A stretch of 64,000 nucleotides of DNA from Micromonospora ureilytica (GTDB lineage Bacteria > Actinomycetota > Actinomycetes > Mycobacteriales > Micromonosporaceae): NCBI RefSeq assembly GCF_015751765.1, contig NZ_JADOTX010000001.1:6262001-6326000 (forward strand), read 5' to 3'. This document shows, piece after piece, positions 1 to 64,000 of the stretch; position 1 is the first letter of the stretch; every line of letters starts with the position of its first letter. The notes beneath the pieces were generated by a model. The model saw nothing but the letters and a program-made list of their open reading frames with translations. It was not told the DNA's origin and did no database searches. Position numbers and translations under genes: made by a program.

Positions 1-1
1 G

Positions 2-379
2 CTGGGCGGCGGGGACGACGAGGACCGACCCAACCCGGCCGTGCTGTTGCTCACCCTGATCCTGGGCCCGATCGCGGCCACTGTGATCCAGTTGGCGATC
101 AGCCGGAGCCGCGAGTTCCAGGCGGACGCCTCGGGCGCCGAGTTGAGCCGTGACCCGCTGGCCCTGGCCAGCGCGCTCCGCAAGATCGACGCGGTGGCCC
201 GACGTCGGCCGTTGCCCGCCCAGGGCCAGCTCACCAGCACCGCCCACCTCATGATCGCCAACCCGTTCCGGGGCGGCGGCATGGCGGCGCTGTTCTCCAC
301 GCACCCGAAGATGGAGGACCGCGTCGCCCGGCTGGAGCAGATGGCCCGCAACTCGGGGCCCGTGCAGTTCCAGCGCTGA
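2..379 (+). CDS. htpX: HtpX-like membrane zinc metalloprotease, C-terminal part (runs off the left edge)
   Basis: Partial gene, open at the left edge and ending with TGA at 377-379; 125 codons are visible. HtpX (M48 family) is a membrane protease that degrades misfolded membrane proteins. What is visible is a hydrophobic helix ([20 protein letters not shown]), then [15 protein letters not shown], which matches the family motif after the second membrane pair where the Glu is the third zinc ligand and the Asp is conserved. The end ([18 protein letters not shown]) is the usual HtpX C-terminus with the STHP signature. The HEXXH motif lies outside the window. A strong hairpin follows at 406-438. 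Confidence 0.93.
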
Positions 380-405
380 TCCACCGATCCACTGATCCAC
401 CGCCT

Positions 406-438
406 CCGCCCGTACCCGGCCGCGCCGGGTACGGGCGG
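406..438 (+). terminator. Perfect 15-bp hairpin after htpX
   Basis: Arms 406-420 and 424-438 are perfectly complementary (15 bp, very GC-rich) around a 3-nt loop. No T-run follows, which is common for actinobacterial terminators. It separates htpX from the next gene. Confidence 0.75.
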
Positions 439-534
439 ATCGCTGCGTCGGAGACCTATTCCGCTGTCTTCCCGTCAGGCGGCGGCGTTAGGGTCATAAC
501 GGCTCACGCTCATTACATCCTCGGGAGGTTCACG

Positions 535-1794
535 GTGACCGCGCTGCGTCAGTACCTGGGTGTCTGGCGGATCCCCGGCGCGCCCATGCTGCTGATCACC
601 GGCATCATCGGGCGGCTCGGAATCGGCATGACCCCGCTGGCGCTGCTCCTGGTTGTCGAGCAGGTGACCGGGCGCTACTCGCTGGCCGCCATCGCGGGAG
701 GCATCTACGCCCTCGCCGGCGCCGCGCTCAGCCCGGTCGCCGGACGGATCGCCGACCGGGTCGGCCCCAGCCCCGTCCTGCTGCTCACCGCAGTGGCCCA
801 CCCGCTGGCACTCATCGGGTTGCTGCTGGCCAGCCGCTCCGGCGACGACGCCCTCCCCGTCATCTACCTCGCCTCAGGCGTGGCCGGCGCCACCTACCCG
901 CCGCTCACCGCCGCCATCCGCGGCGCCTGGAACGACCTGACCGGCCCCAACTCCGGCCGATCCCCCCTGCGCAACACCGCGCTGGCAGCCGAGACCACCC
1001 TGTTCGAAATCGTCTTCGTCCTCGGCCCGCTGCTCGTCGCCGGCTTCGTCCTCGTCGCCGACGCGGCAGCCGCGCTGATCGGAGCGGCAGTGGTCACCCT
1101 GGTCGGCACGACCGCCGTGGCCCTCGGTCGGGTCATGCGCGGCTGGCGTCCGCACCCACAGGAGCACCACGCCCGTGGGCTCGGCCCGCTGCGGGTCCCC
1201 GGCTTCCCGGCCCTGCTGATCTGCGTGGCCGGCCTGGGCATCGCGTTCGGGGCCGCCGGGGTGATCGTGCCGGCGTTCGCCAGCGACCACACCACCGACG
1301 ACCCGGAGAGCCTCGCCGGCGTCCTGCTCGCCGTCTGGGGAGTCGGCAGCGCCATCGGCGGGCTCTGGTTCGGCGTCCGCAGGCCAGCACCGAACATGAC
1401 CCGGCAGTTCGCCCTGCTGCTCGCCGCGCTGGCCGCCACCTTCGCCGTGTTCGCCGTGATGCCCACCCCACTGGCGTTGGGTGTCGCGCTTGTCGTCGGC
1501 GGGGCCACCATCGCACCCGCCCTGACCCTGGAGAACACCCTGGTCGGCCGGATCGCCCCGACCGGCATGCTGAACGAGGCTTACACCTGGGTGGTCACCG
1601 TCGCGGTGGCGTCCAGCGCCGCCGGCGGCTCGGTAGCCGGCCTGATCGTGGACCACGCCGGCGGCGTCCGCTGGGCGTTCCTGTTCGCCGGGGCGGCCGT
1701 CGCCGTCGGGGCCGCGGTAGCCGCACTGCCCGCCGGGCCCATCGCCCGCGCGGAAAACACGGCCGTACGCGCCGAACAACCCGTCCCCGTCTGA
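535..1794 (+). CDS. MFS-family membrane transporter
   Basis: 419 residues, about 12 predicted membrane helices, the normal size for a major facilitator exporter. The GTG start is chosen because GGGAGG at 523-528 sits 6 nt upstream. The loop after the second helix contains GRIADRVG (about residues 66-73), the MFS motif A signature. Hydrophobic segments run through the whole length with short charged loops, and the C-terminal tail is short and hydrophilic. The substrate cannot be told from sequence; related actinobacterial proteins are usually annotated as drug or sugar exporters. It stands alone between the htpX terminator and a repeat-rich intergenic region. Confidence 0.85.
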
Positions 1795-1802
1795 CCGCCT
1801 GC

Positions 1803-1914
1803 GTCCGGCTCGGCCTTTGTCCGGCTTGGCGTGCGTCCGGCTTGGCGTGCGTCCGGCTTGGCGTGCGTCCGGCTTGGCGTGCGTCCGGCTTGGCGTGCGT
1901 CCGGGTCGGCCCCG
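1803..1914. repeat. 16-bp tandem repeat, five exact copies plus degenerate flanks
   Basis: The unit GTCCGGCTTGGCGTGC is repeated exactly at 1819-1834, 1835-1850, 1851-1866, 1867-1882 and 1883-1898. Degenerate copies lie at 1803-1818 and 1899-1914. The array sits between the MFS gene stop and a long palindrome and is not part of a convincing reading frame. Copy-number variation between strains would be expected. Confidence 0.9.
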
Positions 1915-1919
1915 CGCTT

Positions 1920-1993
1920 GATCGACTCGGTTTCCTGAAAGTCGCGGTGTCCGGTCGCCCGGACGCCCCGACTTTCAGGAACTCGAGTCGATC
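1920..1993. repeat. Long interspersed palindrome
   Basis: Arms 1920-1944 and 1969-1993 are complementary over 25 bp with two adjacent mismatches. The 24-nt centre contains a further small inverted repeat (TGTCCGG / CCGGACG). It has the form of an extragenic palindromic element. It may also act as a bidirectional terminator between the MFS gene and yajQ, which converge here. Confidence 0.7.
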
Positions 1994-2046
1994 TCAGCCG
2001 GACAATGTGCGTCCGGAGATCGGTGACGGGTCGGGGCGGGCAGCCG

Positions 2047-2541
2047 TCAGCGGTAGTTGTTGAACTGAAGGGCGACGCCGAAGTCCTCGCCCTTGAGCAG
2101 CGAGATGACGGCCTGCAGGTCGTCGCGCTTCTTGCCGGTCACGCGCAGCTGGTCGCCCTGGATCTGCGCCTGCACGCCCTTGGGGCCCTCGTCGCGGATC
2201 TTCTTGCTGATGGCCTTGGCCTTGTCCGTCTCGATGCCCTGGATCACCTTGCAGTCGATCTTGAAGATCTTGCCCGACGGGCGCGGCTCCCCAGCATCCA
2301 GCGACTTCAGCGAGATGTTCCGCTTGACGAGCTTCTCCTTGAACACGTCCAGTGCGGCGCGGACGCGCTCCTCGGTCTCCGCCTGAAGGCCGATCGCCTC
2401 CTCGCCAGACCAGGAGATCTCAGCGCCGGTGCCACGGAAGTCGAACCGCGTCGCAAGCTCCTTCTCCGCCTGCCGAAGGGCGTTGTCGACCTCCTGACGG
2501 TCAACCTTGCTCACGATGTCGAACGACGGGTTCGTTGCCAT
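2047..2541 (-). CDS. yajQ: YajQ-family (UPF0234) nucleotide-binding protein
   Basis: 164 residues, full length for the family. It starts [21 protein letters not shown] and ends [10 protein letters not shown], both hallmark YajQ termini. YajQ proteins have two RNP-like ferredoxin folds, and several bind cyclic di-GMP and act as effectors. Whether this one does so is inference. A GGDEF-EAL protein lies on the far side of the integrated element (23839-26367), so the two were probably much closer before insertion. The gene runs on the minus strand, convergent with the MFS transporter. Confidence 0.95.
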
Positions 2542-2688
2542 GTATCTGCTCCTGCTGTCCGGCGGTCTGGGCCTGCCGTCGGCCGCCGACCAGCGGCACG
2601 ACCCCCTGACCGTACCCGGTTGCGTCGGTACCGGGGGGAGCCGCTATTCTTGCTTCCGCCGCCGCGTTGCGACGCGGTGGGGTGCCCT

Positions 2689-2772
2689 GGCGGGTTGCCC
2701 GAGCGGCCAATGGGAGCGGACTGTAAATCCGTCGCGAAAGCTTCAGAGGTTCGAATCCTCTACCCGCCACCA
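2689..2772 (+). tRNA. tyrT: tRNA-Tyr (GTA), intact, AICE integration target
   Basis: 84 nt including an encoded CCA. Acceptor GGCGGGT (2689-2695) pairs with ACCCGCC (2762-2768), the discriminator is A, and CCA is at 2770-2772. The anticodon loop CTGTAAA gives anticodon GTA. The long variable arm is that of a class II tRNA, as expected for bacterial tRNA-Tyr. From 2721 (anticodon loop) onward the sequence is shared exactly with attR, so the 3' half of this gene now comes from the integrated element. Confidence 0.97.
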
Positions 2773-2777
2773 GGTGC
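2721..2777 (+). repeat. attL: attL core of the integrated element (57 bp)
   Basis: The 57 bp at 2721-2777 recur exactly at 22661-22717. The core runs from the tRNA-Tyr anticodon loop through the CCA end and 5 bp beyond. This is the standard pattern for site-specific insertion by an AICE tyrosine recombinase. Weaker similarity continues for about 150 bp past the core in both copies. Confidence 0.95.
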
Positions 2778-2781
2778 GGAC

Positions 2782-2819
2782 ACGGCCCCTGACCAGCAGA
2801 GATGCTGATCGGGGGCCGT
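2782..2819 (+). terminator. Hairpin terminator after tRNA-Tyr
   Basis: Arms 2782-2798 and 2803-2819 form a 17-bp stem with one mismatch, one wobble pair and a GAGA loop, followed by TTGTCGTT. The same hairpin occurs after attR (22722-22759), so the element supplies its own copy for the tRNA gene it interrupts. Confidence 0.8.
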
Positions 2820-2821
2820 TG

Positions 2822-3529
2822 TCGTTGATCTAGCCAAGTCTGGCTGGGTCCAGCCTGTCACGACTGGTTGTGGGCAGATGGTGGGCAGGTCGATGTTGCC
2901 TCTCAAGGCTCTCCTGGGGCTGCGACTCTTGGCGTTGGTGGCCGCTCGCCGGGTTGACATGGCCCCGCGCGCTTAGCGACCGGCTGAGGGCTCCGGGCTG
3001 GCATCTCGCTGGCCGTGGGAGGTAGGCCGAGGGCAAGCCAGTCCTGGGGTTGGACTGGCGCGGCAGTCGGAAGCCCTGGTCCGCGATCAGGTCGACTCGC
3101 CGGCTTCCGTACCGCCTGGCCATGGTCGTGCTGCGTCTAGACCAGCGGAGTTGGGGCGGCGGTCCGGCGGCAGTCGGTGGCTCACCGCCCCGGCGCCGAA
3201 GGCAGCCGGGGCGGCTTGCCGCCGGCCGGCTCACCGCCCGCGCCGCGCGGAGCGCGGCGCCTTGATCCAAAACAGAGAAAATCGGCAACAACACCCAAGC
3301 ATCGCGCCTGCTTGTCGGCGACGCGGGGATCAGTCTTGGGCCACGGCTTCTGGGCCATGGACTCGAACCCTGCGCCCTCCCGGTCGTCGTTCGATCGTGC
3401 GTAATCGGGCGGGGCCCGTAGGAATGTCGCTCCCCGGAGCCGGGATAGCCTCGCTCGGTCGCCGAATGAGGCTCGGCGGAGGGCTGCGGATCTTCTCGTG
3501 AAGATCGGACCGCAACGTCTGGACCAAGG
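2822..3529. other. Left-end non-coding or degenerate region of the AICE
   Basis: No convincing gene is seen in these 700 bases. The first 110 bases resemble the sequence after attR. Reading frames on both strands lack ribosome-binding sites and coherent protein character. A tRNA T-arm-like string on the minus strand near 3354-3375 has no matching acceptor stem. This is probably decayed cargo from earlier insertions. Confidence 0.5.
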
Positions 3530-3895
3530 GTGGGGACGGCCACTGGCTCGGCCTCCAGGTCTACCTGGACCCAGCTGCAAGTAGCTCTTCGGGGAGCGGG
3601 AGTGCCGCAGGGGCTGGTTGACGATCTATCCGGCGCCGCCGTGGCGCACTGGGAAGCGGCGGAGCGCTCTGGAGATCCCGACATCGGGTGGTACATCCTT
3701 GGGGACGAGATCGATCGGCCGCGCCCATCCAAGGGCTGGCTACTCGACTGGCTCGACCGTCCGTGGAAGATCATTCTGCGCTGGCGAGCGTTCCGGGCCG
3801 TCCCCCAGGCACTCAGCTTCCAAGCGTTGACGCTGCGCCAGTGCCTGGGCCCTTACCGGCTGCTAGGAGCCTCCATCGGTCGGATTGGTTGCTGA
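3530..3895 (+). CDS. Hypothetical protein, possibly decayed
   Basis: A GTG-initiated frame of 121 codons. Residues about 10-90 look protein-like: hydrophilic, with good third-position GC, tryptophan-rich, including ALRGAGVPQGLVDDL and ILGDEIDRPRP. The last 30 residues are lower quality. No ribosome-binding site is evident and no family is recognised. It sits alone between attL and the restriction-modification operon. It could be a remnant of an AICE cargo gene or a chance frame. Confidence 0.35.
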   Translation: MGTATGSASRSTWTQLQVALRGAGVPQGLVDDLSGAAVAHWEAAERSGDPDIGWYILGDEIDRPRPSKGWLLDWLDRPWKIILRWRAFRAVPQALSFQALTLRQCLGPYRLLGASIGRIGC

Positions 3896-4308
3896 ACTAC
3901 CTGCTGAACGTCGCTCCATCCCGCGAGGGTTCGATCTCTTCATCGCGAACGCGGGCACGGCGGATCACCTGGTGTCATTGACTGTCGTCCGGTGCTCCCC
4001 ATCTCGGCTACAACCGCGCTGGCTGTCGCGACATGTCGCCTAAGGGTGGCACGCGCTCGCTGCCTTTGTGCTGCACCCGGGAGCGTTCGCGAGTAGGCGC
4101 CACTCGGTCGGCACGTCCAGCGACGGCTACCCCGCTGTTGCTCGGGCGCTTAGGGCCGGATACGTGTCTCGTCTGGGCCCGTAGCACGATGGCGTCTGGC
4201 CACACTCTCGGGCTGATTGTCCGTAGTCGCGGTGCGGCCACTACACGTATTCTTCGTCCACTGTCACAGCTGATCTTCGGCCTTAGCTCACAGTTTGGGA
4301 GTGGACGC
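3896..4308. other. Intergenic region upstream of hsdR
   Basis: No convincing gene. The hsdR frame is open upstream to 4033, but that extension is low-complexity and Arg/Ser/Thr-rich with no ribosome-binding site, so it is treated as non-coding. The region presumably holds the R-M operon promoter. No clear -35/-10 pair could be assigned. Confidence 0.5.
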
Positions 4309-6783
4309 GTGGATGGTTCAGCAAGGTCGGAAGCCCGGACCATCCGCGAGCTCGTGGTTCCGAAACTGCTCCTAGCAGGGTGGTCGCCGGCTCGCTGGCA
4401 ACGTGAGTACCCGATCACGCCGGGTGGTCGCGTTGTCCTTGACCAACGAGTGCACCAGGCTCCGCCGCTCAGGGCAGACTTCGCACTGCTGCACGCAGAG
4501 CGCCCCATCGCGGTCGTTGAGGTCAAGAAGAGTAGCCGGGACGTTCGGCGAGGCGTTCAACAAGCGCGTCGGTATGCCGAGCGCCTCGACGTACCTCTCG
4601 CCTACGCGACCAACGGCCAGCGTCTGATTGAGATCGACATGCGCGCCCAGATCGAGCACGAGGTACAGGCGTTTCAGAGTCCGGAGAAGGCCTGGACACA
4701 TTACCGAAACGCAAATGAGCTCACCTCCGATCTGGCTGTCGCATTTGCTGAGACGCGATATAGTCGGCGCGTCGTTGATGCGGCAGGAAACCCGAAGAAG
4801 CTCCGTTACTATCAAGACGTCGCCGTGCAGCGACTAATCCGGGGCATTGCGAGCGACAAAAAACGGCTTTTAGCCGTCCTGGCCACTGGGGCAGGGAAGA
4901 CTAACGTCGCGATGCAGCTGGTGCACGTGCTGTGGGAGAATCGCTGGCCGCGGGGTGTCGACAGCACGGACTCGCGTCCACGAGTCCTTTACCTTGCCGA
5001 TCGAGATATTTTAGTCAACCAGCCCATGCGTGATTGGTTTCGGCCTGCATTCGGTGAGGAACCCATCACGCGTGTCACCACATCATCGCCTCGGTCCAAG
5101 CACCTCTACTTTGCACTCTATCAAGCGTTGGACCAGGTTGGAGATGGCACCGACCGATTGTTCCGGCAATACGACCCAGAGTGGTTCGACTTGGTGATCG
5201 TGGACGAGTGCCATCGGGGCAGCGCGAAGGAAAACTCAGCATGGCGCGAGGTTCTCGAGCACTTCTCGTCCGCAGTGCAGGTCGGGTTGACCGCGACGCC
5301 TGTCAGTCAAGGCCATGCAGACACTTACGGCTACTTCGGTCCTCCGATAGTCGAATACAGCCTGCGCCAAGGAATTGAGGATGGATTTCTAGCGCCGTTC
5401 CAAGTAGTGCGAGTGCATCTTGACAGCGATATCGATGGCATCGAAATCACAGAGGGTACGCTCGATGCGGTGACGGGCGAACTCGTGCCGGCCGGGATAT
5501 ACAAATTGGGGAGGCTCGAGCGAGAGTTGGTTGTCCCCGCGCGTACCGAGGAAGCAGCCAACTATCTGACCGACCTGATGCGCCGTACCGACCGCCTGGG
5601 GAAAACCATCGTGTTCTGCGTGGACCAAGCGCATGCGGCGCGATTCCGCGAGGCGATGGTCAATCGCAACAGCGACATGATGCAGACCCACAACGACTGG
5701 GTCGTGCGAATTACGTCTGATGAAGGGGAGCTCGGCAAGGTACTGCTAGACCGGTTTCAGCAGCCTGAAACGGCGGTACCGGTCGTCGTGACAACTTCCC
5801 GCCTATTGTCCACTGGCGTGGACGTGCCGACCGTAAAAAACATCGTGTTGTTTACCGCGATCAAGTCGATGCCACAGTTCAAACAGACAATCGGCCGAGG
5901 CACTCGGCTCGATGCTGACAACGGCAAGGAGTTCTTCACGATAATCGACTTTACCGGCGCCACGCGTTTGTTCGATGATCCGACTTTCGACGGGCCTCCC
6001 ATTAGGCGATCTGTCGTAAACTACGGTGATCCCATTCCAGCTGAGGCAACGGAGCCTGCGGAGCTTGATGCGGCTTTCGACGATGACTCTCCGCGATCAA
6101 CGGTCGAACAGGATGCGGCCAACGACGACGCCACGGACGTTGACGACGATGAGGTTCCCGCCGACGTGACGGATCCCGATCACATCGATGCTGTCCGTCG
6201 ACGTTCGACGGTATATACGGTTGACGGAATCGACGTACGAGTCGCCAGCGAAGGCGTCTACGTTGTTGACAGGGAAACTGGAAATCTACGACTGATTCGG
6301 TTCGAACAGTGGGTGCGTAACCGAATGCTAGCCCTCGAACTGGATCGTGAGTCTCTCCTAGCTCAATGGGCGACTGTCAGCGGGCGGAAAGCGCTCAGGG
6401 AGGCGCTTGAGGAGGAACTTGGAATCGGAATAGACGGCCTTGTGGCACGCCTGAACAGGCCTGACTGCGACCCAATTGATCTCTTGATTCACCTTGCGTG
6501 GGATGAGCCCCTCAAGACTAGGCGAGAGCGGGCAAATCGGCTTACTCGCGGTGAGCGTGCCTTCTTGAGCACGTATGCCGCGGAAGCCCGTCAGGTACTG
6601 GCTGTCCTCGTGGACAAGTACTCGGCTAACGGTCCAGATGACTTGGACGCAAAGGTGCTTGTGCTGCCGCCGTTCCGGGACATGGGGACACCAGCTCAGC
6701 TTGCCGCGAGGTTCGGCGGAGTCGACCAACTTAGGGAAGCGTTAGACGATCTGGGTCAACAACTCTTCAAATCAACTGCATGA
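4309..6783 (+). CDS. hsdR: Type I restriction enzyme, R (translocase/endonuclease) subunit
   Basis: 824 residues from the GTG at 4309, chosen because GGGAG lies 7 nt upstream and the sequence becomes HsdR-like at once (RTIRELVVPKLLLAGW). The N-terminal nuclease domain shows D57 and E71-V-K73, a PD-(D/E)xK arrangement. The SF2 motor has Walker A ATGAGKT (residues 192-198) and the DEAD-box variant DECH (299-302), followed by GLTATP. The helicase C-terminal domain carries TGVDVP and QTIGRGTRL. HsdR cuts unmodified DNA after ATP-driven translocation, in complex with HsdM and HsdS. An acidic linker near residues 590-630 and a C-terminal region likely to contact HsdM complete it. It is first in an hsdR-hsdM-hsdS operon and more AT-rich than the AICE backbone, so it is probably acquired cargo. 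Confidence 0.93.
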   Translation: MDGSARSEARTIRELVVPKLLLAGWSPARWQREYPITPGGRVVLDQRVHQAPPLRADFALLHAERPIAVVEVKKSSRDVRRGVQQARRYAERLDVPLAYATNGQRLIEIDMRAQIEHEVQAFQSPEKAWTHYRNANELTSDLAVAFAETRYSRRVVDAAGNPKKLRYYQDVAVQRLIRGIASDKKRLLAVLATGAGKTNVAMQLVHVLWENRWPRGVDSTDSRPRVLYLADRDILVNQPMRDWFRPAFGEEPITRVTTSSPRSKHLYFALYQALDQVGDGTDRLFRQYDPEWFDLVIVDECHRGSAKENSAWREVLEHFSSAVQVGLTATPVSQGHADTYGYFGPPIVEYSLRQGIEDGFLAPFQVVRVHLDSDIDGIEITEGTLDAVTGELVPAGIYKLGRLERELVVPARTEEAANYLTDLMRRTDRLGKTIVFCVDQAHAARFREAMVNRNSDMMQTHNDWVVRITSDEGELGKVLLDRFQQPETAVPVVVTTSRLLSTGVDVPTVKNIVLFTAIKSMPQFKQTIGRGTRLDADNGKEFFTIIDFTGATRLFDDPTFDGPPIRRSVVNYGDPIPAEATEPAELDAAFDDDSPRSTVEQDAANDDATDVDDDEVPADVTDPDHIDAVRRRSTVYTVDGIDVRVASEGVYVVDRETGNLRLIRFEQWVRNRMLALELDRESLLAQWATVSGRKALREALEEELGIGIDGLVARLNRPDCDPIDLLIHLAWDEPLKTRRERANRLTRGERAFLSTYAAEARQVLAVLVDKYSANGPDDLDAKVLVLPPFRDMGTPAQLAARFGGVDQLREALDDLGQQLFKSTA

Positions 6784-6886
6784 CTAGCGAAACGTTCCGC
6801 AAAACATGTTCTGGCGTCAACCCATAGCACCAGCCGTCATGCTGGCGGGGTTTGATAGAGTCAAGGCTCCGCTCAGGAGGTTGAAA

Positions 6887-8386
6887 GTGCCCCCACGCAC
6901 GAAAGCGACCGCTAAGTCGCAGTCTACTCAACAACGGCTCGCAGCAGTTATCAAGCGTTGCCGTGACATTATGCGTACAGACCCAGGGCTGAATGGGGAC
7001 CTCGATCGGCTACCCCAAATGGCATGGCTGCTCTTCCTCAAGGCATATGATGACCTTGAGGAGCAACGCGAGATCCTAAACGCGGACCACGATTCGCTCA
7101 TCGAAGACGCGTTTCGGTGGCGGACGTGGGCACGGGATGAGAAACTCACTGGCGATGACCTTCTTGCCTTCGTCAACGACAAGCTGATCCCGCACCTGAA
7201 GGCCTTGCCGAAAAGCGAAAGTGGCCTGAGCGCGGGAGACGTCATTGCTGGCATCTTTCAGGGCATTGATAATCGGATGCGATCTGGTTACCAACTTCGA
7301 GAGTTGGTTAGCGAACTTAATAAAATTCACTTTGATTCTGCCGATGATATCCACACCATGGCGCGGCTCTACGAGTCCATGCTTCGGCAGGTTAGGGACG
7401 CCGCCGGAGACTCTGGTGAGTTTTATACTCCGCGGCCGGTGATTCGATTCATGGTGCAGCAAGTAGACCCCAAGCTGGGCGACATAGTTCTCGACCCAGC
7501 AGCAGGTACTGGCGGATTCCTCATCGAGAGCCTCGAGTATCTTCGCGAGCGCAACCAAGCAATTTCTGTGCCACAGTCCGAGAAGCTGCACGCATCGCTT
7601 AGGGGCTTCGAGAAGAAGTCGCTGCCATACCTGCTGTCGACCATGAACATGCTTCTTCACGACGTTGATTCGCCCCGAATCAGCCTTGGCAATTCGCTAC
7701 AGGCGTTAATGGCCAATCGGTCTGCATCGGCGCAAGTTGACATTGTGCTAACCAATCCACCGTTTGGAGGCGCGGAAAGCGGTGATATATCTAAGGGTTT
7801 CCCGAAGGAGTTCCAGACTGCCGAGACTGCGTGGCTTTTCCTTTACTTAGTGATAGAGACCCTCCGGCCAGGGGGCAGATGCGGGATCGTTGTGCCGAAC
7901 AACGTTCTGGTAGAGAGCGAGATCGGGGCACGGTTCAAGAGGAAGCTCTTCGAGACCTGCAACGTGCACACCGTAGTACGTCTGCCTGATGGTGTATTCG
8001 CGCCTTACACCGACATTCCGTCGAACATAATCTTCTTCGAGAAGGGTGCGCCAACAGAGGCGGTCTGGTTTTACCAGATAAGCCCGCCGCTTGGCCGCAA
8101 AAAATACACCAAGACTCGGCCGATGCAGACGGATGAGTTTGCTGAATGCAGTGAGTGGTGGGGCGGGCTGGGTAGATCGAACCGTACGGAGACAGATAAT
8201 GCATGGCGAGTGACAGCAGAGGAACTCGTCCACAGCAACTACAACTTGGACCTTCGAAGCCCGGTGAGCCTGGCTGACTTAGCCCATCGCCCTCACGGGG
8301 AACTGCTGCAGGAATTGATCGCCGCAGAAGAAGAGATTCTTTCCCTCCTTAATGGGCTTCATCGAGCACTGGAAGATGGAAAATGA
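6887..8386 (+). CDS. hsdM: Type I DNA methyltransferase, M subunit (N6-adenine)
   Basis: 499 residues from the GTG at 6887, selected by a perfect AGGAGG (6875-6880) 6 nt upstream; an in-frame ATG at 6806 lacks such a site. The N-terminal helical HsdM domain (about 15-160) includes DRLPQMAWLLFLKAYDD. The methyltransferase domain has the SAM-binding motif DPAAGTGGF (203-211) and the catalytic NPPF (290-293), the adenine-N6 signature. GEFYTPRPVIRFM just before motif I is typical of HsdM. With HsdS it methylates the recognition site and protects host DNA. It is 103 bp after hsdR and overlaps hsdS by 4 bp (ATGA). Confidence 0.96.
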   Translation: MPPRTKATAKSQSTQQRLAAVIKRCRDIMRTDPGLNGDLDRLPQMAWLLFLKAYDDLEEQREILNADHDSLIEDAFRWRTWARDEKLTGDDLLAFVNDKLIPHLKALPKSESGLSAGDVIAGIFQGIDNRMRSGYQLRELVSELNKIHFDSADDIHTMARLYESMLRQVRDAAGDSGEFYTPRPVIRFMVQQVDPKLGDIVLDPAAGTGGFLIESLEYLRERNQAISVPQSEKLHASLRGFEKKSLPYLLSTMNMLLHDVDSPRISLGNSLQALMANRSASAQVDIVLTNPPFGGAESGDISKGFPKEFQTAETAWLFLYLVIETLRPGGRCGIVVPNNVLVESEIGARFKRKLFETCNVHTVVRLPDGVFAPYTDIPSNIIFFEKGAPTEAVWFYQISPPLGRKKYTKTRPMQTDEFAECSEWWGGLGRSNRTETDNAWRVTAEELVHSNYNLDLRSPVSLADLAHRPHGELLQELIAAEEEILSLLNGLHRALEDGK

Positions 8387-8961
8387 CAAGCTACATGCAG
8401 CGCCCGCTAGGAGAGCTGCTCGTCAGGGTTTCCGACAGTGTGACCGTGGAACCGGGCACGAGCTATGAGACAGCCGGCATTTACTCTTACGGTCGGGGAT
8501 TGTTCAAGCGAGGTGGTCTCGATGGCGCCAGTATCAGCTACACGAGGCTGTTCAAGATTCGCTCTGGCCAACTGGTCTTCAGCCGCCTCTTCGCCTGGGA
8601 AGGGGCGATAGCAGTCGTCACTGACGAGTTTGATGGCCTCCTGGTATCGCCTGAGTTTCCTGTCTACGAAATCAGAGAGGATCTGGTCCACCCCGCCTAT
8701 ATGAGTCAGATCTGCACGTGGCCGGCGCTACACGATTCGTTGCGCGACAAGGCGTCCGGAATGGGTAACCGACGGCAGCGCGTGAACGTCGATCAGTTCG
8801 AGCGAGCTACAATACCTGTTCCGTCCCGGGACGATCAGATGCGGATCATTGAACGGCTTGGAGTGGTTCGGGATGTTTGTGAGCGAATCGATGAGGTAGC
8901 TCGTCGCTCGCAGGCATTGCGCGTGTCATTCCTCAGCGCCGCGTTCTCCGGCAAACTCTGA
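8383..8961 (+). CDS. hsdS: Type I specificity subunit, half-size (single target recognition domain)
   Basis: 192 residues, about half the usual 380-450. One TRD (about 1-150) is visible with typical HsdS text: KIRSGQLVFSRLFAWEGAIAVV and FERATIPVPSRDDQMRI. One C-terminal coiled-coil spacer (about 150-190, RLGVVRDVCERIDEVARRSQALRVSFLSAAFSGKL) ends it with the canonical AAFSGKL. Full HsdS proteins have two TRDs and two spacers and read a bipartite asymmetric site. Half-HsdS proteins are known that dimerise and read a symmetric split site. The stop is followed by sequence without TRD character, so this does not look like a recent frameshift. It overlaps hsdM by 4 bp. Confidence 0.9.
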   Translation: MTSYMQRPLGELLVRVSDSVTVEPGTSYETAGIYSYGRGLFKRGGLDGASISYTRLFKIRSGQLVFSRLFAWEGAIAVVTDEFDGLLVSPEFPVYEIREDLVHPAYMSQICTWPALHDSLRDKASGMGNRRQRVNVDQFERATIPVPSRDDQMRIIERLGVVRDVCERIDEVARRSQALRVSFLSAAFSGKL

Positions 8962-9328
8962 TTACCTTGTGCTGGGTTCAATTGGAGCGGAGGCGCATAC
9001 CTGAGTTGGTGTCGGCGCGCCTGGGCGAATCCGGACGTAGTGGTGGCAAGGCGGCCCGGAAAAGGATGCCTCACGGGTGCTCGTACGAGACTGTGGTGGG
9101 GATTTGGCGGGTGGACCCGGAGCGCCCTGAGCCTGCCGGCGATTGCCGGCCCGACGGGTCAGGGCGGCCCTAGGGCGTCCGCGCCGCGATGCAAAGCACC
9201 TTGACGCTGAAGGGGCGACCCCGTAATGGCCGTAGAGCGTCTGCCGCAGCGACCGGCGCTCGTCGTGGCGGCGGCGCGTACGGCCAGTTGCGGGCGTCCC
9301 TGAGCGTGTATCGAAGGTGCGCACGCTT
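8962..9328. other. Non-coding region between the hsd operon and a convergent regulator
   Basis: No gene is recognised. It holds the composite hairpin at 9124-9165. Short frames here are Arg/Gly-rich and unconvincing. Confidence 0.5.
9124..9165. terminator. Composite hairpin between convergent hsdS and gntR genes
   Basis: Outer arms GCCCTGA (9124-9130) and TCAGGGC (9159-9165) pair exactly. Inside is a second stem, GCCGGC-GATT-GCCGGC (9135-9150). It sits between convergent genes and may terminate both. Confidence 0.45.
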
Positions 9329-9751
9329 CTACTGGTTCGATTGAAGCAGTCGGTAGGTTCTGACGACTATTCTGACGGCTCCATTAGACCGGCCGACCCG
9401 CTGTTGTTCGATGAGAGTCGCATCAATATCTACATCGAAGAGGGCTGCAAGCTCGGGGTCTGCGGGGATCTGCCTTTCTCGCGTTTCCGAGTCGGACCCC
9501 TCTTCTAGCCCGCGCTCGTGCAGCTTGGCACTCGCGTAGGTGCCGCGCCCGTGTTCGGTAGCGACCAGGCACGCATCTCGTAAGACCGCTATGGCCTGAC
9601 GGATCGTACCGCGGGCTGCCTGGAATTCGGCGCTGAGGGCGCTCTCAGCCGGTAGGAGAGTGCCCCCCGGGATGGCACCACTCTCGATGCGCTCCTTGAG
9701 CTCATCCGCGATGGCGCGATAGCGGGGTTGACCGTAGTGCGGGGTGGGCAC
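9329..9751 (-). CDS. GntR-family transcriptional regulator, short form
   Basis: 140 residues from the minus-strand GTG at 9751-9749; the frame stays open further upstream but that part is low-complexity. The N-terminal winged helix-turn-helix is clear: RYRAIADELKERIESGAI, then LLPAESALSAEF and RGTIRQAIAVLRDACLV, ending in the wing HGRGTYA. Only about 60 residues follow, so the UTRA ligand-binding domain of HutC-type relatives is mostly missing. A short relic may remain (LAALFDVDIDATLIEQQRVGR, VVRTYRLL). AICE regulators of this family (KorSA type) repress transfer and replication genes. An inverted repeat at 9810-9838 lies just upstream and is a plausible operator. Confidence 0.85.
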   Translation of the reverse strand: MPTPHYGQPRYRAIADELKERIESGAIPGGTLLPAESALSAEFQAARGTIRQAIAVLRDACLVATEHGRGTYASAKLHERGLEEGSDSETRERQIPADPELAALFDVDIDATLIEQQRVGRSNGAVRIVVRTYRLLQSNQ

Positions 9752-10076
9752 CTGCTCACCGTACCTGGCGCTTGTCTTACCAAGTGCCAACCAGATGACC
9801 TGTTTCGACGTATAGACAACTCGTCCACTTGTAGATACGTTTCTTCCTGTGCGGCTGGGGTGACGGCTCGTGTCAGGGGTCTTCTCGCGCTGGCCCTGGT
9901 CGCACCTGAGGCGCGGCGTCCTGTCGGACCGGTTGCGGTAGCCGCGCGGTACAAGTTGGCTCGGCGATACCCGACCCGTCCGGCGTCGGACGGTGCGCCG
10001 TGCCTTCATCCGGGCCGGTGGCCGGCTGCATTCCCCCGTAGCTGGCCACCGGTCTCCGCTTACCTGTGGAGGTGCG
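9752..10076. other. Regulatory intergenic region between divergent AICE genes
   Basis: No convincing gene. It contains the imperfect inverted repeat at 9810-9838 and presumably divergent promoters for the minus-strand gntR gene and the plus-strand small-gene operon that begins at 10077. Confidence 0.5.
9810..9838. promoter_or_regulatory. Putative GntR operator (inverted repeat)
   Basis: GTATAGACAA (9810-9819) and TTGTAGATAC (9829-9838) are inverted copies matching at 8 of 10 positions around a 9-nt centre. It lies about 60 bp upstream of the GntR start on the minus strand. AT-rich TTGT...ACAA palindromes are typical GntR/HutC targets. Autoregulation is inference. Confidence 0.5.
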
Positions 10077-10307
10077 ATGTCCGGCTCTCACCGTCGGCAC
10101 CATTGGCTCTCGTCCTGGTGGTCTCGGAGGCGCCCATCTGTCCGGGATGCCAGCAGCATCGGTCAATCGAATCCCCGCGGGGCTTCTACGACCTCCTCGC
10201 CGCGGTGGTCGACAGGCGCTACCCGTCAATTGCCTGTGATCCGGTATTCGCCCTTGATGACACGGGCCCAACTCTTCCGAGGCAACGGCGGGCGGTGGGC
10301 GCGATGA
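10077..10307 (+). CDS. Small hypothetical protein of the AICE
   Basis: 76 codons. Support comes from a good ribosome-binding site (GGAGGTG at 10068-10074, just before the ATG) and a 4-bp ATGA overlap with the next gene at 10304. The product is basic and Trp/Ser-rich (begins MSGSHRRHHWLSSWWSRRR) and matches no family I recognise. Another frame across the same bases also looks moderately coding, so the call is uncertain. If real, it is the first gene of the 10077-11947 group. Confidence 0.4.
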   Translation: MSGSHRRHHWLSSWWSRRRPSVRDASSIGQSNPRGASTTSSPRWSTGATRQLPVIRYSPLMTRAQLFRGNGGRWAR

Positions 10308-10639
10308 GTCGTACGAACAAGCCGGCTGCCGTCACGAGCCACCCGGACTGGTGCGCCCCAGATCGCTGCGGTTACCTGGTGCCGCCCGTGATGACGCACA
10401 TGGCCCGCCGTCATCGCGGCCCCATGCAGCGGGCGGGCGACAGTCGGGCGGGCGGCCTTGTCGTCACTTACCTCATCAGCAGCGAGGCGCTGGGCGGTCC
10501 CATGGTCGGTGTTCATGTGACGTGCCGGGCCGGGAACGCCTGGGCGGAACTGTCCTTGCCGCAGGCAGCCCAACTGGTCGAGCAACTTCGCGGATCGCTG
10601 GCCCAGGCCAACGGGCAGCAGGGGACCGGCGATGAGTGA
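10304..10639 (+). CDS. DUF6907-like small AICE protein, copy 1
   Basis: 111 residues from the ATG at 10304, which overlaps the upstream stop as ATGA. The start of the protein has HPDWCAPDRC (about residues 13-22) followed by a His-rich stretch (THMARRHRGPM), resembling a small metal-binding site. The rest forms an alternating pattern ending LPQAAQLVEQLRGSLAQA. Proteins with HPxWC plus a later C and H are annotated as DUF6907 in actinobacterial mobile elements; the function is unknown. The next gene is a diverged paralogue with the same layout. Overlaps it by 8 bp. Confidence 0.75.
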   Translation: MSRTNKPAAVTSHPDWCAPDRCGYLVPPVMTHMARRHRGPMQRAGDSRAGGLVVTYLISSEALGGPMVGVHVTCRAGNAWAELSLPQAAQLVEQLRGSLAQANGQQGTGDE

Positions 10640-10976
10640 GGGTGCTGCCATCCCAAAGAGGCCGTGGCCGTCGTCGATCGCACCGGTCGTGTGCCCGGTC
10701 TGGTGTCGAGGCTGCGGACCGAACGATCCGATGCACCGCGGGCTTCTCAGCACCATTGGGCGGGAGCGGACCGGCTGGGTCACCGTCCAACTGGTCGTTG
10801 ACCGGTTCGCCCGCCGGGACCTGGCCGTGAAGCTCGACGCGACCCGTTACGGCGCTACGCAGACCGTGCTCCTGTCGTCCGCGCAGGTGGACCGGCTCAT
10901 TGACGAGCTGGTCTACGCCCAGCTGGAGATGCTGACACCGGCGGATGGCGGCGAGCGGGCCGGAGAGACGCGGTGA
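10632..10976 (+). CDS. DUF6907-like small AICE protein, copy 2
   Basis: 114 residues. Same plan as its upstream neighbour: CPVWCRGCG (about 21-29) and MHRGLL near the N-terminus, then a beta-rich stretch and a terminal helix (LSSAQVDRLIDELVYAQLEML). The paired Cys/His spacing suggests metal binding, which is inference. The tandem copies overlap by 8 bp and are probably co-translated. The stop lies beside the GntR regulator, whose frame is open back to 10973. Confidence 0.75.
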   Translation: MSEGAAIPKRPWPSSIAPVVCPVWCRGCGPNDPMHRGLLSTIGRERTGWVTVQLVVDRFARRDLAVKLDATRYGATQTVLLSSAQVDRLIDELVYAQLEMLTPADGGERAGETR

Positions 10977-11099
10977 ACGCCAACACCCGTCGGGGCTCAG
11001 CCGTTCCTCGTACTCCTGGCCTGCGCTCTGCGCGGCCACCGCGCGCAGCGGTAGCCGTACCGCCGGTTCCTGAGCGGCCCGCTGGCGGGACTACCTGGC

Positions 11100-11115
11100 A
11101 GACGTTGGAACGTCT
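11100..11115. promoter_or_regulatory. Palindromic operator upstream of the GntR/UTRA gene
   Basis: AGACGTTGGAACGTCT is a perfect 7-bp inverted repeat around GG. AGGGGG follows directly, then the GTG start at 11126. Position and form fit an autoregulatory GntR operator. If transcription starts here, the upstream extension of the reading frame to 10973 is not the main product. Confidence 0.6.
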
Positions 11116-11125
11116 AGGGGGTACG

Positions 11126-11947
11126 GTGACCGGTGTGCAAGGCCGGGACTGGCGCCCTCGCTACCTGCAACTCGCGGAAGAGTTGCGGGCGAAGATCGTG
11201 AGCGGGGAACTTGCCCCCGGCACCCTGATGCCCAGCGAAACCGAGCTGGCAGACACCTCGGGCCTGTCACGCACAAGCGTCCGCAACGCCATCCGGCAGC
11301 TCCGCGAATGGGGCCTGGTCCGCGCGGAGCAGGGGCGCGGCACCTACGTGAGGGCACCCCGCCAGCGGGTACGCCGTCGCAACACCGAGCGGTACCAGTG
11401 GGAGAAGGATCGCGTCCTGCTCGACGAGGACGAGCGGCTGAAGACCGGTGCCACCGAGCACGACACCGGCCTGACCGTCGACGATCTGAAGTTCCACGCC
11501 GAGTACTCCCGGGTTGAGGCTGATGCGGAGATGGCGGCGGCCTTGCAGGTCGAGCCGGGCACTTCGCTGCTGCGCCGGGTCTACTGGACGTCGTCACGGC
11601 ACGAGAACGCGCCGCTGACGGTGTCGTACTCCTACCTGCCCTACGACCTCGTGGCCGCGAACCCGGACCTGCTCGACGCAGGCAAGGAGCCGTGGCCGGG
11701 GGGGACGCAACACCAGCTCCACACGCTCGGCATTGAGTTGGACCGGATCGACGACGAGATCCGCGCCCGTCCGCCGTCGCCGGATGAGGCCGAGTTGCTG
11801 GACATCGACCCGGGCGTCTCCGTGCTCACCGTGCGGAAGACTTCGACCGACACCACCGGCCGGGTCGTAGAGGTCGCCGACGTGGTGATGCCGGGCGACC
11901 GCACCGAGCTTGTCTACTCCCACAAACTCCAGCGGTGGAAAACTTGA
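11126..11947 (+). CDS. GntR/HutC-type regulator with UTRA domain (KorSA-like)
   Basis: 273 residues from the GTG at 11126, chosen because AGGGGG (11116-11121) precedes it and a palindrome lies just upstream. A GTG at 10973, overlapping the previous stop, would add 51 low-complexity residues and cannot be excluded. The N-terminal winged HTH (about 9-75) reads RYLQLAEELRAKIVSGEL, MPSETELADTSGLSRTSV and AEQGRGTYV. A UTRA effector domain (about 115-270) follows, with GTSLLRRVYWT, a YLPYDLV-type loop and TVRKTSTDTTGRVVEVADVV. AICE KorSA proteins of this architecture repress pra and transfer genes until released. The glycosyltransferase gene begins 13 bp inside its 3' end. Confidence 0.88.
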   Translation: MTGVQGRDWRPRYLQLAEELRAKIVSGELAPGTLMPSETELADTSGLSRTSVRNAIRQLREWGLVRAEQGRGTYVRAPRQRVRRRNTERYQWEKDRVLLDEDERLKTGATEHDTGLTVDDLKFHAEYSRVEADAEMAAALQVEPGTSLLRRVYWTSSRHENAPLTVSYSYLPYDLVAANPDLLDAGKEPWPGGTQHQLHTLGIELDRIDDEIRARPPSPDEAELLDIDPGVSVLTVRKTSTDTTGRVVEVADVVMPGDRTELVYSHKLQRWKT

Positions 11948-12711
11948 CACAGCTCGTCTCGGTCATCACCCCGGTTCACGCGCCCAGCATCGAACACCTG
12001 GCTGGCGCCTACGAGTCGTTGGCCAAGCAGGAGATGCCCGACGGCTGGGGCTGGGAATGGCTGGTTCAGGAGGATGGGCAGACCGGCGCCCTGGTCAACG
12101 CGCTGCCGGCAGATCCCCGGATCAGTCTGGGCACCGGCCGTCCCGGTGGGCCAGGTGTTGCCCGCACCCTCGCTCTCGCCCGAGTCTGCGGGCAACTCAT
12201 CAAGGTGCTGGACGCCGACGACAAGTTGACCCCGGGCGCACTTGCCCGGGACATCGCCGCGTTCGACGCGCACCCGCAGATCGGCTGGACCACCTCGCGG
12301 GTACTCGACCTGCTGCCCGACGGGTCGACCGCCGGATGGGACAAGGACCCGGCCGGCGGGGTCATCGACCGCGGTTCAGTCCTGGCGTTCTGGCAAGCCA
12401 ACGACTACCGAGCGTCGGTGCACCCGGCGACCCTGTGCCTGCGGCGAGATCTCGTTTTCGCCCTGGGCGGCTGGATGGCGCTTCCCGCCTCCGAAGACAC
12501 TGGCCTTCTGCTCGCCGCCAACACGGTCACTGCGGGCTACTTCACCCGGGAATATGGCCTGCTCTACCGCAAATGGCCCGGCCAGGTCACCAGCCAAGCC
12601 GCCCACCGTGAACCGGCCGAGTACCAGGCACGAATGCGGATCATCGAGGCCCGAGCCAACGCCCTGGCCTCGATGATCCCGAACGGCTTCGGCTGCAGCG
12701 CTACGGCGTAG
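11935..12711 (+). CDS. GT-A fold family 2 glycosyltransferase
   Basis: 258 residues. The opening VSVITPVHAPSIEHLAGAYESL is the GT2 nucleotide-binding strand. KVLDADDKLTPGAL holds the DxD metal site (DAD, about residues 94-96). The later ALGGWMALPASEDTGLLLAA matches the acceptor-side GG...ED motif of GT2 enzymes, and a C-terminal amphipathic tail follows. It would transfer a sugar from a nucleotide donor to an unknown acceptor. No transmembrane segment is seen. It overlaps the GntR gene by 13 bp, so it is probably co-expressed with the regulator. Such an enzyme is not part of the conjugation machinery; surface modification or regulator-linked cargo is inference. Confidence 0.85.
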   Translation: MENLTQLVSVITPVHAPSIEHLAGAYESLAKQEMPDGWGWEWLVQEDGQTGALVNALPADPRISLGTGRPGGPGVARTLALARVCGQLIKVLDADDKLTPGALARDIAAFDAHPQIGWTTSRVLDLLPDGSTAGWDKDPAGGVIDRGSVLAFWQANDYRASVHPATLCLRRDLVFALGGWMALPASEDTGLLLAANTVTAGYFTREYGLLYRKWPGQVTSQAAHREPAEYQARMRIIEARANALASMIPNGFGCSATA

Positions 12712-13150
12712 CCTCGTGCCCTGGCATCCCGTGGGTACGCCGCCGCTCCTTCATCTCCGCCTCGAAGATGTGCCGCCGACCGCCGGCTAGCTTCTCCCGC
12801 GCGTCCCGCTCGATCTCCTGGAACGCGGCGTAATAGCCGTCGTCGAACTCCTCCACGATCTGGAACGTCCACCGGCCGGGTAGCACGTTGCGCCCCAACA
12901 GCTCCTGCTCGACCCGGTCGGCCATCTCGTCGTGTCCGGCCTCACGGAGCAGCTTCACCACCCGGTCGAGGGTGAGATCCGCGCCACCGACGAGCTGGTG
13001 CGCCGAGTAGAGGTGCCCTCGCACTCGGTGGATCGTCTCCAGTGCCTTGCTGAGTTCACCCAGCGCCTCGATGGTCTTGTCATCCACGCCTGCCGGACGC
13101 GCGTGGCGCTGGTCGGCGGATCGGTTGTCCTGCTTGTGCTTGTGCCCCAT
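12701..13150 (-). CDS. Conserved-looking hypothetical protein, charged and helical
   Basis: 149 residues from the minus-strand ATG at 13150, preceded by GGAG with good spacing; the frame extends upstream but without such a site. The protein is mostly helical and charged: DDKTIEALGELSKALETI, LDRVVKLLREAGHDEMADRV and YAAFQEIERDAREKL. It includes an aromatic patch (RWTFQIVEEFDDGYYAAF). No known domain is recognised. It converges with the glycosyltransferase and the two stops overlap by 11 bp. Confidence 0.75.
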   Translation of the reverse strand: MGHKHKQDNRSADQRHARPAGVDDKTIEALGELSKALETIHRVRGHLYSAHQLVGGADLTLDRVVKLLREAGHDEMADRVEQELLGRNVLPGRWTFQIVEEFDDGYYAAFQEIERDAREKLAGGRRHIFEAEMKERRRTHGMPGHEATP

Positions 13151-13444
13151 AGCGCTCCGATACCCCAGAAGTAGCTCCCGAAGCTGGCGGTCATTGAAGT
13201 GCGTCGCCAGTCCTCTGTTACAGGGGCCGCCAGCAGACGTCAAGCACGACACGGCTCATGGCTAATAGATCGAGGAAAGAATCCCGCCGCGCAGCAATTA
13301 TTGGGCGTCGGTTGCGATTCTCCTCGCGTGTATGACTATGATTCTTTCCGAGCCAGACTCGGCCGACCACGCGGCGCGCAACTAGCACGATCGCCTTCCC
13401 ATCCTAGGGAAGCGATCTCTTATGTCGCCGCAGGGAGGTGAAGT
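13151..13444. other. Divergent intergenic region
   Basis: No gene. It separates the minus-strand 149-aa gene from the small plus-strand membrane gene and presumably carries both promoters. GAAAGAATC (near 13274) and GATTCTTTC (near 13341) form a widely spaced inverted repeat that could be a shared operator. Confidence 0.4.
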
Positions 13445-13627
13445 ATGGCCAAGCCCCCCAGGAAGTCCAGGCCGCGCGTATCGCGAGGTCGGGTACTAAG
13501 GATCGCCGCTCGTTGGCGCCGCTACGTGGTGGGTGCGTTGAGCTGGCTCTTTAAGCTCAGCGCACCCATCGTGGTGTCGTTACTCGTAGCGATGTTCCGC
13601 GATGGGGATGGGGGCCGACCTACCTAG
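13445..13627 (+). CDS. Small single-pass membrane protein
   Basis: 60 residues. A strong ribosome-binding site (GGGAGGTGA, 13433-13441) and an ATG start support translation. The N-terminal half is very basic (MAKPPRKSRPRVSRGRVLRI). One hydrophobic helix follows (about 33-50, WLFKLSAPIVVSLLVAMF), then a short acidic tail. The layout suggests a positive-inside membrane peptide. Its function is unknown; small membrane proteins in AICEs are often spread or entry-exclusion factors, which is inference only. A 14-bp palindrome (CCTACCTAGGTAGG) overlaps the stop codon. Confidence 0.6.
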   Translation: MAKPPRKSRPRVSRGRVLRIAARWRRYVVGALSWLFKLSAPIVVSLLVAMFRDGDGGRPT

Positions 13628-13746
13628 GTAGGCCGGCCCTCCGCGGGCTCCCGCCTTTGCTTTCAGCGGCCATGGCGGGGGCCCGTCCTTTCATGGTGAC
13701 CTTTCCACTCTTCGCAATCGGCCACCACGTTCTGTGGTAGTAGCTA

Positions 13747-13768
13747 GTGCGTTGAACGTTCAACGCAC
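13747..13768. repeat. Perfect 22-bp palindrome
   Basis: GTGCGTTGAAC (13747-13757) is followed immediately by its reverse complement (13758-13768). Such a gap-free palindrome is typical of a dimeric regulator binding site. Confidence 0.85.
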
Positions 13769-14014
13769 TGAACTTCCAAAATCAAGTCTTTGGAAGTGCA
13801 CTCTACACGCCGTCCTTCAGTTGCAGTATCTACTGCGTTACGCATATCAGTACTGGCGAAGCGAACATGCCACTCGCTTCGTCGGTCACCACTGCCCGCG
13901 TCATCGTCTAACGCTGCCGATGCGCTAGCAGACCTGCTTGCTAGCTAGCAGCCTAGCTATCGCCCTAGCTATCACTCCACCTATCGCTGCTCCTGACACC
14001 TTCCCGCCGCGAGC

Positions 14015-14075
14015 TTGTTGACTTGTCTGCCAAGTGCCGTCTACCTTGGACGCAACTTGGCAGACAAGTTAACAA
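14015..14075. promoter_or_regulatory. Paired operator-like inverted repeat upstream of pra
   Basis: Arms 14015-14035 and 14055-14075 are 21 bp with one mismatch, around a 19-nt centre. Each arm contains ACTTGTCTGCCAAGT or its complement, itself a palindrome (ACTTG...CAAGT). The layout is two operator sites in inverted orientation, just upstream of the pra ribosome-binding site (GGAGG near 14079). GntR-type KorSA control of pra is known in pSAM2; binding here is inferred. Confidence 0.65.
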
Positions 14076-14090
14076 GTTGGAGGTTGAGCG

Positions 14091-14486
14091 ATGGCTCTGC
14101 GAGGCGGCACCAGGTTCGCGGTGCGGTGTGAGGACGTGTTCCCGGCGGGGTGCGCGTTGGTGCCCGAGTCCCTGGGCGAGGTCGAGGACTACGACGAGAA
14201 GACCGGCCGGCGTAGCCCGGCGAAGGACAAGCTGACCGGCCAGCGGGTGTGGCAGGTCCGGGTGATGGACCTGGACCCGGAGCTGGGGAAGCGGTCGCGG
14301 GAGACGACGGTGAAGATCTCGGCGGACTACCAGCCGGTGCCGCCGACGGGTGGCCTGTTCGAGGCGGTGGAGTTCGACGGCATGACCGTCACGCCGTACG
14401 TGGGCAACAACGGTCGGATGGCGTATTCGCTGCGGGCGACCGGGATGCGTGCCCCGGCGGGCGTGGCCACGAAGGCGGCGCAGTAG
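14091..14486 (+). CDS. pra: Pra-like activator of AICE replication, integration and excision
   Basis: 131 residues. It shows the family pattern of AICE Pra proteins: a FAVRCEDVFPAGCALV start, an acidic DYDEKTG segment, KDKLTGQRVWQVRVMDLDP (about 44-62), and the conserved end VEFDGMTVTPYV plus GRMAYSLRATGMRAP. In pSAM2, Pra activates the rep-xis-int genes and is repressed by KorSA; that role is transferred by similarity. It is preceded by a good Shine-Dalgarno and the paired operator at 14015-14075, and followed by a hairpin at 14500-14539. Confidence 0.8.
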   Translation: MALRGGTRFAVRCEDVFPAGCALVPESLGEVEDYDEKTGRRSPAKDKLTGQRVWQVRVMDLDPELGKRSRETTVKISADYQPVPPTGGLFEAVEFDGMTVTPYVGNNGRMAYSLRATGMRAPAGVATKAAQ

Positions 14487-14499
14487 CCGCACATGGTGG

Positions 14500-14539
14500 G
14501 GGCGGGGCTGTCAGGTCTTGGCGGACGGCAGCCCCGCCC
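14500..14539 (+). terminator. Hairpin after pra
   Basis: GGGCGGGGCTG (14500-14510) and CAGCCCCGCCC (14529-14539) pair perfectly over 11 bp around an 18-nt loop, followed by TCTGTCTCTTT. It could terminate or attenuate transcription between pra and the transfer genes. Confidence 0.6.
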
Positions 14540-14578
14540 TCTGTCTCTTTCCCCTGCTCTGTCGAGAGAGGTAGTGAC

Positions 14579-14635
14579 ATGTCCAAGCGTATGCCCGCCG
14601 TCCTGCGGCGGCCCACAGTGGCGGGTGCGCGATGA
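14579..14635 (+). CDS. 18-codon micro-orf coupled to traSA
   Basis: ATG at 14579 encodes MSKRMPAVLRRPTVAGAR and stops at 14633-14635. Its stop overlaps the traSA ATG (14632) as ATGA, and GAGAGAGG precedes its start. That arrangement suggests translational coupling: ribosomes finishing the peptide would start traSA, which lacks a clear ribosome-binding site of its own. The peptide is strongly basic. Confidence 0.5.
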   Translation: MSKRMPAVLRRPTVAGAR

Positions 14636-16257
14636 TCCGCCGGCCGCGGGGCGAGGTCGTGATGACCACCGCCGGGGACCTGATGGTGATCCGGCCGCGT
14701 CGGCTGGAGCTGCCGGTCTGGCTGATCGCGCTCGGCCTGGTGCTGCGGTGGTTGTGGCGGGGCCTGTGGTGGTGTCTTCGCCATCCGGTCGCCGTCGCCC
14801 TGGTCGTGGCCGGGGTGAGCCTCTACCGCGAGTTCGGCCGGGCTGGCGTGATCGTGCCTTTGGTCTTGGCCGCTGCCGTGTCGGCGCTGTGGCGGTGGCG
14901 GCACGAGTCGTCCTGGTGGACCTGGTGCGCCGGTCCGATCCTCGGTCGGTTCCGGCAACTCTTCGTCTACCGGCGGGCCTGGCGCGAGGCAATGACCCTC
15001 TGCGGCCTGGCCAAGATGTACGACCACCGCACGGTCCTGCCAGAGCTGCTGCGGGTCCGCTCGGATCAGGCGCTCGACGTGCTGACCATCCGCATGGTCC
15101 GCGGCCAGACACCCGAGGAGTTCCAGAAGGCAACGGCAAACCTGGCGTACGCCTTCGGCCGGCGGCACGCCCGGGTCTACTCCGAGCGCCCCGATGACCC
15201 GCCGATCCGGTCGGGCTACTGGGCGCTGGTCCTGGGCGCGGTCGACCGGCTGCGATTCCGGGACCGGCCGTCAGCGGTCTACCTGGTGGTGGTCCGCACG
15301 GACGCGCTACGCACCCTGGTCGACCCGTTCGACGTCCCGTCGGTGCCCGACTTCACCGCGCTACCCCTGGCCCGGCGGGAAGACCTGCGGCGCTGGTGCC
15401 TGCACCTGCTCGCCACCCACGTCCTCATCGGCGGCGCCACCCGCTCCGGTAAGGGCTCGGTGCTGTGGTCGCTGGTCCGGGTCCTGGCCGGCGGGATCTC
15501 CTCCGGGCTGGTCCGGCTCTGGGTGATCGATCCCAAGGGCGGTATGGAGTTCGCGATGGGCCGGCCGCTGTTTGCCCGGTTCGCCTGCAAGTCGTTCGAG
15601 GCCATGGCCGACCTGCTCGACGAGGCCGTGACAGTGATGCGCGAGCGGCAGACCCGCCTTGCTGGCGCGGTGCGGGTCCACACTCCGACCCTGGCTGACC
15701 CCCTGGTCGTGGTCGTCATCGACGAGATGGCGGCACTGACCGCGTACCTCCAGGACGTCGACCTGCGCAAGCGCATCGCCGGGTCGCTCGGATTGCTGCT
15801 GTCGCAGGGTGCCGGCGTCGGTGTCCTGGTGGTGGCCGCGTTGCAGGACCCCCGCAAGGAGGTGCTGCCGTTCCGCGACCTGTTCCCGACCCGAATCGCG
15901 CTCGGCCTGACCGAGGCCGCTCAGGTCGACCTCGTGTTGGGTGATGGCGCCCGCAACCGGGGTGCCCTCGCCGACCAGATGCCCCGCTGGGCCAAGGGCG
16001 TCGGCTACGTGATCCTCGACGGCACCCCGGAACCGGCCCGGGTGCGCTTCTCCTACATCTCTGATGACCACATTCGGGAGCTGGCCGCCGAATATCCGGC
16101 CCCGGCCGACGCGGCGGACATCCTCGCCCAGGTCGGCCGGGAAACCGCCACCGAACCGACCCGGCCGCCCCTGCCCCGGCAGCGCCGCGGACCACTGCTG
16201 CCCGACTCGCTGCTCAACATCCTCGACCGGGACACCGACGGGGGTGAGCCGCGGTGA
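14632..16257 (+). CDS. traSA: FtsK/SpoIIIE-family conjugal DNA translocase (TraSA/TraB type)
   Basis: 541 residues. Two hydrophobic segments lie near the N-terminus (about 27-42 and 53-83), followed by an FtsK-type motor. Walker A is GGATRSGKGS (267-276) and Walker B is VVVVIDE (D364, E365). VIDPKGGMEFAMG and AALQDPRKEVLPFRDLFPTRIAL are FtsK family hallmarks. AICE translocases assemble as membrane hexamers and pump double-stranded DNA into the recipient, unlike type IV systems. The start at 14632 overlaps the micro-orf; an ATG at 14662 is an alternative. It ends in a GTGA overlap with the next gene. Confidence 0.93.
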   Translation: MIRRPRGEVVMTTAGDLMVIRPRRLELPVWLIALGLVLRWLWRGLWWCLRHPVAVALVVAGVSLYREFGRAGVIVPLVLAAAVSALWRWRHESSWWTWCAGPILGRFRQLFVYRRAWREAMTLCGLAKMYDHRTVLPELLRVRSDQALDVLTIRMVRGQTPEEFQKATANLAYAFGRRHARVYSERPDDPPIRSGYWALVLGAVDRLRFRDRPSAVYLVVVRTDALRTLVDPFDVPSVPDFTALPLARREDLRRWCLHLLATHVLIGGATRSGKGSVLWSLVRVLAGGISSGLVRLWVIDPKGGMEFAMGRPLFARFACKSFEAMADLLDEAVTVMRERQTRLAGAVRVHTPTLADPLVVVVIDEMAALTAYLQDVDLRKRIAGSLGLLLSQGAGVGVLVVAALQDPRKEVLPFRDLFPTRIALGLTEAAQVDLVLGDGARNRGALADQMPRWAKGVGYVILDGTPEPARVRFSYISDDHIRELAAEYPAPADAADILAQVGRETATEPTRPPLPRQRRGPLLPDSLLNILDRDTDGGEPR

Positions 16258-16520
16258 CCGTCCCGACCGACGGCCGGACCTTCTACCGGCTCCGCGCGCC
16301 CGGCACCGATGGTGCCACCAGCACGGCCGTGTCTGTCCGCGTCGACCCCGCTCGACCCGATGCGTACCCGGTCTATCTCGCCGTCGGCGGCGGCCGGCGC
16401 CGCATGTCCCTGACCCCCGACGAGGCGTGGGCGCTGTGGCGCTGCCTCTCCGAAGCGGTGGCCTCCCTCGGCGAGCCGCCCGACCACATCCGTACCCGCG
16501 TCGCCCCGGCCCGGAGGTAA
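16254..16520 (+). CDS. Small AICE hypothetical protein
   Basis: 88 residues, starting in a GTGA overlap with traSA. Mixed alpha/beta character: YRLRAPGTDGATSTAVSVRV, then LAVGGGRRRMSLTPDEAWAL and a closing helix (WRCLSEAVASLG). The region MSLTPDEAWALWRCL resembles the C-terminal helix of the two DUF6907-like proteins of this element, but the Cys/His part is absent. No function assigned. It is tightly packed in the transfer operon, so translation is likely. Confidence 0.7.
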   Translation: MTVPTDGRTFYRLRAPGTDGATSTAVSVRVDPARPDAYPVYLAVGGGRRRMSLTPDEAWALWRCLSEAVASLGEPPDHIRTRVAPARR

Positions 16521-16523
16521 CCG

Positions 16524-16712
16524 ATGTCCCTCAAGAGCTTCTTCCTCGGCACCCACCGCCTCAAGCCGCTGCACATCGAACTCAACGGCTCCCCGGACCG
16601 GCTCGCCGGTGCCCTGCACGGCCTGGCACACATGGTCAACCGCCGCCGCGACCTCAACGGCCAGCAGATCTGCATCACCCTGACCGTCCGCGACAACGGC
16701 AGCGGCCGATGA
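16524..16712 (+). CDS. Small AICE hypothetical protein
   Basis: 62 residues, 3 nt after the preceding stop, with GGAGG overlapping that stop. Its end overlaps the DUF2637 gene as ATGA. Begins MSLKSFFLGTHRLKPLHIEL and ends QQICITLTVRDNGSGR, a compact alpha/beta pattern without recognised motif. The conserved operon position in an AICE transfer region is the main support. Confidence 0.65.
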   Translation: MSLKSFFLGTHRLKPLHIELNGSPDRLAGALHGLAHMVNRRRDLNGQQICITLTVRDNGSGR

Positions 16713-17251
16713 TCCGCGAACGCGCCGAGTCCGGCGTTCGAGTGCTGATCCTGCTCGCCATCGGCACCATGGCCGGCGCCGCTGCCTTTACCCACGTCCA
16801 CGACCTGACCGTCGCCCACGGCCAGCCCGATTGGATCGGCTGGGCTAACGCCGTGGCGGTTGAGCTGATGGCCATCTACCTCGGCCTGGAAATCCGCGCC
16901 CGCCGTCGCACCGGTCGACCCGTCGGCCTGGTCGGCGTCCTCCTGATCGCGTTCGCGCTGCTCTCCCTCGCCGCCCAGGTCGCCGAAGCCGAACCATCCG
17001 TCTGGGGCTGGATCGTGGCGGCGGTGCCGTCGCTGGCCTTCCTCGCCCTGGTGAAGGTCGTCCTGTCCAGCGAACCCGCCACCCCGCCGGCTTCTGAGCC
17101 CGATCAGCCGCAGGGCGATTGGTACGACGAGCCGCAGCCTGTCGAACCCGCGCCGCCGACTCCGGTGATGCCGCCGGCATCAGTAGCGGTGCTGCCTCCG
17201 GTCGGTGTCGTCCAGCACAACCGGCCCCAGGTCGTCGGGATCATCCGATGA
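16709..17251 (+). CDS. DUF2637-type membrane protein (Spd-like)
   Basis: 180 residues from the ATG at 16709 (ATGA overlap upstream). Four hydrophobic segments occupy about 10-30, 42-60, 70-90 and 98-115, containing GAAAFTHVHDLTVAHGQPDWIGWANAV-like DUF2637 text. A proline-rich, acidic cytoplasmic tail (about 120-165) follows and ends VVQHNRPQVVGIIR. DUF2637 proteins sit beside rep and tra genes in actinobacterial elements and may aid intramycelial spread. The stop overlaps the rep ATG. The last codons and the rep start are duplicated in a relic at 22900-22929. Confidence 0.8.
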   Translation: MIRERAESGVRVLILLAIGTMAGAAAFTHVHDLTVAHGQPDWIGWANAVAVELMAIYLGLEIRARRRTGRPVGLVGVLLIAFALLSLAAQVAEAEPSVWGWIVAAVPSLAFLALVKVVLSSEPATPPASEPDQPQGDWYDEPQPVEPAPPTPVMPPASVAVLPPVGVVQHNRPQVVGIIR

Positions 17252-19002
17252 CGGCTCCGACCCTGCCCGGTCTCGAACCCGCCCCGACCCCGGTTGCTCC
17301 TCGGCCGGGGTCGCGGGCGGCCCGCATGGCGCTACCCCGCTCGATCGATGTGCTCAGGGACATCGCCATCGAGTACGGCGTTTGCGTCCGCCCGCTCGCG
17401 ATGCGCCGCACCGACCTCGACACCGGCCTGACCGAAGTCATCGACCTTCCCTGCGGCGCGACCCGCGAGGACAAGTGCCCGCCGTGCGCCAAGAAGAACC
17501 GCCGGCTACGGCAAGCCCAGATCCGCGAGGGCTGGCACCGCGACGACGAACCGCTACCCGGCCCCGAACCCGCGACCGAGGCGCAGAAGTCCCTGATCCT
17601 GTTCCGCGCACACCTGGAGTTCTCCCGCGATGAGGCGGTGAGGGCGGCCCAGTGGGACCAGGTGGCCGACCTCGACGAGGCTATCCGCGAGGTAGAGGAA
17701 GCCATCGCCGCTGAGGGCCTGCGCGGGCGCGTCGGGCCACCGCACGCCAGCGACGACGAGGACCAGGACGACGAGCCCGGCCCACGGCGCAAGCGCTCCA
17801 CCAAGCGGCGCCAGGATGCCCCCGAACTGCCTCGGCGCAAGGTAGAGCGGCGCACCGTCGGCAAGACCTACACCGCCCCGGACGGCGCCACCTACCAACC
17901 GTCGATGTGGCTCACCCTCACTCTCGACTCGTACGGCCCGGTCCGCCCCGACGGCACCCCCGTCAACCCCGCCCGGTACGACTATCGGCGGGCAGCCTGG
18001 GACGCGGTCCACTTCCCTCGTCTGCTGGACCGGTTCTGGCAGAACCTCCGGCGGTGCGAGGGCTGGAACGTCCAGTACGCCGGCTGCGTCGAGCCGCAAC
18101 GCCGACTCGCCCCACACGCGCACTTCGCCATCCGGGGCACCATCCCTCGGGACGTGCTGCGCACCGTGGCGGCGGCGACCTACCACCAGGTGTGGTGGCC
18201 CTCGGTCGACGTCCAGCGCTACACCCTCGACCGGCTCCCGATCTGGGACGAACAGGCGGCGACATGGGTCGACCCCGACTCCCGCGAGCCGCTGACCACC
18301 TGGACGGAAGCCCTCGACTCCATCGACGACGATCCGGACGCGGAACCGGTTCACGTCGTCCGCTTCGGCGCCCAGGTCGACGCCCGTGGCGTCATGCCCG
18401 GCACCGAGGACGCCGAACGGACCATCCGGTACGTCACGAAATACATCACCAAGCACACCGGCGACTGCCACAAGGCGACTACCGACCGGCAACGCAAGCA
18501 CCTCGACCGGCTCTGGCAGCAACTCCAGCTGACGCCCTGCACCGACCGCTGCGCAAACTGGCTGCTCTACGGCGTCCAGCCGAAGAAGGCACACGCCAAG
18601 CTCAAGCCGGGCCGCTGCAAGGGCAAGGTCCACCAGCGCGACACTCTCGGCATCGGCGGCCGGCGCATCCTCATCTCCCGCGACTGGTCCGGCAAGACCC
18701 TCGCCGACCACAAGCACGACGCTCGGGCCTGGGTGCGAGCGCTGCTCGGCGTCACCACCGACGGCACGCAGCTCGTCGACGACCAGGGCGACACCGCCGA
18801 ACGAGTCCGGCACGCCTGGGAGTTGGCCCGACCCGATGACCCGGACGTCGGCCCCATGACCCACCGGCTCATGCGGTCGATCAGCGAACGCGCCCGCTGG
18901 CGATCCGAACTGCTCGCAGCCAAAGACCGGGCCGCGCAGGGGTCCCCAGATCTTTCGGCAACTCAGCACAGCGCACAGCACGACGGGGAGGAACCGCAGT
19001 GA
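17248..19002 (+). CDS. repSA: RepSA-type rolling-circle replication initiator
   Basis: 584 residues from the ATG at 17248, which overlaps the upstream stop as ATGA. An N-terminal Cys cluster (C69, C77, C80; KCPPCAKKNRR) looks like a zinc knuckle. A charged linker (about 165-200) follows. The relaxase-like core has HAHF (290-293), the HUH metal-binding motif, and ERTIRYVTKYITKHTG (about 390-405), where a tyrosine is the likely nicking residue. The C-terminus includes RRILISRDWSGKTLADHK. Such proteins nick the double-strand origin of the excised circle. An origin probably lies near or in this gene or in the repeat block at 13628-14090. Confidence 0.88.
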   Translation: MTAPTLPGLEPAPTPVAPRPGSRAARMALPRSIDVLRDIAIEYGVCVRPLAMRRTDLDTGLTEVIDLPCGATREDKCPPCAKKNRRLRQAQIREGWHRDDEPLPGPEPATEAQKSLILFRAHLEFSRDEAVRAAQWDQVADLDEAIREVEEAIAAEGLRGRVGPPHASDDEDQDDEPGPRRKRSTKRRQDAPELPRRKVERRTVGKTYTAPDGATYQPSMWLTLTLDSYGPVRPDGTPVNPARYDYRRAAWDAVHFPRLLDRFWQNLRRCEGWNVQYAGCVEPQRRLAPHAHFAIRGTIPRDVLRTVAAATYHQVWWPSVDVQRYTLDRLPIWDEQAATWVDPDSREPLTTWTEALDSIDDDPDAEPVHVVRFGAQVDARGVMPGTEDAERTIRYVTKYITKHTGDCHKATTDRQRKHLDRLWQQLQLTPCTDRCANWLLYGVQPKKAHAKLKPGRCKGKVHQRDTLGIGGRRILISRDWSGKTLADHKHDARAWVRALLGVTTDGTQLVDDQGDTAERVRHAWELARPDDPDVGPMTHRLMRSISERARWRSELLAAKDRAAQGSPDLSATQHSAQHDGEEPQ

Positions 19003-19184
19003 ACGAGGAGTTGTTGACCGTGCCGGAAGTGCTCGCCGAGCTGCGCGTACCGCGCTCGACCTGGTTCTACTGGCGGCAGACCGGCAAGGGGCCACGAGTG
19101 ATCAAGCTCCCGAACGGGCAGCTCCGGGTCCGCCGGTCGGCGCTCGGTCGGTGGCTCGGCGACCTGGAGCAGGACGCCGCATGA
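18999..19184 (+). CDS. xis: Excisionase with MerR-like HTH
   Basis: 61 residues. TVPEVLAELRVPRSTWFYW is the helix-turn-helix, and GKGPRVIKLPNGQLRVRRSAL is the wing, both standard for AICE Xis and DUF-type excisionases. It binds near the att sites to bias Int toward excision. GTGA overlap with repSA and ATGA overlap with int show rep-xis-int co-translation, as in pSAM2. Confidence 0.9.
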   Translation: MNEELLTVPEVLAELRVPRSTWFYWRQTGKGPRVIKLPNGQLRVRRSALGRWLGDLEQDAA

Positions 19185-20617
19185 AGAGCTACGAGGTCCA
19201 GATCTGGGAGATCGCCAAGCGCGCCGACCGGAAGGCTCGGCCGTGGCGGGTCCGCTGGGCGGTGAGCGGCCAACGCTTCGAGGGCATGTTCCGTACCAAG
19301 GCCCTGGCGCACTCGTTCCGCGCCGAGCTGGTCCAGACGGCCAACGCGGGGGAGCCGTTCGACCCGGCCACCGGCCGCCCGGTCTCCGAGGCCAGAACCA
19401 AGAACCCCACCACCTGGTACGCGCACAGCCGCGCGTACGTCGAGATGAAGTGGCCCCGGGCGGCGGCCAAGACTCGACGCTCGATCGTCGAAGCGCTGAC
19501 CTCGATCACGGTGACCCTCACCCGGCCGACAAAGCGGGGCCGACCGACTGACGCTCTGCTCCGTGAGGCGCTGTACCTCTACGGGCTCAACCCCCGCCGC
19601 TGGTCCGACGAGATCCCGCCCGAACACGCAGCGGCGCTGGCCTGGCTGGAAAGCACATCTCTGCCGGTAGTTGAGCTGGACTCACCCGCGATGGTCCGCC
19701 GCGTCCTCGACAGTCTGTGTGTACGCCTGGACGGCAAGCCCGCGGCTGCCTCCACCGTCCAGCGGAAGCGGGCCACCTTCTACAACGTGCTCGGGTACGC
19801 CGTCGAGCTGGAGCTGATCGCCTCCAACCCGGTCGACCGGGTCCAGTGGACTGCCCCCGAGGTCGCACAGTCCATCGACCGGCGGGTGGTGGCAAATCCG
19901 GCCCAGGTCGCCACGCTGCTGGAGGCGGTGAAATCTCTCGGCAAACGCGCCGACAAAGTCACGGCGTTCTTCGGCTGCCTCTACTACGCGGGGATGCGTC
20001 CCTCAGAAGCCTCGGACCTACGGCGGGAGGACTGCGACCTTGCCGGCCGGTGCGCCGACTGCGGCGCAGACTTCGACGACCTGGCGGCGGTCAACCCTTC
20101 CCGGTCCTGCGACCACGAGAAGATCGAATATCGCTGGGGCCGCCTGGTGCTCGCCGGCACCTCGCCGCGCGCCGGGTCGCACTGGACCGACGACGGCGGC
20201 TCCCACGAGCGGCGCGGACTCAAGCACCGGGGGAGGGCCGAGACTCGGACGGTCCCGATCCCGCCCCGGCTCGTCGAGCTGCTGGGCGCGCACGTAGAGA
20301 ATCACGGGGTCGGCCCGGACGGTCGATTCTTCCGCGGCCTGCACGGTGGGCCCCTGTCGGAGTCGGTCTACGACCGGTGGTGGAAGCTCGCCCGCGAGAA
20401 GGCGCTGACCGAACCGCAGGTTGCCTCGCCGCTCGTTCGCCGGCCCTACGACCTGCGGCACGCGGCGGCCTCGCTCTGGCTGAATGCCGGCGTTCCACCG
20501 ACCGAGGTAGCCCGGCGCCTGGGTCACGGCGTCGCCGTCCTGCTCCGCGTCTACGCCAACTGCATCGACGGGGGAGACGACACCATGAACGACAAGATCA
20601 GCGATGCCCTCCGATGA
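19181..20617 (+). CDS. int: Tyrosine site-specific integrase
   Basis: 478 residues. An N-terminal arm-binding part and SAM-like core-binding domain precede the catalytic domain. Catalytic residues: R273 in AGMRPSEASDL, the box II YDLRHAA (R426), LGHG (H449) and the nucleophile Y458 in RVYANCID. Box II has Tyr where many relatives have His; YDLRH is common in AICE integrases. An unusual Cys-rich insert (about 290-315, CADCGADFDDLAAV plus a later SCDHE) looks like a zinc site. Its substrate is the tRNA-Tyr core at 2721/22661. In many AICEs int abuts att; here 2 kb of cargo intervenes. Confidence 0.95.
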   Translation: MKSYEVQIWEIAKRADRKARPWRVRWAVSGQRFEGMFRTKALAHSFRAELVQTANAGEPFDPATGRPVSEARTKNPTTWYAHSRAYVEMKWPRAAAKTRRSIVEALTSITVTLTRPTKRGRPTDALLREALYLYGLNPRRWSDEIPPEHAAALAWLESTSLPVVELDSPAMVRRVLDSLCVRLDGKPAAASTVQRKRATFYNVLGYAVELELIASNPVDRVQWTAPEVAQSIDRRVVANPAQVATLLEAVKSLGKRADKVTAFFGCLYYAGMRPSEASDLRREDCDLAGRCADCGADFDDLAAVNPSRSCDHEKIEYRWGRLVLAGTSPRAGSHWTDDGGSHERRGLKHRGRAETRTVPIPPRLVELLGAHVENHGVGPDGRFFRGLHGGPLSESVYDRWWKLAREKALTEPQVASPLVRRPYDLRHAAASLWLNAGVPPTEVARRLGHGVAVLLRVYANCIDGGDDTMNDKISDALR

Positions 20618-20628
20618 ACCCCTGCCAG

Positions 20629-20856
20629 TCAGGAAGTAGCCTCTCCGACCGGTCCGGGGTCGCACTCGACCAGCCGGCGGGCTTCCGCAACCACCTCTGC
20701 GTTCAACGCCGTCATGTTGGTGCCGATGAACTGGGCGAGCTCGTAGGCGTCATCGAGGCGCACCAACTCGTGAGCCGATCCACTGCATGTCGCACCCAGG
20801 TCGTAACTTAGAACACATGTACGACACCCGCTACGCTCGCTCCCCGCCTCCGCCAA
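20629..20856 (-). CDS. Small hypothetical protein, minus strand
   Basis: 75 codons. The stretch HELVRLDDAYELAQFIGTNM and VVAEARRLVECDPG looks like a genuine amphipathic helical protein, with Cys residues near the N-terminus. The actual start is uncertain. It is convergent with int and its stop lies 12 bp past the int stop. No family recognised; it may be a fragment of a longer gene. Confidence 0.4.
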   Translation of the reverse strand: MAEAGSERSGCRTCVLSYDLGATCSGSAHELVRLDDAYELAQFIGTNMTALNAEVVAEARRLVECDPGPVGEATS

Positions 20857-20947
20857 CGACTGCTGACCGGTTCCTTACAGACACACGGTCAGATCTGCGC
20901 TCGAAACTAGGGTGACGAGACATCCCCATCACCCACCGGAGGAACTT

Positions 20948-21958
20948 ATGCCGGAATACAGCCTCGCCGCCTACACCATCAGAGTCCGCCCACGAATGTC
21001 ATCAAAGTCTTCCGACAACTACCTACCCCTTGACAAGTTTGATGGGTCCGCCTCCGACCTTGCACCCTTTCTCTACGCATTCTTTAACGGCCTCATCAAT
21101 ACTCCATACCAGCACAAGGATGAAGGAAAGTACCTAATCGCCGAGACGGTGCGGGCCGAGGACCGGTCAATTTACACAACAGTCCGCTCAGGGAGCCACG
21201 GACACCAGTCGACTCTGCGCGATGTTGAAACACACCAGGATACGTACGAACGCCAGGCAAACGAGGCTGAGCTAATCCCCCTACGAAACCTATTCGTAAT
21301 CCCGCATAACTCATTGGCGGGGATCTTCCTGACAGAACGCGTCGGCGTCCGAGGGCTCAAGTCCTCACTAGACCACATCCTGACACGTACATTCGCAGCA
21401 AGATTTCCTGGTTTCTCCGTCGAACTCAGTCCGCTCGCCCCTGAGGCGGCAGTGAAGGCATCCATCGAAGAAGGCGAACTAAAGAAGATCCGCCTAGTGC
21501 GCTATGGGATTCCGAGCGACGTTGCGGATCAGTACAATCTAGGCGCTCACGAAGAAGAGCTGGGAATCATGGAGCTAGTCCTTAAGCCGGACCGTGCATT
21601 GGCATTTCCCAAGCAGAAGGTGCGCGACGCCCTAAACGACAACAGCCTCCCGGCGCTGCTAGAGATTCGTGGCCTGGACTACCACGACATAAAACTAGAG
21701 GTGAAGGTCGGAAAGTCCATGCGGACGCTCACCGTTACTCAGGAACGCCCTCCTCGCGTAACATTCCCTCTTCCAGAGAATAAGAACATACCGAGCGGTC
21801 GCCCCACCGACGGCACCGTGCATGAGGTCGCCGCTGAGGTGGTCGCGGAACTAGCGAAGGACCTGTCTATTCGCGAGTCCGACTATGCCGGCACAGAGTT
21901 TTTCTGGACGGCCGACATCCTCGCCAGAAAGCTAGTGATAGCGAATGATGAAGGCTAG
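20948..21958 (+). CDS. Unrecognised cargo protein A of a two-gene cassette
   Basis: 336 residues from the ATG at 20948; GGAGGA lies 4 nt upstream, so the longer frame from 20912 is rejected. The protein is soluble and mixed alpha/beta, with no signal peptide or membrane helix. It contains AYTIRVRPRM, YQHKDEGKYLIAETV, FVIPHNSLAGIFLTERVGVRG (split here as family-like text), and a lysine/arginine-rich C-terminal half. The text LFVIPHNSLAGIFLTERVG and GLKSSLDHILTRTFAARFPG suggests a compact folded domain. I do not recognise a family. Codon use is more AT-rich than the AICE backbone, indicating separate origin. It overlaps gene B by 14 bp. Position between int and attR is typical for accessory or defence cargo; function unknown. 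Confidence 0.8.
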   Translation: MPEYSLAAYTIRVRPRMSSKSSDNYLPLDKFDGSASDLAPFLYAFFNGLINTPYQHKDEGKYLIAETVRAEDRSIYTTVRSGSHGHQSTLRDVETHQDTYERQANEAELIPLRNLFVIPHNSLAGIFLTERVGVRGLKSSLDHILTRTFAARFPGFSVELSPLAPEAAVKASIEEGELKKIRLVRYGIPSDVADQYNLGAHEEELGIMELVLKPDRALAFPKQKVRDALNDNSLPALLEIRGLDYHDIKLEVKVGKSMRTLTVTQERPPRVTFPLPENKNIPSGRPTDGTVHEVAAEVVAELAKDLSIRESDYAGTEFFWTADILARKLVIANDEG

Positions 21959-22466
21959 TGTACTTCCGATCATCCGGGATCACCTTGATACTATGCGCGA
22001 TGCTAGGACTGGTCGCGTCAGGATTTCAGATCTGATCTTCTTCTACGGACTGCCAGTCCTGGTCGGGGCGGCCGCCTACCTTCTCTCTTGGCATGTCAAG
22101 GGAATCGACAATCTGCTTGCCGCCCTGTCCATCCTTACCGGACTATTGTTCAACCTGCTCGTTCTACTATTTGACACTGCCGCCCGCTTTAAAGGTCGAC
22201 CGACCGGTAAAGTCAGCGCCGACAACGCACACAAATATCGACTCCTCCATGAACTGCAAGCAAACATTACCTACACACTTGGCGTTGGCCTCCTAGTTGC
22301 GATCATATTGGGGGTATGCTCGCTCGCTGGAATAGAGGATGCGCAGCGACCCTGGTCTATAGTCGTGACGGCGTCACTCGCACACTTCGTGCTATTGCTG
22401 GGAATGTTGCTTAAACGACTTCGCTCAGTCTTCCTCGCAGAGTTTCCACGGCTTCTTGGCGCGTAG
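21945..22466 (+). CDS. Unrecognised cargo protein B: four-helix membrane protein
   Basis: 173 residues from ATG 21945 (ATG 21948 is an alternative), starting inside the end of gene A. Four hydrophobic segments are visible: about 28-46 (LIFFYGLPVLVGAAAYLLSW), 53-75 (LLAALSILTGLLFNLLVLLF), 112-130 (LGVGLLVAIILGVCSLAG) and 140-158 (VVTASLAHFVLLLGMLL). A basic cytoplasmic loop between helices 2 and 3 (about 76-108) contains FKGRPTGKVSADNAHKYR. A small membrane protein paired with a soluble partner is the layout of several toxin or anti-phage modules (inference). No homologue is recognised. Confidence 0.75.
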   Translation: MMKASVLPIIRDHLDTMRDARTGRVRISDLIFFYGLPVLVGAAAYLLSWHVKGIDNLLAALSILTGLLFNLLVLLFDTAARFKGRPTGKVSADNAHKYRLLHELQANITYTLGVGLLVAIILGVCSLAGIEDAQRPWSIVVTASLAHFVLLLGMLLKRLRSVFLAEFPRLLGA

Positions 22467-22660
22467 CGCTGTGAGGCGGACGGCTGGTCGAGCTTTGAGG
22501 TCGGTTGCGCAACCGATGAATGGAGAGCCGCCTGAACATCAGGCGTCTCGCACCGTGCCGTGGGGCGTGGGCACATGGTGGGCGGCTGATCGGTCGGTGT
22601 CGGTGAGGCGGCGAGAAGCAGCAGCTCAGAGGTGCTGACCGAGGCAAGATCACGGACGCC
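22467..22660. other. Right-end non-coding sequence of the AICE
   Basis: 194 bases between the membrane protein and attR with no gene. Probably holds Int/Xis arm sites for attP, which cannot be identified by eye. Confidence 0.5.
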
Positions 22661-22717
22661 CTGTAAATCCGTCGCGAAAGCTTCAGAGGTTCGAATCCTC
22701 TACCCGCCACCAGGTGC
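22661..22717 (+). repeat. attR: attR core (57 bp), truncated tRNA-Tyr copy
   Basis: Exact copy of 2721-2777. Upstream bases do not complete the tRNA, so this is the displaced 3' part of the original gene and not a functional tRNA. The repeat marks the right boundary of the element. Confidence 0.95.
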
Positions 22718-22721
22718 AGAA

Positions 22722-22759
22722 ACGGCCCCTGACCAGCAGAGATGCTGATCAGGGGCCGT
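22722..22759 (+). terminator. Second copy of the tRNA-Tyr terminator hairpin
   Basis: Arms 22722-22738 and 22743-22759 form a 17-bp stem with a single mismatch and a GAGA loop. It is nearly identical to 2782-2819. Confidence 0.75.
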
Positions 22760-22850
22760 TGTCGTTGATCTAGCCGGGTCCGGCTGAGTCCAGCCGTTCA
22801 GGACTGGTTGTGGGCAGGTCGGTCTTGCCGCTGACGGCTCCTCTGGGCTC

Positions 22851-22925
22851 GACCACGACTTCTGGTACGGCGGCGGAGAGGCCGTCCAGCCCAGCCGGGC
22901 CCAGGTCGTCGGGATCATCCGATGA
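22851..22925 (+). pseudogene. Relic: C-terminal end of a second AICE DUF2637-region gene
   Basis: In frame this reads DHDFWYGGGEAVQPS then RAQVVGIIR and TGA, matching the end of the intact DUF2637 gene (VVQHNRPQVVGIIR). DNA at 22900-22929 equals 17226-17255 exactly over 30 bp, including the ATGA junction with rep. Only the 3' end survives. It shows that a related AICE once occupied the same tRNA gene. Confidence 0.75.
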
Positions 22926-23601
22926 CGGCCACCCGCCGGCCTGCGGCGACCGGAACTCGTGCACGACATCTATCAGGCCAACGACGTGGGCGCTGAACTC
23001 GTCCAGCACCCGCAGCTCCAGACCGGGTATCGACTCAGGACCTCCGACTCCACCCGGAAGCGGGTCACGTAGCCGACGCCCGACGCGGGCACATTCCGGT
23101 CCCGGGCGATCATCGCCGCGTTGTCCTCGTTCCGGTTCGGGCAGGACAGCGTTTTGCCGAGGGTGCCACGGGCGACCACTTGCGTCCGCTTCGAAGTGTC
23201 CTGGTCTGACTGTGAGCCCCTGCTGTCGCCAACTTGTTCGACCCGATCCGCCGGGGTGCTGGCGCGCTGGCGAAGACCGAGTATGGTGGTCGATGGCCGG
23301 ACCCGGAGCGCAGCGTGAGTTGGCGTCTGGAGCGTCACTGGTAGTGACCGCCACGCAGGATTGGCTGGCTCTGCCGCAGCTGGGTCGAATTGCGGTGAAG
23401 GTCGTATTCGACGCTGTGTGAAGCGGTGAGCTGGCCCGAAAGCCCGTGATCTGGCCCAGCGTGACGGGGGCGGTGGGCCGAACGGCGGGAAGTCACAGAC
23501 GGTGGGGCCAGTCGGGGCCTCCGCTACTTCTCTGGCTGTCTGCGCTGTGGCACGATCGTGGAACCTCCATCAACGCTGCACATCATCCGACAGGAGCGAT
23601 C
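22926..23601. other. Degenerate sequence to the right of attR (second-element relic)
   Basis: No intact gene. After the relic junction a rep-like ATG (22922) is followed by only 24 codons before a stop. A coding-like fragment near 22950-23030 (ELVHDIYQANDVGAELVQHP) breaks off at stops. The bases after about 23440 are ordinary chromosomal upstream sequence for the small gene at 23602. Confidence 0.5.
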
Positions 23602-23736
23602 ATGTCTGGTCGTAGGTTGGGCCGACTGCTTGGCTCATTTTTCGTCCTCGCCGCACTGTTCAGCGGCATCGGCGGTGTCGATCTCGGCGGCAACTCGGGG
23701 GACGTCGCGCAGACCGCGGATCTCATCTGGCAGTGA
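23602..23736 (+). CDS. Small hydrophobic peptide
   Basis: 44 residues. AGGAG lies 6 nt before the ATG. The N-terminus is basic (MSGRRLGRLLG), followed by a hydrophobic run (SFFVLAALFSGIGGV) like a signal or membrane anchor, then a Gly/Asn-rich tail. No family recognised. It lies 100 bp upstream of the GGDEF-EAL gene in the same direction. Confidence 0.5.
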   Translation: MSGRRLGRLLGSFFVLAALFSGIGGVDLGGNSGDVAQTADLIWQ

Positions 23737-23838
23737 GCCGAGCTTCAGTCCGTCGGTGAGCACGGTCTGTTGCGCGCCGGTGACGGGACGTCTCACGACG
23801 CTGCCGTGACCGGCGCGGTGCCAATCTGAAGGAGCGCC

Positions 23839-26367
23839 ATGATCGGTCGCGGTCAGCCCCGGCGCAGATCGTCCGAAGACGCCTGGATCATCACCGCGCC
23901 TCTCACGTTGGTCGCGATCTTCTGCGCCACCATCACCGGGCTGGTCGCGCCAGAGCCGTTCGGTGACTGGCCGGAGGCTGCTCTACTCCTCGTCCTCATG
24001 ATCGCGGCGGGGTTGCCGCTGCTCAGCCTTGTGGTCCGGCGTCAGACGCTGGGCGTCACGCTCACCGAGCTGCCACTGGTCCTCGCGCTCTACTTCTTGC
24101 CGCCGCTGACCGTGGTGGTCATCTACACGTTGACCTCGCTCATCACCCACAAGCGGCAGCGGTTGTCGGCGCCCAAGGTGTGGTTCAACGTGGCGCGGGC
24201 CGCCGCGGGGAGTTCACTGGCCGTCCTCGTCCTGCAGGCACTTCCGCCCATCGACGGGGTGGGTCCGCGCACCTGGGGCAGCATCTTCGCCGCCGTCAGC
24301 ATGGTGATTCTCATCAGCTACGCCAGCGTGGTGGGCGTGCACACGCTGCTGCACGGATGGCAGACCGGGCGCGGGGCGTTGCGTACTGCCAAGCCGGTGC
24401 TGCTCACTGCGGTGATCAACGTTTCGGTCGGCCTGATCGTGCTGATCCTGGTGCGGAGCACGTGGTGGTCGCTGCTCCTGCTCGCTGCCCTCGGCGTCGG
24501 CCTCGCACTGGTCTACCGGGCCTACTCCCAGTTCTTCCGCCAGCACCGCACCCTCACCGACCTGTACGCGCTGACCCGCGCGGTGGTCGAGAGCGGGCAG
24601 AGCGGCACGCTGCCGGACGCGCTGCTCGGGCGGGTGCGCGCGCTGATGCAGGCGGAGTACGCGACGCTGTGGCTCCCGGCACAGGGGCGACATCCGGAGG
24701 CGCTGTTGACCGCCCGGGTGGACGACCCCGGGCTGCTCGATCTGGCGCACACGCCGGCGGCGATCCGGGAGCGGGTCCGCGATAGCCGGCGTACGGTCGC
24801 CGTCGGCCGTGGTGTGACCACCGACGAGGAATTCCGGGCCGACCTCGCCGGGCAGCGGATCAAGGATGCGGTAGTGGTGCCGCTGCGGTCGGGTCAGGTC
24901 GTCATCGGCACTCTCGAGGTGGCCAACCGCCTCGGCGACGGCAACAACTTCACGGCGACGGACATCGCGATCTTCGAGACGGTGGCCGCGCACGCCGCGG
25001 TGGCCCTGGAGAATTCCCGGCTTGTCGACCGGCTGCGCCACGACGCATACCACGACACGCTGACCAAGCTGCCCAACCGGCGGCGGGTCACCGGCGCGCT
25101 GGAGGAGTCGATCAAGATCGGCGCGCCGGACGAGGTGGTGGCGCTGCTGCTGTTCGACGTCGACGGGCTACGTCAGGTCAACGAGTCGCTCGGCCACGCG
25201 GCCGGGGACAAGGTCCTCGTCGAGGTCGCCAGCCGGCTGCGGGCCAGCGCCCCGTCGTCGGCTCTGGTCGGGCGCGTCGGCGGGGACGAGTTCCTGGTGA
25301 CGCTTCGTCTGGAGAGCCCGGCGGCGGCCCTGGAGCTCGCCAGTCAGCTGCGGGACCAGATCCGCGACGAGATGGTCTTCGACGCGCTCACTCTGGTGGT
25401 GGACACCGCCGTAGGGGTGGCCGTACACCCGGATCATGGCAGCGACGCGGCCACCTTGCTGCTGCGGGTCGACCTGGCCACGACGGCGGCCAAGTCGGTG
25501 CCGGGCAGTGTGCAGTTGTTCAACCCGGGCCTGGAGTCTCGGTCGCTGCGCCGGTTGGGTTTGGCCGGCGATCTGCGCCGAGCACTGGACCAGGACGAGC
25601 TGGAGGTCTATTTCCAGCCCAAGGTGACTCTGCGGGACCGGCGCCTGGTTGGTGTCGAGTGTCTGGCCCGGTGGGAGCACCCGGCGCACGGCACTGTCGC
25701 TCCCGAGGACTTCGTGGCGGTGGCCGAGCACACCGGCCAGTTGAGCCGGCTCACCGAGGTGGTGCTCCGCGAGGGCCTTCGTCGCAGTCGGGACTGGGCG
25801 CTTGCCGACCAGCCGTTGCCCATCGCGGTCAATCTCTCGGCCCGTACGCTCGTCGACCAGCACTTCCCGGACCGGGTCCAGGAGTTGCTGACCGAGTACA
25901 AGGTGCCGGCGCAGCGCCTCACCCTGGAGATCACCGAGTCGGGGGTGCTGGACGGCACGGACCGACCCATCCCCACCCTGCAACGGCTGCGGGATCTGGG
26001 CGTACGGCTGTCGGTGGACGACTTCGGCACCGGTGACTCGTCTCTGGCGCATCTGCGGCGGTTGCCGGTGCACGAGGTGAAGGTGGACCGCTCCTTCGTG
26101 CAGGGAATGGCGACCGATCCGGGGGACCTGGCGATCGTCAACGCGGTGGTGACTCTCTCCCAGCAGTTCGGTCTGGCCGTGGTGGCCGAGGGTGTGGAGA
26201 GCGAGCTGACCCTGGAGCTTCTTCAGGACATCGGCTGTGAGATCGGGCAGGGCTTCCTGTTCAGCAGACCGCTGCCGTACGAGCGGTTGGCTGCCTGGTT
26301 CGGCGCCCAGGTCGAGCCGGAGTCGATCTCCAGTGGAGAGCTGCCGCGCCTCCGTGTCGTGCCCTGA
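23839..26367 (+). CDS. Membrane-anchored GAF-GGDEF-EAL cyclic di-GMP enzyme
   Basis: 842 residues. Six or so membrane helices (about 17-235) form an N-terminal sensor region. A GAF-like domain (about 245-395) follows. The GGDEF domain has an exact GGDEF at 481-485 and LFDVDGLRQVNESLGHAAGD upstream, so diguanylate cyclase activity is plausible; no RxxD inhibitory site is seen. The EAL domain has ECL (607-609), AVNLSAR, EITES, VDDFGTG, EVKVDRSF and AEGVES, so all metal and catalytic residues appear present for c-di-GMP hydrolysis. Which activity dominates cannot be told. YajQ lies just across the AICE. Confidence 0.95.
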   Translation: MIGRGQPRRRSSEDAWIITAPLTLVAIFCATITGLVAPEPFGDWPEAALLLVLMIAAGLPLLSLVVRRQTLGVTLTELPLVLALYFLPPLTVVVIYTLTSLITHKRQRLSAPKVWFNVARAAAGSSLAVLVLQALPPIDGVGPRTWGSIFAAVSMVILISYASVVGVHTLLHGWQTGRGALRTAKPVLLTAVINVSVGLIVLILVRSTWWSLLLLAALGVGLALVYRAYSQFFRQHRTLTDLYALTRAVVESGQSGTLPDALLGRVRALMQAEYATLWLPAQGRHPEALLTARVDDPGLLDLAHTPAAIRERVRDSRRTVAVGRGVTTDEEFRADLAGQRIKDAVVVPLRSGQVVIGTLEVANRLGDGNNFTATDIAIFETVAAHAAVALENSRLVDRLRHDAYHDTLTKLPNRRRVTGALEESIKIGAPDEVVALLLFDVDGLRQVNESLGHAAGDKVLVEVASRLRASAPSSALVGRVGGDEFLVTLRLESPAAALELASQLRDQIRDEMVFDALTLVVDTAVGVAVHPDHGSDAATLLLRVDLATTAAKSVPGSVQLFNPGLESRSLRRLGLAGDLRRALDQDELEVYFQPKVTLRDRRLVGVECLARWEHPAHGTVAPEDFVAVAEHTGQLSRLTEVVLREGLRRSRDWALADQPLPIAVNLSARTLVDQHFPDRVQELLTEYKVPAQRLTLEITESGVLDGTDRPIPTLQRLRDLGVRLSVDDFGTGDSSLAHLRRLPVHEVKVDRSFVQGMATDPGDLAIVNAVVTLSQQFGLAVVAEGVESELTLELLQDIGCEIGQGFLFSRPLPYERLAAWFGAQVEPESISSGELPRLRVVP

Positions 26368-26398
26368 GCAGGGTGCAGACGATCATCGGGGATCCGAT

Positions 26399-26427
26399 TT
26401 CACCTGTCGAGCCGGGCCGTGTACTCT
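26399..26427 (+). promoter_or_regulatory. Promoter of the tRNA-Thr/tRNA-Met cluster
   Basis: TTCACC (26399-26404), a 17-bp spacer, then TACTCT (26422-26427), about 34 bp before tRNA-Thr. The same TACTCT -10 recurs before rplJ and rpsL. Confidence 0.65.
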
Positions 26428-26460
26428 TACTCCTGCGCGCCCCACGGGGAGATCGCGCAG

Positions 26461-26533
26461 GCCCCCTTAGCTCAGTCGGCAGAGCGTCTCCATGGTAAGG
26501 AGAAGGTCTACGGTTCGATTCCGTAAGGGGGCT
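26461..26533 (+). tRNA. thrT: tRNA-Thr (GGT)
   Basis: 73 nt. Acceptor GCCCCCT pairs with AGGGGGC (26526-26532). Anticodon stem TCTCC/GGAGA encloses ATGGTAA, giving anticodon GGT. CCA is not encoded. Confidence 0.97.
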
Positions 26534-26557
26534 CGAGGGTTCAGCTGGACCCATCGC

Positions 26558-26630
26558 AGCGGTGTAGCTCAGATGGTAGAGCAAGCGGCTCATAATCGCT
26601 GTGTCGCCGGTTCAAGTCCGGCCACCGCTA
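26558..26630 (+). tRNA. metT: tRNA-Met (CAT), elongator type
   Basis: 73 nt. Acceptor AGCGGTG pairs with CACCGCT (26623-26629). Loop CTCATAA gives anticodon CAT. The fully paired first acceptor position argues for elongator rather than initiator tRNA. CCA not encoded. Confidence 0.95.
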
Positions 26631-26668
26631 CTCTCGTCTTCCGGGCTCGTTGCCGGTGGTCGTAAGAA

Positions 26669-26687
26669 TGGGCGCTTCTGGCGCCCA
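26669..26687 (+). terminator. Terminator of the tRNA cluster
   Basis: TGGGCGC-TTCTG-GCGCCCA, a 7-bp perfect stem, then CTTTGC. It lies 38 bp after tRNA-Met and before rpmG. Confidence 0.6.
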
Positions 26688-26762
26688 CTTTGCATGTCCG
26701 CGCTGTCAGCGTCTAGGCTGGCGCGTCGTAGTTGTTTCCGTTAGCGAGGAAGGCACTCCGCC

Positions 26763-26930
26763 GTGGCGAAGGCTACCGATGTCCGGCCGAAGATCACTTT
26801 GGCGTGTGTGGAGTGCAAGGAGCGCAACTACATCACGCGCAAGAATCGGCGCAACGACCCCGACCGCATCGAGCTGAAGAAGTTCTGCCCGCGCGACGGT
26901 CGGCACACGGTCCACCGCGAGACCCGCTGA
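26763..26930 (+). CDS. rpmG: Ribosomal protein bL33
   Basis: 55 residues, GTG start with GCGAGGAAGG upstream. [20 protein letters not shown] and the end HRETR are bL33 signatures. The first zinc pair (CVEC) is intact, but the second is FCPRD, with Asp where zinc-binding forms have the second Cys. It has three of the four ligands and is probably an intermediate between C+ and C- forms. It heads the conserved rpmG-hadA-hadB-trpT-secE-nusG order of actinobacteria. Confidence 0.96.
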
Positions 26931-27053
26931 CTGCTGGCCGGCCTCGGGGCCGGCCGCTGTCGAAGCTTTTCGATCGCCGATCTGACCGGTTTGGCGCGGC
27001 TCCGCCGCCTACCGATCAGGTCGGCGATTGGGCTTTCCGTGTAGGTTCGCGGC

Positions 27054-27500
27054 ATGCCTCTGGACCCTTCCTTCGTCGGCCGGACCTATCCGCCGACCGC
27101 CCCCTACCAGGTGGGCCGAGAAAAGATCCGTGAGTTCGCCAGCGCCATCGGCGCCACCGACGCGGCCCACCATGACCCGGAGGCCGCGAAGGCGCTGGGC
27201 CACCCCGACGTGGTGGCCCCGCCGACCTTCCCGGTGATCGTCACGATGGCCGCGAGCCGCCAGATCATCGAGGACCCGGCCCTGGGTGTCGACTACAGCC
27301 GCCTGGTGCACGGCGATCAGCGCTTCGCGTACACCCGGCCGGTTGTCGCCGGTGACGAGCTGGTCTGCATCAACACCATCGAGGAAGTCAGCACCCGGGG
27401 TGGGCACGGCTTCCTGACCACGCGCACCGACGTGAGCACCGCCGGCGGGGAACCCGTCGTCGCTGTCTGGGCCAGGTATGTCATCCGCGGGGAGGCGTGA
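27054..27500 (+). CDS. hadA: (3R)-hydroxyacyl-ACP dehydratase subunit HadA-like (MaoC N-domain)
   Basis: 148 residues. MPLDPSFVGRTYPPTAPYQVGREKI and the hot-dog fold text APPTFPVIVTM and YTRPVVAGDEL mark the MaoC dehydratase N-terminal family. In mycobacteria HadA pairs with HadB as the substrate-binding, non-catalytic subunit of FAS-II dehydration. It lies 1 bp from hadB. Micromonosporaceae do not make mycolic acids, so its role here is presumably in other fatty acyl chemistry. Confidence 0.88.
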   Translation: MPLDPSFVGRTYPPTAPYQVGREKIREFASAIGATDAAHHDPEAAKALGHPDVVAPPTFPVIVTMAASRQIIEDPALGVDYSRLVHGDQRFAYTRPVVAGDELVCINTIEEVSTRGGHGFLTTRTDVSTAGGEPVVAVWARYVIRGEA

Positions 27501-27501
27501 G

Positions 27502-27894
27502 ATGGAGTTTCCAGCACAGACGTTTCAGGTGACCCGCGCGGACCTGGTCCGCTACGCCGGCGCCTCGGGTGACTTCAACCCGATCCACTGGAGTGACCGG
27601 GTCGCCACCACTGTGGGTCTGCCCGGGGTCATCGCCCACGGCATGTTCACCATGGCGCTGGTCGGCCGGGCGGTCACCGAGTGGGCCGGGTCGCCGGACG
27701 CGGTGGTCGAGTACGGCGTGCGCTTCACCCGGCCGGTGGCGGTCCCGGACGACGACCAGGGGACCGAGATCGAGGTGACCGCGCGGGTTCGTGGGGTGCC
27801 CGAGGACGGTCTCACCCGGATCGAGGTGACCGCCACCTGCCTGGGTGACAAGGTGCTGTCGCAGGCGCGGGCAACCATCCGGACAGCGCCCTGA
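27502..27894 (+). CDS. hadB: (3R)-hydroxyacyl-ACP dehydratase subunit HadB-like (MaoC)
   Basis: 130 residues from the ATG at 27502, with GGGGAGG just upstream. The catalytic motif GDFNPIHWSD holds the Asp and His of R-specific hydratases. PGVIAHGMFTMALVGRAV is the usual substrate helix. It would form the active heterodimer with HadA. No hadC follows; tRNA-Trp comes next. Confidence 0.92.
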   Translation: MEFPAQTFQVTRADLVRYAGASGDFNPIHWSDRVATTVGLPGVIAHGMFTMALVGRAVTEWAGSPDAVVEYGVRFTRPVAVPDDDQGTEIEVTARVRGVPEDGLTRIEVTATCLGDKVLSQARATIRTAP

Positions 27895-27926
27895 ACCGAG
27901 CCCGCCACGCGTGGCGGAGAGACCGG

Positions 27927-27956
27927 TTGGGAAAGTCGGGCGGGTACCCGTACACT
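27927..27956 (+). promoter_or_regulatory. Promoter upstream of tRNA-Trp and secE
   Basis: TTGGGA (27927-27932), 18-bp spacer, TACACT (27951-27956), about 68 bp before tRNA-Trp. Confidence 0.65.
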
Positions 27957-28023
27957 GGTCCGCCGTGGGGCAAGTGACCCCTGCTCGGTCGTCTGTGGCC
28001 GCGTGGGGCGAGTGTTGCCACAT

Positions 28024-28096
<73 letters not shown>

Positions 28097-28308
28097 CGCC
28101 TCAGGCCTGACCGTTCCCGTGGGTCGCGCCGCCAGCTTGGCGGCGTCCGGCCCGTGGTGGTGGCATCGGCGGGGTGGTCCGAGGCAATCGGGCCCTCCGG
28201 GTGATCCACCGGCCGCGGCCCGTCGCGGGACGGTTGGGTCCGGCCGGCGTGACCAGCGCCGCGTACGCCGCTCGGCGTGCGACCCCAGATTCCGCGACGG
28301 AGGGCGAA

Positions 28309-28698
28309 GTGGCCGACAACAAGCGGCGCGACGACGACGGCGACGATCGTCTTGACGACGAGATCGTCGACGACGTGGCCGACGACGACGCCTCCGATGC
28401 GGACGAGCCGGTTTCCCGGGGAGGCACCGCCACGCGGTCCCGTGCCCGGGCGGAGTCGGCGGACAGCCGGCCGACCACTCGGTCGGAAACGGGTCGGGTG
28501 GGCGTCTTCGGCCGCATCGCCCGGTTCTTCCGCGAGGTCGTAGCCGAACTGCGTAAGGTCATCTGGCCGACCCGCAAGGAGTTGCTGACCTACACCGCGG
28601 TGGTGGTGGCGTTCGTCGCGGTGATGCTGACGATCGTGGGTGTGCTGGACTTCGGTTTCGCCAAGGTCGTGTTGTTTGTCTTTGGCAACTCGGACTGA
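28309..28698 (+). CDS. secE: Preprotein translocase subunit SecE
   Basis: 129 residues from the GTG at 28309, with GGAGGG upstream; the longer upstream frame runs back towards the tRNA and is rejected. The N-terminal 65 residues are a disordered acidic extension (DDDGDDRLDDEIVDD). The conserved core follows: FREVVAELRKVIWPTRKELL, then one membrane helix (about 100-122). SecE clamps SecY. nusG follows after 38 bp. Confidence 0.95.
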   Translation: MADNKRRDDDGDDRLDDEIVDDVADDDASDADEPVSRGGTATRSRARAESADSRPTTRSETGRVGVFGRIARFFREVVAELRKVIWPTRKELLTYTAVVVAFVAVMLTIVGVLDFGFAKVVLFVFGNSD

Positions 28699-28736
28699 CC
28701 GGCTGCCTCCAGCCATAGTGACGGAAGTGAGCGAGC

Positions 28737-29459
28737 GTGCCTGAGAACGACGAGACCGCCGGATCGGTGGACGAGCAGTCCACGGTCGCGACGGCGGCTG
28801 GTGACGAGTCGGTTGAGGCCGCCAGCGAGCCGGAGTTCCCAACGACCGAGCCCGCACCGGACGAGGACTACGACCCCGTCGCGGAGCTGAGGCAGAAGCT
28901 GCGCTACGCGCCGGGTGACTGGTACGTGGTGCACTCGTACGCCGGCTACGAGAACAAGGTCAAGACCAACCTCGAGACCCGGATCACGAGCCTCGACATG
29001 GAGGACTTCATCTTCCAGGTCGAGGTGCCGACCCGGGAAGAGGTCGAGGTCAAGAACGGTAAGCGTTCGCAGATCCAGGCCAAGGTCTTCCCTGGTTACA
29101 TCCTGGTTCGGATGGAGCTGACGGCCGAGTCGTACTCCTGTGTCCGGAACACCCCTGGTGTGACCGGCTTCGTCGGTGCGACCGACCGGGCTGACCGGCC
29201 CGCTCCGCTCTCGCTCGACGAGGTGCTGAAGTGGCTGGCGCCGGCCATCGAGACCGAGCAGAAGAAGTCGAAGCCGGAGATCAAGGTCCTCGACTTCGAG
29301 GTGGGCGACTCCGTCACCGTCACCGACGGTGCGTTCGCGTCGCTGCCGGCCACGATCAGCGAGATCAACGCCGACCAGCAGAAGCTCAAGGTGCTGGTGT
29401 CGATCTTCGGTCGTGAGACTCCGGTGGAGCTCAACTTCAACCAGGTCGCCAAGATCTGA
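28737..29459 (+). CDS. nusG: Transcription elongation/antitermination factor NusG
   Basis: 240 residues. An acidic N-terminal extension of about 55 residues precedes the NGN domain ([18 protein letters not shown], then FPGYILVRM and [10 protein letters not shown]). The C-terminal KOW domain ([17 protein letters not shown]...) binds Rho or S10. GTG start after GGAAGTGAG. Confidence 0.98.
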
Positions 29460-29645
29460 TTGGTCGTCGGCGGCGGGCCCGGCCCGCCGCCGACGTCGGC
29501 GTACGCGCTCTCGCTCGACCTCGGCGGACGAGTGGGCTGCGGCCTGCGCTACTCTTGAATGTCGCCGCTGTCGCACCGCGCTGACCGTGCGCGCCCGAGG
29601 GCGGCGACAGCCGCATTTTCCCAGCTCCAAGCCCCAGGAAGTGAC

Positions 29646-30077
29646 ATGCCTCCGAAGAAGAAGCTCGTCAAGACGTTCACGCTTCAGTTGCCGGCGGGCC
29701 AGGCCACGCCGGCGCCGCCGGTCGGCCCCGCGCTCGGCCAGCACGGCGTGAACATCATGGAGTTCTGCAAGTCCTACAACGCGCAGACCGAGTCTCAGCG
29801 GGGCGACATCGTCCCGGCCGAGATCAGCGTGTACGAGGACCGGTCCTTCACGTTCGTGCTGAAGACCCCGCCCGCTGCCCGGCTGCTGATCAAGGCCGCC
29901 GGTGTGCAGAAGGGTTCGGGTGTTCCGCAGTCCGAGAAGGTCGGCTCGGTCAGCCGCGCCCAGCTGCGTGAGATCGCCGAGAAGAAGATGGCCGACCTCA
30001 ACGCCAACGACATCGCCCAGGCCGAGAAGATCATCGCCGGCACCGCCCGGTCGATGGGCATCACCGTCAACGACTGA
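29646..30077 (+). CDS. rplK: Ribosomal protein uL11
   Basis: 143 residues from the ATG at 29646, AGGAAGTGAC upstream. [20 protein letters not shown] and [16 protein letters not shown] give the family and the Pro residues of the thiostrepton-binding N-domain. The rRNA-binding C-domain is complete. L11 forms the GTPase-associated centre with 23S rRNA. Followed by rplA after 79 bp. Confidence 0.98.
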
Positions 30078-30156
30078 CGTCGGCCCCGGCCTTCGACCCG
30101 ACCGTGGGAGGGCTCGCGCCGAGCGAGCCCGCCAGAGACCACAGGAGTAATCAGCA

Positions 30157-30873
30157 ATGCAGCGCAGCAAGAGCTACCGCAAGGCCGCCGATGTCATCGA
30201 CCGGTCGAAGCTCTACACCCCCACCGAGGCCGTGAAGCTGGCCAAGGAGACCACCAACGTCAAGTTCGACGCCACGGTCGAGGTCGCCATGCGCCTCGGC
30301 GTCGACCCCCGCAAGGCGGACCAGATGGTCCGCGGCGTGGTCAACCTGCCGCACGGCACCGGTAAGACCGCCCGCGTGATCGTGTTCGCCAGTGGCGCGA
30401 AGGCCGAAGAGGCCGCCGCCGCGGGTGCGGACGAGGTGGGCACCGACGAGCTGGTCGCCCGGATCCAGGGTGGTTGGCTGGACTTCGACGCGGCTATCGC
30501 CACGCCGGACCAGATGGCCAAGATCGGTCGGATCGCGCGGATCCTGGGCCCGCGCGGTCTCATGCCGAACCCGAAGACCGGCACGGTGACCATGGACGTC
30601 ACCAAGGCGGTGTCGGACATCAAGGGCGGCAAGATCACCTTCCGGGTGGACAAGCACTCCAACCTGCACCTGATCATCGGCAAGGCCTCCTTCACGGAGA
30701 CCCAGCTGGTGGACAACTACGCCGCGGTGCTCGACGAGGTGCTGCGCGCCAAGCCGTCCGCGGCCAAGGGCAAGTTCCTCCGCAAGATCATCTTGACCAC
30801 CACGATGGGCCCGGGCGTTCCGGTCGACCCCAACCTGGTGAAGAACCTTCGGGAGGACCAGGCCGACGCCTGA
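30157..30873 (+). CDS. rplA: Ribosomal protein uL1
   Basis: 238 residues with AGGAG upstream. [20 protein letters not shown] and [15 protein letters not shown] are uL1 signatures. L1 forms the mobile stalk at the E site and in many bacteria represses its own rplK-rplA mRNA; no clear mimic of the rRNA site was identified. A 17-bp terminator follows. Confidence 0.98.
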
Positions 30874-30888
30874 GTCGACAGATCGCTC

Positions 30889-30926
30889 CGCCGGGGCGCC
30901 GCCACGACTGTGGCGGCGCCCCGGCG
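30889..30926 (+). terminator. Strong terminator after rplK-rplA
   Basis: Perfect 17-bp GC-rich stem (30889-30905 and 30910-30926) with loop GACT, followed by CGTTTGAG. Confidence 0.85.
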
Positions 30927-30952
30927 CGTTTGAGATGTGGCAGGCTCGGCCC

Positions 30953-31843
30953 ATGCGGCTGGAAGACATCTGGTTGCGGTACCACCGGCGAGGGCCGTGG
31001 GTGCTGCGGGGCATCGACGTGCGCATCGGTCCGGGCGAGGTGGCGGTCGTGCTGGGCCGCAACGGGGTGGGCAAGTCGACACTGCTCCAGGTGGCCGCGG
31101 GGGTCCTCCGGCCGGGCCGGGGCCGGGTCACCGGCCGCCCGACGCGGGTGGGCTGGGTGCCGGAGCGTTTCCCCGCTGACCAGCCGTTCACAGTGACCCG
31201 CTATCTGACCGGGATGGCCCGCGTCGCGGGGCTGGGCAGGGCGGCGGCCGACGAGGCGGTGACCTCCTGGACCGACCGGCTCGGGCTGTCCGCGTTCCGC
31301 TCGGTTCGGCTGCCGGAGCTGTCCAAGGGCACCGCGCAGAAGGTGGGCCTTGCCCAGGCGATGCTGCGCCCGCCGGGCCTCCTGGTCCTCGACGAGCCGT
31401 GGGAGGGGCTGGACGCCACCACCCGCGAGCTGGTGCCCGAGTTGATCGCCGAGGTGCTCGCCGCCGAGGGCGCCGTTCTGGTCTCCGACCACCGCGGCGA
31501 GACGGTCCGGCTGCCGGCCGCGCGTCGCTGGCTGGTGGCCGACGGCGCGCTCTCCGAGGAGACGCCGTCGTCGGACGAGACGCTCGCGGTGGTCGAGGTC
31601 GCCGTGCCGGCCGCGCGGGTCGCCGGCACCGTCGCCCGGTTGCGCGCCGAGGGCCACCAGGTGTTGCGGGTACGCTCCGACGCCTCCACCGCCGCACCCC
31701 AGGCTCGACCCGCCGAGCCGCTTCGGTCGGCCGGCGCTGCCCGAGCCGCCGAGCCGTCGCTCCCGGTGGCCGGGGAGCTGACAGCCGAGCAGCCGGAGGC
31801 CGCCGACCCGGTGGTCGAGCCGGCAGCGGGGGAGGCCCGGTGA
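30953..31843 (+). CDS. ABC transporter ATP-binding protein
   Basis: 296 residues from the ATG at 30953 (an ATG 18 bp upstream is less likely). Walker A is GRNGVGKST (about 37-45). The signature region is LSKGTAQKVGLAQAM, with LSKGT in place of LSGGQ. Walker B is LLVLDEPWEGLD and the switch His is in VSDHRGE. The C-terminal 90 residues are Ala/Pro/Glu-rich and probably disordered. GTGA overlap with the membrane partner shows a two-gene exporter of unknown substrate. It sits between rplA and rplJ, which is unusual. Confidence 0.9.
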   Translation: MRLEDIWLRYHRRGPWVLRGIDVRIGPGEVAVVLGRNGVGKSTLLQVAAGVLRPGRGRVTGRPTRVGWVPERFPADQPFTVTRYLTGMARVAGLGRAAADEAVTSWTDRLGLSAFRSVRLPELSKGTAQKVGLAQAMLRPPGLLVLDEPWEGLDATTRELVPELIAEVLAAEGAVLVSDHRGETVRLPAARRWLVADGALSEETPSSDETLAVVEVAVPAARVAGTVARLRAEGHQVLRVRSDASTAAPQARPAEPLRSAGAARAAEPSLPVAGELTAEQPEAADPVVEPAAGEAR

Positions 31844-32529
31844 GCGCCCTGGTCCGGATGCGGCTGGCTGGTTTCCTGCGAACCGGGCGGGCGGTGGCAC
31901 CGTTGCTCGCCGGCCTGATCACGCTCGGCACGCTCTACGGCGGTGGCCGTGCGCAGCCGGCCGAGGCGTACGGCGTCTCGGCGGTGGTGCTCTTCCCGGT
32001 GCTCGCCTGGCAGACCAAGATTTTGTTGGACGTCGAGCCGGACGTGCAGCGTCGGCTGGCGCAGGTGACGGTCGGGGTGGCGCGGGAGCGGTTGGCCGGG
32101 CTGCTCGCCGCCGTTGTGGCGGCGCTGGTGACGGTGGTCATCGCGCTGCTCTTTCCGTGGCTGGTCGGTGGGGTGTCCGGCCCGGTCGACCCGGGGGACC
32201 GGTCGATTCCGGTCGGGCTCGCGCTGGGCGTGTGGGCGCACCTGCTTGTCGTACCCGCTGCGGTTGCTCTTGGGGCGTTGGCCAGCCGTGCGTCGGTGGG
32301 CGGCGCGGGGTACGGCGTCGCGGTGCTGGCCCTCGGCGGGGTCGGCGCGGTGGTGCTCGGCCTGACCGGCTCGGTGGCCCCCTGGCTGGCACCGCCGATC
32401 ATGGCCGCGGCTCGCACCACCGGCGGCGACGCCGCCGCGCTGACCCTGCTGGGCCTGACCGTGTGGGCGCTGACCTGGAGCGCCGCGGTCGTCGGCGGCT
32501 ACCTGTGGCGGCGGCGGGCCCAGGGCTGA
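31840..32529 (+). CDS. ABC transporter permease-like membrane protein
   Basis: 229 residues from the GTG at 31840, overlapping the ATPase stop as GTGA. About six hydrophobic segments run from residue 20 to 220, with a cytoplasmic loop after the second (LLDVEPDVQRRLAQVTVG). No recognised permease signature beyond general hydrophobic layout. Function rests on coupling to the ATPase gene. Confidence 0.8.
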   Translation: MSALVRMRLAGFLRTGRAVAPLLAGLITLGTLYGGGRAQPAEAYGVSAVVLFPVLAWQTKILLDVEPDVQRRLAQVTVGVARERLAGLLAAVVAALVTVVIALLFPWLVGGVSGPVDPGDRSIPVGLALGVWAHLLVVPAAVALGALASRASVGGAGYGVAVLALGGVGAVVLGLTGSVAPWLAPPIMAAARTTGGDAAALTLLGLTVWALTWSAAVVGGYLWRRRAQG

Positions 32530-32868
32530 CCGCCGCTGGCGCCGGTGGCGCGGCTCACAGGGGGCGATTTGGCGCTGGTGGCCGGGGCGTGTACTCTTCA
32601 ACCGTCATCCGTGTTCTCATGGATGAGGAACCACCCAAAGACCGCTGGTCACCGTGCTCCGGCACGGTCGAAGGTCCCGCGACAACGGGCGACCCGCGTA
32701 GGGCGGCAAGCGTAACTCGGCAGTGAACATGGTCCGCCGACCATGACGATCTGCCGGCCCTCGCCCCGTGCGCCCTGCGCCGGGGCTTTTTCGTTGTCGT
32801 GCTGCCTCCGCCCCCGTTCCGGCTTCGGCCGAGACGGGGACCAGCCTCGAGTAACGAGAGAGGAGGGA
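32530..32868 (+). other. rplJ upstream region
   Basis: No gene in these 340 bases. It carries the rplJ promoter (32569-32597) and a 270-nt leader ending in a hairpin with a T-run (32763-32791). Confidence 0.7.
32569..32597 (+). promoter_or_regulatory. rplJ-rplL promoter
   Basis: TTGGCG (32569-32574), 17-bp spacer, TACTCT (32592-32597). Transcription would start about 270 nt before rplJ. Confidence 0.75.
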
Positions 32869-32869
32869 C
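32598..32869 (+). promoter_or_regulatory. L10-leader region with attenuator-like hairpin
   Basis: The untranslated leader of rplJL is where L10/L12 binds to autoregulate in many bacteria. Here GCCCCG (32763-32768) and CGGGGC (32781-32786) pair around a GC-rich loop and are followed by TTTTT (32787-32791). This is one of the few U-tract hairpins in the window, which suits attenuation. GAGAGAGGAGGGAC before rplJ is a strong ribosome-binding site. Confidence 0.6.
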
Positions 32870-33415
32870 ATGGCGGACAAGCCGATCCGGGCCGACAAGG
32901 CCACGGCCGTCGCTGAGCTGACCGAGAGCTTCCGCAGTTCGGGCGCCACCGTGCTGACCGAGTACCGCGGTCTGACGGTTTCCCAGCTCACCCAGCTTCG
33001 GCGCTCGCTCGGCGCCGAGACCAGCTACACGGTCGCGAAGAACACGCTGGCCAAGCGTGCTGCGACGGACGCGGGCATCACCGGCCTCGACGAGCTGTTC
33101 ACCGGTCCTACCGCGCTGACTTTCGTTTCGGGCGACGTCGTCGAGGCGGCGAAGGGGCTTCGCGACTTCGCGAAGGCCAACCCGAAGCTCGTCATCAAGG
33201 GCGGTGTCTTCGAGGGCAAGGCCATCACCGCGGCCGAGGTCTCGAAGCTCGCCGACCTGGAGTCCCGCGAGGTGCTGCTGGCCAAGCTGGCCGGCGCGAT
33301 GAAGGGCAACCTGAGCAAGGCCGCGGCCCTGTTCCAGGCCCCGCTGTCGAAGACCGCCCGTCTGGCGGCTGCACTGCAGGACAAGCGCGAGAAGGAGGGC
33401 GCCGAGGCGGCCTGA
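32870..33415 (+). CDS. rplJ: Ribosomal protein uL10
   Basis: 181 residues. [19 protein letters not shown] and [18 protein letters not shown] are family text, and the C-terminal helix that anchors L7/L12 dimers is present. Preceded by AGGAGGG. Forms the stalk base with L11 and 23S rRNA. rplL follows after 54 bp. Confidence 0.98.
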
Positions 33416-33469
33416 GGCCCCCACGGCGCACCAGTTCTTACTTAACAGAATCAGGAAAGGACGCCAGAT

Positions 33470-33853
33470 ATGGCGAAGCTCAGCACCGACGAGCTGCTCG
33501 ACGCGTTCAAGGAGATGACGCTGATCGAGCTCTCTGAGTTCGTGAAGCAGTTCGAGACGACCTTCGAGGTCACCGCTGCTGCTCCGGTCGCGGTTGCCGC
33601 TGCCGGCGGTGGCGCGGCTACGGCCGAGGCCGAGCCGGAGCAGGACGAGTTCGACGTCATCCTCGAGGCTGACGGTGGCAAGAAGATCCAGGTCATCAAG
33701 GTCGTGCGCGAGCTGACCGGCCTGGGCCTCAAGGAGGCCAAGGACGCGGTCGAGTCCGCGCCGAAGGCCATCCTGGAGAAGGTCAACAAGGAGACCGCCG
33801 AGAAGGCGAAGGCCAAGCTCGAGGGTGAAGGCGCCAAGGTCACCCTCAAGTGA
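33470..33853 (+). CDS. rplL: Ribosomal protein bL12
   Basis: 127 residues. N-terminal dimerisation domain (about 1-32), an Ala/Gly-rich hinge ([20 protein letters not shown]) and the globular C-domain ([20 protein letters not shown]) that recruits translation GTPases. Preceded by AGGAAAGG. Followed by a 16-bp terminator. Confidence 0.98.
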
Positions 33854-33907
33854 CCTGACGTTCCACCAACGCGTACCCGGCTCGTGAGCCGGGACACCAT
33901 CGCGTCG

Positions 33908-33944
33908 CGGCGGGCGGTGATCCGACACGGATCACCGCCCGCCG
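33908..33944 (+). terminator. Terminator of rplJ-rplL
   Basis: Perfect 16-bp stem (33908-33923 and 33929-33944) with loop GACAC, followed by TATTGG. Confidence 0.85.
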
Positions 33945-34266
33945 TATTGGTGGAGCTGGCCCCGATCGGCCCTGAGCTGGGCTCCGACCAGCCGCTCCGT
34001 CGATCGGAACGGGGGCGGCGGGTCGCTCTCCAGGGGGAAACACGGGGCGAGGGCAATACCGGCCCTTGACGCGGCCCGGGGCTGCCAGGCACGCTGACAC
34101 CAGCAAGACACCGCGCTTGCGACGGCCACGACGTGGGTATGACAGCGGCGGCACCATCGGCCGCGGTAACCCGAGCGGCCCAGTGGGGAGTTGCGTTCTG
34201 AGCGGCCCGGCAGACCCCGGTTGACGGGGGCCGAGGCGCGCTCCGCAAACAACCTGCGGGGTGGGC

Positions 34267-34295
34267 TGGACAGCGGTTAGCCTCTCGGCTACACT
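34267..34295 (+). promoter_or_regulatory. rpoB-rpoC promoter
   Basis: TGGACA (34267-34272), 17-bp spacer, TACACT (34290-34295), 128 bp before the rpoB start. Confidence 0.7.
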
Positions 34296-34422
34296 GCTAG
34301 TTTGCGCTGCCTTCCGACTTGACCCCTGCTCGGAAATGTCCGTTTACGGATATTTCTGGTGGGGTCATTGGAGTGCACGCGTACCAGCCGTTCTGCAGCA
34401 CCGGTCCTCGGAAGGACGCATC

Positions 34423-37400
34423 TTGGCAGCTTCCCGCCCTGCGAAGACCAGTCGTACGTCGAGCGCATTCGCTCCCCGCCGAGTTTCATTCGGCAGGATC
34501 ACCGAACACCTCGAGGTCCCCAACCTCCTTGCCATCCAGAACGAGTCCTTCGACTGGCTCGTCGGCAACGAGGGTTGGCAGGGCCGGTCGGCGGACGACC
34601 CGCACGCACGCTCGGGTCTCGCGGAGATCCTTGAAGAGATCAGTCCCATTGAGGACTTCTCCGGCACCATGTCGCTCTCCTTCTCAGCGCCGCGCTTCGA
34701 CGAGGTCAAGGCCTCGATCGAGGAGTGCAAGGAGAAGGACCTGACCTACTGCGCTCCGCTCTTCGTGACCGCGGAGTTCACCAACAACACCACTGGCGAG
34801 ATCAAGAGCCAGACGGTGTTCATGGGTGACTTCCCGATGATGACGCCCAAGGGCACCTTCGTCATCAACGGCACCGAGCGCGTCGTGGTCAGCCAGCTCG
34901 TCCGGTCTCCGGGCGTGTACTTCGACAAGCAGCCGGACAAGACCTCCGACCGCGACCTCTCCAGCGTCAAGGTCATCCCGAGTCGGGGTGCCTGGCTGGA
35001 GTTCGACATCGATAAGCGCGACACGGTCGGCGTACGCATCGACCGCAAGCGTCGGCAGGCCGTCACCGTCCTGCTCAAGGCCATCGGATGGTCGGCCGAG
35101 CGGATCCGTGAGAAGTTCGGCTGGTCCGAGCTGATGATGACCACGCTCGAGAAGGACCACATCGCCGGCGCCGACGAGGCCCTGCTCGACATCTACCGCA
35201 AGCTGCGCCCTGGCGAGCCGCCGACGCGCGAGAACGCCCAGACCCTGCTCGACAACCTCTTCTTCAACCCGAAGAGGTACGACGTCGCCAAGGTCGGGCG
35301 CTACAAGTTCAACAAGAAGCTCGAAGTTGGCGTGCCGATCACCACCGGCACGCTGACCGAGGACGACATCGTCGCCACCGTGGAGTATCTGTGCCGGCTG
35401 CACGCCGGTGAGGACGGCTACGAGGCCGACGACATCGACCACTTCGGCAACCGGCGCCTCCGTACCGTGGGCGAGCTGATCCAGAACCAGGTTCGGGTCG
35501 GCCTGTCCCGGATGGAGCGGGTCGTCCGCGAGCGGATGACCACGCAGGACGTCGAGGCGATCACCCCGCAGACCCTGATCAACATCCGCCCGGTGGTGGC
35601 GGCGATCAAGGAGTTCTTCGGGACGTCCCAGCTGTCCCAGTTCATGGACCAGACCAACCCGCTGGCGGGCCTGACCCACCGGCGTCGGCTGAGCGCGCTC
35701 GGCCCGGGTGGTCTGTCCCGGGAGCGGGCCGGCTTCGAGGTCCGCGACGTGCACCCGTCCCACTACGGCCGGATGTGCCCGATCGAGACGCCGGAAGGCC
35801 CGAACATCGGCCTGATCGGCGCGCTGTCCACCTTCGCCCGGGTCAACCCGTTCGGCTTCATCGAGACGCCGTACCGGAAGGTCGTCGAGGGTCGGGTCAC
35901 CGACCAGATCGACTACCTGACCGCGGACGAGGAGGACCGGTTCGTCAAGGCCCAGGCCAACGCGCGCCTGAAGGCTGACGGCACGTTCGCCGAGGAGCGG
36001 GTGCTCTGCCGTCGTAAGGGCGGCGAGACCGAGGACGTCCTCCCCGGTGCCGTCGACTACATGGACGTCTCGCCCCGGCAGATGACCTCGGTCGCGACCG
36101 CCATGATCCCGTTCCTCGAGCACGACGACGCCAACCGGGCACTGATGGGCGCGAACATGCAGCGCCAGGCTGTGCCGCTGGTCAAGGCCGAGGCGCCGCT
36201 CGTGGGTACGGGCATGGAGTACCGGGCCGCGGTCGACGCTGGCGACGTGGTGGTCGCCGAGGTCGGCGGTGTGATCGAGGATCTCTGCGCCGACTACGTC
36301 ACCATCCACCAGGATGACGGCCACCGCCGGACGTACCTGCTGCACAAGTTCCGCCGCTCCAACGCCGGCTCCTGCGTCAACCAGAAGCCGGTGGTCTTCG
36401 AGGGCGACCGCGTCGAGGCCGGTCAGGTCATCGCCGACGGTCCGTGCACCGACGAGGGCGAGATGGCACTCGGACGCAACCTGCTGGTGGCGTTCATGTG
36501 CTGGGAGGGCCACAACTACGAGGACGCGATCATCCTGTCGCAGCGCCTCGTGCAGCAGGACGTGCTCACCTCGATCCACATCGAGGAGCACGAGGTCGAC
36601 GCCCGGGACACCAAGCTCGGTCCGGAGGAGATCACCCGCGACATCCCGAACGTCAGCGAGGAAATGCTCGCTGACCTCGACGAGCGCGGCATCATCCGGA
36701 TCGGTGCCGAGGTCGTCCCCGGTGACATCCTGGTCGGCAAGGTCACGCCCAAGGGTGAGACCGAGCTGACCCCGGAGGAGCGGCTGCTCCGCGCGATCTT
36801 CGGTGAGAAGGCGCGTGAGGTTCGGGACACCTCGCTGAAGGTGCCGCACGGCGAGACCGGCACGGTCATCGGTGTGCGCACGTTCTCCCGCGAGGACGGC
36901 GACGAGTTGCCGCCGGGTGTCAACGAGCTGGTCCGGGTCTACGTCGCCCAGAAGCGCAAGATCCAGGACGGCGACAAGCTCGCCGGTCGCCACGGCAACA
37001 AGGGCGTCATCTCCAAGATCCTGCCGATCGAGGACATGCCGTTCCTTGAGGACGGCACCCCGGTCGACATCGTGCTCAACCCGCTCGGTGTGCCGAGCCG
37101 GATGAACATCGGCCAGGTTCTGGAGACCCACCTCGGTTGGGTCGCCAAGACCGGTTGGAAGGTCGAGGGTGACGACGCCGACTGGAAGCGTCAGCTGCGC
37201 TCGATCGACGCGCATGAGTCCGAGGGCGACACCAACGTGGCCACCCCGGTCTTCGACGGTGCCCGCGAGGAGGAGATCTCCGGTCTGCTCGAGTCGACCC
37301 TGCCCAACCGGGACGGCAAGCAGCTGATCGGGCGTACCGGCAAGGCGCAGCTGTTCGACGGTCGTTCCGGTGAGCCGCTGCCGGACCCGATCGCGGTCGG

Positions 37401-37854
37401 CTACGTCTACATCCTGAAGCTCAACCACCTGGTCGACGACAAGATCCACGCTCGTTCGACCGGCCCGTACTCGATGATCACGCAGCAGCCGCTGGGTGGT
37501 AAGGCGCAGTTCGGTGGTCAGCGTTTCGGTGAGATGGAGTGCTGGGCGATGCAGGCGTACGGCGCTGCCTACGCCCTGCAGGAACTGCTCACGATCAAGT
37601 CCGACGACGTGCTCGGCCGCGTGAAGGTCTACGAGGCCATCGTCAAGGGCGAGAACATCCCGGAGCCGGGCATCCCGGAGTCGTTCAAGGTGCTGCTCAA
37701 GGAGCTGCAGTCGCTGTGCCTCAACGTTGAGGTGCTCTCCAGCGACGGTGTGGCCCTGGAAATGCGCGAGACCGACGACGAGGTGTTCCGGGCCGCTGAG
37801 GAGCTGGGCATCGACCTGTCCCGGCGCGAGCCGAGCTCGGTCGAAGAGGTCTGA
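34423..37854 (+). CDS. rpoB: DNA-directed RNA polymerase beta subunit
   Basis: 1143 residues from the TTG at 34423. GGAAGG at about 34410-34415 and the family N-terminus ([19 protein letters not shown]) support it over upstream starts. All beta domains are present, including [12 protein letters not shown], the fork and rifampicin region, [12 protein letters not shown] and the C-terminal clamp [21 protein letters not shown]. Rifampicin-contact residues D409, H419 and S424 (E. coli 516, 526, 531) are wild type, so the sequence predicts sensitivity. The rpoC start lies 81 bp downstream. Confidence 0.99.
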
Positions 37855-37934
37855 GGTGAGCGGTCGGGGGCCGGCTCGCCGGCCCCCGACCCCACCCGAG
37901 AATTAGCAGTACAGACGACGACATAGGGGACATA

Positions 37935-40900
37935 GTGCTCGACGTCAACTTCTTCGACGAGCTGCGCATTGGTCTCGCCACCGCCGACGACATCCGTCAG
38001 TGGTCGCACGGCGAGGTCAAGAAGCCTGAGACGATCAACTACCGCACCCTGAAGCCGGAAAAGGACGGGCTCTTCTGCGAGAAGATCTTCGGTCCGCAGC
38101 GGGACTGGGAGTGCTACTGCGGTAAGTACAAGCGCGTCCGGTTCAAGGGCATCATCTGTGAGCGCTGTGGCGTCGAGGTGACTCGCTCCAAGGTCCGCCG
38201 TGAGCGGATGGGGCACATCGAGCTCGCCGCTCCGGTGACCCACATCTGGTACTTCAAGGGCGTTCCGAGCCGGCTGGGCTACCTGCTGGACCTCGCCCCC
38301 AAGGACCTCGAGAAGATCATCTACTTCGCCTCGTACGTCGTGACGAGCGTGGACGCGGAGTCGCGTCACCGTGACCTCTCGACGATCGAGAACGAGATCC
38401 TGGCCGAGAAGCGGCAGTCCGAGAACAGCCGCGACTCGGAGATCGAGAAGCGGGCCGCCAAGCTCGAGGCCGACCTGGCCGAGCTGGAGGCCGAGGGTGC
38501 CAAGGCGGACGTCCGGCGCAAGGTCAAGGAGGGCGGAGAGCGCGAGATGCGCCAGATCCGCGACCGGGCCCAGCGCGAGATCGACCGCCTGGACGAGGTG
38601 CTGGACACCTTCCGCAAGCTGGAGCCGAAGCAGCTGGTCACCGACGAGCTGCTCTACCGCGAGCTGCGCGACCGGTTCGGTGAGTACTTCACCGGTTCCA
38701 TGGGCGCCGAGGCGATCAAGGCGCTGGTCCAGAACATGGACCTCGACGCCGAGGCCGAGAGCCTGCGGGAGACCATCCGGTCCGGCAAGGGCCAGCGGAA
38801 GATCCGGGCGCTCAAGCGACTCAAGGTCGTCGCGGCGTTCCTGAACACCCGCAACTCGCCGCTCGGCATGGTGCTGGACTGCGTCCCGGTCATCCCGCCG
38901 GACCTGCGCCCGATGGTGCAGCTCGACGGTGGCCGTTTCGCAACCTCGGACCTGAACGACCTGTACCGCCGCGTGATCAACCGGAACAACCGCCTCAAGC
39001 GGCTGATCGACCTCGGCGCGCCCGAGATCATCGTCAACAACGAGAAGCGGATGCTCCAGGAGGCCGTCGACGCGCTGTTCGACAACGGCCGTCGCGGCCG
39101 GCCGGTCACCGGCCCGGGTAACCGCCCGCTGAAGTCGCTCTCCGACATGCTCAAGGGCAAGCAGGGCCGGTTCCGCCAGAACCTGCTGGGCAAGCGCGTC
39201 GACTACTCCGGCCGTTCGGTCATCGTGGTCGGCCCGAAGCTCAAGCTGCACCAGTGCGGTCTGCCCAAGCAGATGGCGCTGGAGCTGTTCAAGCCGTTCG
39301 TGATGAAGCGGCTGGTCGACCTCAACCACGCGCAGAACATCAAGTCCGCCAAGCGGATGGTCGAGCGTCAGCGCCCGGTCGTGTGGGACGTGCTGGAAGA
39401 GGTCATCGGCGAGCACCCGGTGCTGCTCAACCGTGCACCGACCCTGCACCGCCTGGGTATCCAGGCCTTCGAGCCGCAGCTGGTCGAGGGCAAGGCGATC
39501 CAGATCCACCCGCTGGTCTGCACCGCGTTCAACGCCGACTTCGACGGTGACCAGATGGCGGTGCACGTGCCGCTGTCCGCCGAGGCTCAGGCCGAGGCAC
39601 GGATCCTGATGCTGTCGTCGAACAACATCCTCAAGCCGGCCGACGGTAAGCCGGTCACCATGCCTACCCAGGACATGGTCATCGGTCTGTACCACCTCAC
39701 CCACCTCACCGCCGGTGAGAAGGGCGAGGGCCGGGCGTTCAGCTCGGACGCCGAGACGCGGATGGCCTTCGACAACGGCGAGCTGCACCTGCAGGCGCCG
39801 GTGAGGATCCGCCTGCGTGGCGTGGTCGGTGTCGACAACGGTGCCGGCGCCGAGGCGTGGACCGCCCCGGAGGGCTGGGTCGAGGGTGACCCGCTGACCG
39901 TGGAGACCACCCTGGGTCGGGTGCTGTTCAACGAGACGCTGCCGCAGGGCTACCGCTTCGTGAACTACGAGATCCGCAAGGGTCAGCTCTCCGCGATCGT
40001 CAACGACCTCGCCGAGCGCTTCCCCAAGGTGGCGCTGGCCGCCACCCTGGACGGGCTCAAGGAGGCCGGTTTCCACTGGGCCACCTGGTCCGGCGTGACG
40101 ATCGGCATGGAGGACGTCATCGCTCCGCCGCGCAAGGCGGAGATCCTGGCGAAGTACGAGAAGGACGCCGACCAGATCGACAAGCAGTACCAGCGTGGTC
40201 TGATGACCGCCGAGGAGCGTCGCGGCGAGCTCATCGAGATCTGGACCAAGGCGACCAACGAGGTCGCCAAGGAGATGGACACCGCGCTGCCGCAGGAGAA
40301 CCCACTGTGGAAGATGATCAACTCGGGTGCTCGCGGTAACCTGCTCCAGCTCCGGCAGATCGCGGCGATCCGTGGTCTGGTGGCCAACCCCAAGGGCGAG
40401 ATCATCCCGCGGCCGATCAAGGCCAGCTACCGGGAGGGTCTGTCCGTGCTGGAGTACTTCATCTCCACGCACGGTGCCCGTAAGGGTCTCGCCGACACCG
40501 CGCTGCGGACCGCCGACTCGGGTTACCTGACCCGTCGTCTGGTGGACGTCTCGCAGGACGTCATCATCCGCGAAGAGGACTGCGGCACCGACCGGGCGAT
40601 CCCGATGCAGATCGGCGAGAAGCTGGACGGCAAGCTCGTCGTCCACACCCACGCCGAGACCAGCGTGCACGCCCGGACCCTCGCCGACGACATCAAGGGG
40701 CCGGACGGCACCGTGGTCGCCGAGCGCGGTCAGGACATCAACTCCATCGGGGTCGACAAGATCGTCGCCGCTGGCGTGGAGACCGTCCGGGTGCGCAGCG
40801 TGCTCACCTGCGAGTCGAAGCTGGGCGTCTGCGCGGCCTGCTACGGCCGGTCGTTGCCGACCGGTAAGTCGGTCGACATCGGCGAGGCGGTCGGCATCAT

Positions 40901-41822
40901 CGCCGCCCAGTCCATCGGTGAGCCTGGTACGCAGCTGACGATGCGTACCTTCCACACCGGTGGTGTCGCGGGTGAGGACATCACCCAGGGTCTGCCGCGT
41001 GTTCAGGAAATCTTCGAGGCTCGGGTCCCGAAGGGCAAGGCGCCCATCGCCGACACCCCGGGTCGGATCCGGATCGAGGACGGCGAGCGCTCGCGCAAGA
41101 TCATTGTGGTGCCGGACGACGGCAGCGAAGAGATCGTCTACGACAAGATCTCGAAGCGGGTCAAGCTCCGTACCCACGACGGCGGTCACGTCGCGGTCGG
41201 CGAGAAGCTGACCGAGGGCACCATCGACCCGCACGAGTTGCTGCGGATCATGGGTCCGCGGGCGGTCCAGGTCCACCTGACCAGTGAGGTCCAGGAGGTC
41301 TACCGCTCGCAGGGTGTGCTCATCCACGACAAGCACATCGAGATCATCATCCGCCAGATGCTCAAGCGGGTGACGGTCATCGACTCCGGCTCGACCGAGT
41401 TCCTGCCGGGTGTGCTCGTCGACCGGGCGCTGTTCGAGTCGGAGAACCGCCGGCTCGTCTCGGAGGGCGGCGAGCCCGCCGCCGGTCGTCCGGTGCTGAT
41501 GGGTATCACCAAGGCCTCGCTGGCCACCGACTCCTGGCTCTCGGCGGCCTCCTTCCAGGAGACCACCCGGGTGCTGACCGACGCTGCGATCAACTCGCGC
41601 AGCGACTCGCTGGTCGGCCTCAAGGAGAACGTGATCATCGGAAAGCTCATCCCGGCTGGTACCGGCATCAGCAAGTACCGCAACGTCCGGGTCGAGCCGA
41701 CCGAGGAGGCCAAGGCCAAGGTCTACTCGATGACCGGTTACCCGGAGACCGACTACGGCTTCGGGCCGGCCAGCGGGCAGGCAGTGCCGCTGGACGACTT
41801 CGACTTCGGGTCGTACCGCTAA
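37935..41822 (+). CDS. rpoC: DNA-directed RNA polymerase beta' subunit
   Basis: 1295 residues, GTG start after AGGGGACATA. The N-terminal zinc site is CYCGKYKR...CERCG (about 60-80). The catalytic NADFDGD is at 533-539 with Mg-binding D535, D537 and D539. The bridge/trigger region and second zinc site ([13 protein letters not shown]) are intact. An actinobacterial coiled-coil insert lies at about residues 145-225. Long open frames exist antisense but are shadows. A 17-bp terminator follows. Confidence 0.99.
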
Positions 41823-41833
41823 AGCACCAGTCA

Positions 41834-41873
41834 CACGACGAGGCCCCCGGTGAAAGCCGGGGGCCTCGTCGTG
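41834..41873 (+). terminator. Terminator of rpoBC
   Basis: Perfect 17-bp stem (41834-41850 and 41857-41873) with loop TGAAAG. Confidence 0.9.
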
Positions 41874-41917
41874 TCCGTGCCCACCCACCCCCGGGTCGGG
41901 TTCGGCATGATGGGGGG

Positions 41918-42286
41918 ATGACGACCGCACCCGGGCAGGTGTCCGTCGCCCAGCAGGGCCTGCGCCACCCGCTGGACCCGGACCCGGCCCGCGCCACGAA
42001 GGCACGGGCGGTCTTCGCGCTGGGCCTGCTCGGCATGCTGACCGGGCTGTTCATCGGTGGCGTGGTGCCGGCCACTGTGGCCCTGCAACTGGCCCGGCAG
42101 GCCCGTCGCGAGGCGTACGCCTCGGGGGGTTTCCTGACCGGCAGCGTCTGGCTGCGACGGGGGGAGTGGATGGCCTGGACCGGCCTGGTGCTGGTCGCGG
42201 TCAGCGTGGTGGCCGCGGTGGTCATCGGGGTGGTCCGGTTGGCCGGCGCCCCGTTCGGTCACGACTACCCGGCGAACATGGACTGA
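41918..42286 (+). CDS. Small two-helix membrane protein
   Basis: 122 residues, ATG after GGGGGG. Two membrane helices (about 33-55 and 85-108) separated by a basic loop (LARQARREAYASGGFL). The N-terminus is hydrophilic. It looks like a DUF4190-type small membrane protein, as does its neighbour. Function unknown. Confidence 0.75.
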   Translation: MTTAPGQVSVAQQGLRHPLDPDPARATKARAVFALGLLGMLTGLFIGGVVPATVALQLARQARREAYASGGFLTGSVWLRRGEWMAWTGLVLVAVSVVAAVVIGVVRLAGAPFGHDYPANMD

Positions 42287-42389
42287 GCCGCCGGTGGCGG
42301 CCGCGCCCGGCGCGGGTGGCAACGCTCGCGGCGGTAGCCTGGCCGATGTCCGCCGTGTGGCGGCGACGGCCTTTCGACAGGAGGACCTC

Positions 42390-43325
42390 GTGACGGACCC
42401 GGCGCGGCCCCCTGCGGACGACGCGGCGCGGCCCCCTGCGGACGACGCGGCGCGGCCCCCTGCGGACGACGCGGCCGGCCCTGCGAAGGAGCCGGCTCCT
42501 CCGTCCGAGCCGAGTGACTGGGCGCGACCGGGTCCGAGCGGCGAGCCACACCCGCCGGTGTCACCCCCGGACGCGCCGCCGCCTTCGGCACCGCACCCCG
42601 ACTGGGGTCCGACCGGCTGGAGTCCGACCACGGCGCCCGGCTCCGGCCAGCCGTACCCGGTCTCCAGCGCGCCGACCTCGACGCCGCAGGGCTGGGGCCC
42701 GCCGCCGTCCGGGCCCGGTGTGCCGCCCGGCTGGGGCCCGCCGGCAACTGGACCGGGAGTGCCGTACGGCTGGGGTCCGCCGTCGTCGGGGCCGGGTGTG
42801 CCGCCCGGGTGGGGTCCGCCGTCGTCCGGGCCCGGTATGCCACCCGGGTGGGGTCCGCCGTTGGGGCAGGCTCCCGGGTGGGGTGGCACGCCGGGGCGTT
42901 CGGTGGCGCCACCCACCGACGACCAACGCCGGCCGCCGAAGCGGGTGGAGAGGGTTTCGGGTACGCCGTTCGGCGTCGTGCACCTGGACGTGGCACCGGT
43001 CACCTCGGGGCTCGCCATCGGTGCGTTGGTGGCGGGGATCGCCTCGGTCCTGGTCTCGCTGTTGGTGATCTGTTTCGGAGTGGCCTTCAAGAACGACGGC
43101 GGGGCCTGGGCCTCCGGAGCGTTCGCCGCGCTGGGTGTGCTGGCCGGCGGTGCGGCGGTCGTCATCGGGCTGCTCGGCCAGCGGCAGATCCGCCGGCCGA
43201 CCGCGCCCTCGGCGGTCCAGTTCACCGGCCGCGGGCTGGCGATGGCCGGGATCAGCTGCGGCGCGGCGGGGGGACTGCTCAGCGTGCTGGGCCTGGGTCT
43301 GGCCCTGCTTCTCACAGTGACGTGA
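42390..43325 (+). CDS. Proline-rich DUF4190-like membrane protein with internal repeats
   Basis: 311 residues from the GTG at 42390, chosen by AGGAGG immediately upstream; earlier in-frame starts lack one. The N-terminus has three tandem RPPADDAA units (24-bp DNA repeats, about 42400-42475). The middle (about 80-175) is Trp/Gly/Pro-rich, with repeats of the form PPGWGPPSSGPGV. Three or four hydrophobic segments fill the C-terminal third (about 208-305) with GLAIGALVAGIASV and GRGLAMAGISCGAAGGLLSV, the DUF4190 pattern. Extended cytoplasmic or surface-exposed tails of this type are common in actinobacteria; no activity is known. Confidence 0.8.
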   Translation: MTDPARPPADDAARPPADDAARPPADDAAGPAKEPAPPSEPSDWARPGPSGEPHPPVSPPDAPPPSAPHPDWGPTGWSPTTAPGSGQPYPVSSAPTSTPQGWGPPPSGPGVPPGWGPPATGPGVPYGWGPPSSGPGVPPGWGPPSSGPGMPPGWGPPLGQAPGWGGTPGRSVAPPTDDQRRPPKRVERVSGTPFGVVHLDVAPVTSGLAIGALVAGIASVLVSLLVICFGVAFKNDGGAWASGAFAALGVLAGGAAVVIGLLGQRQIRRPTAPSAVQFTGRGLAMAGISCGAAGGLLSVLGLGLALLLTVT

Positions 43326-43832
43326 GGGTGATCACCGAGAGATCCGGCACCTGACCGGAGTTTCCCGCGGAAGGCTTCCGGTCCCCCCGGGGGCGATGGG
43401 TGCTTCTGCGGGGAAGCCGGTACACTTGTATTCGTAGGTGCCCATCGCGGGCGACGGGGCAGGACGAGATCCGGCCGGCGGGTGTGAGACGGTCGCCGGG
43501 CCATTCCGTTTTGACCTGGGCGGTTGTGGTAGGTACTCTTTCCCCTTGTGCCCGGGCCTGCCCGGGCAACTCGTGCGTGCGCTGTTTCCGGCTTACGGAC
43601 GGCGGCACGACAAGCCAAAGATCCGGGGCGGGGCGACCCGCGCGCCGGTGACAAACCCGGTACGCACGCGAAAGCGTCGCAACGGGGCCGTGACGAGGGC
43701 GACACGCCCGACCGCGGGTGCCGGGGTCTCCGCAAGGCGACCCTGGTCGGAATGTAGGAGAGCCGGTCATCAGGCCGGCTAACGAGCAGACGGCGCGGCC
43801 GCGGATGCGGCCGAAGGGAGCGGAGAAACCCG
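43326..43832 (+). other. Long region upstream of rpsL
   Basis: 507 bases without a convincing gene. It holds the rpsL promoter at 43511-43539, a second possible -10 (TACACT near 43421) and a 290-nt leader. No known leader RNA is recognised. Confidence 0.6.
43511..43539 (+). promoter_or_regulatory. str operon promoter
   Basis: TTGACC (43511-43516), 17-bp spacer, TACTCT (43534-43539). This is the best -35/-10 match in the window. Confidence 0.8.
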
Positions 43833-44207
43833 GTGCCCACGATCCAGCAGCTGGTCCGAAAGGGCCGCCAGGCGAAGACGACCAAGACCAAGACCCCGGC
43901 GCTGAAGGGTTCCCCTCAGCGGCGCGGCGTGTGCACTCGCGTGTACACCACCACCCCGAAGAAGCCGAACTCGGCGCTGCGCAAGGTCGCTCGCGTGAAG
44001 CTCAGCAGCCAGATCGAGGTGACCGCCTACATCCCCGGCGTCGGTCACAACCTGCAGGAGCACTCGATCGTGCTCGTTCGCGGTGGCCGGGTGAAGGACC
44101 TTCCCGGCGTGCGTTACAAGATCGTTCGCGGCTCGCTGGACACCCAGGGTGTCCGCAACCGCAAGCAGGCGCGCAGCCGTTACGGCGCGAAGAAGGAGAA
44201 GAGCTGA
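43833..44207 (+). CDS. rpsL: Ribosomal protein uS12
   Basis: 124 residues, GTG start. [15 protein letters not shown] and [19 protein letters not shown] are family text. Lys43 and the later [11 protein letters not shown]ys are wild type, so no streptomycin-resistance change is seen. Decoding-centre protein; first gene of the str operon. Confidence 0.99.
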
Positions 44208-44208
44208 C

Positions 44209-44679
44209 ATGCCGCGTAAGGGACCCGCTCCGCGGCGGCCACTGGTCGCTGACCCGGTGTACAACTCGCCGCTGGTCACCCAGCTGGTGAACAAGATCCT
44301 GCTGCGCGGCAAGCGTCAGCTCGCCGAGACCATCGTGTACGCGGCCCTCGAGGGCTGCCGCGAGAAGTCCGGCACCGACCCGGTCGTCACCCTCAAGCGG
44401 GCGATGGACAACGTCAAGCCGACCCTCGAGGTGCGCAGCCGTCGTGTCGGTGGCGCCACCTACCAGGTTCCGGTCGAGGTCCGCCCGACCCGGGCGACCA
44501 CCCTGGGCCTGCGCTGGCTGGTCACGTACTCCCGCGCCCGCCGCGAGAAGACCATGGTCGAGCGGCTGATGAACGAGCTGCTGGACGCGAGCAACGGCCT
44601 CGGTGCCGCCGTCAAGCGGCGCGAGGACACGCACAAGATGGCCGAGTCGAACAAGGCCTTCGCGCACTACCGCTGGTAA
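44209..44679 (+). CDS. rpsG: Ribosomal protein uS7
   Basis: 156 residues from the ATG at 44209, 1 nt after rps[19 protein letters not shown] and MALLS-region equivalents match the family, ending KAFAHYRW. Organises the 30S head. AAGGAGAAG upstream. Confidence 0.99.
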
Positions 44680-44753
44680 CACCCTGGTTCCGGCGCCTCC
44701 GGGCGCCGGAACCGCCACCAGTTGAGTCGAGACGACGATAAGTAGGGATTGAA

Positions 44754-46850
<2,097 letters not shown>

Positions 46851-47062
46851 CTCCCTGAGCAGGTGATTCGTGGTTGGTCGCGGGAGGGTTCGCCCGCCTG
46901 CGGCCACCACGATCGGATCGCGTGAGACCGGGCCTGTAGGCTTCATCGCCGCAGAACCCACAAAGGCTCTCCGGCCGTCAGGCCGGAAAGGCTGTCGACA
47001 GAGTCCTAAGCGCCGACCGGCGCGCCGGGCGTACGAACCAAGAAGTCCACAGGAGGACACCA
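46851..47062 (+). other. fusA-tuf intergenic region with hairpin
   Basis: 212 bases. TCCGGCC-GTCA-GGCCGGA (46970-46987) is a 7-bp hairpin between fusA and tuf that may adjust expression. AGGAGGAC precedes tuf. Confidence 0.5.
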
Positions 47063-48256
47063 GTGGCGAAGGCTAAGTTCGAGCGGACTAAGCCGCACGT
47101 CAACATCGGCACCATTGGTCACATCGACCACGGTAAGACGACGCTGACGGCGGCCATCACCAAGGTCCTGCACGACCAGTACCCGGACCTGAACCCTTAC
47201 ACGCCGTTCGACGAGATCGACAAGGCGCCGGAGGAGAAGGCCCGCGGCATCACGATCTCGATCGCACACGTCGAGTACCAGACCGAGTCGCGGCACTACG
47301 CGCACGTCGACTGCCCTGGGCACGCCGACTACATCAAGAACATGATCACCGGTGCCGCGCAGATGGACGGCGCGATCCTGGTGGTCGCGGCGACCGACGG
47401 CCCGATGCCGCAGACCCGCGAGCACGTGCTGCTGGCCCGTCAGGTCGGTGTGCCGTACATCGTCGTGGCGCTCAACAAGAGCGACATGGTCGATGACGAG
47501 GAGCTCCTGGAGCTCGTCGAGCTCGAGGTCCGTGAGCTGCTCTCCTCGCAGGAGTACCCGGGTGACGACCTGCCGGTCGTTCGGGTTTCGGCGCTGAAGG
47601 CCCTCGAGGGTGACCCCGAGTGGACCGGCAAGCTGCTGGACCTGATGACCGCTGTCGACACCTCGATCCCGCAGCCGGAGCGCGAGGTTGACAAGCCGTT
47701 CCTGATGCCGGTTGAGGACGTCTTCACGATCACCGGTCGTGGCACCGTCGTCACCGGTCGCGTGGAGCGCGGCGTTCTCCTGCCGAACGAGGATGTTGAG
47801 CTCGTCGGCATCAAGGAGAAGAGCTTCAAGACCAAGGTCACCGCGATCGAGATGTTCCGGAAGACCCTGGACGACGCCCGCGCAGGCGAGAACGTCGGCC
47901 TGCTGCTGCGTGGCACCAAGCGCGACGAGGTCGAGCGCGGCATGGTCGTCGTGAAGCCGGGCTCGAACACCCCGCACACGGAGTTCGAGGCGACGGTCTA
48001 CATCCTCTCCAAGGAGGAGGGCGGCCGGCACACCCCGTTCTTCCAGAACTACCGTCCGCAGTTCTACTTCCGGACCACGGACGTCACCGGTGTCGTCACC
48101 CTCCCCGAGGGCACCGAGATGGTCATGCCGGGTGACAACACGTCCATGTCGGTGAAGCTGATCCAGCCCATCGCCATGGAGGAGAACCTCAAGTTCGCGA
48201 TCCGCGAGGGTGGCCGCACCGTCGGCGCCGGGTTCGTCACCAAGATTAACAAGTGA
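47063..48256 (+). CDS. tuf: Elongation factor Tu
   Basis: 397 residues, GTG start with AGGAGG. G1 [10 protein letters not shown]3 DCPGHADY, G4 NKSD. Three domains complete, ending [10 protein letters not shown]. Delivers aminoacyl-tRNA to the ribosome. Only one tuf in this window. Confidence 0.99.
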
Positions 48257-48271
48257 ACTAGGTAACCCCGA

Positions 48272-48301
48272 TTAGACCCGCCGCCGGTCGTGCGGCATAC
48301 T
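48272..48301 (+). promoter_or_regulatory. Putative S10 operon promoter
   Basis: TTAGAC (48272-48277), 18-bp spacer, CATACT (48296-48301), 16 bp after the tuf stop. The match is modest. Confidence 0.5.
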
Positions 48302-48374
48302 AGTCAGGTTGCGTAAAGACAGTTCGTCGCCTGTGTTCGGCTTTCGCTGAACCTCCGGGTGGCGAGGCAGTCGA

Positions 48375-48414
48375 GCGTAGGGTGGTTGGCGGCCCAGTCG
48401 CCAACCACCCTCGC
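48375..48414 (+). promoter_or_regulatory. Large hairpin in the S10 leader or after tuf
   Basis: Perfect 13-bp stem (48379-48391 and 48399-48411) with a 7-nt loop, extended by three more pairs (48375-48377 with 48412-48414) past a single bulged T. No T-run follows. It could end tuf transcription or act as an S10 leader structure; in E. coli L4 regulates that leader. Confidence 0.6.
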
Positions 48415-48605
48415 ACGGCGTTCAGGTCGCGGTAATGCGATCGGCGCCTTGACCCCCACACGGTCAGCACCACTCCGGAACCACGGGGCGGAGCTCGCCC
48501 CGAGGGCGCGACACGCCCGACCGCGGGGGTCGGCGAAGTGGGCCTGTGCCAGCCGGTACAGGCGCCCGCAACACAGCGGCATCGAGAGAAGGAACAGAAG
48601 CCACC

Positions 48606-48914
48606 ATGGCGGGACAGAAGATCCGCATCCGGCTCAAGGCCTATGACCACGAGGTCGTCGACTCCTCGGCTCGGAAGATCGTCGAGACGGTGACGCGCAC
48701 CGGGGCGCAGGTCGCGGGCCCGGTGCCGCTGCCCACGGAGATCAACCGTTTCTGCGTTATCCGCTCGCCGCACAAGTACAAGGACTCGCGCGAGCACTTC
48801 GAGATGCGCACGCACAAGCGGCTGATCGACATCATCGACCCGACCCCGAAGACGGTCGACTCGCTCATGCGCCTCGACCTGCCGGCTGGCGTCGACATCG
48901 AGATCAAGCTGTAG
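48606..48914 (+). CDS. rpsJ: Ribosomal protein uS10
   Basis: 102 residues from the ATG at 48606 with AGAAGGAACAG upstream; earlier in-frame codons are not S10-like. [18 protein letters not shown] and [17 protein letters not shown] are family text. First gene of the S10 operon; also a NusG/NusB partner. Confidence 0.98.
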
Positions 48915-48925
48915 GGACCGGACAA

Positions 48926-49591
48926 ATGGACAGGCAAGTCAAGGGGATCCTGGGCGCCAAGCTCGGCATGACCCAGGTCTGGGACAACAACCGTGTTGTT
49001 CCCGTGACCGTGGTCGAGGCCGGCCCGTGCGTCATCAGCCAGGTTCGTAGCGCCGAGAAGGACGGTTACTCAGCGGTCCAGCTGGCATACGGCACCATCG
49101 ACCCGCGCAAGGTCAAGAAGCCGATCAGCGGGCACTACGCCAAGGCGGATGTGGCGCCGCGCCGGCACATCGTCGAGCTGCGCACCACGGACGCTGGGGA
49201 ATACTCGCTCGGCCAGGAAGTCACTGTCGAGGAGTTCCCGGCCGGCGTCACCATCGACGTCACCGGCAAGACCAAGGGCAAGGGCTACGCCGGCCCGATG
49301 AAGCGGCACGGCTTCCACGGCCTGGGCGCCGGCCACGGTGTCGAGCGTAAGCACCGCTCGCCCGGCTCCATCGGCGCCTGCGCCACTCCGGGTCGTGTCT
49401 TCAAGGGCACCCGGATGGCCGGCCGCATGGGTGGCGTGCGATACACCGTGCAGAACCTCACCGTCCAGGCGGTCGACACCGAGAACAACCTGCTGCTCGT
49501 CCGGGGTGCCATTCCTGGCCCCAAGGGCGCGCTGGTTCTGGTCCGGACCGCGGCCAAGAGCAAGGTGAAGAAGGGCGGTGCGGCCAAGTGA
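48926..49591 (+). CDS. rplC: Ribosomal protein uL3
   Basis: 221 residues. [17 protein letters not shown] and [20 protein letters not shown] are the family regions near the peptidyl transferase centre. 11 bp after rpsJ, 4-bp overlap with rplD. Confidence 0.98.
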
Positions 49592-50238
49592 CCACCGTTG
49601 ACGTGCGCACCGTCGAAGGCACCACCAGCAGCTCGGTCGAGCTGCCGGCGGACATCTTCGACGTGCAGGCCAACGTCGCGCTGATGCACCAGGTCGTGGT
49701 GGCCCAGCTCGCGGCGGCCCGACAGGGCACGCACAAGGTTAAGACCCGCGGCGAGGTCGCCGGTGGCGGCAAGAAGCCGTACAAGCAGAAGGGCACCGGT
49801 CGCGCCCGGCAGGGCTCGATCCGCGCGCCGCAGTTCGCCGGCGGTGGCGTCGTGCACGGTCCCGTGCCGCGCGACTACAGCCAGCGGACCCCGAAGAAGA
49901 TGAAGGCCGCCGCTCTGCGCGGTGCCCTCTCCGACCGGGCTCGCGCCGGGCAGGTGCACGTCGTCGAGGCGTTCGTCTCGGGCGAGAAGCCGTCGACCAA
50001 GGCGGCCCTGGCCACGCTGACGAAGCTGACCGAGGCCCGTCGGGTCCTGGTCGTGCTGAGCAGCACCGACGAGCTGAACTGGGTGTCGCTGCGCAACGAG
50101 CCGCGCGTGCACCTGATCGAGTCCGGCCAGCTGAACACGTACGACGTGCTGGTGGCCGACGACGTGGTCTTCACCAAGGACGCCCTGGACGAGTTCCTGG
50201 GCGTGCCCGCCGAGACCACCGAGGAGGGTGGCAAGTGA
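49588..50238 (+). CDS. rplD: Ribosomal protein uL4
   Basis: 216 residues, GTG in a GTGA overlap. The extended loop [20 protein letters not shown] lines the exit tunnel. L4 is the S10 operon repressor in some bacteria. Overlaps rplW by 4 bp. Confidence 0.98.
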
Positions 50239-50537
50239 GCACCATCGCCGACCCGCGCGACATCATCGTGGCGCCGGTCGTCTCGGAGAAGAGCTACAGC
50301 GAGCTGAACCGGAACTGGTACACCTTCCTGGTGCACCCGGACGCGAACAAGACCGAGATCAAGATCGCTATCCAGCAGATCTTCAACGTCCGCGTCCTGA
50401 CGGTCAACACGCTCAACCGCCAGGGTAAGCGCAAGCGCACCAAGACCGGCTTCGGTCAGCGCAAGGCGACCAAGCGGGCGATCGTGAAGCTGGCTGACGG
50501 TGACCGTATCGAGGCCTTCGGCGGCCCGGTCAGCTGA
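50235..50537 (+). CDS. rplW: Ribosomal protein uL23
   Basis: 100 residues. [17 protein letters not shown] and [18 protein letters not shown] match. Docking site for SRP and trigger factor at the tunnel exit. Confidence 0.98.
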
Positions 50538-50549
50538 GGGGTGTAGACA

Positions 50550-51389
50550 ATGGCTATCCGTAAGTACAAGCCGACGACGCCGGGCCGACGTGGCTCGAGT
50601 GTCGCTGACTTCGCCGAGATCACCCGGTCCACGCCGGAGAAGTCGCTGCTGGCTCCGTTGCCGAAGAAGGGCGGGCGTAACGCCCACGGCCGGATCACCA
50701 CGCGACACCACGGTGGCGGTCACAAGCGTCAGTACCGTCTGATCGACTTCAAGCGGGTCGACAAGGACGGCGTGCCGGCGAAGGTCGCTCACATCGAATA
50801 CGACCCGAACCGCACGGCGCGCATCGCGCTGCTGCACTACGCCGACGGCGAGAAGCGGTACATCATCGCGCCGAAGGACATGAAGCAGGGCGACCGCGTC
50901 GAGTCCGGTCCGGGCGCCGACATCAAGCCGGGTAACAACCTGCCGCTGCGCAACATCCCGGTCGGTACCACGATCCACAACGTGGAGCTGCGTCCGGGCG
51001 GCGGGGCCAAGCTGGCCCGTTCCGCAGGCGTCGGCATCCAGCTGCTCGGCCGCGAGGGCGCGTACGCGACCCTTCGTATGCCGTCCGGTGAGATCCGGCG
51101 TGTGGACGTGCGCTGCCGCGCCAGCGTCGGCGAGATCGGCAACGCCGACCAGTCGAACATCAACTGGGGTAAGGCCGGCCGGATGCGGTGGAAGGGCAAG
51201 CGCCCGACCGTCCGTGGTGTCGCCATGAACCCGGTCGACCACCCGCACGGTGGTGGTGAGGGTAAGACCTCCGGTGGTCGCCACCCGGTCAACCCGCAGG
51301 GTAAGCCCGAGGGCCGCACCCGCCGTAAGGGCCAGCCGAGTGACCGGCTGATCGTCCGCCGCCGCTACGCCACGCGTAAGCGCGGCTGA
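50550..51389 (+). CDS. rplB: Ribosomal protein uL2
   Basis: 279 residues. [14 protein letters not shown] start, [18 protein letters not shown], and the C-terminal [13 protein letters not shown] with the conserved catalytic-site His. Primary 23S rRNA binding protein. Confidence 0.99.
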
Positions 51390-51401
51390 GGGAGATAAGA
51401 C

Positions 51402-51683
51402 ATGCCTCGCAGCCTGAAGAAGGGCCCGTTCGTAGACGACCACCTGCTCAAGAAGGTGGAAGTTCAGAACGACAAGGGCTCCAAGAACGTGATCAAGACC
51501 TGGTCGCGGCGCTCGACGATCATCCCCGAGATGCTGGGGCACACGATCGCCGTGCATGACGGACGCAAGCACGTCCCGGTGTTCGTGACCGAGGCGATGG
51601 TCGGGCACAAGCTCGGCGAGTTCGCGCTGACCCGCACGTTCAAGGGTCACGAGAAGGACGACCGGAAGAGCCGTCGGCGCTGA
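51402..51683 (+). CDS. rpsS: Ribosomal protein uS19
   Basis: 93 residues. [20 protein letters not shown] and [16 protein letters not shown]. 30S head protein; 12 bp after rplB. Confidence 0.99.
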
Positions 51684-51724
51684 CGCCGCGGGCATACGGA
51701 TAGAGGGAACAAGGGGTTACAGCG

Positions 51725-52183
51725 ATGCCAGGAAAGGGCGACGCTCCGGTGCTTCCGGGCGCGCGGGCGGTTGCGCGGCACGTGCGCATCTCGCCGATGA
51801 AGGCGCGCCGGGTGGTCAACCTCGTCCGCGGCCTGCCCGCGAAGGAGGCGCTCACGGTGCTGCAGTTCGCGCCGCAGGCTGCGAGCGAGCAGGTGTACAA
51901 GGTGCTCGCTAGCGCGATCGCCAACGCGGAGAACAACGAGCGGCTGGACCCCGACGCGCTGCTCGTCAGCGAGGCCTTCGTGGATGAGGGCCCGACGATG
52001 AAGCGGTTCCAGCCGCGGGCGCAGGGTCGGGCGTACCGAATCCGCAAGCGCACCTGCCACATCACCGTGGCGGTCGAAGCGGTCGCGCCGGCAGCGCCGA
52101 GGAAGGCCGCGGCGAAGAAGGCCGCCCCGGCCACGGAGGCCGCACCGGCCGAAGCGCAGAGCAAGACGGAGGACGCCGAGTAA
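51725..52183 (+). CDS. rplV: Ribosomal protein uL22
   Basis: 152 residues. Core [20 protein letters not shown] and the tunnel hairpin [17 protein letters not shown]. An Ala/Lys-rich C-terminal tail of about 30 residues is an actinobacterial extension. Stop overlaps rpsC (TAATG). Confidence 0.98.
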
Positions 52184-53055
52184 TGGGTCAGAAGGTTCAC
52201 CCCACTGGGTTCCGGCTCGGCATCTCGACCGACTGGAAGTCCCGCTGGTTCGCGGACAAGCTCTACAAGGACTACATCGGCGAGGATGTCAAGATCCGCC
52301 GCATGATGTCCAAGGGCCTCGAGCGTGCCGGGATTTCCAAGGTCGACATCGAGCGCACCCGCGACCGGGTCCGGGTCGACATCCACACCGCCCGGCCGGG
52401 CATTGTCATCGGCCGTAAGGGTGCGGAGGCCGACCGGATCCGCGGTGAGCTCGAGAAGCTCACCGGCAAGCAGGTTCAGCTGAACATCATCGAGGTGAAG
52501 AACCCCGAGTCGGACGCTCAGCTGGTCGCGCAGGGCGTGGCCGAGCAGCTGTCCAGCCGGGTCAGCTTCCGTCGGGCGATGCGCAAGGCCATGCAGTCGG
52601 CGATGAAGAACCCGGTCTGCAAGGGCATCCGGGTTCAGGTTTCGGGTCGCCTCGGCGGCGCCGAGATGAGCCGGACCGAGTTCTACCGTGAGGGCCGGGT
52701 TCCGCTGCACACGCTGCGGGCCAACATCGAGTACGGCTTCTTCGAGGCTCGTACCACGTTCGGTCGGATCGGTGTGAAGGTCTGGATCTACAAGGGCGAC
52801 GCCGTCATGGGCGGCCGGGAGGCTCCGGCCGAGGCCGGTCCGTCCCGCCCGCGTCGTGGTGAGCGTGGCGACCGTCCCGAGCGTCCGCGTCGTGGCCGGT
52901 CGGGTTCGTCCGGCACCACGGCTGGTGGCACCGAGGCCGGTCGGGCTGCTGCGACCACCATCGCGCAGCAGGCCGAGACGCCGAGCGGCGAGCCGGTCGA
53001 CAGCGCAGCTGTCGCCGCCACTGCTGCTCCGGCAGAAACGCAGCAGGAGGGCTGA
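52183..53055 (+). CDS. rpsC: Ribosomal protein uS3
   Basis: 290 residues. [14 protein letters not shown] start, KH motif [19 protein letters not shown]-domain [11 protein letters not shown] charged and Ala-rich tail of about 75 residues follows position 215, longer than E. coli S3, usual for actinobacteria. Confidence 0.99.
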
Positions 53056-53058
53056 CAG

Positions 53059-53484
53059 ATGCTGATGCCGCGCAAGCCTCCGAAGGGCTTCCGCAAGCCG
53101 CACCACCCGGACCGCAGTGGCGCGTCCAAGGGTGGTAACCGGGTGGTGTTCGGCGAGTTCGGGATCCAGGCTCTCGAGCCGGCGTACGTGACGAACCGGC
53201 AGATCGAGTCGGCACGTATCGCGATGACTCGCCACATCAAGCGTGGTGGCAAGGTCTGGATCACGATCTTCCCGGACCAGGCCCTCACCAAGAAGCCTGC
53301 CGAGACCCGGATGGGTTCCGGTAAGGGTTCGCCCGAGTGGTGGGTCGCCAACGTCAAGCCGGGGCGGGTTCTCTTCGAGATGTCCTTCCCCAACGAGCAG
53401 ACCGCGCGAGAGGCTATGCGTCGCGCGATCCACAAGCTCCCGATGAAGTGCCGCATTGTTACGCGCGAAGTGGGTGAATCCTGA
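53059..53484 (+). CDS. rplP: Ribosomal protein uL16
   Basis: 141 residues. [20 protein letters not shown], then [19 protein letters not shown]. Contacts the A-site tRNA. Stop overlaps rpmC (TGATG). Confidence 0.98.
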
Positions 53485-53720
53485 TGGCAGCGGGCGTTAA
53501 GGCGACCGAGCTGCGTGAGCTCTCCGAAGAGGAGCTGGTCACGAAGCTGCGGGAGGCCAAGGCGGAGCTGTTCAACCTCCGCGTGCAGGCCGCAACCGGG
53601 CAGCTGGACAACAACCGGCGGTTGCAGGTCATCCGTCGGGAGATCGCCCGGATCTACACGATCATGCGTGAGCGCGAGCTGGGGCTCTCGGCCGCGCCGA
53701 CTGAGGTGACTGCATCATGA
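53484..53720 (+). CDS. rpmC: Ribosomal protein uL29
   Basis: 78 residues, two-helix protein: [20 protein letters not shown] and [18 protein letters not shown]. Near the tunnel exit. ATGA overlap with rpsQ. Confidence 0.97.
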
Positions 53721-53995
53721 CCGAAGAGACCGCCACCGCCGCCGCGCGGTCGCGCCGCAAGGTCCGCGAGGGCCTGGTGATCAGCGACAAGATGGACAAG
53801 ACCGTCGTTGTCGAGGTCGAGGACCGGGTTCGGCACGCGCTGTACGGCAAGATCATGCGCCGTACGGCCAAGCTGAAGGTGCACGACGAGCAGAACGCCG
53901 CTGGCACCGGTGACCGGGTTCTCATCATGGAGACCCGGCCGCTGAGCGCCACCAAGCGTTGGCGGATCGTGGAGATCCTGGAAAAGGCCAAGTAG
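53717..53995 (+). CDS. rpsQ: Ribosomal protein uS17
   Basis: 92 residues. [20 protein letters not shown] and [19 protein letters not shown]-fold primary 16S binder. A 93-bp gap follows, then rplN begins the spc part. Confidence 0.98.
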
Positions 53996-54088
53996 CGAAG
54001 GCTCGAGCCCGGCGTTGCGTCGGGCGTAGGTTCCGCCAGGCTCCGGCCGCTACGGCGGCCGGAGAACCGGCAGACATAGGAGATAGAC

Positions 54089-54457
54089 GTGATTCAGCAG
54101 GAGTCGCGACTGCGCGTCGCCGACAACACGGGTGCCCGGGAGATCCTGTGCATCCGGGTTCTCGGCGGCTCGGGTCGGCGCTACGCGAGTATCGGCGACG
54201 TCATCGTGGCCACGGTCAAGGACGCGATCCCGGGTGCCGGTGTGAAGAAGGGCGACGTCGTCAAGGCGGTCATCGTTCGCACGGCCAAGGAGAGGCGTCG
54301 GCCGGACGGCTCGTACATCCGCTTCGACGAGAACGCCGCCGTCATCATCAAGGACGGCGGGGACCCGCGTGGTACCCGCATCTTCGGCCCGGTGGGCCGG
54401 GAGCTGCGGGACAAGCGGTTCATGAAGATTATTTCCCTCGCGCCGGAGGTGTTGTGA
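54089..54457 (+). CDS. rplN: Ribosomal protein uL14
   Basis: 122 residues, GTG start after [29 protein letters not shown] and [21 protein letters not shown] overlap with rplX. Confidence 0.98.
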
Positions 54458-54774
54458 CCGTGAAGGTCAAGAAGGGCGACACGGTCGTCATCATCGCCGG
54501 CAAGGACAAGGGTGCCAAGGGCAAGGTCATCGCGGCCTACCCGCGGCAGGACAAGGTCCTGGTCGAGGGCGTGAACCGGGTCAAGAAGCACACCCGAATC
54601 AGCACCACCCAGCGTGGCGCCAAGACCGGCGGCATCGTCACTCAGGAGGCCCCGATCCACGTCTCGAACGTGCAGGTCCTGGACTCCGACGGCAAGCCGA
54701 CCCGCGTCGGTTACCGGTTCGACGACAACGGCCACAAGGTCCGCATCGCGCGTAGCACCGGTAAGGACCTGTGA
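54454..54774 (+). CDS. rplX: Ribosomal protein uL24
   Basis: 106 residues from the GTG at 54454; a GTG 6 nt later is an alternative. KOW motif [20 protein letters not shown]. Assembly initiator for 50S. Stop overlaps the rplE ATG (TGATG). Confidence 0.97.
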
Positions 54775-55340
54775 TGACCACGGCTACCGAAAAGACCATG
54801 CCGCGCCTCAAGGAGCGGTACCGCAACGAGATCGCGGCGCAGCTGCGTGAGCAGCACAGCTACGGCAACCCTATGCAGGTGCCGCGGCTGGTCAAGATCG
54901 TCGTCAACATGGGTGTCGGTGAGGCTGCTCGCGACGCCAAGCTGATCGACGGTGCGGTCCGCGACCTCGCCACGATCACCGGCCAGAAGCCGCAGGTGCG
55001 GCGGGCGACCAAGTCCATCGCGCAGTTCAAGCTCCGCGAGGGCATGCCGATCGGCGCGAAGGTCACCCTTCGTGGCGACCGGATGTGGGAGTTCATGGAC
55101 CGGCTGCTCTCCATCGCGCTGCCGCGTATCCGCGACTTCCGCGGGCTGGACGGGCGCAAGCTGGACGGGCACGGCAACTACACGTTCGGTCTGACCGAGC
55201 AGTCGGTGTTCCACGAGATCGACCAGGACCGGATCGATCGCCAGCGGGGCATGGACATCACGGTGGTCACGACCGCCACGACCGACGACGAGGGCCGGGC
55301 GCTGCTCAAGCTCCTGGGCTTCCCGTTCAAGGAGAACTGA
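54774..55340 (+). CDS. rplE: Ribosomal protein uL5
   Basis: 188 residues from the ATG at 54774. [36 protein letters not shown] and [20 protein letters not shown]. Binds 5S rRNA. Confidence 0.98.
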
Positions 55341-55341
55341 G

Positions 55342-55527
55342 ATGGCCAAGAAGGCGCTGATCATCAAGGCGGCCGCGAAGCCGAAGTTCTCGGTTCGCGC
55401 GTACACCCGCTGCCAGCGGTGCGGGCGTCCGAAGGCGGTCTACCGCAAGTTCGGGCTCTGCCGGGTCTGCATCCGGGAGATGGCTCACCGCGGTGAGCTG
55501 CCGGGCGTGTCCAAGGCTTCCTGGTAA
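55342..55527 (+). CDS. rpsZ: Ribosomal protein uS14, type Z
   Basis: 61 residues. [20 protein letters not shown] provides the two CxxC pairs of the zinc-binding short S14. It starts 1 nt after rplE. Confidence 0.98.
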
Positions 55528-55642
55528 GGGCGACCGCGTCCCGGCCGTCGGCCGGGACTCCTGCACCGATTAGGTATTGCTCTTCGCCGTAGGCCCGGGG
55601 CTGATGCCCCGGGAACCCCGGCGAGAAAGGCTGACGAAATCC

Positions 55643-56050
55643 ATGACGATGACCGACCCGATCGCAGACATGCTCACGCGTCTGCGTAACGCCAACCAGG
55701 CGTACCACGATCAGGTGAAGATGCCCTACTCCAAGATCAAGGCGAACATCGCCGAGGTCCTGAAGGCCGAGGGTTACATCTCCACCTGGTCGGTCGAGGA
55801 GCCCGAGGAGGGCGCCGTCGGCAAGCGACTGGTCGTCGAGCTGAAGTACGGCCAGAGCCGCGAGCGGAGCCTGGCCGGCATCAAGCGCGTGTCCAAGCCC
55901 GGTCTCCGGGTGTACGCCAAGTCGGACGGGCTCCCGCGGGTGCTCGGTGGGCTGGGTGTGGCGATCATTTCGACGTCCCAGGGGCTGCTGACCGACCGGC
56001 AGGCCCGCAAGCGGAGTGTTGGCGGGGAAGTCCTCGCCTTCGTCTGGTAA
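55643..56050 (+). CDS. rpsH: Ribosomal protein uS8
   Basis: 135 residues from the ATG at 55643 with GAGAAAGG upstream. [19 protein letters not shown] and [16 protein letters not shown]. In E. coli S8 represses the spc operon. Confidence 0.98.
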
Positions 56051-56066
56051 CGGGAGACAGGTAGAA

Positions 56067-56609
56067 ATGTCGCGAATTGGACGTAAGTCGATCCCGGTGC
56101 CAGCCGGCGTCGACATCACGATCGACGGGCAGACCGTCAAGGTCAAGGGCCCCAAGGGCCAGCTCCAGCACACCCTCGCCGAGCCGATCACGGTCGAGCG
56201 GGCCGAGGATGGGCAGCTGAGCGTCAACCGGCCGAACGACGAGCGCAAGGCCAAGGAACTCCACGGCCTGAGCCGTACGCTGGTTGCCAACATGATCGTC
56301 GGGGTCACCGAGGGCTACCGCAAGAGCCTGGAGATCGCCGGCACCGGTTACCGGGTCACCGCCAAGGGTTCGGACCTCGAGTTCGCGCTCGGGTTCTCGC
56401 ACCCGGTGGTCGTCCCCGCCCCGGCGGGCATCACCTTCACGGTGGAGCGGCCGACCCTGTTCCACGTGGCTGGCATCGACAAGCAGCAGGTCGGTGAGGT
56501 CGCCGCCAACATCCGGAAGATCCGCCCGCCGGAGCCCTACAAGGGCAAGGGCGTCAAGTACCAGGGCGAGGTCATCCGCCGCAAGGCTGGAAAGGCAGGT
56601 AAGAAGTGA
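56067..56609 (+). CDS. rplF: Ribosomal protein uL6
   Basis: 180 residues from the ATG at 56067. [31 protein letters not shown] and the C-terminal [23 protein letters not shown] overlap with rplR. Confidence 0.98.
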
Positions 56610-56995
56610 GCGCCACGCTGCTCAAGCGCCGCCGCGGTGTCGCCGCCAAGCGCGCCGTTGGGCGTGCGCGTCGACACTTCCGCGTCCGCAAGAACGTCAG
56701 CGGTACGGCCGAGCGTCCGCGCCTGGTCGTCACCCGCTCGCTGCGGCACATGGTCGCCCAGGTCGTCGACGACACCAAGGGTCACACCCTGGCGTCGGCG
56801 TCGACCCTGGACGCCTCGCTGCGCGGTGCGGAGGGCGACAAGAGCGCCCTGGCCGGCAAGGTGGGCGCCCTGCTCGCCGAGCGGGCCAAGGCCGCCGGCG
56901 TCTCCAAGGTCGTCTTCGACCGCGGTGGCAACCGGTACGCGGGGCGAGTCGCCGCGCTTGCCGACGCCGCCCGCGAAGCCGGGCTCGAGTTCTAA
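56606..56995 (+). CDS. rplR: Ribosomal protein uL18
   Basis: 129 residues, GTG start. [20 protein letters not shown] and [20 protein letters not shown]. Binds 5S rRNA with L5. Confidence 0.98.
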
Positions 56996-57028
56996 CAACC
57001 CCGTCACGAGAGAGAAGGAAGGCTGCTG

Positions 57029-57643
57029 ATGCCAGGTCAACAGCGCCGTGGCGGCGGGTCCGGTGGCAACGAGGGTGGTCGCCGCGACAACCGCCGTGAG
57101 GGCGGCCGCGGAAACGCGCCCGTCGAGAAGACCCCGCACCTTGAGCGGGTCGTCGCGATCAACCGCGTCGCCAAGGTCGTGAAGGGTGGTCGTCGCTTCA
57201 GCTTCACCGCCCTCGTGATCGTGGGCGACGGCGACGGCACGGTCGGCGTGGGCTACGGAAAGGCCAAGGAGGTGCCCGCGGCCATCGCCAAGGGCGTCGA
57301 GGAGGCCAAGAAGCACTTCTTCAAGGTTCCGCGGATCGGTCAGTCGATCCCGCACCCGGTGACGGGTGAGGACGCCGCTGGTGTGGTGCTGCTCAAGCCG
57401 GCCTCGGCCGGTACGGGTGTCATCGCCGGTGGACCGGTGCGTGCCGTGCTGGAGTGCGCCGGGATCCACGACGTGCTCTCCAAGAGCCTCGGCTCGTCGA
57501 ACCCGATCAACATCGTGCACGCCACCGTGGCGGCCCTGAAGGGGCTTGAGTCCCCCGAGCAGGTCGCGGCGCGTCGTGGCCTGCCGGTGGAGGACGTCGC
57601 GCCGGCTGCCATGCTGGCGTCGCGTGCGGGGGTGGCGCGCTGA
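57029..57643 (+). CDS. rpsE: Ribosomal protein uS5
   Basis: 204 residues. A Gly/Arg/Asn-rich N-terminal extension of about 30 residues, then [19 protein letters not shown] and [15 protein letters not shown]. Fidelity protein of the 30S. Overlaps rpmD (TGATG). Confidence 0.98.
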
Positions 57644-57825
57644 TGGCACGCCTGAAGGTCACCCAGCTCCGGTCCGGTATCGGGACCAAGCACAACCAGC
57701 GTGAGTCGCTGCGTTCGCTCGGTCTCAAGCGGATCAACGACGTGGTGGTCAAGGAGGACCGGCCCGAGATCCGCGGCATGATCTTCACTGTGAGCCACCT
57801 CGTGAAGGTCGAGGAGGTCGAGTAA
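57643..57825 (+). CDS. rpmD: Ribosomal protein uL30
   Basis: 60 residues. [20 protein letters not shown] and [14 protein letters not shown]. Overlaps rplO (TAATG). Confidence 0.97.
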
Positions 57826-58268
57826 TGACGATCAAGGTGCATCACCTGCGCCCGGCGCCCGGTTCCAAGACCGCGAAGACCCGTGTGGGTCGCGGTGAGG
57901 GTTCCAAGGGCAAGACCGCTGGTCGCGGTACCAAGGGTTCCAAGGCCCGCAAGAACATCTCGGCGGCGTTCGAGGGTGGGCAGATGCCCATCCACATGCG
58001 CCTGCCGAAGATGAAGGGCTTCAAGAACAAGTTCAAGGTGGTCTTCCAGGTGGTCAACCTGGACCGACTCGCTGAGCTGTTCCCGAACGGTGGTCAGGTC
58101 GGCCCGCTGGAGCTCGTCGAGTCCGGCGCGGTCCGCAAGGGTCACCCGGTCAAGGTCCTCGGCACCGGGGACCTCGGCGGTGTGGCGCTCCAGGTGTCTG
58201 CGCACGCGTTCAGTGCGTCGGCCAAGGAGAAGATCGCCGCTGCCGGTGGCTCCGTCACCGAACTGTAA
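57825..58268 (+). CDS. rplO: Ribosomal protein uL15
   Basis: 147 residues. [19 protein letters not shown] and [12 protein letters not shown]. Late spc gene. Here a terminator-like hairpin separates it from secY, unlike the E. coli arrangement. Confidence 0.98.
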
Positions 58269-58276
58269 GGCGTACG

Positions 58277-58321
58277 ACCATGGCGCCCGTCCAGTTGAGA
58301 GCAACTGGCGGGCGCCATGGT
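58277..58321 (+). terminator. Hairpin between rplO and secY
   Basis: Arms 58277-58297 and 58302-58321 pair over 20 bp with one bulged T and loop AGAG. It implies that secY has its own promoter in the 180-bp gap. Confidence 0.85.
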
Positions 58322-58501
58322 GTGCCTGGGGCCCTGAGCGCCCGGTAACATCGGAATCGATTTATGTAGTCGGGCGCATCTGCCCGGACCGGGGTGAGGC
58401 TGTTAGAGTCCCATCCCAGCCATGGATTGCGGGCACTCGCCCGTGATCCACCCCGACCCGCCAGGGATCACCGGCGGCCCGCCTCGCGCAGGAGGAAGAA
58501 G

Positions 58502-59830
58502 TTGCTGTCCGCCTTTCTCAGTGCGTTCCGTACGCCTGACCTGCGCAAGAAGCTGCTGTTCACAGTAGGCATCATCGCGGTCTACCGGCTGGGTGCAACG
58601 CTCCCCAGCCCGGGCGTCTCGTACGGCAACGTGCAGAAGTGCCTCGACACCATCCAGGGTGACACCACCGGGGTGGTGAACCTGCTGAACCTCTTCTCCG
58701 GCGGAGCGCTGCTACAGCTCTCGGTCTTCGCGCTGGGCATCATGCCCTACATCACCGCGTCGATCATCCTGCAGCTGCTGACCGTCGTGATTCCCCGCCT
58801 GGAGCAGCTCCGCAAGGAGGGCCAGGCCGGTCAGGCGAAGATCACCCAGTACACCCGCTACCTGACCCTGGGTCTTGGTGTGCTGCAGGCCTCGGCCTTC
58901 GTGGCCCTGGCCCGCTCGGGTCAGCTGTTCCAGAACAAGTGCGACCAGTTCCCGATCATCCCCACCGGCACCGGCATCCCGGACTGGCTGACCCTGGCCA
59001 TCCTGGTGATGACGATGACCGCCGGCACCGGCATGGTCATGTGGCTGGGTGAGCTGATCACCGACCGCGGCGTCGGCAACGGCATGTCCGTCCTGATCTT
59101 CACCTCGATCGCGGCGCGGCTGCCCAGCGAGGGCTGGCAGATCAAGACCAGCAAGGGCTGGGACATGTTCGCCCTGGTCATCGCGCTGGTCCTGGTGGTC
59201 ATCACTGCGGTTACCTTCATCGAGCAGGCGCAGCGCCGGATCCCGGTGCAGTACGCCAAGCGGATGATCGGCCGGCGGATGTACGGCGGCACCTCGACCT
59301 ACATCCCGCTCAAGGTCAACCAGGCGGGTGTGATCCCGGTCATCTTCGGGTCGTCGCTGCTCTACCTGCCGCAGTTGGCGCTGCAGTTCTTCGACCAGAC
59401 CGACCCGGGCAAGACCCAGTCGTGGATCCAGAACAACCTGGTCAACCCGAGCAGCCCGATCTACATCGCGGTCTACTTCCTTCTGATCATCTTCTTCACG
59501 TACTTCTACGTCTCGATCACGTTCAACCCGACCGAGGTCGCGGACAACATGAAGAAGTACGGCGGGTTCGTGCCGGGCATCCGCCCGGGTAAGCCGACCG
59601 CCGACTACCTCGACTTCATCCTCAGCCGGATCACCCTGCCGGGAGCGCTCTACCTCGGCGTCATCTCGATCCTGCCGAACTTCTTCTTCATCTGGCTGGA
59701 CAACCAGCAGTACCAGAACTTCCCGTTCGGCGGCACCGCTGTGCTCATCATGGTCGGCGTCGGTCTGGAGACCGTGAAGCAGATCGAGAGCCAACTCATG
59801 CAGCGGAACTACGAAGGGTTCCTGCGGTAG
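58502..59830 (+). CDS. secY: Preprotein translocase subunit SecY
   Basis: 442 residues from the TTG at 58502, supported by AGGAGGAAGAA just upstream and the family start LSAFLSAFRTPDLRKKLLFT. Ten membrane helices. GIMPYITASIILQLL plug/lateral-gate region and the cytoplasmic loop QQFYIPLK-equivalent (TSTYIPLKVNQAGVIPVIFG). Forms the channel with SecE (28309). adk begins immediately after the stop. Confidence 0.97.
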   Translation: MLSAFLSAFRTPDLRKKLLFTVGIIAVYRLGATLPSPGVSYGNVQKCLDTIQGDTTGVVNLLNLFSGGALLQLSVFALGIMPYITASIILQLLTVVIPRLEQLRKEGQAGQAKITQYTRYLTLGLGVLQASAFVALARSGQLFQNKCDQFPIIPTGTGIPDWLTLAILVMTMTAGTGMVMWLGELITDRGVGNGMSVLIFTSIAARLPSEGWQIKTSKGWDMFALVIALVLVVITAVTFIEQAQRRIPVQYAKRMIGRRMYGGTSTYIPLKVNQAGVIPVIFGSSLLYLPQLALQFFDQTDPGKTQSWIQNNLVNPSSPIYIAVYFLLIIFFTYFYVSITFNPTEVADNMKKYGGFVPGIRPGKPTADYLDFILSRITLPGALYLGVISILPNFFFIWLDNQQYQNFPFGGTAVLIMVGVGLETVKQIESQLMQRNYEGFLR

Positions 59831-60484
59831 ATGAGACTCGTTCTGGTTGGCCCGCCGGGGGCGGGCAAGGGCACACAGGCCGAGTTCATCGCCGCGCACC
59901 TCTCGGTGCCGAAGATTTCGACCGGAGACATCTTCCGGTCGAACGTCACCCAGGGCACCCCGCTCGGTGTCGAAGCGAAGCGGTACATGGACGCAGGCGA
60001 GCTGGTCCCGGACGAGGTCACCATCAACATGGTCCGGGACCGGCTGGCCGAGCCCGACGCCAGCGAGGGTTTCCTGCTCGACGGCTTCCCGCGGACGACT
60101 CCGCAGGCGGCCGCTCTGGACAAGCTCCTCGCCGATCTGGGCACCGCCCTGGATCTGGTCCTGGAGCTGGTCGTCGACGACGACGAGGTGATCCGGCGGC
60201 TCTCCGGTCGGCGTACCTGCCGGGGCTGCGGCAAGATCTGGCACGTCGAGTTCGACGCCACCACCCGGCCGGGCATCTGTGACAGGTGCGGCGCCGAGCT
60301 GTTCCAGCGCGACGACGACAAGCCGGAGACGATCGCCACACGCCTCCGCGAATACAGCGAGAAGACCGCACCCCTGGTCGACTACTACGGCGCTCAGGGC
60401 AAGCTGGTCGGGATCGACGCCACCGGGCCGGTGGAGGACGTCACCACCCGGGCCATCGACGCGTTGCGGTCGTACGGCGGCTGA
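59831..60484 (+). CDS. adk: Adenylate kinase
   Basis: 217 residues, full-length form with LID. P-loop [10 protein letters not shown] (7-16), DGFPRT, and a LID zinc site CRGCG...CDRCG (four Cys, about 130-155). Converts ATP and AMP to 2 ADP. It begins right after the secY stop. Confidence 0.98.
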
Positions 60485-60571
60485 GGTCCGGCCGGGCCAC
60501 GGCGGATAGAGTGCGAACAGCGGGGTACGCGTTATGTGCCCCGCTGTTCGGCAACGAAAGGTAACCGCTCC

Positions 60572-61423
60572 ATGCGTCGTCCCCAGCTGGACATCCAGCT
60601 GAAGACCCCTGACCAGATCGAGAAGATGCGGGCCGCCGGGCTGGTGGTGGCCGAGGCGCTGCGCCGGATGCGGGAGGCTGTTGCCCCCGGCGTGAGCACC
60701 GCCGATCTGGACGCCATCGCCGAGGCGACCATCCGCGAGGCGGGCGGCGTTCCGTCGTTCAAGGGCTATCACGGTTTCCCGGCGTCGATCTGCTCCTCGG
60801 TCAACGAGCAGGTCGTGCACGCCATCCCGTCGCCGAAGCAGGTGCTCCAGGCCGGTGACCTGATCTCCATCGACTGCGGCGCGGTGCTGGACGGGTGGCA
60901 CGGCGACTCCGCGATCACGGTCGGGGTCGGTGACGTCGACCCGGCGCTGTTGAAGATGGCCGAGGTCGCCGAGGACGCGATGTGGGCTGGCATCGCCGCC
61001 GCCGCGCGTGGCGCGGCGAGCGGCAAGGGCCGCCTCACCGACATCTCGCACGCAGTGGAGACCGCTGTCCGCAAGGGCGGCCGGTACGGCATCGTCGACG
61101 GCTACGGCGGGCACGGCATCGGCACCGAGATGCACCAGGACCCGCACGTGCTCAACCATGGTCGGCCGGGCAAGGGCCCGCGACTGGTCCCCGGCATGGC
61201 GCTGGCCATCGAACCGATGATCACCATGGCGTCCCCGCGTACGGCCGAGCTGGCCGACGGGTGGACGGTCGTCACCCGGGACGGCTCGGTGGCGGCGCAC
61301 GTCGAGCACTCGATGGCGCTGTTGCCGGACGGCGTCTGGGTGCTCACCGCGTTCGACGGCGGCCGAACCCGCCTGGGCGACCTGGTGACCGCCCGCCAAC
61401 CAGCAGCCACAAGAACCCCCTAA
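60572..61423 (+). CDS. map: Methionine aminopeptidase, type I
   Basis: 283 residues from the ATG at 60572. Metal ligands: Asp in SIDCGAVLDGWHGDSAITV, His in GGHGIG, Glu in MALAIEPM and Glu in AHVEHS. An N-terminal region of about 35 residues precedes the fold. Removes initiator Met. Third gene of secY-adk-map, as in many Gram-positives. Confidence 0.97.
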   Translation: MRRPQLDIQLKTPDQIEKMRAAGLVVAEALRRMREAVAPGVSTADLDAIAEATIREAGGVPSFKGYHGFPASICSSVNEQVVHAIPSPKQVLQAGDLISIDCGAVLDGWHGDSAITVGVGDVDPALLKMAEVAEDAMWAGIAAAARGAASGKGRLTDISHAVETAVRKGGRYGIVDGYGGHGIGTEMHQDPHVLNHGRPGKGPRLVPGMALAIEPMITMASPRTAELADGWTVVTRDGSVAAHVEHSMALLPDGVWVLTAFDGGRTRLGDLVTARQPAATRTP

Positions 61424-61437
61424 CCCCACCCCCGCCC

Positions 61438-61498
61438 GTTGATCATGAAGTTATTGCCCTGACACGCCGGTGAGGTTGGCAACAACTTCATGATCGAC
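61438..61498. repeat. Palindromic repeat, copy 1 (before DUF1707 gene)
   Basis: Arms 61438-61458 and 61478-61498 (21 bp, two mismatches) around a 19-nt centre. The arm contains TTGATCATGAAGTTATTG, as does copy 2 at 62124-62186. Confidence 0.85.
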
Positions 61499-61537
61499 CA
61501 ACTGTTGGGGGTCGGACGGGACTGGCGCGACGGTGGC

Positions 61538-62101
61538 ATGCTTGCCGGCATGGACGGGCGCGACGGGATGCGAGCGGCGGACTCGGACCGTGCGGCGGTG
61601 GCCGACCGGTTGCGTGTCGCCCTCGACGAGGGCCGGTTGGATCTGCACGAGTACGACGAGCGGTTGCAGCGGGCCTACGCGGCACGCACGTACGCGGATC
61701 TGGAGGCTCTGCTCACCGACCTGCCGCCGGTGACGCCGGCGCAGCGTTCGGGCCTGGCGCCGGCCGCCGGAGCGACGGTGGGCCTGCTGGGTGACCAGCC
61801 CGGCCCGGCTGCCACCAGGGGCGTCACCGCCCGCTGGTTGGCTGAGGTGTGGTTCCCCTACCTGCGGGTGATCGCCATCGTGGTGACCATCTGGGCGGTC
61901 ACGTCGTTGCTCAGCCAGGATCTGCTCTACTTCTGGCCGGCCTGGGTGGCGGGGCCGTGGGGCGCGGTGCTGGCGGTCCGTACGTTCACGGGGCTGGCCG
62001 CGAAGGAGCCCCAGCGCCAGGCCGTCAAGCGCCAACGCCGCCGAGACCGTAAGCAGGCGAAGCGCGCCATCAAACCGGACAACACCCCACCAGCCCCCTG
62101 A
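61538..62101 (+). CDS. DUF1707 membrane protein
   Basis: 187 residues from ATG 61538; ATG 61550 or 61568 are possible starts, and the codons before 61538 run into the palindrome. The DUF1707 domain (RAADSDRAAVADRLRVALDEGRLDLHEYDERL and TYADLEALLTDLP) sits at the N-terminus. Two hydrophobic segments follow (about 108-130 and 135-155), then a very basic tail. DUF1707 is found in actinobacterial regulators and membrane proteins; function unknown. The gene is bracketed by two copies of a palindrome. Confidence 0.85.
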   Translation: MLAGMDGRDGMRAADSDRAAVADRLRVALDEGRLDLHEYDERLQRAYAARTYADLEALLTDLPPVTPAQRSGLAPAAGATVGLLGDQPGPAATRGVTARWLAEVWFPYLRVIAIVVTIWAVTSLLSQDLLYFWPAWVAGPWGAVLAVRTFTGLAAKEPQRQAVKRQRRRDRKQAKRAIKPDNTPPAP

Positions 62102-62123
62102 CGTCCTCCGCCCCCACCCCGCT

Positions 62124-62186
62124 CGTTGATCATGAAGTTATTGCCGCCGGCGTCGGCGTGTCGTGACAATAACTTCATGATCAACG
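62124..62186. repeat. Palindromic repeat, copy 2 (after DUF1707 gene)
   Basis: Perfect 20-bp arms (62124-62143 and 62167-62186) around a 23-nt centre. Same arm sequence as copy 1, different centre. Confidence 0.9.
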
Positions 62187-62238
62187 GCGCTCGGGGTGGG
62201 GTTGTTTGGGGTGCCGCGCGAGTCGGTGGGTGGTCGGT

Positions 62239-62268
62239 TTGGCGGCGGACCGCAGGCGGGCGTACACT
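62239..62268 (+). promoter_or_regulatory. infA operon promoter
   Basis: TTGGCG (62239-62244), 18-bp spacer, TACACT (62263-62268), about 155 bp before infA. Confidence 0.7.
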
Positions 62269-62422
62269 TTCAGATCGGCGCACAGCGTCCACTCCGGCAT
62301 GCCCACCCTGCGCTTCGGTGGGAGCTGGAGCCGCGGCTGGCGCGGGCTTCTGACTCTGATCAGATTTCCGTGTAAGACGTTGTGGGCCGCCCGGAGCAAT
62401 CGACGTCAGGACAGCGGAGGAC

Positions 62423-62644
62423 ATGCCGAAAAAAGACGGAGCCATTGAGATCGAGGGTCGGGTCATCGAGCCCCTGCCGAACGCCATGTTCCGGGTGGAG
62501 CTCGCGAACGGCCACAAGGTGTTGGCTCACATCAGCGGCAAGATGCGGCAGCACTACATCCGCATCCTTCCGGAGGACCGGGTCGTCGTCGAACTTTCGC
62601 CGTACGACCTGACCCGCGGGCGCATCGTCTACCGCTACAAGTAG
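62423..62644 (+). CDS. infA: Translation initiation factor IF-1
   Basis: 73 residues. [19 protein letters not shown] and [26 protein letters not shown] upstream. Single OB fold that blocks the A site during initiation. Confidence 0.99.
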
Positions 62645-62735
62645 TCCTGACGACGGCCGGGAAGTCCCGTGTCCGTCTTCGACGTCTGGTGTCGTGCAAC
62701 GCGCGTCCCCGGGCCAGATGGGAAGTAAGGCAACC

Positions 62736-62849
62736 GTGAAGGTCAAGCCGAGCGTCAAGAGGATCTGCCAGAAGTGCCGGGTTATCCGCCGGCACGGCCG
62801 GGTCATGGTCATCTGCAGCGACCCGCGCCACAAGCAGCGCCAGGGCTGA
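62736..62849 (+). CDS. rpmJ: Ribosomal protein bL36
   Basis: 37 residues, GTG start after [30 protein letters not shown] with C-x2-C, a later Cys and His ([13 protein letters not shown]), so the zinc-ribbon (C+) form. Confidence 0.97.
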
Positions 62850-63114
62850 CTCAGCCCGTCCGGCCGGAGCACGGCCGGGTGGCGTTGGTCCAGGTAGATC
62901 CCCAGCGACACGCACATCACACATGCTCGTCCCAGCCACGAGCGGTACGGAGACGTACCTCAGCGTGGCTGACCCCCGGTCGGAGGCCGGGGCCCGCTCG
63001 GGCAGCGACCGATCCCGGTCGCCGGCGCTCACCGCGTCGGAAAGACGGGACGGCCGGGAGCGGGGTGGGACGGGTCCACACCTCCGCCACACATCACGAG
63101 GAGTACGCCCGCAC
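62850..63114 (+). other. rpmJ-rpsM spacer
   Basis: 265 bases. An in-frame extension upstream of rpsM is open but not S13-like and lacks a ribosome-binding site. No gene or clear promoter seen. Confidence 0.5.
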
Positions 63115-63495
63115 ATGGCACGTCTAGTCGGCGTGGATCTCCCCCGCGAGAAGCGGTTGGAGATCGCGCTCACCTACATCTTCGGGGTCGGTCGCACCCG
63201 CGCCCTGGAGACACTCGCCGCCACCGGCATCTCGCCGGACAAGCGCGCTCGGGACCTCACGGACGAGGAGCTCGTGCAGCTCCGCGACCACATCGAGGGC
63301 AACTACAAGGTTGAAGGCGACCTGCGCCGCGAGGTCGCCGCTGACATCCGCCGCAAGGTTGAGATCGGCTGCTACGCCGGCATCCGGCACCGCCGGGGTC
63401 TGCCCGTGCGTGGCCAGCGGACCAAGACCAACGCACGGACCCGCAAGGGCCCGAAGCGGACCGTCGCCGGCAAGAAGAAGCCCGGCAAGAAGTAG
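63115..63495 (+). CDS. rpsM: Ribosomal protein uS13
   Basis: 126 residues from the ATG at 63115. [20 protein letters not shown] and the basic tail [17 protein letters not shown]. Bridges subunits at the head. Confidence 0.98.
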
Positions 63496-63582
63496 TTCTT
63501 GACCGGATGACGGGGGTGGCCGCCGCCAAGGTGGGCCAGGCCGCAACCCGATCCGGACAGTCAACTAGGAGCGCACAGACTT

Positions 63583-63990
63583 ATGCCACCGAAGGCTCGT
63601 GCCGGAGCCGCTGTAAAGAAGGTCCGGCGCAAGGAACGCAAGAACGTCGCCCACGGGCAGGCGCACATCAAGAGCACGTTCAACAACACCATCGTGTCCA
63701 TCACGGACCCGACCGGTGCGGTCATCTCCTGGGCCTCCGCTGGCCAGGTCGGCTTCAAGGGCTCCCGCAAGTCGACTCCGTTCGCCGCGCAGCTGGCCGC
63801 CGAGGCTGCCGCGCGTCGCGCCATGGAGCACGGCATGCGCAAGGTCGACGTGTTCGTCAAGGGTCCCGGCTCCGGCCGGGAGACCGCCATCCGTTCGCTG
63901 CAGGCAGTGGGCCTCGAGGTCGGGCAGATCGCCGACGTCACCCCGCAGCCGCACAACGGGTGCCGTCCGCCGAAGCGTCGCCGGGTCTGA
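63583..63990 (+). CDS. rpsK: Ribosomal protein uS11
   Basis: 135 residues. [40 protein letters not shown] and the C-terminal [13 protein letters not shown]. The window ends 10 bp later, where rpsD would be expected. Confidence 0.98.
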
Positions 63991-64000
63991 GAGGTAGAGA

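Follow-up and report, generated by a model that had tools for sequence, protein, structure and literature searches.

A pair of small overlapping genes lies between the integrase gene and the right attachment site of a mobile element in Micromonospora ureilytica, within the 64,000-nucleotide stretch of DNA analysed here (the window). What do these genes encode, and what does the element gain from them? Non-phage carriers of such genes also address a wider question, namely whether Rex systems are retained because they defend the cell or because they control the lysogeny switch. The original prediction was of an unrecognised cassette, guessed from its layout to be a defence module. The label has had to be abandoned, as the pair is assigned to the RexAB type, in the branch typified by the phages CarolAnn and Sbash. 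The guess fits, since relatives of the pair have been proven to act in prophage-borne defence and the two genes are strongly co-conserved. The pair is very probably an abortive-infection module of the RexAB type that an AICE carries as cargo, a view founded on established features: the gene evidence, homology to RexA, the predicted fold, co-conservation of the pair and carriage outside phages.

The gene pair and its host element

By Kyte–Doolittle analysis, the 336 aa product of the first open reading frame (ORF), which runs from ATG to TAG, has no hydrophobic segment, while the 173 aa product of the second, likewise ATG to TAG, has four hydrophobic regions, near residues 27–48, 57–75, 104–130 and 138–156. 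The two ORFs share 14 bp. A strong ribosome-binding-site-like stretch, CCGGAGGAACTT, stands immediately 5' of the ATG at 20948, its GGAGG motif five bases upstream of the start. A scan of positions 20600–22720 found neither a sigma-70-like promoter nor an intrinsic-terminator-like site. The GC contents of the RexA-like and RexB-like ORFs are 0.558 and 0.534, against 0.70 for the int and rep ORFs; the GC3 values are 0.64 and 0.58, against 0.87 (int) and 0.85 (rep). Both frames are taken to be real because each product has database relatives at E <= 0.001, six for the soluble protein and 11 for the membrane protein. In all these respects the original prediction was accurate: it had described two genes with a 14 bp overlap between int and attR, AT-richer than the backbone and with their own strong ribosome-binding site, encoding a soluble protein and a four-helix membrane protein.

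Table 1. Features of the AICE and of its gene pair, in window coordinates
Feature	Position	Strand	Evidence or detail
attL	2721..2777	+	57 bp: 3' end of intact tRNA-Tyr (2689-2772) plus 5 bp
Type I R-M genes of the AICE	4033..8961	+	HsdR 4033-6783, HsdM 6806-8386, S-position gene 8383-8961
GntR-type regulators	9329-10009 and 10973-11947		Pfam
FtsK/SpoIIIE-type DNA translocase	14632..16257	+	PF01580, E 4.5e-8
RepSA replication initiator, pSAM2 type	17119..19002	+	PF20199, E 8.4e-99
Excisionase-like HTH_17 protein	18999..19184	+	Pfam
Tyrosine integrase	19151..20617	+	PF00589, E 2.9e-10
Ribosome-binding-site-like stretch 5' of the soluble gene	20936..20947	+	Sequence inspection
RexA-like soluble protein gene (P0001), predicted sensor/activator	20948..21958	+	hhalign, PHROG 36224, AF2 model
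RexB-like membrane protein gene (P0002), predicted effector	21945..22466	+	Hydropathy, 11 relatives, weak profile match, pairing
attR	22661..22717	+	Exact 57-bp copy of attL

The element carrying the pair is an AICE of the pSAM2 type at tRNA-Tyr, with all of the hallmarks present: tRNA att repeats, integrase, excisionase-like gene, RepSA and FtsK-type translocase (Table 1). A 32-base part of the att repeat found no match in 100 shuffles. The true start of RepSA is probably inside the ORF listed, and the translocase, by analogy, would serve conjugation. The earlier claim that the element bears a restriction–modification (R-M) system is borne out by its type I HsdR and HsdM genes. The product of the S-position gene is just 192 aa long and matched nothing in Pfam at E <= 0.001; this gene is possibly a half-subunit or a shortened S gene. 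Ten element ORFs were run through Pfam, revealing in addition a glycosyltransferase-like gene. The only regulators recognised among the ten are of the GntR type, and no phage-type repressor was recognised adjoining the pair, which is flanked by int on one side, with xis and RepSA beyond, and by attR on the other. No cI–rexA–rexB-like phage immunity arrangement is seen at the pair, nor is one present in Sbash.

The lower GC content of the pair relative to the element, and the existence of phage homologues, would be in keeping with a phage remnant, left by a prophage at the same tRNA site and no longer under selection. Against this, both frames are intact, both genes are kept in Micromonospora NPDC047793 and M. 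globbae, and none of the ten scanned element ORFs is a phage structural gene; we consider such an origin most improbable.

The tRNA-Tyr gene appears to be a hotspot for integration. In genomes G036, G089, G137 and G141 its 3' end occurs a second time 2–17 kb away, at 93–100% identity, and the gene adjoining attR in the window (23839–26367) is located approximately 1–27 kb from tRNA-Tyr in the eight relatives examined. In one genome, G078, about 1.0 kb separates tRNA-Tyr from the attR-side gene, compared with 1.1–1.3 kb at the attR of the window, and from this similar spacing the site in G078 may be empty. Its right flank gave no alignment to that of the window, so an empty site is not seen at the sequence level.

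The soluble protein resembles RexA

Relatives of the soluble protein at 87–97% identity occur in three Micromonospora (strain LHW51205, NPDC047793 and M. globbae), and further relatives at about 50% identity in Actinoplanes and other records. Among phages, tblastn reached gp44 of Gordonia phage CarolAnn (E 2e-10), gp46 of Sejanus, the record name of which is RexA family abortive infection protein, gp33 of Doggs and ORF1 of the filamentous phage PfAC16; among plasmids it reached one Rhodococcus and two Acinetobacter records. With an alignment of five window-type proteins as the query, hhalign matched CarolAnn44/Sbash30/Sejanus46 over residues 3–333 (Prob 98.9, E 2.9e-17), and PHROG 36224 matches the soluble protein with an E-value of 1.8e-14. 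Identity to the CarolAnn and Sbash RexA-like proteins is ~20–22%. On these alignments the soluble protein is identified as a full-length relative of the RexA-like halves of the CarolAnn (gp44) and Sbash (gp30) systems. The fold search suggested earlier was carried out with an AF2 model of the protein (pLDDT 77), and lambda RexA (8TWQ) was the top PDB match and the only one with E < 1e-3; in a second structure comparison Iml3 and RdgC came next after lambda RexA. The model thus predicts a RexA/RdgC/Iml3-like fold.

Pfam, NCBIfam and PADLOC returned no usable match for either product, and within Pfam none of PF15969 (RexA), PF15968 (RexB) and DUF4747 matched the pair. The earlier statement that neither protein belongs to a known family therefore holds for these three libraries and fails for PHROGs and phage records. 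CarolAnn gp44, Sbash gp30 and Sbash gp31 are also without a Pfam match at E <= 10, only the lambda proteins being matched. As proven members go unmatched too, it appears that the Pfam models do not cover the CarolAnn/Sbash branch, and that this branch of Rex is easily overlooked. Lambda RexA and RexB gave no sequence-level signal against window-type profiles, and PDB sequences searched with the proteins of the pair gave no meaningful match. Relatives could be confirmed neither in genome contigs scanned with P0001 and profile A1 nor in viral contigs scanned with profile A1 or the L012 protein. Weak hits below cut-off to Lin0512, DUF7528, M99, DUF4064 and presenilin in Pfam, and to SpoVR in NCBIfam, were rejected.

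A conserved membrane partner

In profile comparison the membrane protein weakly matches CarolAnn43/Sbash31/Sejanus45, with E 5e-4 and Prob 31 and a collinear alignment of 135 columns. Lambda RexB did not match it, and a plasmid search with P0002 produced no match. Its identification as the RexB half is based on the pairing of its relatives with RexA-like genes, for 24 of 26 other loci have a RexB-like gene adjoining the RexA-like one; the co-occurrence check proposed earlier thus reveals a strongly co-conserved pair. All 20 loci of a first set have the RexB-like gene directly downstream on the same strand, overlapping or at a distance of <= 67 bp, with three to five hydrophobic segments in its product. 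Eleven of these loci had contributed rows to the profiles; of the other nine, the RexA profile alone detected eight (L030–L037) and the RexB profile alone detected one (L017). A second set (L068–L073) has a RexB-like gene in four of six loci, the two without being L068 (G1062) and L073 (G054), where the RexA-like ORF is itself short (215 aa, one stop inside the match). Elsewhere the RexB-like ORF of G223 is short (151 aa), with a different C-terminus and a position near a contig end, the RexA-like frame of G241 ends early at 303 aa (TAG inside the match), and the RexA-like gene of L071 is cut by the contig start. Closest to home, NPDC047793 (in consecutive locus tags) and M. globbae (on contigs of equal length) carry both genes, with 89 and 87% identity to the window in RexA and 82% in RexB. 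The RexB-like ORF of Gordonia phage DumpsterDude (L006; 2947–3492) is longer than the annotated gene 43 (3145–3492).

Carriage by phages, plasmids and chromosomes

RexA-like genes are rare. With the genome of the window counted in each case, they were found in 3/160 genomes of the genus (query P0001), in 10/354 of the family with profile A3 and 13/354 with profile A12, in 6/394 of the class (A12) and in 2/396 of the phylum (A3). The matches in G182 and G185 are marginal and partial (E about 2e-4). In five of six phage stretches (CarolAnn, Sejanus, Doggs, PfAC16 and DumpsterDude) the pair has, <= 5 kb away, a gene with the label integrase, excise or repressor, and the Sbash stretch has no gene so labelled. 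The pair of Pseudomonas phage PfAC16 (L005, 412–1883), near the start of this filamentous-phage record, adjoins a repressor gene and is annotated only as hypothetical proteins. On two Acinetobacter plasmids the pair is situated near BrnTA, and these plasmids bear predicted resistance genes, for macrolide (L008) and tetracycline (L009).

Gene calls in the compared chromosomal loci are crude, relying on GC periodicity. Among the integrase matches listed, a serine-integrase-like ORF is found ~4 kb upstream of the pair in G820, a tyrosine integrase ~1 kb from it in G019 and an integrase-like ORF ~6 kb from it in G1069. In G241 (L033, about 8592–16718) the pair is divergent from a cluster of SNF2-helicase and Eco57I-like methylase genes, which in PADLOC matches type II methyltransferases and ZorD-type helicases; a 542-aa protein of this cluster matches nothing in Pfam (E <= 1e-4) or PADLOC (E <= 1e-3).

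In three genomes, G223 (L030), G216 (L031) and G196 (L032), the pair follows, on the same strand and at a distance of 142–182 bp, the R gene that ends a type I R-M operon's M, S and R set. In G196 this R gene is split into two ORFs. Their RexA is 27–28% identical to that of the window, and no RepSA gene was found within 100 kb or on the same contig. G216 and G196 have 94% identical RexA and 91% identical RexB, whereas their HsdM proteins are 20.5% identical over 278 aa, their HsdS proteins 31.9% over 257 aa, and HsdR gave no match (against one of the two R ORFs). On these comparisons the two operons appear very different, though not wholly unlike. The DNA common to the two loci (blastn, E <= 1e-10) is a single block of 1667 bp, 89% identical, comprising the pair and about 120 bp upstream.

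Of the 19 genomes in which RexA was matched, 16 entered a control for HsdM, and G054, G182 and G185 were left out. This control located 12 HsdM places in nine of the 16, four of them <= 15 kb from the pair. HsdM being few in these genomes, this exceeds what spacing would predict: at one HsdM per 7.8 Mb, simple arithmetic puts the expectation for a 20-kb neighbourhood at about 0.3%. Three of the four HsdM-linked loci are not independent lineages, as their RexA proteins are 94–98% identical. No type I R-M operon was seen beside the pair in the other chromosomal loci examined. An ORF of L068 (2929–5031) weakly matches the HsdM query (1e-7), in a genome without an HsdM_N match.

Defence or control of the element?

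These settings bear on whether the pair could instead serve maintenance or transfer of its element, as a toxin–antitoxin-like system, in entry exclusion, or by tuning excision or replication through DNA binding by the RexA-like protein. Its position beside xis and int at the element end would suit such a role, as would the integrase-like genes near the pairs of phages and of G019, G820 and G1069, and the reported ability of lambda RexA to bind DNA and modulate the CI/Cro lysogeny switch. However, relatives are found in phages, on plasmids and behind R-M operons without RepSA (G216, G223, G196), and when five phage repressors were searched against 16 chromosomal loci at 1e-5, no ORF had one of them as its best match, in what is an insensitive test. 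Control of the element is on balance an unlikely role.

As an abortive-infection module, the pair would be expected to behave as its relatives do, in sensing, activation, membrane effect and phage exclusion alike. The RexA-like protein, with its RexA/RdgC fold, would dimerise and bind DNA, sense a component or intermediate of the infecting phage and then activate the RexB-like membrane protein. The latter would permeabilise or depolarise the membrane, and growth of the infected cell would halt ahead of phage production.

Carriage of a RexAB-like pair on a conjugative element is new, as is that of a RexAB cassette behind type I R-M operons in three genomes of the same family; the literature searched yielded no title or abstract that places RexAB on an AICE or downstream of R-M operons. 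That RexA proteins of 94% identity stand behind two very different R-M operons, with only the cassette in common, favours defence over lysogeny control as the selected function of RexAB. The switch role seems absent both for the AICE pair and for the 1.67-kb cassette behind two R-M operons, and in these settings defence is therefore open to direct test. Tentatively, and with considerable doubt, RexAB might be regarded as a free-standing defence cassette of phages, plasmids, conjugative elements and R-M loci, backing up type I restriction as a second line of defence in the family of the window, its CI/Cro role being secondary. Phage DNA cut by restriction, or surviving it, would yield DNA–protein intermediates, which an RdgC-like RexA could detect, leaving RexB to abort the infection.

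Comparison with known systems

Kiwa combines a small four-TM protein, KwaA, with a soluble protein, KwaB, similar in size to those of the window pair but in the reverse gene order. This system was considered because of its layout and dropped, as neither protein matched any PADLOC family at E <= 10; PADLOC-DB presumably includes Kiwa models.

A DefenseFinder survey describes RexAB as mostly on prophages and only in Proteobacteria, a pattern that by its own account may reflect limited detection or a biased database. According to Gentile et al., some Mycobacterium and Rhodococcus carry homologues of Sbash gp30 with a small membrane protein downstream, and prophages are their most likely location. 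Adams et al. (2024) describe orphan homologues of RexA that lack RexB and/or lie outside prophages, and leave undecided whether Rex homologues truly serve exclusion or whether exclusion arises as a by-product.

Lambda RexA and RexB share with the window pair the soluble and membrane layout and, in the model comparison, the fold of the soluble protein. They differ in being coupled to cI/cro and in having no sequence-level match to the pair. Lambda RexA is reported to bind DNA and to modulate the lysogeny switch (Adams et al. 2024), and a DUF4747 motif has been reported for both lambda RexA and Sbash gp30. RexABpp of Pseudomonas putida prophage P1 (PP_5643–5644), known here by description, differs in residing in a Gram-negative prophage; the published account gives growth arrest and membrane leakage that depend on RexB, with a small subpopulation of cells leaking, and RexA–RexB binding was not shown there by two-hybrid test.

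In the phage Butters, as summarised in the P. putida paper, gp30 is the effector and is sequestered by gp31. Were the window pair of this kind, the soluble protein would itself be antiviral or toxic, held at the membrane by its partner until infection. The gene layout is the same in both, but the window RexA-like protein aligns over its full length with those of CarolAnn and Sbash, which are modelled as activators, and Butters is known here by description only; an arrangement of this type seems distinctly improbable.

The probable RexAB-type module of the window finds its nearest counterparts in CarolAnn gp44/gp43 and Sbash gp30/gp31, which likewise consist of overlapping genes for a soluble RexA-like and a RexB-like membrane protein. 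CarolAnn 44 and 43 are described as a two-gene defence that is lost on removal of either gene, and Kita gp53 as toxic only when they are present; Sbash 30/31 is described as a sister system, and the model proposed for both is that the RexA-like protein activates the membrane protein. These pairs reside in phages, whereas that of the window is carried by an AICE beside xis and int, and the CarolAnn pair adjoins an immunity repressor where the window pair has no recognised phage-type repressor.
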